From: Dastarcus helophoroides
Taxonomy: Eukaryota; Arthropoda; Insecta; Coleoptera; Bothrideridae
Direction: 5' to 3'
DNA: 64,000 nucleotides
Assembly: GCA_028583605.1 (NCBI GenBank)
Contig: CM053336.1
Span: 23,359,004 to 23,423,003, forward strand
Below, piece after piece: positions 1-64,000 of the stretch. Positions within the stretch are counted from its first letter, which is position 1, and the number at the start of each line of letters is the position of its first letter. The notes under the pieces were generated by a model. It ran no database searches, had not been told where the DNA came from, and saw nothing but the letters and a program-made list of their open reading frames with translations. A program made the position numbers and the translations under genes.

Positions 1-565
1 AATCGAAAAATAAATGCTATAATCCGTAAAAGTTTTAATAAATTTGAATATTTGTCAAAAAGGTTTATGAGATCATTCTGTTTGTTATTTGTTATATTTA
101 AAGTGATTTGAGTATTTTTTAATTCCAATAATTCACTTGGATAATTCATTTCAAAAACATAATTTGAGATTGTTTCTGAGTCAGAAATTAAATTTAAAGG
201 TCCGTGCCACCAAATATTCGATTCCTTTAATTCTTGTGGCATCTTTCCATGTGATATTACATCAGCTGGATTATTTTCGCTAACTATGTGTCGCCAATTT
301 TGGACAAAAATTATAGAGACACGATTGGCTACAAATGTTCTTACATTCGAGGGATCGATTTTAAGCCATGACAAAACTATTGTTGAATCTGAATAAAGAG
401 TAATTCGCGAAATGTCTACATCCAGAGTTTTCAACCTTGTACTAACCAGGCAAGAAAGTAACGTTGCAACTAATAATTCGAGCCCGGGTAATGATAATTT
501 TTTAATTGAGGCTACTTTAGATTTTACATAACAAATGAGATTGTTTTCCGTTTTGGTCGTTATTG
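1..565 (-). pseudogene. BEL/Pao RNase H region (element A)
   Basis: The minus-strand translation matches the RNase H part of BEL/Pao polyproteins. It shows the stretch LPGLELLVATLLSCLVST, then YSDSTIVLSWLKIDPSN with the aspartate and serine typical of this RNase H, then FVANRVS and NPADVISHGKMP, and a WWHGP motif near the window start. RNase H degrades the RNA strand of the RNA/DNA hybrid during reverse transcription. The reading is nearly continuous here, but no ORF joins it cleanly to the reverse transcriptase piece at 608-961. It is cut by the window edge. Confidence 0.75.
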
Positions 566-607
566 GAAATTAATTAAAGACATGCGCTGAACGCCTTCTC
601 TGACGCA

Positions 608-961
608 TCACAACTTTGCCTTTACTACAATCGGTCCAGTTAATCCTAAGGGATCAAAAATCTGAGAAATAATAGACAAAATTGAGCGCTTAGAAAGGCT
701 TGTAAAAATTGGTTTTATATTCATAGAAAATGAAAAGCTGTCATTATTAGAATTCCAAAATATAACCAAGGTTTTTAATTCTTTACTTTCCTGTTTTAAA
801 ATTAATTTATCCTCTAAAGTGAAGCGTCTGTGCAAAGTTGTAGAATTGTTTCTAAAATTGTACAATTGTTGGAAGACCACTTTCTCAGTGAAAATCCCGC
901 GCAACTGATCCAGTACATAATAAATCATTAAGCGATAAACTATTAGACGTTTTGCATCCAA
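608..961 (-). pseudogene. BEL/Pao reverse transcriptase tail (element A)
   Basis: A 117-codon open stretch contains LVIFWNSNNDSFSF and SILSIISQIFDPLGLTGP. These match the segment after the polymerase palm in BEL/Pao proteins (annotated as peptidase A17 or RVT-associated). Just upstream, near 910-1060, other frames show FMKEYNSLNRMKF and LSLNDLLCTG, which belong to the beginning of the reverse transcriptase. The catalytic palm that should lie between the two (including the YVDD-type motif) is absent, so a deletion of several hundred bases must have occurred near 895-905. The fragment cannot encode a working polymerase. Confidence 0.75.
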
Positions 962-1645
962 GATTACTAAGTGGTTATACTGGAAAGTCTAACTGCGGGA
1001 TGGTGTGGCAAAAATATTCGTCAGGTTTATGATGTGGCATATCCTTTTTTAAATTAGAGATAAATTTCATACGATTTAAAGAATTATATTCCTTCATAAA
1101 GTTAACGTAGTCTGTTTTTACCTCTTCATTTTTGTTAAGTCTATTTTGGAGTGATTTAAAACGTTTTAGACAAATTGGCAGTGATTCTCCTAAGAAAATG
1201 TTTTGGTTAGGTTTAAATAGTAATCGTACGATACATTTTCCATCCTCAGCTCGAGTTGTCGTTTGTTTAAAAAAGCTTTCCCAACGTTCTGGTTCTTTAA
1301 ATTTAACAGGTTTGTCTGGTAAATCTTCTATTAATTAAAATTTTGGTAAATTTTCATGTAATTCGCGATTTGTTAGCTCAGATATTGGTTTGACATTAAT
1401 CTCTGAGAGTTCGCTTGGAAAACTTTATGAAAGGTTGCAGACTATATTTTGTTGTGAGGTTTGTTCAAAAATTAGAACTTTTCATGTTACGATCCAGCCA
1501 AATCTGGTATTTTAAAGTTTTGGGAAATGTTTTCGTTAACCTAAATTTATTTCTCCTGTTTGTAAAAAGTCATAAAATTTTGTGCGCCAATCAACATGTC
1601 TATCTGTTTGGGAGTATTGAAATGTTCGTCTGCTAATTGTATATT

Positions 1646-2185
1646 CTAGGGTGTATTAAAATTTGATGTACTAAAAGGCATTATCGGTAAATCTTCTCTG
1701 ATTTCTGATAATATGAACAAATTAACATCTAACTGAAAGTTATTAAACCGCGATCTAATACGAATTTTGGTCCAATTGGAAGTACAAGTAACATGCTTGC
1801 CTAAGCCATACATTGGCGAAGGAAAATTGAATACAGATAATCCTAGTTTCTCACAAAATTCCTTTCTTATAACATTTGATTGACTGCCATAATCAAAAAA
1901 GGCATTACATTCATGATAATGACCTTGAGTGTCTGCTACTAGAATTTTCGCTGTACTCAATAAAACTAGAGAATTTGACAAGATATGTTCCGAATTTTTG
2001 ATACTTGGTGGATTTTTTATGTTGCGAGTCAAACAATTTATTGTTGGCGTTGATGTATTTTCTACTTGCCTACTTGATTGACCTATATTACTGTCAGAAG
2101 GAAAATATTGGTGATTATAGTTATTCGAGAAATTATTGTTAAGAGTTGAATTTAAATTTGTATCATTTAATTCTTTACATAGCAA
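1646..2185 (-). pseudogene. BEL/Pao aspartic protease region (element A)
   Basis: The 179-residue open stretch carries LLSTAKILVADTQGHYHECN followed by AFFDYGSQSNVI. This is the retroviral-type aspartic protease site of BEL/Pao elements, with D-Y-G-S in place of the common D-x-G-S/A. The protease would cut the Gag-Pol polyprotein. The protein context continues past the stop near 1640 into IDMLIGAQNF, another conserved BEL motif, so the stop is a lesion and not a natural end. Confidence 0.8.
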
Positions 2186-2450
2186 CGAATTATGTTATTG
2201 AGAGCAGTGAGTGCAATTTCGAATTTTACAATTGATTATATCATGACCGGGACGTAAACAATTATGACAAAGTCGCATTTTATCTAATTCATTATATTTT
2301 TCTGAAATAGGTAAACGTTGGAATTGAAAACATTTAAATATAAAATGATTTTGTTTACAATAAGGGCATATTACGAATCTTTGCTGATTGCGGTTAGAGT
2401 TAGACGGTGGTCGTTGTGTATTAACGGTTTTCTTTCCCTTGCATTATTAC
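2186..2450 (-). pseudogene. BEL/Pao Gag zinc knuckles (element A)
   Basis: Minus-strand reading gives CPYCKQNHFIFKC (C-x2-C-x3-H-x4-C) followed by RLCHNCLRPGHDIINC (C-x2-C-x4-H-x4-C) and a further C-x2-C start. This is the usual nucleic-acid-binding tail of BEL/Pao Gag. An in-frame stop follows within about ten codons. The reading is cut at 2454/2455 by the start of element B's LTR. Confidence 0.75.
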
Positions 2451-2454
2451 CCAT

Positions 2455-2721
2455 TGTTAGCTATCTAAGATATTCAGTGTAAGAAATGGTCAGATCGCCA
2501 CTTGACCACCGGAAGCATGTGGACTGACCAGCGACCCTATTAGAACAATAGAACACAAGTGGGGTAAAACTTGGTGTTTTGAAGTAGTCTGTAGGTTTTG
2601 TACAAAAGAATTTGCATCCCAGATCTCGGCGATGTCAGTTCAGTTAATAAACGTCGTTAAGTTTACATAAAACGCGTTTCATTTTATCGGAGCTATCAAG
2701 ACCTGATAGTGATCCCGAACA
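2455..2721 (+). repeat. 5' LTR of BEL/Pao element B
   Basis: The 267-bp LTR starts TGTTAGCTATC and ends CCGAACA, the TG...CA form. Its first 83 bp recur at 6730-6812 as the truncated 3' LTR. The end is set by the primer-binding site two bases downstream. Confidence 0.88.
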
Positions 2722-2723
2722 TT

Positions 2724-2741
2724 TGGTCCTTCGAGCCGGAT
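2724..2741 (+). promoter_or_regulatory. Primer-binding site complementary to tRNA-Tyr
   Basis: TGGTCCTTCGAGCCGGAT lies two bases after the LTR. Its complement ends in CGAAGGACCA and matches the 3' end of metazoan tRNA-Tyr (T-arm, acceptor and CCA), so tRNA-Tyr is the likely primer for minus-strand DNA synthesis. The tRNA assignment is from memory of the tRNA sequence. Confidence 0.75.
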
Positions 2742-2957
2742 CCACCTTCGAACGTAGGGGTGGATCAGAATCAGAACAGAACTTGATCGAGTTATATCAA
2801 CAAACAAGTAAGTGATTCTCCTCCTTTGTGCTTGAAATTCCTTTTGTTAATTGGTTACATTGAACAAATTAGCAGATTTGGTAGATTTGAGTTTGCATAC
2901 CTTTGGGAGGGACAGGACGTTTTTGATTCTTCGTATCGAAAGTTTTAATCTTTTAAA

Positions 2958-4131
2958 ATGAGTTTATCGCAATTAAAAGTAGAGCGTGGAAGGGTTAAAG
3001 GAAAGTTGACCAGGTTCCAAACATTTTTAGACAGTTTCCGAGAATCCGCGAATGATTTGTCTGATTTAAAGGAACGCTTTGCACTAATAGTGGAAACGTT
3101 GAATCAATTTGATATCATACAGGACCAGATAGAGAATTTTCAAACAGACACAGATGAAATGATAAAGAACAGTGGCATCGAGATCGTGTCGAGTTTGAAA
3201 ATTCTTACTATCGCCTAACGAGTCGCGTGCGCGATATTCTGGCCAGGCTTACCCCTATCGTACCCGCGAGTCAAAATCAAGAAAATGCGGCCGCGAATGG
3301 CAATGGAGTGACAAATAATGTAATCATTCAGCCTAGCGAAATTTATTTCAATTTGCCTAAAATAACAATACCTAGATACTCTGGTGACTATTCAAAATGG
3401 ATGTCCTTTGCTGATTTGTTTAAAACTTTAATTCATAACAATAATAAGTTGAGCGATGCACAAAAACTGCATTATTTAAAATCATGTTTAGACGGCGATG
3501 CCAAACAAACTGTCGATAATTTGACTATATGCGAGGCAAATTATCAAATAGCGTGGGATTTGTTAGAAGGTCGATAAAAAAATGACAAGCTTATTGTCCA
3601 GGAATACATTGGGGCAATATTAATCATTTCACCGGTTACAAAAAACGGAAATAGTCTGAGAACGTTGCTAAATACTTTAAACCTAAACTTAGAGGCGTTA
3701 AAGGCATTTAACATAGGCGTAGATTCGTGGGACGCGATTATTGTACAGATAATTTTGTCAAAATTTGACTATGTAACGTTGAGGAAATGGGAAAGCACAC
3801 TGAACTCCTCGATTCCAACAATTTCGCAGATAAAATTATTTTTAGATAAAAGGTGTCGGTTTTTGGAATCGCTAGACATGGCAAATAAAACAAGCAATAA
3901 AGTGAATCAACCGGTAGCATCATTCAAACCAAAATTTAACATAAGAGCACAAACAGGCAATTCGCATGTTGCAACAAATAAACCATTTCATTGTTATCAT
4001 TGTAAAGAGCAACATTCAATTTTTCAATGTGCCGAATTTTTAGCATTGTTGGTAGGTGACCGAATTAGGCGAGTGGATCATTTGCGCTTATGTAAAAATT
4101 GTTTAAGGGCAAACCACACAATAGCAAATTG
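2958..4131 (+). pseudogene. BEL/Pao gag (element B), broken
   Basis: Gag forms the particle and binds the RNA. An ATG at 2958 opens a coiled N-terminal region (residues 1-86), typical of BEL Gag. A frameshift near 3180 moves the reading to the frame of 3227-3577, which holds LPKITIPRYSGDYSKWMSF, the conserved central Gag stretch. A TAA at 3575 interrupts it, and the same frame resumes to 4131 with WDAIIVQIILSKFDYVT and the zinc knuckles CYHCKEQHSIFQC and LCKNCLRANHTIAN. The last cysteine of the second knuckle is lost where a second frameshift leads into pol. Two frameshifts and one stop make it non-functional. Confidence 0.85.
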
Positions 4132-4169
4132 ACGGCAAGTGCCGCAAATGTAATCAAAACCATCATTCC

Positions 4170-6395
4170 TTGTTACACGTAGAAGTAGCTGATGGTCCAA
4201 ATCAGATCTCATTAATCAGTCAGCATTCGTCAAGATCGGATTATTGCCGGCATAATGACGAAATATTGTTGTCAACGACTGTAGTCCATATTCGTGCACA
4301 AGACGGAAAATTGATTAATTGTCGAGCTCTCTTAGATATGGGCTCACAATTACACTTTGCGACAGAAGCTTTGTGCAAAAAACTTAAAGTGAAAGTGTCA
4401 CGATCAAACCAAATTGTATGTGGCATTGGACTAACGAATCAGAATATATCCCAATTAGTGAATATCAAGATAACTTCTCGAGTAAATCAGCAGTCCTACT
4501 CAATTAATTGTTTAGTCGTTCCTCAGATGACGGGTAACGTCCCTAATTATTCTATTAAAAGGTCTAATTTCAAGATACCGAACAACTTGATTTTAGCAGA
4601 TCCGCAATTCTACGAAGCTAGTTCCATTGATTTGTTGATAGGTGCAGAATTATATTGGGATCTCATATGTGATAGAAGTTTTCGCTTAGACCATTCTCAA
4701 CCATATTTCCAACAGACACAATTGGGTTGGATTGTGGGTGGCGCTATGAAAAGTGAAAGTAACGGGAAACATTCGCTTTGTCATTTAACCTTGAAGCCAG
4801 CAGAAATGGCCCTTGAGAATGCAGTTCAGAAATTCTGGGAACTAGAGGGAGTTAGGACCGACACAATTCTCACAGAAGAGGAACCAACATGTGAAACCCA
4901 CTTCCGAAAAACTACCGAACGACAGAAAACTGGTCGATTCGTCCTAAAACTACCATTTATCGATAACATTGATTTAGGTGCGTCGAGAGAAGGCGCCTTA
5001 AAGCGATTTGTTACTTTAGAAACAAAACTAAAGAAAAATCCGAAGCTTAAGAATCAGTATTCGGATTTCATGACAGATTATTTAAATTTAGGTCATATGG
5101 AAAGGGTTCCATTAAATGAAATTGATAATGCTCGAGCTCATTATCTCCCTCACCACGCAATTTTGAAGGAATCAAGTGTAACAACAAAATTAAGAGTGGT
5201 GTTTGACGCATCCGCAAAAACGATCACTGGTCGCAGCTTAAATGATAATTTACTCTGCGGTCCTGTTGTTCAAGATGATCTCTTCACTATTTTAATGAGA
5301 TTTCGGTGCTACCAGTACGTGTTGACCGCCGATATAGGCAAAATGTATCGGCAGATTGCGATAAATGCGTGCCATACTGATTATCAAAGAATATTTTGGC
5401 GTTTCAATGCTGATGAACCAATAAAAACATTCAGATTGACCACTTTGACATATGGCACGAAACCAGGCAGCTTTTTAGCCAGTCGTTGTTTAAAGGAACT
5501 TGCCAAATCTCATGTTCCACAAATGGGAAACCTACCCAAATCAAGAACCGAGCCTTTAAGCCCTTTTTTAAGAACCGGAGTTGATTACGCAGGCCCGATT
5601 TTGATTAAAGATACAAGAGGGCGAGGTAAGGCCAAGTCTAAGGCTTATATTGCCATATTCGTTTGTTTTGCCACTAAGGCCGTACATATCGAACTTGTGG
5701 AGGATCTTACGATGAAATCTTTTGTAAATTGCCTGAAAAGATTTATAGCGCGTCGCGGACATGTCTCCGATATCTATTGTGACAAACAAATTAATTTTCA
5801 TTTTAATCCTCCACGATCTGCTCATTTTGGGGGTCTTTGGGAAAGAGGGGTCCGTTCAATCAAATTTTATTTAAAACGAACAGTCGAAAATGCTTCTGTC
5901 ACTTTCGAGGAGATGTATACTCTATTGACCCAAATCGAAGCAATTTTGAATTCGCGACCATTAACCCCTTTATCCTCCAATCCCAACAATTTCTCAGTCC
6001 TTACACCGGCTCATTTCCTTATTGGAGAATCGCTAATGGCTCCAGTGGAACCCGATCTAGAATGTGTAAAATTGAACCGACTTTCCCGATGGCAAAGAAT
6101 AGAACAGCTACGTCAACATTTTTGGAAAAGATGGACCCGCGATTATCTTCAGCAACTACAAGCTCGAACTAAGTGGCAACAACAGGTTGATCAATCGCCA
6201 GTTCGGTTGGACGCCATGGTAGTTTTAATCGATGAAAATCTACCACCAATTCGATGGTCGCTTGGAAGAATCGTGGAAACTCACCCAGGCAGAGACGGCA
6301 TTATTCGCGTCGCCACAGTGCGAACAAAGTGCGGATTAGTGAAAAGGGCAGTCTCCAAGGTGTGCGTGTTACCTGGAGTGAGCTCATCGGAGTGA
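4170..6395 (+). pseudogene. BEL/Pao pol, 741-codon ORF with internal deletions
   Basis: A single open frame holds an aspartic protease (RALLDMGSQ, D near residue 56), the reverse transcriptase start (LRVVFDASAKT, then ADIGKMYRQI and LTTLTYGTKP, about residues 345-430) and integrase (GVDYAGPILIK, then IYCDK, then FGGLWERG). Two segments are missing without loss of frame. Near residue 447 (about 5511) the text jumps from the RT fingers straight to the integrase zone, removing the YVDD palm, RNase H and integrase zinc finger. Near residue 540 (about 5790) the spacing between the second catalytic Asp and the Glu is shortened by some 40 residues. The first codon is TTG following gag, so no separate start is implied; BEL elements usually make one Gag-Pol protein. 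Confidence 0.88.
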
Positions 6396-6729
6396 AGGTA
6401 AAAATGAGTTCTCATAAAAATGATAGTGCAAGGACACGTTTGCTCAAAAATTGACATATGTGTAACGTATGATTATTACTTTTTCGTTTGCGAAAACACG
6501 AACAGAAATTTGTTGAACTGAATGTTTGTGTTTATACATGTTTGTTTTATTTATTTCTGTGTACCATGTACTGTTGTTTGTGATTTCTTTATTATATGTC
6601 TCTATAGTTCGTAAGAATTGTAATATTTCATGGTTGCTAATTTCTCAACTATCTTAATGTCTTTTGTAGGTTTGTTTTATATTTTCTATGTAGTTGTGTT
6701 GGAAGCCTCCTGGTTCCAAGGGGGCAATA
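6396..6729 (+). other. 3' untranslated region and polypurine tract of element B
   Basis: Noncoding sequence lies between the pol stop and the 3' LTR. It ends in CCAAGGGGGCAATA (about 6716-6729), a polypurine tract that would prime plus-strand DNA synthesis, directly before the LTR start TGTTAGC at 6730. Confidence 0.7.
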
Positions 6730-6812
6730 TGTTAGCTATCTAAGATATTCAGTGTAAGAAATGGTCAGATCGCCACTTGACCACCGGAAGCATGTGGACT
6801 GACCAGCGACCC
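6730..6812 (+). repeat. Truncated 3' LTR of element B
   Basis: The 83 bases match the first 83 bases of the 5' LTR (2455-2537) and then switch to CTCTAGGAGAGTTCCC, an inverted piece of the hammerhead repeat. The remaining ~184 bases of the LTR are missing. Confidence 0.9.
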
Positions 6813-6920
6813 TCTCTAGGAGAGTTCCCAGAAGACAAGGATTCTATAATGCACCAATAGGTGGTAGTACTAAAAAGTCACTCGCTCGACGCCTGTGAAT
6901 GTTTTAGTACTTACTTGTCG

Positions 6921-7020
6921 GAACATTTATTAGCATTCGAGTTGGATATACCAAACTGACGAGATCTAACAATATCGAAACCGGTATTTGGTTTCCAAAC
7001 TTCGAATCTAATAAATGTTC
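6921..7020 (+). ncRNA. Type I hammerhead ribozyme, unit 1 (stem II mismatch)
   Basis: The outer helix pairs GAACATTTATTAG (6921-6933) with CTAATAAATGTTC (7008-7020), then ATTCGA/TCGAAT, TTGGA/TCCAA and ACCAAA/TTTGGT. The core is CTGACGA (6956-6962), stem II, GAAA (6977-6980), then CCGG and the cleavage triplet GTA before 6987. Stem II reads GATCT-AACA-ATATC, so one of five pairs is broken compared with unit 2. Activity is probably reduced. Confidence 0.82.
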
Positions 7021-7297
7021 AAACCTATTGGTCTGTGCATTATAGAATCCTTGTCTTCTGGGAACTCTCCTAGAGAGCAACCGCTTCGCTAGGTGGCAGT
7101 GTTTCAACTGTTGGTAGTTCAGCTACCTATGATTCACTATGCACGCCTAGAAGGCTGCATGAATTTGTAGTCTAGGTTGCATTCTTCTTGCATACGACAT
7201 TGTTGGCGATGGCCATAGTTTCTCTATGGACCAATAGGTGGTAGTACTAAAGAGTCACTCGCTCGACGCCTGTGATTGTTTTAGTACTTACTTGTCG

Positions 7298-7397
7298 GAA
7301 CATTTATTAGCATTCGAGTTGGATATACCAAACTGACGAGATCTAACAAGATCGAAACCGGTATTTGGTTTCCAAACTTCGAATCTAATAAATGTTC
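7298..7397 (+). ncRNA. Type I hammerhead ribozyme, unit 2 (intact)
   Basis: The conserved core is complete: CTGACGA (7333-7339), stem II GATCT-AACA-AGATC (five perfect pairs), GAAA (7354-7357), a very short stem III made of the palindrome ACCGGT, and cleavage expected after GTA at 7363. Stem I is long: ACCAAA/TTTGGT, TTGGA/TCCAA, ATTCGA/TCGAAT and a perfect 13-bp closing helix, with internal loops between. A loopless stem III is unstable in one molecule and favours a double-hammerhead dimer, as in the newt and cave-cricket satellite ribozymes. The role would be cleaving a multimeric transcript into unit-length RNAs. Confidence 0.9.
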
Positions 7398-7570
7398 AAA
7401 CCTATTGGTCTGTGCATTATAGAATCCTTGTCTTCTGGGAACTCTCCTAGAGAGCAACCGCTTCGCTAGGTGGCAGTGTTTCAACTGTTGGTAGTTCAGC
7501 TACCTATGATTCACTATGCACGCCTGGAGGGCTGCATGAATTTGTAGTCTAGGTTGCATTCTTCTTGCAT

Positions 7571-7937
7571 TTGCTGATGAATTTAAATTTGTTAAAATAG
7601 TGCTACCTGCAACATGTTTGCTACTATCTTCTAAATCACACTGCATTTTTATGTGCTTTTTCATTAATGCGATTATATTAAAATACCTCTTTTCAGTTTC
7701 ATCTCTTTCGACAATGTTATCTTGGTCTAAAAACTCAGGTTTAGTTTGCAATTTGTCGAACACAACCAAATCATCTTCTACTAACTTTAATCGAACTTTT
7801 AACTGATTCATATCTTCCCTATTTTGTTCTAGAGCAAGAACATTTTCTAATCGAGTAAGTTTTCTTTCTAGTACACCTCTTTTAAATCCTAATTTTCTAA
7901 TTTCGTCGTGATTATTTTGATTATTACCTTCGGTCAT
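7571..7937 (-). pseudogene. BEL/Pao gag N-terminus (element A)
   Basis: From the ATG at 7937 the minus strand encodes about 122 residues of a highly charged, coiled Gag start (MTEGNNQNNHDEIRKLGF..., with KRGVLERKLTRLENVL and ERDETEKRYF). This resembles the N-terminal region of element B's gag and of BEL elements generally. The open frame continues to 7500, but everything below 7571 is hammerhead-repeat sequence, so the natural reading ends there. The rest of gag up to the zinc knuckles is missing, although the knuckles reappear at 2450. Confidence 0.8.
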
Positions 7938-8205
7938 TGTTTTATGTTTAAAGATTAGCCCGTTTTATTAATATTCGTGAAATTATATCGTGGATTCGAG
8001 ATACGTATTTACTTCGTTTTTTGTAAACAGCAGACATAAGAGAAATGTGATAAGCGATCCTGAAATTCCTAATTCGATAATTAAAAACGTAATAAATAAT
8101 CGAAAAATTTGCGAGAAAAACGAGTATAAATGTCTAAACTATGCGATGTCTGGATGAAATTATATAAAGGAAAATTATGGAATAGACTCCCAGATAGATT
8201 GTTGT

Positions 8206-8223
8206 GATTTCGGTGTTTCGCCA
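8206..8223 (-). promoter_or_regulatory. Probable primer-binding site of element A
   Basis: On the minus strand TGGCGAAACACCGAAATC begins one base after the proposed LTR end, ~270 bases upstream of gag. TGG at the start fits pairing with the CCA end of a tRNA. I could not name the tRNA with confidence. Confidence 0.5.
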
Positions 8224-8224
8224 C

Positions 8225-8444
8225 TGTTGTAGATCCTACAGCCTTGTTTCCATGTTCTTCGTGAATCGAGATAGGGCTCGATATGGTCCAAAAAATAACG
8301 TGTAATTTCGAATTGATAGGTCGCTGGATTTAGAACACTGTGCTAATTTGATTATTATTTATTTTTAACTATAATAATTATGGTGGCGTTGCTTGCCCCG
8401 AATATGCTACGTGAAATTCTTACAACGATCTTGCGGCTGTAACA
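8225..8444 (-). repeat. Probable 5' LTR of BEL/Pao element A
   Basis: Read on the minus strand the 220 bp start TGTTACAGCC and end CTACAACA (TG...CA), directly followed by a TGG-starting primer-site candidate and then the gag leader. The partner LTR is outside the window, so the borders rest on these signals only. Confidence 0.55.
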
Positions 8445-8711
8445 AGTTGCCGTCTGCTTATTTTAATACTTTTTTGTTGCATTTCTTGACTCAGGAGCCA
8501 TGCCAATTAAGTAACATATTTCAAATTCTTACATATAGCAGTAGCTCCTTTTCATATAGAAATAGGAAATAGATGTAAAACTTGGTTAGTGGGTGAGAGC
8601 TTTATTATATAAAACGCAGTTGAAATCTAATAAATTTAAAACTTTACTAAGGGAATTGTGGGACTACTGTGAACGTTTTTAAGAACGGACGAAAAATGTT
8701 TTAAACATTTA
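8445..8711. other. Short AT-rich gap, nothing recognised
   Basis: I see no ORF, RNA or repeat here. It lies between the proposed LTR of element A and the foldback-arm copy, and probably represents the old insertion target. Confidence 0.5.
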
Positions 8712-9222
8712 CTTACAAAGAAAGGTCGCGAAGTGTCCGGCGCCGATTTTGCTAATTTTTGGATATGTTTTAGAGGACCAAAATCTAAGGGACACGTATT
8801 TTTTTAATTGGCTGATAAACGGTCTTAATGGTAGTTTTACCCCTTCAAAGTTGGGGCAAAAAATGCAGATTTTGCTGTTTCTCACATACCAAAAATAATG
8901 TTTCAGTCGTTTCTTTTCCCAAAAGTTTTGTTTTGACGAGAAATAAAAGAAAAAAAAATTCAAAATTTTCCCACCCCCCTCATGAGGGCAAACTACCCCA
9001 TTTAGAAGTTATGTAATCATAAAAATGGTACTTAGGTCAGCAAAATTTTGAAAAAAATATATGTTATTTTATGCACCAAAACTAATTTCACCTTTTTTTG
9101 AATTTAGTCGAAAAAAATTTTTTTGGGGGTAAACACCACTTACACGAATACGTATATGATAGAATGTATTTTTATAATTTTTGTTTTATTTTTTTTTTCT
9201 GAAGCGAAATATTTCGACGAGA
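8712..9222 (+). repeat. Solo arm fragment of the 43.8 kb foldback element
   Basis: About 510 bp, beginning ACAAAGAAAGGTCGCGAAGTG, match the first unit of the left arm of the large palindrome at 43761-44270 and, inverted, its right end at 45880-46383. Shared landmarks in order are GTCCGGCGCCGATTTTGC, CCCACCCCCCTCATG, GGGGTAAACACCACTT and GAAGCGAA-TATTTCG. It is a single arm unit without the partner. It has no coding content; open frames here are chance. Confidence 0.85.
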
Positions 9223-9368
9223 AAAGTGGCGTGAAAAGCTGCCTATGAAGTTTTTGATAGATACATAGTGTCAAATAGTTTTAATGTATTTGAAGTTTTA
9301 AAGTTAATTCTATTTTGACTATCGACTCATCCTACGAAGATTGCAGACCTGCTACATAGTTTGAGAAT

Positions 9369-9535
9369 ATTAAAATTGTTATTAATAAAATATGATAATA
9401 TTATGAAACATTTTTTAAATATGACTACGTGATATTTAAATTTATATGTTTCATAATGTTGACAACTATTATTAATAAAAATTTAAATACTTTTAAAGTG
9501 GATCGCAGAAATGTCAAAATAAAAATAATAAATAT
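9369..9535. repeat. Rearranged fragment of the 9.8-10.2 kb hammerhead repeat
   Basis: GACTACGTGATATTTAAATTTAT (about 9423-9445) is the inverted form of ATAAATTTAGATATCACGTAGTC near 10094-10116, while the next ~80 bases (TTTCATAATGTTGACAAC ... AAATACTTTTAAAGTGG) match 10130-10200 in direct orientation. It is thus a scrambled second copy of the same repeat. Confidence 0.65.
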
Positions 9536-9824
9536 AATATTTCCGAGCTATAAGTGTCTTCCATGAAGAATAATCATATTCCTTTAACGCAACGAACTGA
9601 CTCGACAAATGGTGAGTGCTTCTATCTACTAACACAGAGTTCTACGTGCTACTAAGCTGAAGACCTTTCGGCGGTTAGGAACACTAATCACCAAGAGCTC
9701 GACCGATCCAGAGTTCGACCCACAAGTGCATTTCAGTGTCGGAACGGAAGCCCTTGAACTAGTTGGATCAGGCTTTAAATATTTAAATTTTTGCCATCGT
9801 AAATTATTGATTGTTTAGTCATGT
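9536..9824. other. GC-richer unassigned stretch
   Basis: This ~230-base block is less AT-rich than its surroundings and contains AGAGTTCGACCCAC, which resembles an RNA polymerase III B box. A tRNA-derived SINE head or the 5' leader of the hammerhead repeat is possible, but no A box or poly-A end could be fixed. Confidence 0.25.
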
Positions 9825-10210
9825 TAAAATTTTTTATGTACAGATATTTCAGTTTATTATTTTTAAGTACTTCCTTCTCATTGTATGCACTGCTGACGAG
9901 CTCAAATAAGAGCGAAACATCGATGTCCAGTGCTATAACTTTTTTTACATGTTTTATATTTTTTTATTTTTATAATTTATTAAAAAAAATTCGTGTACAA
10001 TGTTAGTCTTCTATGTTTCATTTTTTTTTCTATTCTATATAAAGTAAACTAACCTATTTTTGTGTCAGTTATCAGAAGGTGACGTTGTAAATAAATTTAG
10101 ATATCACGTAGTCATATTTCAAAAAGTGTTTCATAATATCATTAACTTTCATTAGTAAAAAATTAAATACTTCCAAACTGGGTCTCAGAAATCTTAAATA
10201 AAATTAATTA
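9825..10210 (+). mobile_element. Dispersed hammerhead-containing repeat, plus copy
   Basis: About 385 bp align, with many substitutions, to 48361-48756 on the minus strand. Common blocks are TACTTCCTTCTCATTG-like sequence before the ribozyme, the ribozyme itself, an A/T run, TCTATTCTAT.TAAA, GGTGACGTT, TATCACGTAGTCATATTTCAAA and AAACTGGGTCxCAGAAAT. No ORF is carried. Penelope-like retroelements and retrozymes are the known carriers of such type I hammerheads in animals; I cannot decide between them because no reverse transcriptase is adjacent. Confidence 0.7.
9887..9933 (+). ncRNA. Type I hammerhead ribozyme (second family)
   Basis: A complete 47-base core: stem I GCACTG (9887-9892) pairs with CAGTGC (9928-9933), 6 of 6; CTGACGA at 9893-9899; stem II GCTC-AAATAA-GAGC, 4 of 4; GAAA at 9914-9917; stem III is the palindrome CATCGATG plus the A-T pair; the cleavage triplet is GTC, with the cut expected after 9927. 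All invariant hammerhead bases are present. The self-complementary stem III again suggests that two molecules fold together. The sequence is unrelated to the ribozymes at 6.9-7.4 kb outside the core. Confidence 0.9.
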
Positions 10211-10640
10211 ATAATTAATATATTAATTAAATTGATTGTTTACTACAGGAAATGGTACAAACTCTAGAATCAATTTTAACATTTATTCTAAGTAATTTAA
10301 GTACACTATGAATTTCAAATTAAAAAGTATCTAAGTACCTAAGTATCTAAAATTACGAAAAAATAGAGAGATTATTATGAAACTCGTTTTTATTTTAATC
10401 GGCTGTTTCCTTTAAAAAAACAGCTTTTCGACGTTTTGTATTTTTCAGACACTCTGTACATTATAAAACTAATTTTAAAATGTACCTTTATAGAATTCCT
10501 ATCCATCACCAAAACAAAACTTTTTTCAAATTAAATAGTGTAAGCATAATCGTCCGTGTCGTACGTCGTGAATAACCCGGTATTGACCATGGCGCCATGC
10601 GTAATTGATTATCATTTTACTAGATCGTTTACCAAGATCT
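10211..10640. other. AT-rich 3' flank of the first IR gene
   Basis: I see no gene or repeat that can be named here. The stretch lies downstream of the IR stop (minus strand), so any polyadenylation site of that gene would be in its right part; I did not find an unambiguous one. Confidence 0.4.
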
Positions 10641-12461
10641 CTAATCTGCTGGAGGGTAAAGCAGTTTAATTAAAAAATTAACTTTATTGAAAAATGACGT
10701 ATTCTTCGAAATCCAGTTTACAACGTATTCAAGAATTAAGCAAAGCAAGGAAACGACGTAACCCAATATTAATAAATCAAAGAGCTCAATGTAATGTTTC
10801 ACACTTAATTCTTTTATTTTAGGTTGCTCTTTAGGCGATCTGCTATTATTTCTGTTGCTTTCCCTGATGTCACTCCACCATTTGTCAACCAATCCTTTTT
10901 CTATAACTTCTTGGGTCCAAAAAAATACTTGCCGCCTCATCGGAAAATCTTTTCTCAAGTAGTAAGTGACAAATAAAGTTAAGTAAGGCATCGTATTAGA
11001 TATATTATCTATGAGTGCATTCTCTGTTGGTAATGATATTAAATCAGACATAAACGAAAATATCAAATTTTCCTGCGCTAAAGCAACTCTTTTGGTAAGT
11101 TCATTAATAAGATGAACATTGGTTTTCAGATTGATTGGTTTGCCTCTGTGCTGCCTTCTTATCTGTTCGTTTAAATTTGCTGTAACAAAATGTACTAATA
11201 ATAGTCGTTCTGTATGCCAGGAGTAGTTGAGCCCCAATGGTTTTCTTCCCCTGATGTCGTCCAAGTCTCTAATTGGTGTTTCATAGAGATCTGAGGAGAA
11301 AATACTACTTAACTTGCCTAGGTATATGCTATCAATAATCAAACAAAAGAGGGAGAAAAAACTGAACAATATACGAAGTGTTATAAATTTTGAAGACATA
11401 TTGGAACAGTAGCCATATAACGACGTAAAAATGTCAATCGGAATTATCCAGTAGTCGATTTTTTTATCAAGCAATTTACAAGAAATTAAATATCCTACCA
11501 TCATTAAGAACCAACCGTAAACAACCTTTTTCCATAAATCGAAAGTAAATGGTTTCCACAATTTGTTGTAAGAGATAATTAATTTAGGTTTACTCGCAGA
11601 AAGACGGATCTCGTTTTTAAATATAACAGGCCCGAAGTCAAGCGGCACCGCTTCGGTATCATTCATAAATAAATGTCCTATTGCCATATCTCCTCTTCCT
11701 TCATAAACGTGATTTACTAGTTCATAAAATGATCCATTAGTCAAAAACTCATGCTGAAAATTAACACTGTTCTGAAGCAAAATGGAAAGTTCGGATTTTT
11801 CAGCTACATTTCTGATGAGTGACACCATGAGCCCCGGATTTATAACTTTGTTTACTTCAATGACAAAAGGAGGTGATACAGTATAATAAAATCGCAATTG
11901 GCAGACGTTGTCATCCAAGGAGATGTATTTGTCGTAGCAACGATCGAAACCAAGTAAATCGCAAATGTAAACGTTATTTGGACAACGATGTCTAACTTTT
12001 TGATTGTGCACCAGAATGGACTTTTTGGCGAAAACTACCAGGTTTGTTTCTGCAATGCCCATTTTCCATGTAAATGTAAAAATTTTTCTCACTAAAGTTT
12101 TGCCAAGCAAAGTCGTATTTTTCGTCGCTAATATTATTGTACTTGATGGCATATTTCGTAAGTTTTGGACGTGGTAAAATATTTCGTCTACATTCGTAAT
12201 CATCACTAACCTGGTCCAATCAGTGAAAGCATTTTTAGATACCTGCAAATTGCACTCTTTAAAAGTGCTTAGGGTCATCAGTTGATATGAAGTTCTAAAG
12301 GCTAAATTAATTTCAGTTGGTACAAATATGAGTAGCTTTCTATTTTCGTTTATTAAATGCTCTATGTTATTCGAGTCTATATTTATTTCCATTTTGAATT
12401 TGAAAAGATGGATGCTGCCGATTACTATATAAAAGTAAGCCAGGCACACAGGGCGAATCAT
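10641..12461 (-). CDS. Divergent ionotropic receptor 1 (chemosensory channel)
   Basis: An intronless 606-residue member of the insect IR family, the variant glutamate-receptor channels used for taste and smell in sensory neuron membranes. A hydrophobic start (residues 1-20) looks like a signal peptide. Residues ~185-300 form ligand-binding half S1 (SPPFVIEVNKVINPGLMVSL; VPLDFGPVIF). SYNKLWKPFTFDLW leads into M1 (312-328), then a pore loop around TSLYGYCSNMSS, M2 (363-384) ending IYLGKLSSIFS (the IR equivalent of SYTANLAAFLT), S2 (385-550) and M3 (560-583) with a short cytoplasmic tail. I chose the ATG at 12461 instead of one 19 codons upstream because the paralogue at 36871 starts at the aligned position. 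Ligand and exact orthology cannot be read from sequence. Confidence 0.93.
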   Translation of the reverse strand: MIRPVCLAYFYIVIGSIHLFKFKMEINIDSNNIEHLINENRKLLIFVPTEINLAFRTSYQLMTLSTFKECNLQVSKNAFTDWTRLVMITNVDEIFYHVQNLRNMPSSTIILATKNTTLLGKTLVRKIFTFTWKMGIAETNLVVFAKKSILVHNQKVRHRCPNNVYICDLLGFDRCYDKYISLDDNVCQLRFYYTVSPPFVIEVNKVINPGLMVSLIRNVAEKSELSILLQNSVNFQHEFLTNGSFYELVNHVYEGRGDMAIGHLFMNDTEAVPLDFGPVIFKNEIRLSASKPKLIISYNKLWKPFTFDLWKKVVYGWFLMMVGYLISCKLLDKKIDYWIIPIDIFTSLYGYCSNMSSKFITLRILFSFFSLFCLIIDSIYLGKLSSIFSSDLYETPIRDLDDIRGRKPLGLNYSWHTERLLLVHFVTANLNEQIRRQHRGKPINLKTNVHLINELTKRVALAQENLIFSFMSDLISLPTENALIDNISNTMPYLTLFVTYYLRKDFPMRRQVFFWTQEVIEKGLVDKWWSDIRESNRNNSRSPKEQPKIKELSVKHYIELFDLLILGYVVSLLCLILEYVVNWISKNTSFFNKVNFLIKLLYPPAD

Positions 12462-12518
12462 AATTTTAAATGTAAGGGTGTAATAGCGCTGAAGAATATT
12501 TTTTTCTCTTTTTTTCAT

Positions 12519-14712
12519 TCAACGGTAATAGCATATGACCCAATGACTGAATAATGATAGCTATTAGTATATAAGTATGAAGTTTGAAACTCGAGCGGTA
12601 GGCGAGTGTTTTAATGATGCGAGTAAAGTAATAGTTATTATTCACAAATAAAGCACTCTATCCGCAAAGATAAAAAAATATAAATCTGTAGGTTAAATAT
12701 GCTTATTGCAATAATTTAAACCAATATTGCACTTACAACTTATAATTAATAAAATGGTTTATTTATTCCTTTGCGGCTTATTTAACTTCTAGAGGTGTAG
12801 GTTTTTAGTCGTTTTCGTCGGAATCAACAAGTCTGTTAAATAAAACAAAGTGTTAGCTACACAATTTTTAACTCCAGGACGACTGGACGGATTTTTAAGA
12901 TCTTTGCTTTGTTGGAATTGTCCCTGCCTCGAATAAAAATATTGAAAATATTCATAAGCGCTTTTTCTCATAGGATTCACTCGAAAACCGGCACAACCTA
13001 TGTGTGGGATCTTAAATATTTTAATGTAAAATTTAATTTAGCTAATAAGTTAACACAACATTTATTAATACTGAGGTGGTACGAAGTTCACCAGGGCCAG
13101 TTAGTATGAAATAAAACACAAATATACATATACAATAATATTTATTTAAAAAGATAAAATATTATATAGTGCAGCTTTAATTAAATAGAATGGTTTTAAT
13201 ATAAAGTGGTGCCATTATTTAATGCCTAATTTCAGAGACAAACGAAACATATGTTGTATACAAAATCACTCGAACCTATCGATTTTGTTTCCTTTTTTGT
13301 GACCTTTTGCGTGTAGTCAACTTTACGCAAAGTGTTTTTAAAACGATGTATACAAAATAAGACTTTATTTTATTTTCAAATGGAACACCCAGTATATTCT
13401 TGTACACACAGCCTAGAGAAAATACCATTGGATGTTAATTCAATAAAATTTCGATTTGTTAATGATACTTATTTGGAGTATTGATTTTAGTGAAAGTTAT
13501 TTAGTTGAAATTTTCATATTTTTTTTGTTTTGTTTGCGTTAAAATTTTTAATTGCAGCACCAGTAAAATAACTTTGGACACAATTCGATGGTAAATCGTT
13601 ATTTGGAAAACAAATGCGGGAGACAGGGGTATTTTGGACCAACTTTATATTTTGGCCAAAATCTCTCAAAAAATATTTTTTTTCTGAAAATGTCAAAGCT
13701 TGTCCGACCACTTTGTAAATTGATTAAAAATAAAATAAGGTAGAAAAACTTTTTATTGTCAGTTTAAAATATACAAGAATATTGTTATTAAAAAGAAACA
13801 ATGTGAAGTGGAACGAGAAATGGCAATGAAAATCAGTTCGAAATGCAATCTTCGAAGTCTAGTAACTTATGGTCATTTAGGTGCCTTTCAGGTGAACAGC
13901 TCGATCGCACACGTCGCAATGGATGGTATTTTGACTTTTCATTTTTTTAGCATATTTTTCTTCCAAGTTATGCAGAAATCGACGTCTTCTTCCACGTCAC
14001 AATCGGTTAAAGACTGTTGTTTTTTCCAAGGTGTCTTCGAATCAAAGCGATATCAGCAATTAAATTTTTGAATGTTCGAAATTATAAATATAAATAATAA
14101 ATATATTCGCTATTTTTGAAAATGCAACAAAAATTTTCTACAGAAGAAAATCTAACCTCTACATTGTAAACTTAGACTTAAAAAATTATTATCATAACAA
14201 AAAATTATTAGAAATTGTATAAAAAAAAGTTTAATATTTTATGCATCAAATGCACGAAGCTAACTTGTGAAATGTATAAAATTGAGTGGTCCGTAATTCC
14301 CCAACAGAAGTAAGCCATAATTCCCCGAACGCCCTTTATTAAAATATGGCAGCATATGAGTAACAATACAAAATTCATGCAAAATTTCATGTCTGTGTCG
14401 AAGATCTAAGGTTCTGCGAATATAATGAAGATGGTTCTTGAAAGGTATGGTTAAATAAAAGGAAACTCAAAGTAAAAACAAAAAAAATTCCAAGCATCAC
14501 ATTTCTATAAATCAGTCAATGAATCAATTTGCCACTGAAGCCACTTAGGGTTTTGTATTGTTTAAGGTAATATTTATTTTTTGAAATTCTTATATGCTAT
14601 TTCCGTATATTGTGGATGTTCTTCATTTCTGTAAAAGGTAAAAAACACTATGTGTTTTCATCCACAATATTATATATGCGTCATTAACATTTAGGTAACA
14701 TTTCAGTCGTGA
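12519..14712. other. AT-rich spacer upstream of IR gene 1
   Basis: There is no convincing gene. At 13370-13396 the sequence CAAATGGAACACCCAGTATA resembles the end of mariner-type MITEs. At 13514-13711 (minus) a 65-codon frame with FPNNDLPSNCVQSYF weakly recalls the helix-turn-helix start of such transposases. Both are suggestive only. Other short ORFs in this spacer show no family feature. Confidence 0.35.
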
Positions 14713-15190
14713 CTATATGATATATTTTATTGTATAATTAAGGAAAATTAGCTCATCTGAAGTTAAAAGCCTCCAATCAGTATCGAAAGGAAAATTCTGT
14801 GTACAAATTACACTCAAGTGAAATTTCAGAATTAATAATGGATTATCTTCCGTAATAAATGGTAATTTACCTCTACTAGCCACACAACTAAAATTTATAA
14901 TGATCAAATTTAACATTCTGGCGTTTGCACGTAACACCGTATTATATTGCTTTATATCTAGCAATGCTATGGCTAACCTCACCGGGATCCAGTAGCTTTG
15001 AGATTACGATGAGTTGTAAACACTAAATAACAAGAAAAAATATTTTTTGGTACTAATGTCTTCAGAAATTTCGGTCTAAATATGCAGTCGTATTCGACTA
15101 TTGCCACAGCATTAAGAACGTTTTGAGCTTTCGTTCTAAGTTCGTTTATATTGCAAGGAAGTACGATTGTAAAATTTGTATTAGTAATTG
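14713..15190 (-). pseudogene. Unrecognised coding remnant with one frameshift
   Basis: Two abutting minus-strand frames, 15190-14979 (TITNTNFTIVLPCNINELRT, ...YDCIFRPKFLKTLVPKNIF) and 14982-14713 (MRLAIALLDIKQYNTV, ...LLILKFHLSVICTQNFPFDT), read together like one decayed protein of ~160 residues. The shift is near 14980. Composition looks protein-like, but I do not recognise the family; an IR amino-terminal region is one possibility. The right edge coincides with the LTR start at 15191, so that insertion probably truncated it. Confidence 0.35.
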
Positions 15191-15512
15191 TGTAGCGTAA
15201 GTAACTCTCTGGAAACATTTGTTAATGAGAAATGGCCCCGAGAACGAATCATACGGCAGATAAGCGTTCTAGACGTTTGCGCGAGCGATTGTCCCATGTG
15301 TAGGGAGATCCGTTCTAGAAACCGGAATGGTATAAATAAGCAGTCGTCTTTCCCTCAAGTCAGCCAGTCAGTTAGTCAGTCAGTCAATTAGTTAGTTAGA
15401 TAGATAGTCGGATAGTTAAGTGAATCATAATTGTTGTGTTCTGAAACAAGTTTGAAATAAAGTTTTGACAATTCACGGGTTTCAATTTTTTTCGAACCGG
15501 TAACACGCAACA
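15191..15512 (+). repeat. LTR of a retrotransposon (family shared with 27.4 and 34.0 kb)
   Basis: The 322 bp start TGTAGCGTAAGTAACTCTC and end AACACGCAACA. Inside are a TATA box (TATAAATA, about 15331), a run of GTCA/GTTA repeats at the likely transcript start (15358-15410), AATAAA near 15458 and CAATTCACGGG. The LTRs at 27443-27702 and 34020-34245 share TGTAG.GTAA..AACTCTC, GATAAGCG, TATAA, ATTCAC and AACGC.CAACA. No target duplication flanks it, so it may be a 5' LTR with decayed interior downstream instead of a solo LTR. The superfamily (Gypsy or Copia) is not certain. Confidence 0.75.
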
Positions 15513-16867
15513 ATCTTTTGATAGTAGCAGCGAAAGTTGATAAAATAATTTTAATCGGGAATGTCCCTCACAAAATTTAAAGTCTTTAAAGTTGGAATGC
15601 TCTTCTTGAACACAATTTAATGTTTGTTTCCCCTGTTGTTTTCTCTCCCCCAATTCTTTTATAATTTGTCGCTGAATTTGCTTTATCCTAGAATACAAAA
15701 TAATCCGTAAACTGCTTGTGCGAGGTTAAATTTTATGCCATATTTATAACTTGACCAACTAAATCTTCGTTCTCCAAAACTACCTCAATGGATTGGGTCC
15801 TATTTGGCATATTTCTAGGTAAGCAAAGAGATTTTAGGTCGTTTGGTCAATCATTGACGTTTCTTTGTTGATTTGTTTTTCTTAAAAAAAAAGTAATTCT
15901 CAACTGCTCCAAAAATCAGCAAGTTACATCTGAGTTTCTGTCTTTAATCTTCTCCTTGAATGAGAGTATTCATGCTCTTCATTAGGATTTGATAAAGTCG
16001 ATTTTCTAAATTCATTGATATTCAAATGTAATTGATTAATTGAGGCTTTTAAAGCATTTGCATCCACTTGGCCAAATAATTTCGTGAAATATTACTCAGG
16101 AACTTCTTAATCTTCTCTTTAAATTTATTTTTCATAGAGCCCATTATTCTTCTCATATCTCCCAATTAGCCCCCGAAGGTTTGCCCTAATATGACACACT
16201 TTGACTGTTGGCCGTGTTGCACACCATGACTGTTAATCGTGAAATGGCTCTACTATTGGAAAATACAAAAAATATCACTTTTTGCCATAAAAATCATTGT
16301 ATCTTGGATAATTTTGCCCGAACTCGGTTGTATTACAACCTTCTGCATAAGGAAAAGCTCTTTCTAGACGATGATAATATTAACTATATTTTTATATTGC
16401 GATTAACTCCAAAATTTGTAACTGAGAAGCGACTGTCGGTCTGGTGATAGTCTGTTATCACCCTACATTTCGCAATTCTTAACCGAATTTTGCTACACAT
16501 GTTTCTAGTGATTCTGAATTTTTTAGAATAGAACCCTATTGATTTTGTAAGCTATTGGTCAAATTGTTTAAAGTTCATAAAAGAAAAACTTAGATTATTA
16601 AAGAAAAATCTTAGAAATTTCAGGTTCATATAAATTACAAAATAAATAATGATGGACAATGGAAGACTAGTTTCAGTTTTATGTATTGATGCAGGTATTA
16701 CAAAGGTTTATTGGTGATTGTGAGTTTGGTGCCACAGTAAAAACAGATTTTGTGTCTATCTGAGATAACTACTAATTTTTTGTATATCAGTCAGCTTAAC
16801 AAATATGGGAATTCTGTTGTTTTTTGCAGAATTTGTTGCTAGACATACAACAGCAAAAATAGGTTAG
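15513..16867. other. Possible decayed interior downstream of the LTR
   Basis: Directly after the LTR, GATAGTAGCAGCGAAAG could be an altered primer site. Short minus-strand frames (15396-15698 and around 16000-16130) and a plus-strand frame (16208-16447) show no domain I can name. Whether this belongs to the Copia remnant that starts at 16868 on the same strand is open. Confidence 0.3.
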
Positions 16868-17481
16868 TTGCAGTTGATAATGTTTGCAGATAAAAGACTG
16901 AAAAAGCATAAATACTACCTAACACCTGATCAAACATGGCATCGTATGTTTGGTCATATTAATGAACAAGACTTAAATAAGGTAAAACAGGGAGCTGCTG
17001 AAGGTGTTAAATATTATGTAAAATTAAGATGTGGACAACAAAATTGTGAAGTATGCTGTGAAGCCAAATTAACAAGGAAAATATTTCCGCAGGAAAGCAC
17101 AAGAGCAAAAAATATTTTACATGTTGTTCATACATGCAGATGTCACTACATTGGGTCACTACCCGATGGAAGTGCAGTCGACGGGAAAATCAAGATATCT
17201 TTAAATATAATTAATATAATTTTTCTAGAATGGTGTTTGTTTATTTTTTGAAATCAAAAGATTAAATATTCGAAAAATTTAAAGAATTAAAAGTGATGGT
17301 TGAAACACAAAAAAAAAAGGAAAAACCTAAAATTCCTAGAGTATATAACGGTGGCGAGTTTTGTAGTAAGCTATTTACAAATTTTTTGCAGAAATTGGTA
17401 TTATCCAGCAGGAGACAAATCAATGCACATCTAAGAAAAACGGTATGTCTGAGCCTACTATTTATGCAGAATTTGGTTTAA
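16868..17481 (+). pseudogene. Copia GAG-pre-integrase and integrase fragment
   Basis: The first ORF (16868-17251) has TWHRMFGHINEQDLNKV, the H-x-H part, and CGQQNCEVCCEAK, the C-x2-C part, of the Copia integrase zinc-binding domain. After a stop the same element continues with VYFLKSKD, then KVMVETQ, then IPRVYNGGEFCSKLF, the second-aspartate region of the core, where the catalytic Asp appears changed to Tyr. Integrase would insert the cDNA into the genome. Stops and the changed residue make it inactive. Confidence 0.82.
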
Positions 17482-18639
17482 AGATCTTTGAAACTTGAGA
17501 AATGAAAAAATAAAACCTTCTTTTATTTTAACTAGGAGTTTCCAGATGCTTGTTCATATGAAACTTTTTGCTTAAAATTATTCTTTTTTATTACCTGTTT
17601 GATTTAAGGTATCTAAAAAGGAGACACCTGTATAATCCAATGTATCAATAACATCACCAAAAGAATTCCAGAAGAAGATGACCATTTTAAGGTATTGATT
17701 GAAGAAGCTCAGAAGATCTAGATTAATTGGGGGCCGAGAATAAACATAACAGAAGGAAAGAAAAATTAGAACAGATGAGTTCAACAGTATTAACCCTTAT
17801 TAAGGTAAATGGCCTAAATTCAGACATCTTTAGGCATTTACATTATGCTTTATTTAATATAATTAAAAATTTCTAAGTGACATAGATCAATGTTATTTTT
17901 TAGTTAACAATTAATCTTGAGGAGTTCTGACTATTTTTATCATCATTTAACTTTAATAAAGTTTACTTCAGTTTTATCAATTAGTGGCGACTTACCGTAA
18001 AGAATAAAACAGTCAAAATCTGCTAAGCTTATTAAAAATACTTAGATATTGGATATAACGGATAACTCTCAATCGTTATCAAACTCAAAGGTCATTTATT
18101 AACTGCTAAAATGTTGGGAAATTAGAAAATGGATCAATGGATGGCTCAGCATATATTTTAGTTTAATATTTTTTTTATTTTGGTCGCATAAACACAAATG
18201 CCTAAACTAAGTACAGTGTCTGAATTTAGGACATTTAACGTTTATGCAAATTTTCAGTATTCATGACTAAATAAGTTGTACTAAAAACAAATACAACAAT
18301 TTACTTATGTACAACCGCCGACGATGCTGTTCAGCGAAACCTGGTTTGGTTGAATAAAATTTTGTCGAAACGTATTGAAGTTTTTTACATTCATTATTAT
18401 GATTATTGTTAATACAAAATAGTTTGAAAAATTATAATAAAGAAAATGATATGAATTACAGTGATTATATTTATCCAGGGGAAGAGAAAAATTTAGAAAT
18501 TTTTTAGCATAGAAGATTTGCAATAGTACGCATGCACAAGAAAATGGATGGTTACGTTGCATTTATGAATTTGACCAAAAATGACTCAATAATGCGATAA
18601 TGACTCAATTAAAATGACTGAAAACTTGTTAGGAGCAGA

Positions 18640-19700
18640 TAAAAAAAATTGAGTACTATTAGAAGAATTAAAATTCTTAAACGAAAATAATATTTAGAAT
18701 GTGGTAAAAACACCAAAAAATGAAAGAGTAGCAGATTTATATGGGTATTCAAGAGAACATTAATGGTAAAAAAAATGTGAGATATATATGAGATATTTTT
18801 ATATTTTTCACATATAGCTAAGCATTCACCTTAATATTACTATTTGCTATGTCATTTAAACATGATTTTGGAATAACACATCTATCGGTGGTAACTGCGT
18901 TTTAAAATGGTTTCCTAATAACAATTTTGTTTTTCCATAAAAAAAGTCTATATGAAAATGACAGAAAACCTCAATTTATTCGATAGTGATAAAGTTTTAA
19001 AGTTGTTTAAAGCCATTTATGGATTAAAATAAAGTTCAGGGATATGTAATACTAGAGCGAGACATACGTTGTCAATTTTGGGTTATAAAATGTCAAATTT
19101 AGAGCCCTGTTTCTGTTGTTAAAAAAAGAAAAGGTCTTTTGTTTTTAATTGTTTTTTATGTTGATAATTTTTAATTTTTTTTTAAATATCCCAGATAAAA
19201 TGAAATTTCTCAAGATTAATTTAAGTATTACCTTTAGAATCAAAGATTTTAAAGGGGCTAAGCATTGTTTTGAAAGGAGAATCTGCAGAGATAAAAAAAA
19301 GGGATTAATACATTGGAATCAAACCGATTATGTAAATTAAATTTTAAATAAATTTAATATGGTTTATAATAAAGGTTTTGGTTCTAATGTACCTTATCAC
19401 AATTTCATTGGTAATTTAATATATTTAGGTGTCTTCATTTAGCTTGATTTTGGATATAGTATAAGCTATTTGAGCCAGTTTAATATTTGTTATTATAAAA
19501 TTCACTGGAGAAGCATCAAAAGCATTTTAAAATTTCTGAAAAGCACAAATATTGAAGAATATGTTGACGATGATTGGACAATCGACTCATAACACCAACA
19601 GTTTTATATTGGTTTCCCATTTAAATGTTCAGGATATGTGATTTTTTTGGAAAAGCACAAAGCAGTTAACAGTTGCTTTTATACAGTAGAGTTTTTTTAA
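18640..19700 (+). pseudogene. Copia reverse transcriptase and RNase H fragment
   Basis: The stretch EELKFLNENNI and VVKTPKNERVADLYGYSR marks the start of Copia RT; VLKLFKAIYGLK near 18990-19030 is the LxKALYGLKQ motif; VFYVDN near 19155 replaces YVDD; ITFRIKDFKGAKHC and DKKKGLIHWNQTDYVN follow. RNase H is recognisable by FIGNLIYLG, ISYLSQFN, IHWRSIKSILKFLKST and EEYVDDDWTIDS, with many stops between them. The order and spacing fit Copia; the enzyme is dead. Confidence 0.82.
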
Positions 19701-20186
19701 ACCAGACAGGTTAACTTTTTTATTTGAAGTGATGGACTAGTACTTCCTACTGAAAAGTTGTAAGAAAAAATTCGACTAAGTAAGAAAAATATACAAGTAA
19801 AGCTTTGCTATGTTGCCATGGAGTCGACAGTTGCTCTTATACGATATACTTTTAAATCTGATATAGGTTAACCTTTTTATTTGAAATGATAGACTAGTAT
19901 AGTTTTTATCATGAAAGTTGAGTTCTACGTCATCGGCATTTGCACTTATCAATGACGTGCAAATTACTGTGCAAGTGCGTAGCTCGTTTTTAGAATCGAA
20001 AGTCAAATTACATGAAGTGTATCTTCCGAGCGTCCGTTATAACTACAACGTAGGTTGCCGATACAAAATCATAGATCAGACAAAGATGGGCTTAGATCTG
20101 CATTGCAAATCGTGGTTGTAATTTCGGTAGCGTGCGTTCAGACAGTTATTTTCGTGTTTGACGCTTGACATTTCAAGGCAAGGAAA
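19701..20186. other. Spacer and probable 5' leader of the non-LTR fragment
   Basis: The right part (about 19900-20186) is less AT-rich and leads without a break into the ATG of the endonuclease ORF, so it may be the 5' untranslated region of that element. ACTAGTA-containing blocks at 19735 and 19893 are imperfect direct repeats (TTTTATTTGAA(A/G)TGAT). Confidence 0.4.
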
Positions 20187-20690
20187 ATGGATATAAAAAC
20201 GAATAAAAACACAGCAATAGAAAAAATAAATAAAAAGGAAATAACAGCAAAAGAAATTCGAAAAATTGGAATATGGAATGTTAGAGAACTAAGGGAAAAA
20301 GAAGAGGGACTAGTAGAAGAATTTGAATTGACAGGGATCCAAGTATTAGCAATAACAGAAACAAAGAAGAAGGGACAAGGGGGACTAGTGCTAGGAAATG
20401 GACACTTTTTAATATACACTGGACGAGAACAAAACAAACATGCTGCGGCAGGGGTTAAGTGCATAATAGAGAAGGGATTATTAGACAATATACAAAATTG
20501 GGAAGGCATCTCTGAAAGACTATTGAAAATGGAATTTGATGATACGTATGGGACACGAATATGCATAATAATGGAAGAAACTAACATCGGCCATGGAGAC
20601 TGGTAAAGGTAAAATTATCGTAATGGGAGATTTTAATAGTAGAGGGGGGAGGGTAAAAGAGAGAACAGAAATGTAAATGTGATTAAAATC
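20187..20690 (+). pseudogene. Non-LTR retrotransposon endonuclease (N-terminal part)
   Basis: The ORF from 20187 encodes a basic leader and then IRKIGIWNVRELREKEEG, LTGIQVLAITETKKKGQGG and LIYTGREQNKHAAAGVK. This is the start of an exonuclease/endonuclease/phosphatase fold as in RTE-like retrotransposons, with the Asn of motif I and the Glu of TETK visible. After a frameshift near 20606, IIVMGDFNSRGG gives the GDFN motif. The enzyme nicks target DNA to prime reverse transcription. The reading ends near 20690, and the reverse transcriptase is absent. Unusually for a non-LTR element, it is the 5' end that is kept. Confidence 0.8.
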
Positions 20691-22075
20691 TGTGAGAAAA
20701 CAAAAATAAACAGCATCGAGTCTTTTTAGAGAAAAAAATGGTGCGTCACTGCTCTTTTCAAATTAAGTACTGTGGTGAGTCGAGTTCTACTAAACTGTTC
20801 TATTTCCTCGTTTGGTTTATTTAATTGAATTTTATTCAATTTTTCTTGGAAATATTAAATCTCCAAATACTGTATTACAAAAGTCTTTATAACATAACGT
20901 TTTGCCTGAGAAACAGATTTTTTAGCGTTCACAAATTAGATAAGGGTTATTTGTTAGGCCTGGTTTGTTTCAAGCACAGATACCTAAACTGAGTAAAATA
21001 ACATGTTAGTTTTGAAGGACCGCTGAAAAGTAGAGTAATAAATAAGGGTGAACGGAGACCGTAGCAAATATCTCGGCAAGACCATGTGGTGGTAGACTGG
21101 AGGAATTTGACGTTCGAAAAAGGCCCTTATAAACACGTACAATTGTAAGTTATTTAAATTTTAATTATCGAAGTAAAACTTGCAAGATAGAGGGACGACA
21201 TTATTCAAAAGGGGTTTGCAGTTTGATATGCACTTTAAGAATCCTTTTCAAAATTGATTTAAGGGCTAATTTGAATTAGAAATATTTAAATTAGTGGAAA
21301 TTCTGCATTCTCATGCCCTCTAGCGAGATGCAGAGGATATCTTTCGGTCCCCAGAAGTTAAGGGTAGGGGAAGAAAAACTTAAAGCACCGTAAAGAAGTT
21401 AAAGGTAGTCAAGAACTAAACTTCGATGAAATTAGTTTAAAATTATGGTCAACACCCGGACTTACGTAAACGAGTACGAAATACGGGAGTATTTAAAGAA
21501 AAAACAAATTACTTTTGTTTGTGCTAATTAACGTGAATGAACACAAAAAAAAACAATTTCTGTTCAACGTGAAGTTCTTGTGCCATTTGTGGGAGGTTTG
21601 CTACGGGATAAATAGGCAAGTAAATTTTAAATTGTCCGATGATTTTGTTTGATGGTTTTTCGCTCTTATATGATTTAATTAACTTTTCCTAAAATTTGAG
21701 AAAATATTTGTTCCTAATTTTGATCAATATGGGGATGGGGGGCGTACACAAAAAAAAAGAGAAAGGAATGTAAAACTTCCACAACAAACCGAATGAATGA
21801 GAAAGTCGTTGTTAGAAAATTATTATTGGGCCAAGAACCCTACCGCTGACTGGTGCAACTACCAGCCTTAGTTTCAAAATAAAAAAGAGAAAAAAAAACA
21901 AAAACAAGGAGATTAGAAAAAAAAAGATGAAAACCAATAAAGCAAATTTGCTTCGAAAACCTTCTATTTTCTTAAGGTCGTTTTTCGATGTTCTGCTGTT
22001 GGAAGCTGAGTTTCCAGGGGTTCAAAAAAATCGATAACACCCATCACCGCAGGCTCGGTAACTGACAGCAGGCAT
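20691..22075. other. Spacer, nothing recognised
   Basis: This stretch is mixed AT-rich and purine-rich, without a supported gene. AAATGGTGCGTCACTGCTC near 20738 resembles AAATGGTACGCTACTGC near 48306, so some of this is dispersed repeat. Confidence 0.35.
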
Positions 22076-22375
22076 CTATATTAGGATTTGCTGATGATGT
22101 ACTGTAAGTTCTCGAAACGTGAAAAACAGGAAAACCGGAACCGGTGTTGTAAGAAGGTTTTCTGAAGAACTTTCCAGACATAGAGAAAGTCCCAACACAT
22201 GTGAACCCCTGGATGTGCTCCGCGGGAACGTACGCCTTAACATCCTAGAAGGAGTAGTAACCTCTTCTGGTTCTTGTTCTGGTGTACTCGCCCGGTCTGC
22301 CTTATCCGTGGGTCCCCTCATCGGTTACACGTCCAAAAAAAAAGGACCCCCTATATAGGCCACGGAGAATTACAA
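22076..22375. repeat. GC-richer repeat piece with hammerhead-like motif
   Basis: On the plus strand CTGATGA (22091-22097) is followed 16 bases later by CGAAACGTG, the spacing of a hammerhead core, but the would-be stem II (GTACT/AGTTC) has a mismatch and no clear stem I closes it. Both strands hold ~80-codon frames here without a known domain. It may be a decayed end of a Penelope-like or similar element. Confidence 0.3.
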
Positions 22376-23716
22376 CACCGCGCGTCGCGATCGGGAAGCT
22401 TTTGCAAAATTACTAATTTATAGCCGCATGCCTAGATTTACTGTCAACATAAATTTACTAACGTAGGCGGACGAGCAGTATCAGCATCAGTTCTCGGTAG
22501 GGAAATGTTTTGATGAAAGAAATGAGAACTTCTTGCCAGTTTCTAACTTTAATCTCAATGTTTTGTGCTAAGTCAAGCTTAGCCACTTTCTAAGCCAAAA
22601 GCGCCCTTTCTTTAGAACAGTAGCCATAGAAGTAGATGTAGTGTTGGAAGGGAAATTCGGCTCAGAAAGTTTCTATGAAATTTGAACAATATTTCAAGTC
22701 TATGACACTGGTTTGAGTTCGAGTGATTGAGTTTGGTATGAGAAAAACAGAAAAACAAACAAAGGAACAGTTAACAAAGGAAAGAAAGAAAGAGTGAGAG
22801 AACGAGAGATCTGTAAGATTGAATCAACATTTATAAATTTGATTTATTACGATAAATCACAACTTCATTTCCAAGCTTGAGCTCCATTTTCTCGTAGCAT
22901 TATCCTTTGGATATTGTTAGCTCAAAGCTTTAACAGGAAACTGTATGCTATGTGAAGTATGCTTGAATTAATAAGCGACAAAAACACAAAGAATTGGGGA
23001 ATAAAACAGACACCTGAACATAGTTTGAGAACCTCTGTGTACAAACTAACCAGCGAACGCCCTCCGATAATCAGGTACAAAGTTAGCTGCATTTGGTTTG
23101 AAAACCTTCGAGTACAAACTAAATGGCCCAGCTGGGGAAAACATTGCGATTATTAGGGTTAAAATAAACTTTGGGAAATTTATAACCGACGCACCATATA
23201 CGAGCGAAAGAGTTAGTCAAAGAATGTCAGATTACTTGTGCTTAATGAATTCTCTTAATTTTCTAAAGAAATATTTCTCTCAGATCTGTGTCCAGCAAAT
23301 TTAAACAAGTTGAAACAAACAGGTTCACTTTATTTTGTTGTATTATATTTACGAACACTTGAAAATACAAACTTGAAATTTTGTTGATTTATTTGTTGAC
23401 CTATTGTAATAAAACGGTAAAGTCAATTGTCGTTTGAATTTGATAACACTTCCCTGTCGACTCTACGAGCTGGGGTTACAACTTAATGGAATAAAATAAT
23501 TTTTAAACACAACGTAGACAAATTGGGTCCGAAAATCGAAAGTAAATTATTCTTCGAAGATTTTTAAAGATGAGCAAAATTCGACAATTTTGGAAAACTA
23601 CATACAATCACTGGTTTTGGTCGCGCATCACATTTAATCGACTTGACCTGGATTTAATCACGACGGCTGCTCATTACAGTACCAATTTCATAAACAACCT
23701 TTATTTCTTAATAAAA
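22376..23716. other. Spacer, nothing recognised
   Basis: I see no gene or RNA. ACAAACTAACCAGCG and ACAAACTAAATGGCC near 23041 and 23113, each after a GAAC/GAAAACCT..GAGTAC-like block, form a weak ~75-bp tandem duplication. Confidence 0.3.
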
Positions 23717-23951
23717 AGGTTGGGTAAGGTATACCTAGTGGAGTAAGTTAGCTTAAATTGAACCTCTTAAATTTTTCTAAAAACTTAAGAAAATAGAAAA
23801 AAGAATAAGCGGTTCAATTTAAGAGGTGGTTTACTTTGGGATACCAAACCCTGTATTGCAGCTGCGCATGCCCTTGGCTTCCCCCCATGTTTACTCCCGC
23901 CAAGGGATACAATTTAGGAAGTTGAACAGTTTGGGCTACCTTACCCAACTT
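23717..23951. repeat. Short inverted-repeat element
   Basis: GTTGGGTAAGGTA (about 23719-23731) recurs inverted as TACCTTACCCAAC (about 23938-23950), and inside them AAATTGAACC/GGTTCAATTT (about 23754-23763 and 23812-23821) form a nested hairpin. The ~235-bp total fits a MITE or hairpin relic. Confidence 0.5.
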
Positions 23952-24066
23952 CTTAAACTCTTCTATCTGTATAAAATAGTTAAAATAAAATGTTGCTCCT
24001 CTGCTTTTTTTGCAATAAGCACCAAGTGCATAAACATCCTTCACTTGTTGGTAAAAATGCTCTCGC

Positions 24067-24486
24067 AACTTTTTTTTTGTGTGACGAACGGTTTTCGACT
24101 AACTTGTCTTCAAATACTTTTAAAGAAAAAAAATGCGCCACGGCCTTTTTTTAATTTAAAATAAATGTGGCTCTCAGTAAGACTGTTTATTTTTAGTAAA
24201 AATTCCCTCTTAACTTTTTTCACCCGACCAAGGGTTTTTAAGTAAAAATATAAAATGCATTTCTTTGCGTTTTATATTCTGTTCTACAAATTTGATGCCT
24301 TATTTTAAGACATCTTTGACCAGTAGAGTTTCTTTATAAAAATGTATGTTAATAGGTTAATAGATTTTTATGATTTTGGGATATAACTATTTTTAATAAT
24401 TAGTAAACCCATAATAAGAATTAAGTAAACATAATTTTTAAAGTTAAATAATTTTTTTAACTGAAACCGTTCGTCAAACAAAAAAA
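24067..24486. repeat. Inverted-repeat pair around ~420 bp
   Basis: TTTTTTGTGTGACGAACGG near 24068-24090 is matched inverted by CCGTTCGTCAAACAAAAAA near 24467-24486. The inner sequence is AT-rich and noncoding. It is a probable MITE-like relic; target duplication is not evident. Confidence 0.45.
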
Positions 24487-25649
24487 TTAAGAATACTCAA
24501 AGACAAATTAGCATGAACGCCACTGATGAAAGAAAAGCAAATATTTTCAGCAAAAAGTGCGTCCTTAATCCCAGTTAATAACTTTCAAAATTTGAAAAAG
24601 TATTTCAAGTAGTTTAATAGTTTTTGAGAAAAAAGCAAATATTTTCTTTTAATTTTCAAAACTCTGTAACTTAAAAATAAAGACGTTCCGAACCTAGGTT
24701 GATAAAAACTTCTTTTCTTAGAATCGCTCGAAGATTATGCTCCTTAAGTGTCAGCACCTTATTTTGAAACACATAGATTATTATTGTTATTATTATTATT
24801 TTAATAAAGGTCACAATTTTTTATTAGATAGACTATCTTACAAATACTATTACCTAAACATTCCATATATTTTTGTTTAATTTCACTCACTGTAACTGAA
24901 ATCTGAGGTCAAAACCCTTATACACTCCACTATTAGGAGTTATCGGAATATTTAGAAATATGTTTCTGGTAACCATACGGAAAAAGACATTGGATTCACG
25001 ACCCTTAAAATGAACCTATACCAAATTCTACTAAATACTATTAAGTGTTAAAGATTTTATGAACCAAGAAAAATGCTTATTTTGCTAAATCTATTCTAAA
25101 GGCCGAAATATCCATGAAAAGGCTATTTGGCACAAGGGACACATTTAAATGCAAGCAGTTGTAACAGTTTGTCTAATTGTTGTTAATGATACAGTGTACA
25201 TAATTTTTTTAAGTAAAGCTTGACAATCTTTCCAGCAGAATAAAATATACTAGGATTACCACTCAGTTACAAGTTCAAGTGATATTAATATAATTGCTAC
25301 TCTATAGAATAATTTAGTAGTTTTATTAAAAAGTTTAAAACATACTTAAAAATTAATTATGGTTAACATGGCAAACATTTTTATGAGGTTTTATTTTTTG
25401 TAATTCTTTTTTTTTAGTTTATTACACTGCATTTTATTGTTAACATTTTTAAACGTTAACTTTAATTTTAACCAATAGTTTTTGTTTGTTGCCTAATGAT
25501 TATAATATTTCTTGATTGTTCGTATAGTTTTCTACAACAACAATGTAGTTACTTTGAAATTACAGGCGGACATTTTAATTATAATAGTATGAATAAACTT
25601 TCCAGGTTAATATTTACCCTTGTATTTAAGACATATATTTTTAAGATTT
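24487..25649. other. AT-rich 3' flank of the IR pseudogene
   Basis: No gene is recognised. A short (TTA/ATT)n run lies near 24782-24802. The remainder is plain AT-rich spacer. Confidence 0.4.
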
Positions 25650-26925
25650 TCATTCTATTGGAGGCTTAAGCAATCTAAATAAAAATGGTAGTTTTTCGAA
25701 TAATGCAGTATGTTTCTTGAGCCAATCAACAATGAACTCGACAATCAAGGCCAACAGGGCTAGCGCATAACCCAAAATTAGCATTTGAAAAACCTCAATG
25801 TAATACTTCACATTCAAACTTATCATTTTAGGTGGCTGTTTGGGCAATCTGGTGTCATTCCTGTTACTGTGAACGATGTCTTTCCACCGTTTATCAACGA
25901 ATTTTCTTTTCTATAACTTCTTGAGACCAAAATGATATTTCTTTAGTCAATGGAAAATCACTTCGCAAATAACGAAGAGTGATAAGTATGCCATTGGAAG
26001 AGAAACATTTGCTACCATTGCGTTTTCGGTGGGTAAGGCTACTAAATCTGATAAAAATGAAATTGTAAAATTTTCTTGTGCTGAAGCAATCTCCTTGACC
26101 AGTTTAATCCTGGTGGTATTTATGAGACAAAAATATTTGTCGTAATTTATTGGTGAATATCCGTGTAGTGTTAATACATCATACATCATTGAGATTAGTT
26201 ACTACATAGTGAATTAAACCAATACGCTCTATATGCCAAGTGTACTTTATACCTATGTCTCGGATTCTCGTGGTCCCTTAAATGTCTTTTATAGATGATT
26301 CATAGGGATCCAAAGAAAAAATACTGCTGAGTTTGCTGACGTACATGCTATTTGTAATTACGCAGAAGAGACAGAAAAAGCAAAACAAGATACAAATGGT
26401 TAAAAATTTTGAAAACAGATTATAACAATTACCACATATTGATATAAAAGTATTTATCAGTATCATCCAGTAGTCAATGTTTTTGTCGATAATTTTACAA
26501 GAACCGTAATAACTGAACATCATTAGTAATAATACGTAAAAAAATTTTTTCCACAGATCATAAGTAAATGGTCTCCACAGTTTATTGTAGGCAACAATGA
26601 GTAATGGTATAGTCTTTGTATATAGCAGGTCCAACTTGGAGAGGCACGGTTTTGGTGTCATTCATAAATAGATGTTCTAAAGCGATATCCCCCTTTCCTT
26701 CATAAACGTGATTTATTATTTGATTAAGTGAGCCATTCGTTAGAAACTCATGTTGAAAATTGATGCTGTCTTGTAGTAGAATGGAAAGTCCAAATTTTTC
26801 AGCAACTGTCTTAGTGAGTGACATCAATGGCCCTGGATTTATATCTGAATCTAAATAAATAACAAACGGAGGAGATATGATGTGAGCTAGTCGCAGTTGA
26901 CCTGCTTTCCATCCAGACTGGCGTC
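25650..26925 (-). pseudogene. Ionotropic receptor pseudogene between IR1 and IR2
   Basis: Minus-strand fragments align over most of the channel part of the two intact IRs: LRLAHIISPPFVIYLD and SDINPGPLMSLTKTVAEK (from about 26925), GPAIYKDYT, then VAYNKLWRPFTYDLW, the membrane region (YVLLLMMFSYYGSCKI, ILFCFFCLFCVITNSMYVSK), then LVALPTENAMVANVS and VKYYIEVFQMLILGY, ending LLKPPIE. The N-terminal ~185 residues are missing. A small deletion/frameshift after GPAIYKDYT (about 26600), a stop after SSIKDI (26278) and further shifts near 26190, 25947 and 25848 destroy the frame. It is on the same strand as its neighbours and is a dead tandem paralogue. Confidence 0.9.
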
Positions 26926-27442
26926 ACACAACATGCATCATTTTAATAAGTGGAGAAGTTTACAACGACAATAAGTTAGTAGAAATTGCGTAATACTCGT
27001 TTGAGAAAGTAAGTAATTTGTCTTTATTATTTTAATTCATATTTGTTACCGTTAGATGTCAATTTAACTATATCGTTACTTATATAAGGTTAAGTGAAAA
27101 AAACTGGACGACTCACTAGGAGTATTTTCATTCGAAAATTGGCCAAAAGTAAATTGGTGAAAATTCACCGATGGACGTAAAGTTACTATGAACGAGAACT
27201 CAGTAGATATAGCACAATCAGTCATCACTTATTTTATTATTTGATCCACCAGTAAGTGTCGCTACTATCAGTCAAAAGTGACAGCTTCCATAAGCGAAGC
27301 ATTTTAGCTGATAGCTAACCACGGGGATGTTGGGTTTAACACAGTAATTTTGCATTTCTGGTGTAAGGCCAGTCAAATTGGACTCAAAATGAATCGTTTG
27401 GCGAAATAATTCGGAAAAAGTTGAAAATCATGTTAATTCCTT
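26926..27442. other. Spacer upstream of the IR pseudogene
   Basis: The missing N-terminal third of the IR is not found here. The sequence follows the 3' side of the minus-strand LTR at 27443, so it may be decayed retrotransposon interior. TGACTGATAGTAGCG near 27268-27285 (minus) resembles GATAGTAGCAGCG after the 15.5 kb LTR. Confidence 0.35.
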
Positions 27443-27702
27443 TGTTGCGCGTTATTGGTTCGAAAATTAAATCTTCGTGAATTGTAAACACTTAATTTCA
27501 AAATTATTGCAAAACGCTACAATTATAATTGAATTGAATTAGAATTGACCAAACGAAAGACGACCGCGTACTTATACCCTTTCGGTTTTCTTGAACGGAA
27601 TCCATGCAGATAAGATTATCACTTGCGGAAACTTCTGAGCGCTTATCTCCGTTTGATTCATTTTCGCGGCCGCTTCCCATTACGAGAGTTCCTTACACTA
27701 CA
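27443..27702 (-). repeat. LTR, same family as 15.2 kb, minus strand
   Basis: Minus-strand reading starts TGTAGTGTAAGGAACTCTCG and ends AATAACGCGCAACA, 260 bp. It contains AATGAATCAAACGG, GATAAGCG, a TATAAG box with downstream GGTCGTC, and ACAATTCACGAAG. It lacks the GTCA repeat array of the 15.2 kb copy. No target duplication is visible. Confidence 0.75.
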
Positions 27703-28916
27703 TAATCACTAATAACAATTTTATAACTACAGTTTGTTACACTTTTATTTACTTTACATATAAGTTATATGAGTTTTTACGGTCTGAGCAACTTTCTTAA
27801 CTTTCTCGCCCAAAATTGTTTGAACTTTTTTCCATTTTTCAGTTATAACACTTAAACGGCCCCTCTTAAGAAATAGTTATTACAAGAATCTTAGCGCATT
27901 AAACTTAAAATTTGGCCCAGTTATATAGCAGTATTTGACAGCCAAAAAAGGGCATATTTTTGTGCCTTGTATAAAATTTGTAGTAACTCATTATTCATGC
28001 GTAGGGTAAGGTGGGCAACAGTGAACCATCAAAAATTCAGACGCTCATAATTCATTCGGACGAATTATTTTGCCGAATGACGCGATATTTATCCGAATTT
28101 TATTTTTTCTATCAGTTTCGGCTCAATACCCAATAGAGTAAATATTATTAAAAGCTTTTTAAAATATAGTGGGGGTAGATCCATAGTAAATCTCTTATGA
28201 GCTATTGAAGGAGCAAAATTCAACTATGTACCTACTTGTTACACAGTTAAATGTTGAAATAATGGGCGGGGATTACGTGAATATGGTTACACTAGACAAG
28301 TTGGCTCGATATATACAGATTAAACCAAATTTCATTTCCACTACAAGGAACTCGGAAACTATTGGAGATACAAGGAAACTTAAAAGGGCAAAGTAGTACA
28401 GAATTTATTGCCTAACGATAATCCGCTGAGAAAACAATTGAACTTCAATTCGTCTTAATTTTATTTAGAAAAAACTGAAAATCGCCATTTTGAATAATTA
28501 GCTGTAACTTGTTTATTTTAAGTCCGATCTAAAAAATTCAAAAACTGTAATTGGTTGTTTTTTAGGGCCTTTTCATTAAGAACGTTAATTTATTTTTAAA
28601 TTTACCTGTTTTTGAGAAAATTATATAAACTTTGGTATTTCTTATGGAAGCCATATTAAGTTTTTTCATTTTCGAATTTAGCATATTTTTCTTATTAATT
28701 TGATGTATTACATGGCATAATTAAAATGTGGTAAAATGGGTTAAATAAGGTATTGTATTATTTCAACAAAAAAAATAAATCATAGTAGTTAGTGCAATCG
28801 CTATAGCTCTTAATAATAAAAAATACATTGTAACAAACTGAATAATATTGAAATATTTATTAATACTTGTAATGTGCATGACTTCCTTTAAATTGCGTAA
28901 TTTTTAGAACATTTTT

Positions 28917-31065
28917 GGCTGATTCTCATTTAAGAGGTTGTCAAATGATATAAAATACGGCAAGACTATGAAATGTTAAAACTGATTTTGTAGCAGTATT
29001 TTATTACTCAAGAGACTCATTTGCTACATATCTATAGGATGGTCAGCTAAGTAATCATTTTTTTCATTGTTTATGGGGCATCAGGGGAGATATTTCATGC
29101 AGGGGAGAGACATATCGAACAGGGGAGAGACATGATGAGTAGAGGAGAGACTTGATTGCTCGATTATAAAAGAAACACTATCTTTTTTTAGGAAATAAGC
29201 TTTAATCTTTTAATCTTACAAACTATTTAAATCATACGTTTCGTTTTTAAACAGTTTTTCTTCAAAAAATACTATGATAATGAATTGAAATTGAAAACTG
29301 TAATAACTAATAAACGGCGTTGTCCTAAATATATACGTAATATAAATATTTTTTATATATCGTAAGAACAATATTTAAAGATGTTACCCCAAGTGTTTTG
29401 ATCTTAAAAAAAAACAATTATTATGTGCAAAAAGGCTGTCATTTGTTGGGACTTTATAATTCGATGGGATATTAATGACGCCAGCGGTTCATCATCAGAA
29501 TCAGGTTCGGTTCCATATACCTTCATAATTTGAGGACGAGAGTTAAAATTAGAGAATAAATAATTCACAGAGCCCATATAGAAATGACTGCAGGCATTAA
29601 AGTCACAGAAGCAACTTAAAGTTTTTATTGTTAGGTGATTAGAAAAACATATGCTTCCAGTAACTTGGTGAACTTGCAGTGTATCTGGAAAAGTTTTTAT
29701 ATTTTTAACTAATTCAATTTGTGTTTCTTTGTCTGAGATGTCTGCGTCTTCGATAGTTAAAACTTGTATGTTGAGACAACTTTTTTGAAGTGCGTTGGTC
29801 AAGTCTTCCAACGACGAAATGTCAGTGCCACTCGCTACGAGTCTATCGGCAGTCCTCTTACATGTTGCACCCACCCCATCGGAAGAACCCTTCCCATGGC
29901 AGGCTTCGTGATAATTCCACGAAAGTTATCAAATTAGGGTAAAAAATCCGTAACATTGTTGCCAGTGCTCGAAACATAAGATCTTCATTATTTGAAATTG
30001 GGGGTGGCTTTACGAAGTTCTCTGGGTGTCATCTAACTTACAGTTTTAATAGTGCCTTTTTCTTTTTTCCTTGCATATTTTTTCTTTTCTTTCTGTTTTT
30101 GTTGTGCATCATTTTTTATACACCGATATTGTAATATTTCTGCTAAACACTTTTTTTTCCAGGCGTTCTTCGCGCGTAAATTTTTTGCTTGCTAACTGTA
30201 AGAAAATTCATATATTTCAACAATTCGACTATGTTAAAGCTTAAGAAAAACAGTCTGATCTTATGTTATCATATCTTCCCTGGTTGCTTAGTCCCTGCCC
30301 TGGCATCTGAAAAGCCAGGGGAGATATGGCAGGGGAGAGATTTTTTCATTAGAAAACAAAGATAATCTTAAATGTATCTAATATAAAGAAATAACTTAAA
30401 AGCATGACAATGTACCCACAAAATACAGTAAATATATACAATTAAATTTAAATATTTAAATAAGTAATTTAAAATTAAAACTTACCAGGGGAGAGATTGC
30501 GTTCACTGTTCACACCCGCACAATTGAGTAGCGCAATTAAAATTACAGCTAATGATAGCACATGAATGTCTTGAGCGACTTCGATCTCTCATCTTTCGTC
30601 AATTGTCAATCATTCATAAGTTTAAATTCCCAAGAAAAAGGTATATGCATAGTATTTTATAAGATTTCAAATGCCATTGGAGGAAGTGCGAAAAATGCGG
30701 GACAATATTTGACCTGATTATTTTTTACGAAAATAACATTGTTTAAAAATTTTGCTTGTTACATTATAATTGTTAATTATGCTAGTTTATGAAATTCAAT
30801 GCAAAGAAGAATTGTGATTTATTTAGACTTATCTAATGTTATCAATTTACTGTACATACAGCAAAGGGACACACCAGGGGAGAGACATGTTTGAAGGTTT
30901 AAGTGCGATTGTGCCAAAGTAAAGTAATTTATGATAATGAAACTTATGGTCAGTAGAGTAGACGTTTTACTTCAAGAGCTTATTACGTCGTTTATAACAG
31001 TTTTGTTTTTAAACTATATTATTTAATCATGGACGTCAAAAGTGCCTCTTAAATGAGAATCACCC
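28917..31065. mobile_element. Nested 2.1-kb TIR transposon with GGGGAGA subterminal repeats
   Basis: GGCTGATTCTCATTTAAGAGG at 28917-28937 is matched inverted at 31045-31065 with a single mismatch in the terminal 21 bases, next to T-runs (TTTT) on both sides that may be the target duplication. The motif CAGGGGAGA(G/T)A occurs about eight times on the plus strand, clustered near both ends: 29082, 29101, 29121, 29141 (variant), then 30316, 30331, 30486 and 30874. Such subterminal arrays are often transposase-binding sites. The minus strand carries a transposase-like relic (29404-30165). The superfamily is not identified. Confidence 0.72.
29404..30165 (-). pseudogene. Transposon-encoded protein relic (HGKG...DGVG...KR type)
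   Basis: On the minus strand, REERLEKKCLAEILQY and YARKKEKGTIKT (about 30165-30010) form a Lys/Arg-rich exon that ends at a GTAAGT splice donor. Further on, WNYHEACHGKGSSDGVG (about 29920-29870) continues into the 156-codon frame ending at 29404 (ATCKRTADRLVASGTDISS..., PDSDDEPLASL). Basic N-terminal exons and the HGKG-x2-DG-x-G-x3-KR motif occur in large families of uncharacterised insect and cnidarian transposon proteins; I do not know a firm superfamily name. A frame break near 29875 and the absence of the middle part show it is incomplete. It sits inside the 2.1-kb TIR element, and is presumably its former transposase. Confidence 0.6.
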
Positions 31066-31412
31066 TTTTAGAGTTTTATTAGACATGACTTTTCCATGAA
31101 TCATACCTAAGTGTGCGTTCTAGACTTCTCTAGAAGTTAAGTATTCTAAGACGGATAATGTGCATAAATATGAGAGTTATTTCTAATGTTAGTTTGTTAG
31201 ATATTTCACGTTATACGAGTAAGTATCCAAGGTTAAAAGAATTTTTGTAAAAATTGCCGAAACATTTTTAGAACATCCACACGTTTTCATAGAACTACGC
31301 CATTTAAAGGAGTGTATAAATGTAACGCTTATACAAATACCTCTTTCAGTATTGCACGATTTGTTATAATATTTTTGGTTTTTAATAATTATTGTTTCCT
31401 AATTAGGTACTG

Positions 31413-31541
<129 letters not shown>

Positions 31542-31901
31542 GTCTTGTTTCTCAGCCTTTTGCTGGTATTCATTTAACCATCCCAAGTATACTTAAATAC
31601 TACAGGGGTAGGTCTGTATCTTAGTTTGTGCTTAAAAACTTTCTTACGCCTTTTGGATATCAACGTATGTGTTCTTATGTAGTCCTAGTGTATCTATGCC
31701 CTTATGAAGGTTTTTAGGAATAAGTCCAGTTGACGATACCACTACTGGTATTATTTCTACTCTGTTAGAGTGCCAGATTTGTCCCATTTCTAATGCTAAT
31801 TCTGCGTACTTGTCTTTTTTTCCCGGTATTTTTCCATTAAATTGTTGTTGTTTGGAATAGTTACATCGACCAGTTGTATATTTTTCTTCTTTTTATTCAT
31901 T
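31542..31901 (-). pseudogene. 3' end of a non-LTR retrotransposon (RT C-terminal tail)
   Basis: The minus strand reads DVTIPNNNNLMEKYREKKDK, YAELALEMGQIWHSNRVEII and PVVVSSTGLIPKNLHKGI, the conserved tail after the reverse transcriptase in a common non-LTR group in insects. It is followed by a typical 3' end (ATACAGACCTACCCCTGTAG) and the (TAA)n tail at 31541-31413. It is cut on its 5' side at 31902 by another ATT run, a normal 5' truncation. Confidence 0.78.
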
Positions 31902-31903
31902 AC

Positions 31904-31935
<32 letters not shown>
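31902..31935. repeat. Short (ATT)n run
   Basis: About 34 bp of ATT repeats mark the 5' truncation point of the non-LTR fragment, possibly the remains of an older insertion's tail. Confidence 0.75.
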
Positions 31936-31936
<1 letters not shown>

Positions 31937-33039
31937 AAGTTATGGCACTTGCACCGCCTACTATAATATTTTTGTTTAGAAATAATACATTACTTCATTT
32001 TGTCTACTTTGTTACATTTGAAGTATGGCATGTTGTATATCAACTTAATCAGAAAAATATGTTAAATTCAAAAAAAAAATAAAATTCAGTATGGCGTTTA
32101 TAAAAATTAACGAACTTGACATATTTTTTTTGAAAACAGTTATATTTAGAAAAAAATTACGTACATAAGTAAAATGACCTTAAAAAACCGTTATTAACAG
32201 TTTTTAAATTTTTTCTCATCGGACTTAGTTACAGCCGATTTTTAAAAATGGCGATTTTCAGTTTTTTCTAAATAAAATCAAGTCGAATTAAAATTTAATT
32301 GTTTTCTTAACGGAATATTATTACGCATTAAATTCTGCCCTACTTTCCTTTTTTAAGTTTTTTCGTATCTCTAATAGTTTAGGAGATCCCTGTAGTGAAA
32401 ATCAAATTTGGCTCAACTTGTATAATCTAAGGACAGATGCATTAAGGGGCATAATCTCACCTACAAAAATTTAAAAGAATATGTATAAAAGCCTATTTGA
32501 CATTTTGTAAAAAGCTTGGTGTACACAAATGAGCGTTTCACCGTGTGCCTTACCTTTCTGGTTCACTGTATACCTTTCGATATTTTAAGTAATTTTAAAA
32601 ACCAACAAAAGAACTAAAGTGGTAACGGTATGTCTAAACGGTAGGAAACTAGTCATTTAGAAAGTGTAAAAAATTAGAATGAGCAATAAAAATATCATAG
32701 AAGTTTAAGCAACTAAGTTAATCTCTAGGTTTTATTTTGTTATTTTCAATGAAAAACACAAATTAGCTCACCTAAGGGAGTATGAAAAAAGGTCATCTTC
32801 CAACCTTTATTTTACATAATTTGAGTGATGATTCACTGTATAGCACTGGTTCACTGTTTACCACTTGACCCTATACATGTGCACATAAATCAAAAATGGC
32901 CACCTAATTAGATTTTCACTTGTTCGCATTCCGTACACGTTTGGTACATATAAATCACTTCTGGCTCCATTGTAAATTAAACCTAAATATAGTTTAATTT
33001 TACTATCATTTTATTTAAATGAAGCGGTTAACAGACACA

Positions 33040-33620
33040 ACTATTGCTTTTGGTCCCAAGAAAATCCACACTGGACTGGAATCGCATACGCAGCACCCAC
33101 AGAAAGTTAATGTATGGGCAGGTATCATCAACAACTGAATCTTGGGACCATTCGTTTTTCACAAAAAATCCTATTACCGCGCGCTATCTGGATTTCCTAA
33201 CATTTGACATGATACATAGCTGTAGCTATAATTTTTCCTTATGAAATTAATCCAGATATACTAAGTAAAAGAATTTAGTTCCAACAAGATGCTGCTCTCC
33301 CACATTTTGATATTGATGTTCGAACATACTTAGATGAAACGTTTCCAAATCATTGGATTAGTAGACGGGGTGTAATTAATAGGTCGCCAAGATTTCCCGA
33401 CTTACGCCGCTATATTATTTTCTTTGAGGATATTTGATGAAAAAAGTCTATACTACCAGAACAGATCGTATAATACTGAGAATTTAAAGAACAAGATTAG
33501 GGCGAAGATGCATAATTCACCAACTGAAGTCATTCGGAATGCTGTGGACAGCTTTTATTATCGTCTTGAAGAATGTCAAATAATGAATGGAGGACATTTT
33601 CATCATAAGCGCTATTGAAA
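33040..33620 (+). pseudogene. mariner/Tc1-type transposase relic
   Basis: Plus-strand frames give LLVPRKSTLDWN, ARYLDFLTFDM, then FQQDAALPHFDIDVRTYLDE, TFPNHWISRRGVINRSPRFP and DL. This corresponds to the DDE catalytic core of IS630/Tc1/mariner transposases (WFQQDGAPPHY...FPxRWIGRRG...RSPDLTPxDFFLWG), with the second catalytic Asp in FQQD. The C-terminal part continues through SPTEVIRNAVDSFYYRLEEC to about 33618. Several frameshifts and stops are present and the N-terminal DNA-binding domain was not found. It lies just outside the right end of the 4.9-kb TIR element. Confidence 0.82.
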
Positions 33621-33640
33621 ATATGTTTGTAAGTTATCTA

Positions 33641-34019
33641 GTTGTTTTAATTTTTATATGAAAAAAATGTGTTACTGAAAACATAAAATTTGTTTATTTG
33701 GTATGGCTGGGTTCTGTTTTCTATAAGCTTTTCAACAAGCCCCCTCATGCCTTATGTTTCTATTTGATAGTAAAATAGTAGGGGTAACTGGAGGTAAGGG
33801 GTTGAAAAAAATTAATCGTTATATACCCGAAGGATAAGAAAAAATTGGGATCAGTTAACGTGTTTTGACCTTTTAAAGAAAATTAACTTATTCAAATGAT
33901 ATGAATTTTATTCCGTAGTTCGGGCCTTTCGTGTATATTTTGTTCTGGTTAATTTAAACTTATGTACCGTATACGATTGGCTCGAAATTAGCAAATTCTG
34001 TAGCACAAGTCATTTATAT
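33641..34019. other. AT-rich spacer
   Basis: I recognise no gene or repeat between the transposase relic and the LTR fragment. Confidence 0.4.
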
Positions 34020-34245
34020 TGTTGAGCGTTATCGGTTCGAATGATTAACACTTGGTGAATCGTAATCACTTTATTTCAAAACTTAACTCGGAATACTACA
34101 ATTGTAATTCACTAACACTGCTTAATTAACTAACTTATTATTAACAATTCACTGAGGAAAAAGCGACCGCCTTATATAGGTCCCGCTTCGTGTTCTTAAC
34201 GCTTATCTACCGTTTGATTCATTATTGCGGCCGCTTCTCCTTATT
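34020..34245 (-). repeat. Truncated LTR, same family as 15.2 and 27.4 kb
   Basis: Minus-strand reading ends GATAACGCTCAACA and contains GAAGCGGCCGCAATAATG, AATCAAACGG, GATAAGCG, TATATAAGGCGGTCGC and a GATTCACC box like the copy at 27443-27702. The TGTAG start is missing (the sequence changes near 34245), so the 5' end of the LTR has been lost. Confidence 0.7.
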
Positions 34246-35029
34246 AAATTTTCTAGAAAATTTCTAGCCTAATTTTTTAGTCACATTTTATTACAATATG
34301 TTCATTCTGGTGGTCATTTTAGTCATTTTTGGAGTGTGTGACCGTTTCTTCCCTGGCGTGTTCTAATTTATAAATATATTTACTTCACTTAATGAGTTCA
34401 TTTTGATTTTTCTTAGTTGCTTTTTCCAAGTCAAATACTTTAAGATTCATCTTTGTTTTCAAACCTTAAAGTATCTCCCCTGCTTTATTAGGCCACAGGA
34501 AAGGGATTAAGTGAACAGAGCAGACCAGAAAATAAGTTTAAGCAGTTTTTTTTAAACCTTAATAGACTAGATGATGTCTGAAATAGACATAAATTTTTTG
34601 TTTTAACTATTTGGTCAAATATTTTACCAATGCTCGACTGTTTGTCAGATAATATTATAAATTTATATTCTGGGAGTAATTAACCAACTACTCAGTATAT
34701 TAAAATGAAATTATGTTTCAAGTAATGGCAACACTCTGTAAGAAAATTGATAAGAAAATAGAGTGTCTCTAATAAACTAAAAATAAAGTATCTCCCCCGT
34801 ATGAAGTATCACCCATGGTATCTAAAAAATTAAGAAAAAATGGATTCCATTACTGACCATTCTACCCAATGCAACAGAGTAGTGTCACAAACAAAAAAAT
34901 ACCGTTAAAAAATTAATGTTAATTTTTTTTTTACCAAATTTTCTAAGATTTGAAACCTCCTGAAATAGAATCACCCAAATATGGGTATACTTTAATATTT
35001 TGTTGTACAATTTTTTTTTAACTTTGTTA
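34246..35029. other. 3' flank of IR gene 2
   Basis: No gene is seen. Two AAAGTATCTCCCC motifs (about 34469 and 34786) are the inverted form of the GGGGAGATA motif that is repeated in the 28.9-31.1 kb transposon, so a decayed relative may lie here. Confidence 0.4.
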
Positions 35030-36871
35030 CTAAGATCTTTTATTGGTTGGAGGTTGAAGCAGTTTAATTAAAAATTCTACTCTTTCAAAAATTGTCGTAT
35101 TTCTTTCAAACCAGGTTACAACAAATTCAAGAATGAAGCAAATTGTAGAAACGACGTAACCCAAAATTAATATCTCAAAGAGCTCAGTATAATGCTTGAT
35201 ACTTAACTGCATCATTTTTGGTTGTTCTTTTGGCAATCTGCTATTATTTCTGTTGCTTTCACCAATGTCGCTCCACCATTTGGCAATGAAACCTCTTTCT
35301 ATAACTTCTTGCGACCAAAAATACATTTCCCGTTTCATTGGAAAATCGTTTCGCAGGTAGTAGGCAACAAACAAGGTCAAATATGGCATGGTATCAGTGA
35401 GACTATCTACAATTGCGTTCTCGGTTGGTAATGATATCAAATCTGATATAAACGAAATTGTCAGGTTTTCTTGTGTTAAAGCAACCCGTTTGACAAGCTC
35501 AAAGCTGGTGGCATTAATAAGACGAAAATTTTGTTTTATATTCATTTGCCTGCCTGCATTGTTCCTTCTAAACTTTTCATTCATGTTTTCAGCAACAAAG
35601 TGTACTAATAAGAGGCGCTCGGTATGCCAAGAGTAATTCACCCCCAACGTTCCTCTTTTTCTGATGTCCTCTAAATTTCTGATTGGTTTCTCATAGGTAT
35701 CTAAAGCGAAAATACTACTGAGCTTTCCTACATAAATGCTATCCACAATCAAGCAAAAGAGAGAAAAAAAGCAAAATAATACACGAAGACTATTGAATTT
35801 CGAAGACATATTGGAACAGTAGCCATATAACGATGTAAAGGTGTCAATGAAAATCATCCAATAGTCGATCTTCTTCTTAAGCATTTTACAAGAAACCAAA
35901 TAACTGAGCATCACCACAATCCAACCATAAATAATCTTTTTCCATAAATCGAAAGTAAATGGTTTCGTTAATTTGTTATAAGAGACAATTAATTTAGGTT
36001 TACGTGCAGAGAAACCGATGTCATCTTTAAATATAACCGGACCGAAGTCAAGAGGAACCGTGTTGGTGTCATTCATAAATAAGTGTCCTATTGCCATATC
36101 TGCTCTTCCTTTGTAAACGTGATTTACTATTTGCTGAAATGAGCCATTAGTCAGAAATTCTTGCTGAAAATTAATGCTGTTCTGAAAAAGAATCGAAAGG
36201 CCACATTTCTCAGCTACGCTTCTGATAAGCGACACCATTATCCCAGGATTTATAACTTTGCTTACATTGATAACAAATGGAGGAGATTGAATGTGAACTA
36301 ATCGCAATTGACAAATAGTTTGATCCAGGGAGAGGAACTTTTTGTAGCAATGATCATAATTTATCAGATCACAAATGTAAATGTCATTAGAACAACGGCG
36401 ATGAATTTTTTGATTGTGCATCAGAACAGATTTTTTGGCAAAAACTAGCAGTTTGGTTTCTGAGAAGCCCATTCTCCAAGTAAACGTAAAAATTTCTCTG
36501 ACTAAATTTTTGCGAAGTAAAGTGGTATTTTTTGTCGTCAATATTATTGTGGGTGATAACATGTTTCTTGAGCTTTTAACGTGATTAAATATCTCGTCTA
36601 GATTCGCAACCAACAGCAACCTGGTCGATTCAATGGTTTTATCCTTTGATATCTGAAACTTTTTTTCGTCGAATTTGCTCAGAGTCCTCATTTGATAGAA
36701 GAATTTATGAGCCAAATTAATATCCGCTGGCCCAAATAAAAGTAGTTTTGTGTCTTCGTTCATAAGATGTTCTACGTCATTTGAATCGGTATTTATTTCC
36801 ATTTTAAAATTGTAAGGATCAACTGTGGCGATTGTTATGCAAACGTACAAGATGCTCACAAGAGCAATCAT
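35030..36871 (-). CDS. Divergent ionotropic receptor 2 (chemosensory channel)
   Basis: An intronless 613-residue IR, co-linear and clearly homologous (most residues alike) with the receptor at 10641-12461. The start ATG gives MIALVSILYVCITIATVDPY, a good signal peptide. S1 holds QSPPFVINVSKVINPGIMVS and VPLDFGPVIFKDDIGFS; SYNKLTKPFTFDLW precedes M1; the pore region is TSLYGYCSNMSS; M2 ends DSIYVGKLSSIF; S2 carries SDLISLPTENAIVDS; M3 is YTELFEILILGYVVSTICFI; the tail ends LIKLLQPPTNKRS. It is expected in dendrite membranes of chemosensory neurons, normally together with an IR co-receptor. Very even conservation with IR1, including the S2 domain, suggests both are functional. Confidence 0.93.
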   Translation of the reverse strand: MIALVSILYVCITIATVDPYNFKMEINTDSNDVEHLMNEDTKLLLFGPADINLAHKFFYQMRTLSKFDEKKFQISKDKTIESTRLLLVANLDEIFNHVKSSRNMLSPTIILTTKNTTLLRKNLVREIFTFTWRMGFSETKLLVFAKKSVLMHNQKIHRRCSNDIYICDLINYDHCYKKFLSLDQTICQLRLVHIQSPPFVINVSKVINPGIMVSLIRSVAEKCGLSILFQNSINFQQEFLTNGSFQQIVNHVYKGRADMAIGHLFMNDTNTVPLDFGPVIFKDDIGFSARKPKLIVSYNKLTKPFTFDLWKKIIYGWIVVMLSYLVSCKMLKKKIDYWMIFIDTFTSLYGYCSNMSSKFNSLRVLFCFFSLFCLIVDSIYVGKLSSIFALDTYEKPIRNLEDIRKRGTLGVNYSWHTERLLLVHFVAENMNEKFRRNNAGRQMNIKQNFRLINATSFELVKRVALTQENLTISFISDLISLPTENAIVDSLTDTMPYLTLFVAYYLRNDFPMKREMYFWSQEVIERGFIAKWWSDIGESNRNNSRLPKEQPKMMQLSIKHYTELFEILILGYVVSTICFILEFVVTWFERNTTIFERVEFLIKLLQPPTNKRS

Positions 36872-38463
36872 ACTTTTAGTATAATCGAGAAAAGAAGTTT
36901 ATACAATACCATCAACTGAAAAAAATATGAAAATCAATTAAGGAAGTAGGTAGGTTTCCTTCAATTTATCTATTATTTTGACAAATTGGTCCTTAGGGGC
37001 CATAAATCATCGTAGTAAGTGATGGTAATTTTATATTAATCTAAGACTACCATCACTAATATACTTTATTACATACTTATCGTATTATTTAATGCAAAAT
37101 GATAGTCGTTACTTTTTTTTATCTCACTGTAAAAAGAACAGGACTTCATTATTTTTCATAGCTATTTATGCAAATATGTATTTAGTATCATAGTGCCTCA
37201 TTATGAGGTAGACCTTTCTAGCTCCCACATTTTCCTAGAATTCATTTTAAATCCTGGGTTTTACACTTATAAGAAACCTTTCAGCACAAAAGCAAGTTTA
37301 TAGGTGTAATATTATTGATATTTGCAAAAAATGGCAAAAGAGCAGCTTAAACTGATTATTTTTTTCGTTGTATTTAAATAGAGTACATTTCACAGCTTAC
37401 CAATTTATGTCACTTATAAAACCATATTTTCTGTTTACGAAAGTTGGCAGCTATAGAGTTGACACAATCCTAAACTAATTTAAGATCATGTATAATGCAT
37501 AGGTACAGTTAAGAAGCTTGAGGGTTCCAAGTTCCCACTGAGCCCGAATTAGACCTCCCCCAAAAACTCTTTGAATATTAGCACCCATACACACCCTTTG
37601 ACACTTAAGGAATTTAAAGTCACATAAAATATAAAAAGCAACAGAATGCGCCTATCACCAATGTTTAAGGCAAAGTTTAACTTGAATCTCGATGTTTAAG
37701 GAAATACAATAGGATTCTGGGTTAGAGAGGGCCGATTAGAGTATACATTGAGTGTACGCTTTAAGCGAATAACAAGTACAGGGTCCCTAGTAATTTCTGT
37801 TGACTAAAGAAAAATTGAAAACATTCAAAATAACCAAAATTTAAAGACTAAAACCAAAATTGTCAGAGGCCTTTTTTTAATTATTCTCATTTTTTCTTTA
37901 AGCATCATTCTAAAAATATTTATTTTTTCTCCCACCTCGTGTCAATTTTTTTCCTATAAATATCGAATTAAAACACAAAATTACCAAGTATTTATTTTAA
38001 TCTAAATTTTAGTAAAGTATAGTCAAACATTTAAAAAAAACTCCCACTTTGATAAAAAAGTTCTTACAAAATCTACTATAGTTTGACCAGGTTCCAATTA
38101 TTTTAAAAAATTCGTTCAAATATTTAACACTAAAAAAAAAAGGAATTTTGTAGAGAAATTCTCCTAGATTTAATTTTTTAATTTTTTTTTTAATATGGAT
38201 TTCAAAGCGGATTTTAAATCTTAATCTGCAAATGTTGCTTTTTTAAATTCGAACTTAAACAAACTAAATAATTGTAAGCTTAAACCTGTAACTTTAATAG
38301 ATTCGAATATTAAGCTTTTTGCAGGAAAGGTTAAAATTCCTAGAAGTCGAAATTTTGAAATATAATTAAGGCGTTCAGTGCAAAAGTGACCTAACCAATA
38401 TATTAAGATATTTCCTGATTTTCAGTTTATTTTATTGAGAATATTGAAATACTGAATTTGTCG
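36872..38463. other. AT-rich spacer upstream of IR gene 2
   Basis: No gene is recognised. The first ~100 bases must contain the promoter of the minus-strand IR gene, but I see no convincing TATA element. Beyond 37850 the sequence drifts into AAAATTT-rich low-complexity DNA like that at 57-61 kb. Confidence 0.4.
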
Positions 38464-38633
38464 CCTGAAACCTAGAAAGATTAAAAAACACAACAAAAGT
38501 TGCTCTAACGCGTTTCGACAGCCAAGCTGTCATCTTCAGAGATAAACTCATTTTCTCTCTGAAGATGACAGCTTGGCTATCAAAACGCGTTAGAGCAACA
38601 TTTGTTGTGTTTTTTAATCTTTCTTGGTTTCAG
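38464..38633. repeat. Near-perfect 170-bp palindrome with hammerhead-like cores
   Basis: Arms of about 78 bp (CCTGAAACC-AGAAAGATTAAAAAACACAACA...GCTCTAACGCGTTT...CATCTTCAGAG and its mirror) flank a ~15-base centre. Each arm holds CTGAAGA, a GACAGC-TTG-GCTGTC stem, (G/A)AAACGCG and AGAG, which is the layout of a hammerhead ribozyme, with one extra base after CTGAAGA. The minus strand of the left arm keeps GAAA; the plus strand of the right arm has AAAA. The sequence is probably a decayed hammerhead repeat in head-to-head copies. Confidence 0.7.
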
Positions 38634-40812
38634 GGGACAAGTTCTGTATTTCATTTTTTGAGGATAACCAAGGAACAGTTCTTTCCACCAAACTGAGAAT
38701 ATTGATATCTGTAACTGCAACCGTTGACAGTGCAACGCAAACTCATATTCAATGCTTTTACTACTTAGCAGATGGCAGCAGTAATTCATTTTTGCTTGAT
38801 ATATTAAAAATTAGACTTTTCTTTGCTGATTCTCATTGTATTTCCATGGATTCACCTAGGCCACTTTTGCAAAAAACGCCTCAATTTATTTTAATTTCAT
38901 TGTATAAAGATTTGGACTGCGCCTAAATTTAGACTTTTCTCTTGAACTTTCGAGATTGGAGCAGGTATTTTGATTACAATTTTTAATATGTGAACATTTT
39001 GAGGTAAAAATCCAACAATTGTTGAAAGCAAAGCAACTTCAACTTCTAAAATTTTCTAGGAGAACACTGACATTTCGAAATTGACTACAATTTTTAGGAA
39101 AGAAAGTTAAAATTTTTATTTTAAACTCGACATTTTAGAAAAAAATAAACTGTAATTAAAAAGCTTGTAAGAAAATAAAATTCTAAGCAAAACTCAAGCC
39201 GTATAAAAGGTCTTACTTTAAACACAATAGCTAAATTTTAAGTTTAAAGCCAAAGTTTTAATGAAAAATTCACAATTTTAATCTGTATGACAAAACGGGA
39301 TACACAGTATACGCATTTAATAAAAAACGGAATTTTAGGTTTTAAACGTAAAAAATCTAAGAAACAATTTGGAATTTCTAAATTGTGGTGGAAATCTTCA
39401 GAAAAATGTCAAAATTCTTAGAAAAAATCAAAAGACCTAAATATTGGTTAAGTTTAAATTGGGAAGTTCCTTTTTTTTACAAATTAACATTTCAAATCAA
39501 ATTAACTCTTAAAATTTCGATCTTAATTTTAAAATCTTAATATTAGATTAAAATATTAGAGTATTCTGCTTTATTTTTTTTTAAATTTTGGCGTTCAACT
39601 CGAAGTTTCTAAAATGAATTAGAAATAATGCTATTTTGAGTACAATTTTCAGAAATAATTTTTTTCCAAATGTCCAAATTTTAGAAAATAATCATCTAAA
39701 AAAAATGTATTTTAAATAGGTTTTAAACAAGTTGAATTTTGGAATAAATCCAAATTTCTAAAAGAAGTTAAAAATTTAGGATTGGAATTAAAATGTTTAG
39801 GGCAAAAATTGAAGCAAAAGAGGATGTTTACCTCCAAACTCATATTGTGAGAAACATTAAAATTTTCAGTTATGATTGTGAAAGACAAGTCGAAATTTTG
39901 GAAAAAGAGTAAAAATGTAAAGCAACAAGTTTAAGAAAATACTTCAAATTTCCAGAAAAACTCGAACTCTACAAAATGATCTTTTATTTCAAGGGAATCT
40001 TGTTGCTTCTCCAACGTTTATGGAGAACAAACCACTGAAATTTGCCGTTAATTTATGAGAGTCGTAGTGGGGTATTAACCTGCGCTATCAAATGTGATTG
40101 AGCTTTATCCAATTTACTAAAACTTTCACCAAGTTTGTAACCGCGTTTAGTACTACATTAACAGAGCCGATGCTAGCAGATTGGTGAAAGACAACATTAT
40201 CAGTCCTTTCTGTAGACAAAAAGGGTCCGAATATATTTTGGCCACAAAAAAAAAGTGGGCATAGATGAGTAAATATTTAAGAAATTCGGAAATGTCAAAT
40301 ACGTTTTGGGTTTAAATTTCTAATCAAAATTTTAGATCACAATAGGTTCGTTTGAAGTGCGTAACCCTAGATGTCGAAAGGAAAGACAAAAAACTGGTAA
40401 AATAGATAACAAAGGAAAGTTTTGTTTTTACGTGGAAGGATTTTTGAAGTAAATTCTATAATAAAGTCGTAAAATGCAAAAGTGTGGCAATTTCTTCACT
40501 TTTGCCCTGCATCGCGAAAACGGATACAAATCTCCTCCTAAAGCGCGATAATCGACGCGAAAGGGATATAGCAACGACAAATAGAGTGGGATGCCTATGT
40601 TTTTTACAGGGTATCATTAGAAATGAAAATTTTATGTGTCGTTAAATGGGTGAAGTTCTCATAATTTGGTCGAGTTTTACCCTAGCAATTTATAGGTAAA
40701 GAGTTAAAAAGTCACATTTGGTCTAACAGACGTAAAAGTGAGATGAGGCGACATGTATTACATCTCAAAACGTAAGAATATTCTTGGAGCCTGCAGGTTG
40801 CGGCCTTTTTAA
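38634..40812. other. AT-rich low-complexity spacer
   Basis: Long runs of the type AAAATTT(C/T)(T/A)GA recur without fixed period from about 38980 to 39990. A ~100-codon plus-strand frame at 38624-38926 overlaps the palindrome and has no recognisable domain. No gene is supported. Confidence 0.4.
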
Positions 40813-41682
40813 CCCGGCGTTGGTACGGTCGGGTATGGGGCTGTATAAACTATGTACTGTAAATTATGTTACTATACATGTTGTTTACGATGAAATATGG
40901 CCCACAAACACTGTAATATCAATTAATTTGAAAGTATAGAAATATATAAGTGTAAAAAGGAATCGAAAACAATGAAAAAATTTTAAAAAATTGCCTTTAC
41001 ACAAAATTATGCAGAAATGGGGTAAATCATTGCGAATGGATTGCATTTTTAAAAAAATTCTATATTGTCGGCGCACTGTGAAAACATGTATCGGATGTAT
41101 TGAAAAAATTGACATTTTCCACGTATGGGAGAAAATAAATATATAGTATCTAAAGGTAAAGTAAACCCTTTTTCGGGTCTTGGCTCTCTATATTGAAAAA
41201 TAAATTGAATCCAAATTTTTAAGTCGCCTATTTTATGCCGCTGTATTGGGAAAATTGTGCAGATTTCAAAAATGGAAAACGGATAAGGTATTCTTTACTT
41301 TTGAAAAAATTTAGGGTAGTAGGATTATCCTTATTATGCTCAGTTTGGCCTTTTATAAGTAGAAGTTATGTAGCAAATTAAAAGATCTTCTTATTGTAAA
41401 TGAAAAAGAAATGTAGCATGACTTGATTACATTTGGTATATTTAAAAACTTTGGTGGGATATGCCAATAAAAAATTACAACACCGGGTGAGATATGACAT
41501 CTATACTGTGTACTAGTCACGTATAACTTTCATAGCGATATTTTAAAGACTAAACTTTGTGCGTTTTTTCATAACAAAATAAATAAAACGAGGATACAAG
41601 AAGACTTGTGAAGCTGGCACTACACTATGATGCTGATGAAAGTAGGTTGGGGTATATTATACCCCACCATATCAATGCCGGG
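40813..41682. mobile_element. piggyBac-type MITE (TTAA target duplication)
   Basis: The 870-bp element is bounded by TTAA on both sides (40809-40812 and 41683-41686). The left end CCCGGCGTTGGTACGGTCGG and the right end, inverted (CCCGGCATTGATATGGTGGG), match at most positions, with GGGTAT continuing on both. TTAA duplication plus CCC ends are the piggyBac signature. The interior is AT-rich with no transposase, so it is a non-autonomous derivative. Confidence 0.8.
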
Positions 41683-42375
41683 TTAAATCCAATCTTTCAG
41701 CCTATAATGTGGCAGCAGAAAAAAGAATTTAATTTTATATAATTTAAAATGGGCACTGTGATAAATCTGAAAATCGTTGTTAAAACCAAAAGTGCACACC
41801 ACAGAAACTGACTGTATAGTTTACAGCTAAACCTCCGAATTTTTTCGACATCTTAACCTATATCGTATCATTGAAAATTAAGTGTCCTTAAAATTAAATC
41901 TTTATTTGTAATTATTAACCTCATAATATTTAGCAGCTTCATAATAACTTTGTAGCACATAATACGTTAGTTACAATTATAGTACGTTAGTTATCTATCA
42001 TAATACCCTAAATTTCATGTTAATTTCCTTAACATTTAAAATTTCATTTTGCTAATTTTTCTATGTCATCGTTATGATATATGTCATGATACGATAAAGC
42101 TTTGAATGCAACTCGATTATTAGCGATTTAAACAATCTCGGACGTGGCCAAACGACTCGGCTAACCCCTCGTTGCCTGGCAACGTCCTTGATTATTATAA
42201 ATCGCATAATATTCTCGTTACATTAATAGCTATAAATTGAAAATTTTTATTTTAAACTTCAAACTGTCGGAAATAAGCAGGATGTTCGTGCTTAAGTAAA
42301 ACATACTTTACTTTACTCTCAAAACTATTTCTAACATGAAACATTCATTATGCGACTCGCATTTCACAAAATAGT
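41683..42375. other. Spacer
   Basis: No gene is recognised. Around 42125-42195 a GC-richer block (GGCCAAACGACTCGGC ... CGTTGCCTGGCAACGTCC) contains the palindrome CGTTGCC-TGG-CAACG (about 42170-42184); its role is unknown. Confidence 0.4.
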
Positions 42376-43507
42376 GGGTGTTCAAAATGAACTCGACACT
42401 ATTGCTAACATTCTTATTACTTAAGATACAACTTTGGTTGAAAAAACAAAGTTGTGTAATTTTTTAAGTCGTACAACCTTTATATTTTGTGTTTTTGTGA
42501 AAGATAATTAAATTAAGAATAGAAATGGTTATTATAAATATTTTGCTAATATAAATAATAACGGAGCTATGAGAACTTAAAAGTATATCATAAGATATCG
42601 AAAATTGATGGGAAATTAGCTTAGTAGGCTATGGAAATAAATGTTCACCCTGATATATGCTTAATATAAATTGAAGTAGATATATCATGAGAATTTTGGA
42701 CCGGAAGTGATGTAACAGCTTTGTTAATCTATCATGCTCAACAAGTACAACCAAATCCAACCCTTACATAAGGAGTTATGTTCGAGGAACAATTATGTAA
42801 ACCAAGTGGTATCCTAGGATGAGACCAATCGACCCCTAGGTACATGTAAATTGTTGTCTGAAGGGCCGATTTAGATTTTACTCGACATTGCGTCCTTCTC
42901 TAAGACACTATTTGGTTTACGTAATTGTCCCTTCAGCGCAACTCCTTGCCTGACAGTTAGTTATAAACGGGCCTTAGTTACACAACGTCTTGTCTACCAG
43001 TTGGTTTTAATTCTAAAACTACTTGTCTGGCAGTTGGTTTTAGTTGTACAATTATACCTGTCTAGCCGGACAGATTTTAAAAAATATTACGTAATTTACG
43101 GTCCAAAACTCGCTTGATATATGTATTTGCGTTTATATTCTGTGTCTGTCAAATTATAATAAACTCTTGACATTAGTCTTCAAAGCCTACTAAGCTAACT
43201 TTTCATTAATTTTCAATGTCTTCTGATATACGTTTACGTCCTCATAACTTCATTATTATTCATATTAGCAAAAAATCTAACAAAAATCTAAATTTTATTA
43301 CCTTTCATAAAAACAAAAAATATACAGGGTATTCTATTTAAAAAATTGTAACTTTGTGATAAAAATAAGAAACGCAATGTTCGATTTTTGTTTTTTTGGT
43401 ATCACCATAACAAACAACAAAAAATACACAACTGTGCTAATTTAATCGAAGTTGTATCTTTAATAATGAGAAAGTTAGCAATAGTGCTGAATTCATTTTA
43501 AACACCC
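42376..43507. mobile_element. 1.1-kb TIR element with ~260-bp inverted arms
   Basis: GGGTGTTCAAAATGAACTCG (42376) and the inverted right end (GGGTGTTTAAAATGAATTCA, ending at 43507) start arms that stay similar for about 260 bp, with landmarks CACTATTGCTAAC, AAGATACAACTT and AGCTTAGTAGGCT. The interior holds another inverted pair (GAACAATTATGTAAACCAA near 42787 and TTTGGTTTACGTAATTGTC near 42910) and a short tandem array. There is no ORF; it is a MITE or foldback element with a smaller one inside. Confidence 0.72.
42943..43077 (+). repeat. Tandem ~35-60-bp repeats (CTTGTCTGGCAGTTGGTTTTA)
   Basis: CTTGCCTGACAGTTAGTT, CTTGTCTACCAGTTGGTTTT, CTTGTCTGGCAGTTGGTTTT and CCTGTCTAGCCGGACAG follow one another at irregular spacing. 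It is a small diverged tandem array within the TIR element. Confidence 0.6.
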
Positions 43508-43760
43508 GGTAGATTCAGCACCACTTTTCCCTTACGGTTTGCTACAGTGGTTGTAAATAAGAATGTTTTGCTGAGTAGTAAATATCTTTATTAGCAAACT
43601 TACTCCAAAAATGGATTTCAAGACAAAATTGTTAGCTAAAAATCAGTCTACAATTTGTGCAGGTTCGATTTCTCTGACAATTATTGGAAACCATTTAAAT
43701 ATCTTTAATTAAAAGTATATTCTGCAGTTTTAAAGTTTCAGCTATCATCTCACATTACTG

Positions 43761-46383
43761 ACAAGGAGAGGTCGCGAAGTGTCCGGCGCCGATTTTGCTA
43801 ATTTTTGGATATGTTTTAAAGGATCAAAATCTAAGAGACACGTATTTTTTTTTTATCGGCTGATAAACGGTTTTAAGGGTAGTTTTACCCCCTCAAAGTT
43901 GGGGCAAAAAATGCAGATTTTGCTGTTTCTCACATACAAAAAATGATATTCGAGTCGTTTCTTTTTTCAAAAATTTTGTTTCGACGAGAAATATAAGAAA
44001 AAAAATGTTTCAAAATTTTCCCACCCCCCTCATGGGGGCAAACTACCCCATTTAGAAGTTTTTTAATCATAAAAATGGTAATTACGACAGCAAAATTTTG
44101 AAAAAAATATATGTTTTTTTATACACCAAAACTAATTTTACCTGTTTTTGGATTTTATCGAAAAAAAAATTTTTGGGGGGTAAACACCACTTACACGAAT
44201 ACGTATATGATAGGATGTATTTTTAGGATTTTTGTTTTATTTTTTTTTCTGAAGCGAAGTATTTCGTCGAGAAACTAATAAAATAATTTTTTAAGATTTT
44301 TTCGGTGACCCCTTATCCCCACCCTCCACCCTTCCCTTATAAGAGGCTGAGCTATCTACCTAAAAAACCGGAAAATGCGAGATTATTATGATCCATCTAC
44401 TATCTATATACACCGAAAAAAAGTTTACCAAATTTTTTTACCCCCACCCCTCCTGATAGGGGTAAATTACCCCCTTATGAAATTTTTAATTAACAAGGAA
44501 ATAGTCATTATAACAGGTCAATTTTGAAAAATAAATGTTATTTTATACATCAAAATTAATTTTACCTGTATTTGGGTTTGGGTAAAGGAAAATATTTTGG
44601 GGGTGAACACCCTTAACGCAAATATTTATATACAATAGGAGATATATTTGTATAATTTTCGGCTCGTTATTTTTGAAACGAATTATTTTAAAGAAGGTAG
44701 AAAAATATTATTTTTAAATTTTGGTTTTACCGTTCCCACCCTTCGTGTTGGCATACCGGTAGAATGAGCCAGTTAGCTATCTACTTGAAAAATTGGAAAT
44801 TCGAGATCATTGCTGTCTCTCTAGATACCACAAAACAGAGCTTAGAAAGGTTTTAAATTTTTGCATTTCCCATCCCAGGTGACTTATCCTTCTGATAGAA
44901 ATAGGACGCGAGGTGTGGCTGGAAAAATTCGGAAAAATTATTTTTATTGTTTCTTGTTGAAATATTTCGTTCCAGAAAAAAAGAAACGAATATCTTTACC
45001 GCCATAATAATATGCACTTAAATGTTTTGGTAAATTCCCATATTTCTTGTGTAGGTATATCTAATATACAAAAATTCTAAATTTTTATAAAGTTCAGGCA
45101 ACTGACCGCAGTTTTTATATAGATATTTTATACACATATTTGCTCTAAAGGGTGTTTACCCCCAAAATTTTTCTTCGACAAACCCCAAAAAAATTCAATA
45201 AAATAAGTTTTGGTTATAAAATATAGTGTCTTTTTTTTCAAAATTTTACTGTTATAATGACAATTTTTTGAATACTTAAAAACCTCAGAAAGGAGTAGTT
45301 TATCCCCTTACGAAGGTGCAAAAATTTAGAATTTTTTTCGGTGTATAAAAAGAGATCGTAATGATCTCGAATTTTCCGATTTTTTAAGTAGATGACTCAA
45401 CCTCTGGTAAGATAAAGTGGAGAGAGAGGAAGAGAGGTGACTGGAAAAGTTCAAAAAAATTAATTTTATAATTCCTTGTTGAAACGAAGTATTTCAGATA
45501 AAAAACGAATTAAAAATCATAGAAATACATCCTATTATATACGTGTTTGACCTAAAGGATGTTTACCCCTAAAATATTTTCCTTTACCAAAACATAAATA
45601 AAAGTAAAATTAATTTTGATGTATAAAATAACATTTATTTTTCAAAATTTAGCTGTTATAATGACTATTTATAGGGGTAATTTACCCCTATCAGGAGGGG
45701 TGGGGTTAAAAAAATTTGGTAAACCTTTCTTTTGGTGTATATAGATAGTAGAGGGATCATAATAATCTCGAATTTTCCAGTTTTTTAAGTAGGTAGCTCA
45801 CCCTGCTATAAGGGAAAGGTGGAGGGTGGGGATGAGGGGTCACCGAAAGAATCATTAAAAAATTAGTTTTTTAGTTTCTCGTCGAAATACTTCGCTTCAG
45901 AAATAAAATAAAACAAAAATTATAAAAATACATCCTTTCATATACGTATTCGTTTAAGTGGTGTTTACCCCCAAAAAAATTTTTTTCGACACAATCGAAA
46001 AACAGGTAAAATTAGTTTTGGTGTATAAAATAACATATATTTTTTTCAGAATTTTGCTGACGTAATTACCATTTTTATGATTAAAAAACTTCTAAATGGG
46101 GTAGTTTGCCCCCATGAGGGGGTGCGAAAATTAAAAAAAAAAAATTTTTCTTTTATTTCTCGTCAAATCAAAACTTTTGGAAAAAAAACGACTCGAATAT
46201 CATTTGTGGTATTCGAGAAACAGCAAAATCTGCATTTTTTGCCTCAACTTTGAGGGGGTAAAACTACCCTTAAAACCGTTTATCAGCCGATAAAAAAAAT
46301 ACGTGTCTCTTAGATTTTGGTCCTTTAAAACATATCCAAAAATTAGCAAAATCGGCGCCGGACACTTCGCGACCTTTCCTTGT
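43761..46383. mobile_element. 2.6-kb foldback element (giant imperfect palindrome)
   Basis: The whole 2623 bp is a palindrome centred near 45.07 kb. The ends are ACAAGGAGAGGTCGCGAAGT and, inverted, ACAAGGAAAGGTCGCGAAGT; arms of ~1.1 kb pair along their length (for example CCACCCTCCACC... at 44320 with its mirror at 45820, and TTGGGGGTGAACACCC at 44600 with its mirror at 45555). Each arm is built of two or three ~450-510-bp modules that each end in a GAAGCGAAGTATTTCG-like block. A single module copy is at 8712-9222. No ORF. TGA beside both ends may be a 3-bp target duplication. The superfamily is unknown. Confidence 0.85.
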
Positions 46384-47001
46384 GAGTATGATTGTAGTTC
46401 CCAAATAAATAAATTTTACCTGTCAGTTTTGACATGCTTCTCATAATTTCGCCATCATTTATATGTACAGATTAATTGAACAAAGAACACAAAATAGTTT
46501 TTTTGAAATGGCTCAAGAATGCTTACTTTCCCGGCGCAATTTCAGGCCGCGAAATACTTTATTCCAGTTCTTAGACCGTTGCTAAAGGATCATCACAAAA
46601 CAGTCCGAGAAAGCTTTTTCCGGTGTAGGATAAGAAAGTAGGTAACTGTTACAATGAAAATGACAATGTAAAATGTGATGAATTTATAAAAATTTCTTAA
46701 TTTAAGTTATATTGATTGCCATTTCAGAAAAAATAGTATGTGTTCTTCGTAGTAAAAGCACATTTCCGAGCTTCGATATTTGTTAACCTCGGTGTATGTA
46801 ATTTGCTGGTTTCTTCTTTATGGACTGTATAATTTATGATGAATAAATAATTGACACTTTCTTTCTAATCGTGAATTATTTTATTTTATTATTTTTGTTG
46901 TTATGACAACAATACAATATCGAACACTCGGATGATACCACGGCCGCAATTACATCGTCATCTGGAGATTTTGTGCTTTTACTACTAGATAAGCAACACC
47001 A
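46384..47001. other. Spacer
   Basis: I recognise no gene, RNA or repeat between the foldback element and the next TIR element. Confidence 0.4.
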
Positions 47002-48360
47002 GGGGCCGGTAACACAAACTTACAATTGTAACAAGTCTACAAGTTACAAGCAATTTGCCTGTACCTACAATTCCTACATAATTCGGTTAACACAACTCAA
47101 ATTGCTACGCTTGTAGAAATTCCATGAACCTTGTCTCGTAATATGATAGGAGACAAATATGTGATAAAGAAAACAATACCATCCATGCACGTATGTGCTG
47201 GCAAAAATATTGGGAACCCTCAGTTCTTTATTTTTGTACTATAAAACTATAAAAACAAATGTCTATTATTCTAGAGAGTCAAATGCAACGATTTTATTTA
47301 TCACAAGGACAGTCACTGGCACCTTCACTAACAATAAGTTCGTTTTTTGTTTCGAAGTTTGAAATTATTCGTCATGTTTACTTTGCTTGAATTAATGATA
47401 TTTGTACAAAATATCCCAAAATCATCGGAGGAGCTGCGGAACGTAATGCAAATTGTACGAATCGTACAAAACTCTAGGAAATTATCTATACTTGTATTCA
47501 TTCTGTAACACTACTCAACTTGTAATTACATGTGCGGCGTCAGTAATTACAGAAGAAATATCACATATGTAAACGGATTCTGTAACACAACGCCTTCACT
47601 TGTATGAATATTTTGCAGTATATTCTACAAGTGTAGGTAATGTTCTACAAGTCTTCAACCTTAGGTAAATAGTACTTTTCTCCAAAACGGCTTTAAAGAT
47701 TTCAATGAAATTTAATATATGGGTTATTTTTGCTTTAAAAAGATAATATAGGCACTAGGTTTTTTGGTAAAAATTTGGGATCACTATTTTTCAGGGCCAT
47801 CTTGGATCCTTCAGGCATAATTATTTTATCTCCCAAACGGCATTGTTGATTTCAATAAAACTTGACAACTAGCAGTTTTTTGGGCCTTAAAGACGATATA
47901 AATGAATATCATTTTGATAAACATTCGAAATCAGCATTTTTTAAGGATATTATATATTTTTTGCAATTAACTGATTAAAACATTTGTTTTTCCGCACAAG
48001 ATTTATTGGAAAACAATATAAAGTGATTGACGTTTCGACCTCTATCGTAGGATGCTTCGTCAGGAACGGTTTTTTTGATCTTTGAAACAGCTTTTTAATA
48101 ATATGTTTGTATGTTAGATTAGAGGCAAGGAAAGGTTAGCGTGAGATTACAAACATTGGGCAATACATATGTAACTTGCCTAAACTCAAATTATCGGAAT
48201 ATTCTGAATTTTTTACTAGGCATAAAGAAATACTTTTCGCAAGGAAAATATATGTTCTACTTCCATCACTGGCGTCCGCACTAGCATGGCCATTTTTAAC
48301 AAAATAAATGGTACGCTACTGCTTTTTTTTCAAAACAGGAACTCATTTCATAAACATGTT

Positions 48361-48756
48361 TTTTAATTTTATTTAACATTTCTGCGACCCAGTTTGAAAA
48401 TATTTAAATTTTTATTAGTGAATGTTGACAATATTCTAAAACATTATTTGAAATATGACTACGTGATAGCTAAATTTATTTAAAACGTCACCTCATGTCA
48501 GTTGACAAAAATTGGTTAGTTCATTTTACATAGAATAGGAAAAAAATAAAATATAGAAGACCAAACTTAGATATGAAAAAAAAAATTGTTTTATAAATTA
48601 TGAAACTATAAAAATATAAAAAATATAAAAAAGTTTGTAGCACTGGACATCGATGTTTCGCCCTCATTTGAGCTCGTCAGCAGTACATAAATCGAAAGGG
48701 AACAATGAGGAAGAAATACTTATAAATTAAAAATTGAAATATATAAAAAAAAACTT
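48361..48756 (-). mobile_element. Dispersed hammerhead-containing repeat, minus copy
   Basis: This is the second copy of the 9825-10210 repeat, in the opposite orientation, about 395 bp, similar along its full length. The order on the minus strand is a TTCTTCCTCATTG block, the ribozyme, an A/T run, CTTCTATATTTTATTTTT, GGTGACGTTTTAAATAAAT, TATCACGTAGTCATATTTC and AAACTGGGTCGCAGAAATG. It sits within the 47.0-50.0 kb TIR element. Confidence 0.7.
48640..48686 (-). ncRNA. Type I hammerhead ribozyme (second family), minus copy
   Basis: On the minus strand: GTACTG (48686-48681) pairs with CAGTGC (48645-48640) with one G-T wobble; CTGACGA; stem II GCTC-AAATGA-GGGC with one wobble; GAAA; the palindrome CATCGATG; and the triplet GTC with cleavage expected between 48646 and 48645. 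Every invariant core base is kept. Differences from the 9.9 kb copy fall in loop II or give wobble pairs, which fits conservation of the fold. Confidence 0.88.
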
Positions 48757-50042
48757 TTCTTACACTGTTTAAAAAAGTTTATCCTGTGCACGCATATTTA
48801 TGGACATATCTAATTTGCGCCGTAATCGCCTATGTCTGATTTTGCAGCCCGAAACCATTAGCGTAAACATCAGTCTCGTTTGCGACCAATAAATTTTGCT
48901 TGATATAAATAACATTATTACTCCTAAGCAAAATCTAAATCCGATACTGCGATCCTTCGATCCTGAATTGAAAAGATTTTAAAAAAATTTTGAAAACCTA
49001 ACTGAAATCATTTATTGTATTATTATAAAAGTATAAACCTTACTAATAATTAAGGATAATAAAAAATATCACTCACATTTTGATTAAATTTGATCACGAA
49101 AATGATACCTAAATCGTTTTTCTGGAAATAATAAAATAGTAATAATTGTTTAATATCTAGACATGATTTTCTGAATAAACATTTATTTTCTCTAAAGAAG
49201 AAAAATAAATCAGTCAGCGAAGCTCACTTTCCCGATGATATAACTTGTTTCATGTGTAGGCTACATATGTAAAGAATCGGGGAGTTTCTACAATTGTAGC
49301 GATTTGCGTTGTGTTACCGAATAATGTAGAATTTGTACGTATAGGTAATATGATACAAATGTATGAGCTAATCTATAAGAAAACAATGCAGCAGAAGCAC
49401 GTTGAGAGGGCCTGCAAAAGCATTGGAAAGCTGTGAGTTCTTTATTTTTATAAAAGCAAATGCCCATTAATATCATTAGGCCTCAAAATAAATAAAATAT
49501 TATTTATTTCGTGCCTAGTCTGTCAAGATAGCGATTTTGTTTATCACAAGGAGAGCCTTTAACAATTTTGGCAAGATTGTTTTTTGCTTTAAAATTATTT
49601 ATTCGTCGTATTCACATTGCTTAAATATTAAACGGAATTTATACTGATTCATACGTATCTAGCCATAATAATTTATAAACTATATTTAACAATAAATACG
49701 ATACACGACGACGGCCCTATCTAAAGAATCGAGATGTCTCCAAAAATTAGTAATCCCAAATGGAATGGCACCTGCCTAAATTGTCTTTTCAAAGCGTTAG
49801 AGCCGTTTTGGAGAAAAAGAACTCTAAAATAGATAAATCTACACTTTTAAATGTATGCTGTAACATAAAAGTAGAAGAAGTGCTAGCTTTGTGCTGCAAA
49901 ATCTCCTTATATGTGTGATATTTTTTCTGTAATTACTGGCACCGCATTGATATTAACAAGTTGCGTTGTGTTAACGAATAACTACAAGTGTAGAATAATT
50001 TCTTACAATTGTAGGACTTGTAAGGTTTGTGTTACAGGCCCC

Positions 50043-50939
50043 AGGTGTAACAAAATTCTGGTACATCACCTATTTTTTCTTTATTTATGAAGATAAAATT
50101 TTCAAAATTGTTACACTAGATGATGCATTTATAAAATGTAAAACTTTGACATAAAATTTAATTTACATTCCAACTGTTGTCACTTTCGTGAAAACTGATA
50201 CCAACTTTTAATTTTTAAATAGAACATCCTGTTTATTATTACATTTTTGAAACCTGCACAATTTTCTGGATACAATACATAAAAAATGAGTGATTTTTAA
50301 ATATTCAAGCATTTTTTTGGTTCAATTTTATTTCTCCGTCTAGAAGGTAATGACTCATCCTAATTAACGCTAACTGACCACATAAGTCCTGCAAAAAAAT
50401 TAAATTAGGAAAACTTAGCAAGTGTCTTTTTTCTAATTTTTTTTCCTCAGCTATCTTATATCCTTATTGAATAAATCTTCCAATAAATTGAAACCGAATA
50501 TTTGGGCTCTAATTTTGGTTCTATTGATTTCACAGCAAACATAAAAATGTTGTTAGATTGACCATTAATTATACCATTTGGTGGTACCACAGTACCACTA
50601 TGGTGCTTCTTAAGAAAATGAAGTTATGACATCAAAACCATTTTTGTTAACTTTATACCGTGATAAAAAAAATGAAATACTTTCTTTTTTAGGCGATTTG
50701 ATTTTTTTAGCGTTAATGTGGTTCATTAGATTTAATTGTGCAGATTCTAAAAATGTAATAATATGCAGGGTGTTCCATTTAAAAATCCAAAGTTGGTATC
50801 AGTTTTAACGAAAGTGACAGCCGTAGGAATATCATTTTTATGTCAAAATTTGACATTTTATAAGTTCAAGTATAGTAAGTTTTGAACATTTTATCTTTAT
50901 AAATAAAAAAAGATGATCCTGTTACACCCGATATACCAT
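50043..50939. mobile_element. 0.9-kb foldback/TIR element
   Basis: AGGTGTAACAAAATTCTGG at the left and the mirror of GGGTGTAACAGGATCATC at the right begin arms that match for over 250 bp (TTTATTTATxAAGATAAAAT, GTCACTTTCGT.AAAACTGATACCAAC, TTTTTAAAT.GAACA.CCTG). It directly abuts the right end of the 3.0-kb element. A 60-codon frame at 50626-50808 lies in the arm and is not considered a gene. Confidence 0.72.
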
Positions 50940-51649
50940 TCTATGAAATAATAAAAAAATGTTTTTCCTTAAATTATTTTTTTCTCGAAAACAAAAGCGA
51001 ATTACCTCTTACCTTAGACTCTACCTAAGCAGAACTACACCTACAATATTTCTAAAATTTATAAGGATCTGAGCTTGCTTTTGATTTTACTCTAATAAAC
51101 AAGGGTTTTTTTAAAATAAATATTTAACTATTTGACCAATCCTTTCCAAAATCAATAGGGTTTTATTTTGAGAAACTTGAAATTGATAGAAACAAGAATG
51201 GGAAAATCGGTTAAGAGATGCAACCTGTAGCGTGTAACAGACATTTTCATAGACTGACAGTCGTTTTTCCATGAGGAATTTTCGAGTTTATATTTATATT
51301 TATGTATTTATTAATTAATTTATTTATTTAACTATTTTTACTTATTTGTTTATTTATTTAGAACTCTAATCAGCAGTTGTACACCATTCGTTACTTTTAA
51401 TATTAGATCTATGTATTACATAATTGAAATAGGAAAAATATTTAAATAATTTCATTCTATAACAAGTTCCCATGTAGTAAAATTATAACTTAATACATTT
51501 TTAAAAACTAAGCAAATGCAGCATTAGAAAAAAATGAAAGAATCAAAATAGCATTAACACAGTGCATTAAAAATGTCTGTTCATTGTATAATTACTTTTC
51601 TCCCATTTTTTTTATTCCATTCGATGGTACTCCGAACACCTGTATTTCA
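50940..51649. other. AT-rich spacer
   Basis: A short TTTA/ATTTATTT-rich run lies near 51290-51360. No gene or RNA is recognised. Confidence 0.4.
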
Positions 51650-52620
51650 GACGCTAATCGTTTTCGTTATACCGGAGCACACTTGGAAAGGTTCAGTTTA
51701 CCTTAGGAAGGTCTAGAATTCTTGATGTTCTCGAATTAATACTAGGTACAACAAGGTCTAATAATTCTACCATTCCAGGAAAATCCAAATGTTCATTTAT
51801 TATGTTCACATCACGGCATAAGGACTAAAATTTCTTTCTATTTGCAATATTTCTACAACCTGTGTATTCATATGATTGTTCTCTATCCATAATAATTCCT
51901 TTCACCCTATTGTTGGGTTCCGTTATTATTAAAGTATTTGCTAGATCGCAGAATATACTCCTAAGTATTTTCTTGGCTTTTGTGGCAGTACTGTTTATGT
52001 ACTTCTTAAAGATGAGTTTCTTGTGAACAAAGACGCCTAGATCTCTGATGACGTCAACTTGTGTTACTATGTTGTTTTCAATATAGTGTGGTGGTGATTA
52101 ATGTTAGTCTGACAAGAGAAATTTATGGCGGCACATTTCTGGACATTCAGTTCCAGCTTATTCAGTTCACATCTTATAGGCAGCTTGTTAATGTCATCTT
52201 GCAGAATATCTAGGTACCCATTATCCTTGATGCACGTAAATATGTTAAAATTATCTGACAGTAACAAAAATTCTGATAACACTGCATTACCGAAGTCAAT
52301 TACAAAAATACAATATAAGATTGGTTCAAGATGTTATGCTTGTGGCACTCTCGCATAATAATAAAGTTCTTGGAAATAGAGTCACTAATCTTGACCTGTA
52401 GTTTCTTTTCAATCAGATAGAGTGCAGACAAATTTGATATACTCCCTGAAATTCCATGTTTTTCCAATTTGACTCACCATATTAGAAACTTTAGTGAAAT
52501 TTATATACAGTTTCCTTTCCGCAGTGGTTGATCTGCCCTTAACAAAACCGTTAGCTCAATCAAATTATTCATGTTACCTTGTCAAGAGGTCGGGTAACGC
52601 TAATTTTTCTTTTATGTTGT
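51650..52620 (-). pseudogene. Non-LTR retrotransposon RT fragment (Jockey/CR1-like)
   Basis: Minus-strand pieces follow the order of a non-LTR reverse transcriptase: VKISDSISKNFIIMRECHKH (the region of VPQGSHLGP, altered), VFLVIDFGNAV, LLSDNFNIFTCIKDNGYLDI (the FADD motif, with Asp-Asp changed to Asp-Asn), LQDDINKLPIRCELNKLELN and VQKCAAINFSC, then VTQVDVIRDLGVFVHKKLIF and NSTATKAKKILRSIF. The 71-codon frame at 52067-52282 is its longest open part. Stops and shifts are many and the catalytic pair is altered, so it is an old relic. The clade name is provisional. Confidence 0.75.
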
Positions 52621-53924
52621 TTGGAGTAGAGTAGGGGTAACGAAACTAAGTTTTCCAAAAGGGATTAAAATTTCGTTCTTTTTTTAGTATTTCAAGAGTT
52701 ACTTCTTTTCTTCAAGAGATTTAGCGTTAAAATAGCCCTTACCATTTATAAAGAGCATGAAATGATCCACAATTTAAAATGTAAAGTTTTTTTATAAACT
52801 TAATATAAGGCCAGCTTTGAATACTTGAAATACAAAAAATAAAATAACACCTTCTATACGCGATTCGTGCTTTTTACATAACGGAAGATTTTATTAATGG
52901 CTGTCAAAATAAAATATATTTTTGCTAATAATTACAACTTTAATATTTACGTTTTTACTCGTTCATTTACTTAAACTGTCTAGAGGTGGAAAAATCTTCC
53001 TGCAGTCTGTTAGAAGACTGAGAAGTAGAAAAGAGATTTCTTATTTCAGTATACTACTCTTGTGTCAAAAGTACCATGCTCTTCATTATCATTATAAAAT
53101 ATTCCTAGGACCTTTGCGCAAGACTATCCACAGAAGTGTTTGCAGATAAGAGCCACGATTTTCTGCAGCTGCGAAATCTGCTGCAGTTTTTTTTATAGAT
53201 TCCTGGAATGAACTTGACTAAGGAGCTGGATTCTTTAACGGTAGTTCGGATTTGATTGCTACGGTTCCATCTACCATCCCCATTTCACAGAATCTTCTTC
53301 GAACCAGGTTTGAGCTTAATGATAAGATTAGCGGCAATCGTGCTAGCTCAACTCGTTTCTGGAAGAAGACTTGACAAAGTTAAGACTTCCTTAAGTCACC
53401 TAAAAACGGAAATTATCGAGTGTAGTAGTAGATACGCTACCCATATTACATCCACTATGATATAGCTACAAAGAAAATTTCTGCACCTCTAACTATTTCT
53501 TGCAAGGACTTATGTCGGTCTGTGTAAAAGCGGAAATATTTTTAAGTTTGGGTACCTTTTAAGCATATAAGTATAGAGCAAAAATTATTTTTTTCCATAC
53601 ATACATATGTTGTGACTTGTGTCCTTCAGCACTCTTGGTACTTTTTGTACAGTATTTGTGGGGTATTCATTAAAATTATTAAAATATTGTCACCATAGTG
53701 GCTTCCAAAATACCCCAAGTAAGTGTTGAATCTCTTATTGGTAGTCATAAAATTATGTCGTTTCTAGATGCCTTTGTACAAAAGAAGTCATCCGTCCAGT
53801 ACCACAAATTTCCAAATTTGGTATCTTAAATATTTAACACAGTTCAGCTAGGTGAAAGCAGCGCAGAATATTGACTATGTTCCGGAAAAAAATAAAATAA
53901 GTTGTTTAGTACAATTATAGAAAA
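52621..53924. other. Spacer between two non-LTR fragments
   Basis: A frame at 53256-53465 and a 75-codon frame at 52922-53149 have no recognisable domain. The stretch may contain decayed retrotransposon interior because non-LTR pieces lie on both sides, but I cannot show it. Confidence 0.3.
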
Positions 53925-54310
53925 AAAAAACACAATTTAGCTCTTTTAAATTCAATTCAAAGAAGAGCGATTCGCCTAATTGATGACGAGAGTTTGACCG
54001 ATTCTCTTGAAACACTAGAGCACAGGCAGATGGTTGGTGATAGATTTTTTTTCTACAAGTACTTTCATGGAAGATGCTAACAGAAACTAATAGGATTGAT
54101 CCTTCCAAGATCAAAATTTTTCAGGCGTACAAGACATTCCTGTGCAGTCCAGCTTGACACAGTGAGGACTTCTGTCTAAGGAGGCTCTTTTTGTTATAAA
54201 ACTTTTAGACTATGGAACTGAATTTTCTTCAACCTTTCCTTGTTTAAGAAGGCGGTTTATCGCCATCTGTCTTTGTTTCGCATCCTACTTGCGGTGCTTT
54301 GAAGGCATTT
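53925..54310 (+). pseudogene. C-terminal end of a non-LTR retrotransposon protein
   Basis: The plus strand reads SVQRRAIRLIDDESLTDSLE, TLEHRQMVGDRFFFYKYFHG, then ILPRSKFFRRTRHSCAVQLD, TVRTS, then KTFRLWNFLPTFPCL. This is the characteristic tail after the reverse transcriptase in many insect non-LTR elements (LDSIQRRAxRLI... HRR... FYRYYHG ... SRLWNSLP). Two stops interrupt it. It is on the opposite strand to the fragment at 51650-52620, so it comes from a different insertion. Confidence 0.78.
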
Positions 54311-55762
54311 TTCAAAGTTCTGTATCTCAGGTAAAACAAAGTTTAGAAAAAAACTTAATATCAAATTGTAAATCATTTCGTGTTTATTATAAATAATAAA
54401 ATAAATATGCCACGTTTCTTAAAAAAAAGTTATTCTCAAAAAACTAAAAAAGGACGAAATTTCAATCTTTATAAGAATTACGGATTAAACATAGGGTTTC
54501 TAATGTCGAAATAGTGTTTTTTTACTTCTAGCTTTTTCAAACAACGCTTTTTCCAAACAACATAGCCGGTGGTTTGAAACCTACGGTGAACTCTTCTTTT
54601 TGCTTTCTTTTTTCTAATCAAAGTTCTACTGAACCAGCTGGGAAAGTTAAAATCTTTTTTAAGAGCTCATGGAAGATGTGCTTCTGTCCCCTTGTTAATG
54701 ACATTGTGGAAATAAGAAACAATATTGGTGGAGTTGTTCAGTATAGGTCTCACAATTTTTTGAAGAAAATAATTGTTTAATGTGCTATAATGTCCCTTCC
54801 TAAAATCGATGCATTTATGTAAATTTGGTTTAGTAATTTTATGCGTCTGTATCTCAGCACCAATTGTTGGATGGATAAATAATTAATATAATTTTAAAAC
54901 GTAGCTATAGTCGTCTACAGAAAACTATTTTCTATCCAAAAAGCTATATTACAATTGATTTGGTGCAAGATTATTTGAAGGTTTCCTAACTTAAAAGAAA
55001 AAAACACTCTTGTACCCGTCCGTCCGTCTGTCACAAAGAGGTTTTCCTCAAGAACTATGTAACGTGGAGATTTAAAATTTTGCACAGCGGTAATTCTCAA
55101 TGACCTACGCAAACATCGTCAACCAACGATTAAAAAAAGACATTATCTCATAATAAAATGGGGGATTAATTTGATCTCCGAAAAATCAAGTTCTGGTTAA
55201 TATATCGTGTGGGATATGATTTGAAAAAGCTAACCCTAGACATCCAAAAATATTTTTTAGGACTTTTGGTTTAATTGTCTTAAAGATACAGTTTAAAATG
55301 TGTAAGAAATGACCGTTCCCAGGTTCTACTAGGTTTCTAAAGATAAAATTTATATTTTAATAGGGTTAGTAGATATTAAGTCACGAATTAGCAAAAAAGT
55401 GCAGATTTTTTCAATATCTTAATAGCTGTTCAGAAAAAATATTTTATGGAAACATAGGTGCTTGCATTCCAAGGTTTTTTGATACATATAGTTTTAATTT
55501 TTTTTTTCAAATTAAAAACCTCATTTAGCAGAAGGATGGTAGGTAGATCAAATTTATCTTTTATATTATTTTATTTAGATAAATATTTTCGAAGGCAGCA
55601 CCTATTTATTAAACTGCACGCAACGCAGTAATTTAGGTTGGAATCGAACATTTTAGCGCTGTCCGAGGCGATTTTATAAGCTGTTGGTAATCGACTTATT
55701 GCAAATTGCGAATTAATGCTTTTTATCTGGGACATTATCAACACAGTTATCGGTTCCATATA
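54311..55762. other. Spacer with one low-complexity block
   Basis: CCGTCCGTCCGTCTGTC near 55018-55033 is followed by GAACTATG-type sequence often seen in dispersed insect repeats; I cannot name it. No gene is recognised. Confidence 0.35.
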
Positions 55763-56134
55763 CAGGGTGATTCAGTCATAATGTCATTAATTTTAACCAC
55801 GCATTCGGGAGGCTTAGTAAAGACAAAAAATCGAAAAAATAATTTTTTTATTTAACTTTTAAGAATCGGAGCAATTACGCTTAAAATTGCCTTTGTGCCA
55901 CGCCACTGGACCACTAAATTATTTAACCGGGAGGCACTCAGTTCGAACGTTGAATAACAAAAGCGAGGTTGTCATATTTCCTTCTTTCATCTGTCAAATT
56001 AATTACATAAATTTGGAGGTTAAGTTTTAAGCCCTTTTCATCACAGAACGGCTGGATGCGGCTGCAACTAGATCCGATTTGTGTTCGCGATACCGGGCCT
56101 GTGATACTGCGACACCAACCGAACAATCTAATAA

Positions 56135-56948
56135 GCAGGGCATCTGATAAATTTAGTTGAATTGGAGCAACACAACGCAAGGACAAGAATCAGGGAAAGC
56201 CGGTTGGAGGTTTCCCCAAGTAAAGTTCAAGCTTTAGAATCAGCCGATTTTTCCAGTCTTCTTGATTGTTTCAACTTGTTTACTGGTTTTAAAGTCAACA
56301 ACAAAGTGACAAAGTGCTGTGGACAGATGAATGTTGTTTTACCAATGCTGGTATTTTACTTTACTTTGCAGTAAGTAAATATGAACAGCTTTTCAACCTC
56401 TCTAAATGATTAACTAAGACAGTAGATTGTTTTTTTTTACTACTTCTATTACGAAACATATGTGTTTGATTATTTAATCTGTTGAAGTTTTGTAACTGAA
56501 GTATTAAAATGTCTTACACTGAAATAAATAATTTGTTTGCAGTCACAACATACACATTGGTCAGACAAAAATGTACATGCTGCCCATCAGTTTAGCTTTC
56601 AGAGCAGATTTGCTGTCAATGTATGAAACAGAGTATTCAGCAATTGTCCAGATTTTCTACAAGATGCACTGTAAGACAGAGCTTAGCCCATTTTGCTCTC
56701 TTTGCAGGAACCCTTGTGAAAGAAGAATGTTGCAAAAAGAATGTTACATTCTGCATGAAAAGGAAACTATGATGAAAGGTAAACTGGCTCTTTTTAAAAC
56801 AAGCAAATTAGTTCTGCCAAAAAATTGTCATAAATTACTCAAAACTATCAAATATGTAGATGATCATCTTGCTTGGCAGGGCAGAATACTGTTTATTGCG
56901 ATTTTTTCTTCTGTGCAATGTTTCATTAAAAACCTCTTTGCTAAATAG
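56135..56948 (+). CDS. Unrecognised two-exon gene model
   Basis: An open frame from a preceding stop (56132) runs to 56370 (HLINLVELEQHNARTRIRES, ...DCFNLFTGFKVNNKVTKCCG), where GCA|GTAAGT is a good splice donor. TTTGTTTGCAG ends at 56542, and the next exon, 56543-56948, continues in frame (HHNIHIGQTKMYMLPIS...) to a TAG; AATAAA follows near 57103. The 172-base intron is typical of insects. The joined part is about 213 residues; an earlier exon with the start codon is likely. A cysteine cluster (CKTELSPFCSLCRNPCERR) could bind zinc. TGFKVNNKV faintly recalls the start of Harbinger/ISL2EU-type transposases, but I cannot assign a function. Lying inside a TIR-bounded region, it may be a transposon gene. 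Confidence 0.5.
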
Positions 56949-57959
56949 ATTATATTCTTGAATATTATGGTGAATGATTGTTATTTTTCTACAATTAATT
57001 TGTAGAACTGTGATAATTGAATTCATTCTTGTCTAAAAATGTACATGACGAACTTGGATCTTAAAAAAGTTAAAAATTTTTGAGTTATCAGGGTATTATA
57101 AAATAAAACATTTTTATTTTATTTCTTTACTACAATTTTACTTTATTGTTCCCCGTGTGAAGAAAAAAAAGTTTTTCCTAGTGATACATATCTATCTTTT
57201 TTGTTGTAAAAATTGTGAATCAAATATACTGAAAGTCTTAGCTAAGAATTTTTAGGAAAAGTTTTAAATTTTCAGTCTTATCATTTAGGAAAAAAATACC
57301 AAAACTAAAAAGTTAAAGTTGAAATTTTGACAAAAACAATTATTTATTACTACCAGCATCACTTTGAGACAATTAAAACCTGTAAGAAAAAAAAAATCAA
57401 AATTTCAGTAATGAGAAATTTCGAAGTCGCAATTTAGAAGAAGCAAAGAAAGGAAAAATCTAAAAAGAAAGTAGAAATTACAAGTGAAAGTCAAAATTTA
57501 ATTCCCATTTGGGTAAAATTCTTGAAGCAAAGAGCAAATTCCGAATCTAGGTTAATTCACCGAAAAACAATTGACCTACTACAATTGCCTGAATACAAGT
57601 CATCGAAATCACAATTCTTGGTTTTTTCCAAATTTGCAAACTTGAAAAGCCAATGCGTTTGTTACTTCAGAATTTGGGAAAAAAGCTTTTGCCGTAAATT
57701 ATCTGTTCTTTTTTTAGTTTTAACTTTAATCTCAAACCTTTCAAAACCTTTTTTATGAAATTTTAGGTTTGAATTAGATTTTGTTTTAAAGTCCCAGTTT
57801 GAGATTTTGTTTTTCAATTTTTACCTCAATTTTTAATTTTAAGCTTAACAAATTTCGACATGCTGTCATTTAAAATATTTTTTCGAAAGTTTAACTTTAC
57901 TCTGGAACTTTAGACCAGTTCCACGAAAATTCGAGTTTGTTTTTAGCAATTTCAACGTT
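56949..57959. other. AT-rich 3' flank, low complexity
   Basis: No gene is supported. From about 57250 the sequence becomes a drift of AAAATTT/GAAATTTxxAA motifs, the same kind as the block that follows. A 78-codon frame at 57522-57758 lies in it and is discounted. Confidence 0.4.
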
Positions 57960-60900
57960 TTTCTTAAAATTTCCAAGTTATAGGTACTATGTTTAGCAGT
58001 GGCGTAGCGTGCCTTGAACGGGCCCTGTATCTAAATTTGTTGGGTAGGCCCAAATGAAGGGTAAAGATTTTTCACAGCAGCAATAAAAACACTCGCATTG
58101 AATTAAAATTATTAAATACTGATAATTTCAATTGTTTTTTAAATTTCTGTAATTTTAACTTTCTTTTTTACCAAAATTTCGATTTTTTTTGAAATTTGAA
58201 ATACTTTAAAATTTCGAATTTTTTAAAAATGTCGAGTTTTTGAAATAGTTTAATTTTTCTCAAAATTTCGACTTTTTGATCAATATCAAATTAATATTTA
58301 ACCGAGTAAAAGGTAAAAACTTATTTAAAAAGTTTGACTCCTTTTAAATGTTTGACTTTTTTTCAAAATTTCAACTTTAACCAAAATTTCAAGAATTTTC
58401 AAAAATTGTAACTTTTTTCAAAATTTCGACTTCCTTGGAATTCTTCCTTCCTTGAAATTTTTGACCTTTCTCATAATTTCGACTATTTTTGAAATTTTGC
58501 TTTTCGAATAATTCAGATTTTTTTGAAAATTTGACTAAAAAAAGTTTTGGTAAGATCAAATTTTCTTAAAAGTTTGATTTTTAAAAATTTCTATTTTATT
58601 TAAAAATTTTGACTTTAACTTGAACTTTTTAAGACTTAAATATTTCAACTTTTTTCAAAATATCTACTTTTTTGAAAACTTAAATTTTTTAAGTTCCTAC
58701 TCTTCAGAAAATTTTTATTTGTTTTGAAAATGTCAATTTTTTTTAAATTTTAACTTTTTTAATGATTTACACCCTTAAAAATTTAGGCCTTCTTTAAAAA
58801 TTTTAAAATAGTTGAATTCTTTTCAATTTGGACATTTTTGTAATATTTTGACCAAGTTTGGAAATTTTAAACTATTTCTCAAGTTTTCATTTTTTTAAAT
58901 TAAATTTCAAATGATTTTGAATAATTTTAACATTTTTTTAAATTTCAAAACACATTTCTACTTGTTTTAAAACTTGAAGATTTTTGAAGTTTTTTTATTT
59001 ATACTTAAAATTTTTTACGTGTTTTCAAATTTCTTGACTTTTTTCAAAATTCTAATATTTTTGCAAATTTCAACCCTAAAATTTGCACTGAAAATTTCAG
59101 CAACTATTTTTCAAAATTTCAAATTTTTTTGGGACAGCGTAATTTGTTTTTAAATTTTGTTTTTTTTTTTCAAAATTTCATAATTTTCGCAAACTTCCGT
59201 TTTTTTTTGAAAATTTAGATTTTTTTTGAAATTTTGTCTTTTTTTTAGACTTTTTGAATATTTTGTAATATTTTGAATTTTTGTAAAAATTTTAAAATTT
59301 TAGCCAAATTTGGACTTTTTTAAAAAATTTTAATTTTTCATAAAAGTTTCCATCCTAAAATTTTGGCGAATAGGTCGTAATTCTTTGAAAGTTTTGCCTA
59401 TTTCCAAATTTTTCGTTTTTTTTTCAAAGGGTCATTTTTGCAAAATTTCGACTGAACATTTCGACTATTTTTTAAAATAACAATTTTTTTAATATTTCGT
59501 TTTGATCAAAATTTTGTTGTTTTTGTAAAATTTCGATTTGTTTTGACTATTATTTTACATTTCAGCATTTCTTCAAAATTTTTAGCTTTTTATAAAAATT
59601 ATCGTTCAAAAATGTTGACTTTTTTTAAGAACGTTCAACTTTTTTGAAAATTTAACTATTCAAAATTTCGGCTTTTTTGAAAATTTTGACTTTTCTATTA
59701 TTTTTGACATTTCTTCAGTATATTTAAAAGTTTCAAAAACTTTGAAGATTTGACCAAAAATATCTCCATTTTTTTTAAATTTCGCCCTTTTAAAAGAATT
59801 TGAATTGTGTTTAAAAATGTTAGTAATTTTTCCGAACTCTTGAATTTTTTGAAGATGTCAACATTTCTAATATGATAACAATTTTTTCAAAATTTTGACC
59901 TATTTTTGAAAATCGTTATATTCTTTTTTGGAAATTGTAACTGTCTATGACATTTCAGGCATTTTTCAAAATTTCGACTTTTTTTCAGTAACTTGAGCCT
60001 TTAAATTTTTGACTTAAAATTGAAACTTTTCTTGAAAATTTTGTCCATTTTCAAATTTTAGTCTCCTCCTGAAAATTTGGAATTTTTAGAACTTTCTTAA
60101 AAAATCGAAGAATTTGACAGGTCAAACAAATATTACCTTTCATTTATACTTCTTTTGAAAGTCTTGAATATTCTTCGAAATGCACTTTTTTCAAAATTTT
60201 GATTTTTTTAATCTTTTTGAAAATATGTTTGTTTGTGAAAGGCTGTTATTTTTTTCAGATCTAGATTATATTTCAAAATTTAGAGAGCTTTTTAAAATTT
60301 GAACCTTCCCTGAAAATTGCCACTTTCCAGAATTTAGATGTTTTCAAAAATTTAGACTTGTCTGATAATTTCCACATTTCCTCAAAATTTCCATTCTATC
60401 AATAATCCTTTTTTTTTTAATCATCCCTCAAAATAATTTTGAAATTTTTGACTTTTTTAAGAGTTGAATTTTTTTAAATTTTAGGCTGAAAATTTCGAAA
60501 TTTTCTGGAAATTTTGATATTTTTTTAAACAGTTTGCCTATGCTTTATAATTTCCACGTTATTTTAAATTTCAACTATTTTTTTAAATTGCTACTTTTTG
60601 CAAACTTTAAATTTTTTAATTTCTAAAACGTTGAAATCTTTTTTCAAAATTTATTTTTTTTAAATTTGGATTTTTATGAAAAATGGTTTTTTTTAATGTT
60701 GCTAAAGATTCCGATTTTATTTCAAAATTTTGACTTTTTTTATCAAAATTTTTACTGTGGTCAAAGTTTAGGCTTTTAATTAAATCCTATTTTAAAAAAA
60801 ATTCACTAGTTCTTCAAAATTTAGACTCTTTTGAAAATCTCTGAAGTTTTCATCAAAATTTCAATTTTTATTCTGAAAATTAGTACGATTTCAGAGATTT

Positions 60901-61290
60901 CTATTTTTCTTTTGAAAATTTCAATGTTTTAAAAATTAACTTTTTGAATTACAATTTTTTTATACATGTTTGGATATTTTTTGACATTTTGACTTTTTTA
61001 AAAGTTTTGATTTTCATTTTTTTTAATTAGCGCTACTTTAGAATGTTCGCCTTTTTTTGAAAATTTTCATCATTTTTCAAATCTAGATATTTCCTAAAAT
61101 GTTTGTTTTTTTAATTTAAGACTATTTTGCAAAATTTCAACTTTTTAAAATTTCGCAATCTCAAAATTTTTGAAAATTTTACATTTCCTATAAAAATTTC
61201 GATGTTTTTAAAAAATTTGACCTTTTCAAAAGTTTGTTTTTTCCAAAATTTGAACCATTTTTTTTTAAATTCTCATAATGTACACTTTAC
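57960..61290. repeat. 3.3-kb degenerate AAATTT minisatellite
   Basis: The block consists almost wholly of variants of CAAAATTT(C)GACTTTTTT and TGAAAATTTCGACTTTT, well over a hundred AAATTT or near-AAATTT cores alternating with T5-T9 runs. Spacing between cores ranges from about 15 to 45 bases, so it is not a clean tandem. The palindromic AAATTT makes both strands look alike. G+C is very low and no coding potential exists. It probably grew by slippage within a transposon or heterochromatin. Confidence 0.78.
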
Positions 61291-63369
61291 AGATAAATTT
61301 CATGCTTTTTTTTATTTCAAGCTCTTTCTTAGCATTAAATGAAAATAAATAAATAAAAAAGACATAAAAAAGAACTGCATCTATTTTATTTTAAAGCAGC
61401 TTTTTACATGGTTACATTATTTCATACAATAAAAAATTAAGGAGAGGAAAACAGGTTAACATTTAGAAAGATCAAAAATGCTTCAAATGTTGACACCTCA
61501 TTCAGTTCATTTTGATTGTTGCTAATTTCCACAAATCCTTCTTTAATGCTTTGCTGTAATGTGGTGTTCGAAAGATTTTAACTTTTAGGTGTAGCCAGCA
61601 ATTTCAGTATTTTTACTCATTAGTCAGTAATACTGTACCTAGCTTTCAATGGGCCCTGTGAAGAATATTAAATTTAGACCTCGCAAAAAACAATAATTTC
61701 ATACATATCACCTGAACATAATTTCGACAATTAAAAAAAAGTCATCATTGTCTTAAACACTTTTGTGTCCTATTCTTATTGTGCACCCTGTGCATTTGCA
61801 CCTGCCTCTCTACAGCCCTGGTAATCAATGAACAAAATAGTTCCTTATAAACTTCGTTGTTTCTGGTCTGTAGTGTAAAGTTGCACATTTTGTTGAAAAT
61901 ATCCTTCGCTAATTTCATTAATCTGAAGTTGGTAAATTACTGAAGAATTTCAGTGTGATATCTTTGCAGATTTACAATACCTAGTTTAAAAATATATTAA
62001 AAATTGTTTTGATTTTAAGATTTATGTGTTACCTTGAAAAATGATTGGTCCTACCAGATTTCGATGTACATCTGTCCTATTTTTTCTGGATATAATGCTT
62101 TTTACTCTCAAATTTTTTGAATCATGTATCCCATTGATTCAAACCAGTGTTCAACTGAGATGACTTTAATTGTGTTCAAGGATGTACAAGTAGATGCAAC
62201 TAAAATACTAAGTTGCTGCTGAACTTATCACATGAAGGTTCTTGGTGAACTTTCCATTATTGCTTCCGCCCCTGCATCAGCATTGTTTGCGCATTTTCCT
62301 TGTGCTCCAGCAGACTCAGTTTTCCTAAAGTGCAGGGAATCTCCAACAAAATTAAGAAAATCACTCTGCAAATATCTCATGCTCAAGCAAGCTTGTGCAG
62401 TAGTTTCCTCTGTGCCCCACTCTACCAACTTTTTGCGGCACGATCTGCTTCACTAAACAAATTTGTAACTATCCATAGTTTTCAAATAGTGCACAAAATC
62501 CACAAAAAAGTTATGGCATTTAGTCCCCAAGTCCTCGATGCAATTTTACACGAAATAAACCTACTTTCGATCATCATTCACCTTTTGATCAGTTCGAGAT
62601 CGTTCCATACGAACCACTGCTACAAACATTTTTTGTTTTAAATGAAAACCATCGTAAAGAAAGAACTAACAGCGGCAGAACTATTTCACCACGGTATTCG
62701 TTTAAAAAGCAGGTAGGAAACCTCCGTAATGAAAAGCAGAGCATGATAAACAAAACCACAAAAATTGACACTATTGACAGTTGACAATGACAGGTGACCA
62801 TTGAACTACTTTTACTTCATAGATAACAATATGTAATAAGAAATCGCCTGCCTTTTTCGTTTTCGTTACTTGCTCTTGCTTTTGTTCGCTATAACCTCTT
62901 CTAACAAGTCATTAGACAATCAAAGTGCACTGGATGACTTTTTTACTTAAACACTGAATAGTTCATTCTGCAGCCGCCACCCGGATTTTGTTCGTATTAC
63001 ATCAAACATTAAATTCTTTTATCTATTATAATTATTATGCATTCCTGCAATTTGCATTACATATGTTAAATGATTTAAATCTATTTATCATGTCTAACAG
63101 CGTTGATTCAATCAACGCTAACAGTATAACGAAAATATTTTAAAATTTTGGCAACGCCGCATCCAAGCTGACAGAGGTCAATTTGGATATGTCATACCAT
63201 ATACTTAATAAGTATATGTATCATACGAAGCTACATGGCCGCCAGAGGCAGCCTGAAAATGGGTTTTAATTATGATTTGAAATGATTTTTTTTCGGCGAA
63301 AATGTATTATAAACATATATTTTTAATAGCGGATTCGTATCATACCTTTTTTTCTCTACCTTCTGTTAC
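61291..63369. other. Right part of the TIR-bounded region, mostly unassigned
   Basis: Around 62220-62800 the composition is more even and frames of 66-113 codons overlap on both strands (62228-62428 minus, 62232-62456 and 62300-62641 plus). None has a domain I recognise; a real exon is possible but cannot be chosen. 61291-62220 is AT-rich spacer. AAGTATATG/CATATACTT near 63205-63225 is a small hairpin. Confidence 0.3.
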
Positions 63370-63401
63370 AATTAATGACATTATGACTGAATCACCCTGT
63401 A

Positions 63402-64000
63402 TATTGTTGAGAGCAAAATAATTGTTCTCTCATTTAAAATTATTGCCTGCTATAGTTTTTATTTATTAAAATAGAATCTTGAGTTATTACTACAAAACCA
63501 TGAGACCAATTCAAAAACCATTAACACAACTAAATTTTAGGGGAAAAGCTGCATTAGAAACAGTTATGGTCGTTTTTTTTAGTAAACTGGAAAAGACCAA
63601 GGGGCAGTTTAACATTTTCGAAAATTTAAAATTTTGCTGAAACGGGTAAAGATACAACATTTTTGTTATGGCCAGGTAATTTATCTCCGAAAATTTGCCT
63701 GGGTCTGTGAAAACCCCAAAAACCCCTCTATATCTGCTGGAAATAGTAGTAATAGGGAAAAATCCTTGAAAATAGGATACCTTGTACAGGGTGAGCGAAA
63801 CTCGATGTCTCGGCGCTATTATAAGAAAAGCAAAGAAGATATAAGAAATCTGAAAAGAGATTCTTACACTGGATTAAATAAGGTCAATTTTAAGCTAAAT
63901 CTGCATATTTTTCCAAATTTGGAAACCATAGTATTGACGTCATTGAATTATTTTTCTGCAGAAACATACCTATATTTTACCACATTTAAAAAGAACAAAT
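63402..64000. other. Spacer to window end with part of a further MITE-like end
   Basis: TACAGGGTGAGCGAAACTCG near 63785 resembles another mariner-type MITE terminus (TA-CAGGGTG); its partner end would be beyond the window. No gene is seen. Confidence 0.35.

Follow-up and report, generated by a model that had tools for sequence, protein, structure and literature searches.

A hammerhead-bearing tandem dimer with a fold-back 5′ end, likely an integrated metazoan non-LTR retrozyme, between broken BEL elements

Metazoan retrozymes are 170–400 nt in size and carry type I hammerhead ribozymes; their transcripts self-cleave, host ligases close the products into circles, and these circles are copied into tandem cDNA by a foreign reverse transcriptase, with Penelope-like elements as a suspected source (PMC7229834; PMC7761336). 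For the step of copying retrozymes into DNA, Penelope-like or LINE enzymes have been suggested, from shared traits only (PMC7229834). Amphibian retrozymes contain hammerheads with a weak helix III that act as dimers (PMC7229834), and dimer action is also described for the hammerheads of Penelope elements, which are described as minimal, without helix III or the loop contacts (PMC7761336). In rotifers, Penelope elements often have inverted, shorter 5′ pLTRs with palindromes at the junction, from which the authors infer self-priming, modelled on an antisense template, and one insertion without a target-site duplication (TSD) was joined via microhomology (PMC3846280). Retrozymes have further been proposed to derive from reduced Penelope-like elements (PMC11722881).

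The locus described here lies in a 64-kb stretch of DNA, referred to as the window, that has a GC content of 31% and looks like arthropod, probably insect, DNA. Tandem-repeat detection found a 377-bp period with 1.9 copies at 98% in positions 6849–7570. The first unit (377 bp, plus strand) occupies 6853–7229 and starts at ACCAATAGG, the point where a fold-back joins, and the second (341 of 377 bp, plus strand) occupies 7230–7570 and ends at the junction with a flanking minus-strand ORF fragment. Alignment of the copies, 6853–7193 with 7230–7570, gives differences at 5 of 341 positions, which bears out the two units of ~340 bp at a 377-bp offset reported in an initial annotation of this DNA. 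The span given there, 6813–7570, holds for the tandem units, but the sequence from 6812 to ~6852 is not unit sequence and is instead an inverted copy of 7035–7077. A reading of the two copies as LTRs of 345 bp around 32 bp was rejected, as position 6849, where copy 1 seems to start, lies in fold-back sequence, and the ATG shared by the copies under that reading was taken as chance. The five differences point either to divergence after insertion or to a template other than a single-unit circle. Three of them are an A in copy 1 and a G in copy 2 (6875/7252, 7149/7526 and 7152/7529), too few to judge whether the template had undergone RNA editing. Metazoan non-LTR retrozymes are characterised by multiple dispersed copies and, when a TSD is present, by a larger one; within the 64-kb window the unit has no second locus, leaving a single locus as the basis for mobility of this family.

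The unit contains no ORF, with longest stop-free stretches of 45 aa in sense and 72 aa in antisense, and no ORF was found to leave it. Taken as a 377-nt circle (6987–7363; GC 42%), it has a predicted folding energy of −137.8 kcal/mol, compared to −90.2 ± 5.3 kcal/mol in 100 shuffles (z = −9.0), and 72% of its bases are paired in the predicted fold.

Each unit also encodes, as first annotated, a 100-base hairpin with the hammerhead order; the two lie at 6921–7020 and 7298–7397 (plus strand). The order is type I in both copies: CTGACGA, a 14-nt stem II segment, GAAA, and ACCGGT, which begins on the final A of GAAA, followed by an A before the cut. In copy 1, CTGACGA lies at 6956–6962, stem II at 6963–6976 (3 bp, with a mismatch), GAAA at 6977–6980 and the palindromic stem III ACCGGT at 6980–6985, with the predicted cut after A6986. 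The corresponding positions in copy 2 are 7333–7339, 7340–7353 (5 bp), 7354–7357 and 7357–7362, with the predicted cut after A7363. Cuts at 6986 and 7363 had been proposed previously and are correct for the hammerhead motif. The mismatch in stem II of copy 1 comes from T6973, where copy 2 has G7350, making copy 2 the better ribozyme on paper; the earlier statement that the stems and all invariant bases are visible stands for the core bases and the 13-bp outer stem, with this mismatch as a correction for stem II of copy 1. The 101-nt stretches 6925–7025 and 7302–7402 each fold better than all of 200 shuffles (z = −3.95 and −5.65, respectively).

Rfam, to which the initial annotation had looked for confirmation, supplied hammerhead matches but none at the curated threshold. 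No family reached its gathering score in the window, and the best match of both copies was Hammerhead_HH9 (RF02275), with 34.4 and 27.4 bits against a cut-off of 52 and E-values of 6.9e-5 and 0.012 for copies 1 and 2 over the whole window. A scan at gathering thresholds alone would thus miss these hammerheads, and the E-value mode is needed. Both Rfam and our own descriptor place the hammerhead on one strand only of the unit.

A strict descriptor (the core, at least 3 bp of stem II, at least 2 bp of stem III and at least 3 bp of stem I) identified 4 hammerheads in the 64-kb window, where 60 first-order Markov shuffles averaged 0.017. Two of the four, 9893(+) and 48680(−), lie outside the locus annotated initially and belong to a second family, here called family B, for which sequence comparison showed no similarity to the 377 unit. 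One family B element spans 9826–10207 on the plus strand, with a hammerhead at 9883–9936, a palindromic stem III ACATCGATGT and a predicted cut after GTC; the other copy spans 48363–48758 on the minus strand, with a hammerhead at 48637–48690. The two are 78% identical over ~400 bp, and their ribozymes match HH9 with 39.9 and 36 bits, again below the cut-off of 52. The family B ribozyme did not prove significantly more conserved than its 3′ flank (5 differences in 54 aligned positions compared to 48 in 268, p = 0.16). In 4 of the 4 hammerheads the stem III segment is perfectly palindromic, as ACCGGT or ACATCGATGT.

A looser search (CTGANGA...GAAAC with a palindromic stem III) returned the same four along with 48063(−) and 38539(−), where 150 shuffles gave a mean of 0.033. 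These two, the first with a poor stem II and the second with an extra base, are relics at most. The 48063(−) motif reads CTGACGAAGC...GTCGAAACGTC, which we take to resemble a decayed minimal Penelope-type hammerhead. The region at 38445–38653 is a 209-bp palindrome, 91% self-complementary. One of its strands holds CTGAAGA, an extra T, GACAGCTTGGCTGTC and GAAACGCGT, which together resemble a hammerhead whose stem III is palindromic, and a near-copy of this motif lies inverted alongside; sub-threshold mir-5615 matches occur here on both strands. Exact pattern scans of viral contigs with the ribozymes of the 377 unit and of family B and with a piece of the unit gave 0 matches. The scan of genome contigs gave 11 bacterial matches, fewer than the ~30 expected for 17 fixed bases in 257 Gb, and these were taken as chance.

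Taken together, the type I hammerhead in each unit (with Rfam scores below cut-off), the tandem dimer, a unit length of 377 bp within the 150–450 bp range, a GC content below 50% (42%), the lack of an ORF and the highly self-paired predicted circle make it likely that the locus is an integrated dimer of a metazoan non-LTR retrozyme, apparently of an undescribed family, and a non-coding parasite of reverse transcriptase. The initial suggestion that an ORF-less ribozyme tandem fits animal retrozymes agrees with the published accounts in size, dimer form, hammerhead type, GC content and circle fold (PMC7229834; PMC7761336). As far as seen, the 377 unit would be a new family of a known kind, an assignment that sets its sequence features beside published descriptions, not published retrozyme sequences. 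The traits of plant LTR retrozymes are not present, as the hammerhead is type I, not type III, and no 4-bp TSD, PBS or PPT was seen on inspection by eye.

The palindromic stem III, on which the initial annotation is silent, raises the matter of how such a ribozyme would cut. Within a single 377-unit ribozyme, stem III pairs over 2–3 bp at most. In ViennaRNA ensembles, which leave out loop-loop contacts, the active single-ribozyme fold has a probability of 9e-4 in copy 1 and 2e-3 in copy 2, compared to 0.29 for the HH9 consensus, and makes up 1% and 0.1% of the ensemble for the two family B ribozymes. These figures supersede a constrained fold with an isolated A-U pair imposed on stem III, which placed the active single fold 9.1 kcal/mol higher than the best fold in both copies. 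A double hammerhead formed in trans, with a 6-bp ACCGGU stem III, lies near the best predicted fold for copies 1 and 2 together (−58.6 compared to −59.6 kcal/mol) and for copy 2 with itself (−63.5 compared to −63.8 kcal/mol). For the 9893 ribozyme with itself the double hammerhead is the best fold (−43.1), and for the 48680 ribozyme it clearly is not (−36.7 compared to −40.9). The HH9 consensus control also prefers the dimer in cofolding, so that the dimer argument is not specific, and in the cis transcripts of 718 nt (6853–7570) and 759 nt (6812–7570) the paired double ribozyme has a probability of 0.0. Since stem III is only a palindrome (ACCGGU), cleavage probably needs two ribozymes, and the analogous cases of amphibian retrozymes and Penelope hammerheads make dimer action plausible. 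If it does occur, a one-unit circle would be protected from self-cutting, and a partner-dependent ribozyme would explain what keeps the circle from cutting open, a question raised for retrozymes in PMC7229834.

The 5′ end of the dimer carries a 43-nt fold-back arm at 6812–6854 (minus strand), which is the exact reverse complement of 7035–7077 and 7412–7454. With a small gap allowed, blastn extends the pairing to 6862 (6812–6862 with 7077–7023). The sequence upstream of unit 2 differs from the arm, which places the arm outside the unit. At the switch point, ACCAATAGG at the start of unit 1 can pair with the 9-nt CCTATTGGT at 7023–7031; the arm resumes after four skipped bases, with GT in common, and CT is common to its far end and the LTR beyond it. 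The simplest reading is that a cDNA 3′ end primed itself, was extended by 43 nt and was joined to the LTR break, and DNA repair without reverse transcription can be another source of fold-backs. A similar structure is seen at 9301–9540, where a ribozyme-less fragment from the family B 3′ region forms a head-to-head fold-back: 9301–9445 is 73% identical to the reverse complement of 10233–10091 (BLAST E = 2.8e-19) and 9414–9540 is 74% identical to 10096–10221 in direct orientation (BLAST E = 5.4e-18), E-values that may be flattered by the AT-richness of the fragment. The 43-nt fold-back end is a new observation here; no description of fold-back inverted ends on retrozymes was found in the available text of the literature, including PMC11722881, which is weak evidence of absence.

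At its 5′ side the dimer abuts a plus-strand BEL element, whose 3′ LTR begins at 6730, runs for 84 bp and stops at 6813. This stretch is identical to 2455–2538 (plus strand), with which the 5′ LTR of this element opens and which serves as the yardstick for the interrupted LTR. The BEL internal region between them (3158–6395, plus strand) is split over several frames and has Pfam matches to DUF1759 and DUF5641. On the 3′ side lies the minus-strand ORF fragment at 7571–7964, with only a sub-threshold DUF7814 match, which we infer to be the amino-terminal part of the gag of a second BEL element; its later parts would lie at 2443–608 (−), and Pfam finds a Pao peptidase match at 608–988 (−). The broken BEL elements that had been noted around the dimer are accordingly seen in the 84-bp LTR stop and in this ORF fragment. 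The continuation of the LTR (2539–2720, with the end estimated by eye) shares 1 of 171 12-mers with 7571–9000. As the LTR halts at the hammerhead element and its remainder is missing downstream, the BEL 3′ LTR was probably the insertion target of this element, and target sequence beyond its far end was probably lost. A TSD was not recognised at the junctions as read by eye. The 0 of 84 LTR differences has a p of 0.29 at the rate seen between the units, too weak to date the BEL insertion relative to the unit copies.

From these features a course of events can be proposed. Read-through dimer transcripts would be cut after 6986 and 7363 to release a 377-nt RNA, which a host ligase would close into a circle, and reverse transcription of the circle or of multimeric RNA would give a cDNA exceeding one unit in length. 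The 9-nt CCTATTGGT at the end of this cDNA would then fold back on ACCAATAGG, skip four bases and copy 43 nt of the cDNA, and the extended end would be joined to the broken BEL LTR via the 2 nt in common (CT), with part of the target lost. More weakly, the palindromic stem III suggests that the ribozyme would work best when two copies pair, and that a single-copy circle may be spared re-cutting and multimers cut. The copying enzyme would most likely come from a Penelope-like element. The fold-back end is consistent with, though no proof of, the published suggestion that retrozymes are moved by Penelope-like enzymes. A stronger version, in which the fold-back 5′ ends in two unrelated hammerhead families are scars of one Penelope-like reverse transcriptase and the palindromic stem III is a switch that lets multimers self-cleave but not the completed one-unit circle, is tentative, and we hold it to be possible rather than probable. 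Self-priming of the Penelope-like kind leaves head-to-head ends, so that if this version were true the locus would offer direct evidence, in its structure, of what moves retrozymes. A fold-back insertion end would record the act of copying, and such ends can be counted across genomes.

The same resemblance to Penelope-like elements gives rise to the best of the other explanations, that the dimer is the pseudo-LTR pair of such an element without its ORF. Two direct repeats with a shorter inverted one at the 5′ end are what rotifer Penelope elements show (PMC3846280), type I hammerheads occur in Penelope pLTRs (PMC7761336; PMC11167929), and the stem III here is minimal and palindromic. We find this reading less likely than a retrozyme, though a serious contender: a Pfam scan of 18 distinct ORFs (11 of the 17 that reach 120 aa, plus 7 shorter) gave no reverse transcriptase or GIY-YIG domain, no ORF leaves the unit, and stem I has an HH9-like internal loop, whereas Penelope hammerheads are described without helix III or loop contacts (PMC7761336). 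The distinction matters less if retrozymes are themselves reduced Penelope-like elements, as proposed (PMC11722881).

It is more doubtful still that the dimer is the remnant of a hammerhead satellite array, as in newts and Dolichopoda, copied as DNA during break repair, with the arm made by polymerase template switching. Hammerhead tandem repeats are known as satellites in an insect (PMC2837043), and the 2-nt overlaps at the joints and the missing remainder of the LTR fit break repair. Against this, there are 1.9 copies only and no long array in the window, the fold-back begins at a self-complementary 9-mer, as it would in a folded single strand, and the family B fragment has a similar head-to-head structure. 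Integration of an infectious HDV-like or viroid-like circular RNA would account for a highly paired, ribozyme-bearing tandem unit, but is very improbable given that neither Rfam nor the descriptor finds a minus-strand ribozyme in the unit, that there is no ORF, and that the hammerhead is type I where those of toad and termite HDV-like RNAs are type III (PMC7936874).

The rest of the window contains other repeats and genes. A 2.6-kb fold-back element at 43755–46388 has arms of ~1.07 kb that are 84% identical, with internal sub-repeats, and a single partial arm at 8709–9224 is ~90% identical to its arm. A (TAT)n microsatellite with 43 repeats and 98% matches lies at 31413–31541. Two ORFs of ~620 aa have glutamate-receptor-type channel domains, of which one exceeds the Pfam cut-off and the other falls just short of it, and the ORF at 35030–36898 (−) matches ionotropic glutamate receptors. 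By eye, 10641–12518 (−), 25653–26923 (−) and 35030–36898 (−), comprising two long ORFs and a set of fragments, are alike, and we read the three loci as a probable small gene cluster for divergent ionotropic receptors that includes a pseudogene.

Compared with known systems, the ribozyme has its best Rfam match in Hammerhead_HH9 (RF02275), with which it shares the core, a stem II of 4 bp and an inner stem I of 6 bp that leads into an internal loop; it differs in scoring below the cut-off and in that five stem III positions of the model have no counterpart here. Like the pDo500 satellite of Dolichopoda crickets, for which single and double hammerhead modes have been proposed, the locus is an insect hammerhead tandem repeat, but the ~500-bp repeats of pDo500 make up ~5% of one genome and the present dimer sits at one locus (PMC2837043). 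With Penelope-like pseudo-LTRs it has in common direct repeats with type I hammerheads and a truncated inverted 5′ copy (PMC3846280; PMC11167929), and with one published Penelope case a 5′ junction with microhomology and no TSD (PMC3846280); unlike those elements, no reverse transcriptase or endonuclease ORF was found here, and stem I has the HH9-like internal loop. The fold-back inverted 5′ end sets it apart from metazoan non-LTR retrozymes as these are described, the comparison being one of description, not sequence (PMC7229834). In its other traits the locus resembles them, with tandem units in the 170–400 nt range that occur from dimers upward, a type I hammerhead, low GC, no ORF, no LTR, PBS or PPT, an RNA predicted to be highly paired, and the weak helix III reported for some published members (Cervera and de la Pena, 2020; PMC7229834).
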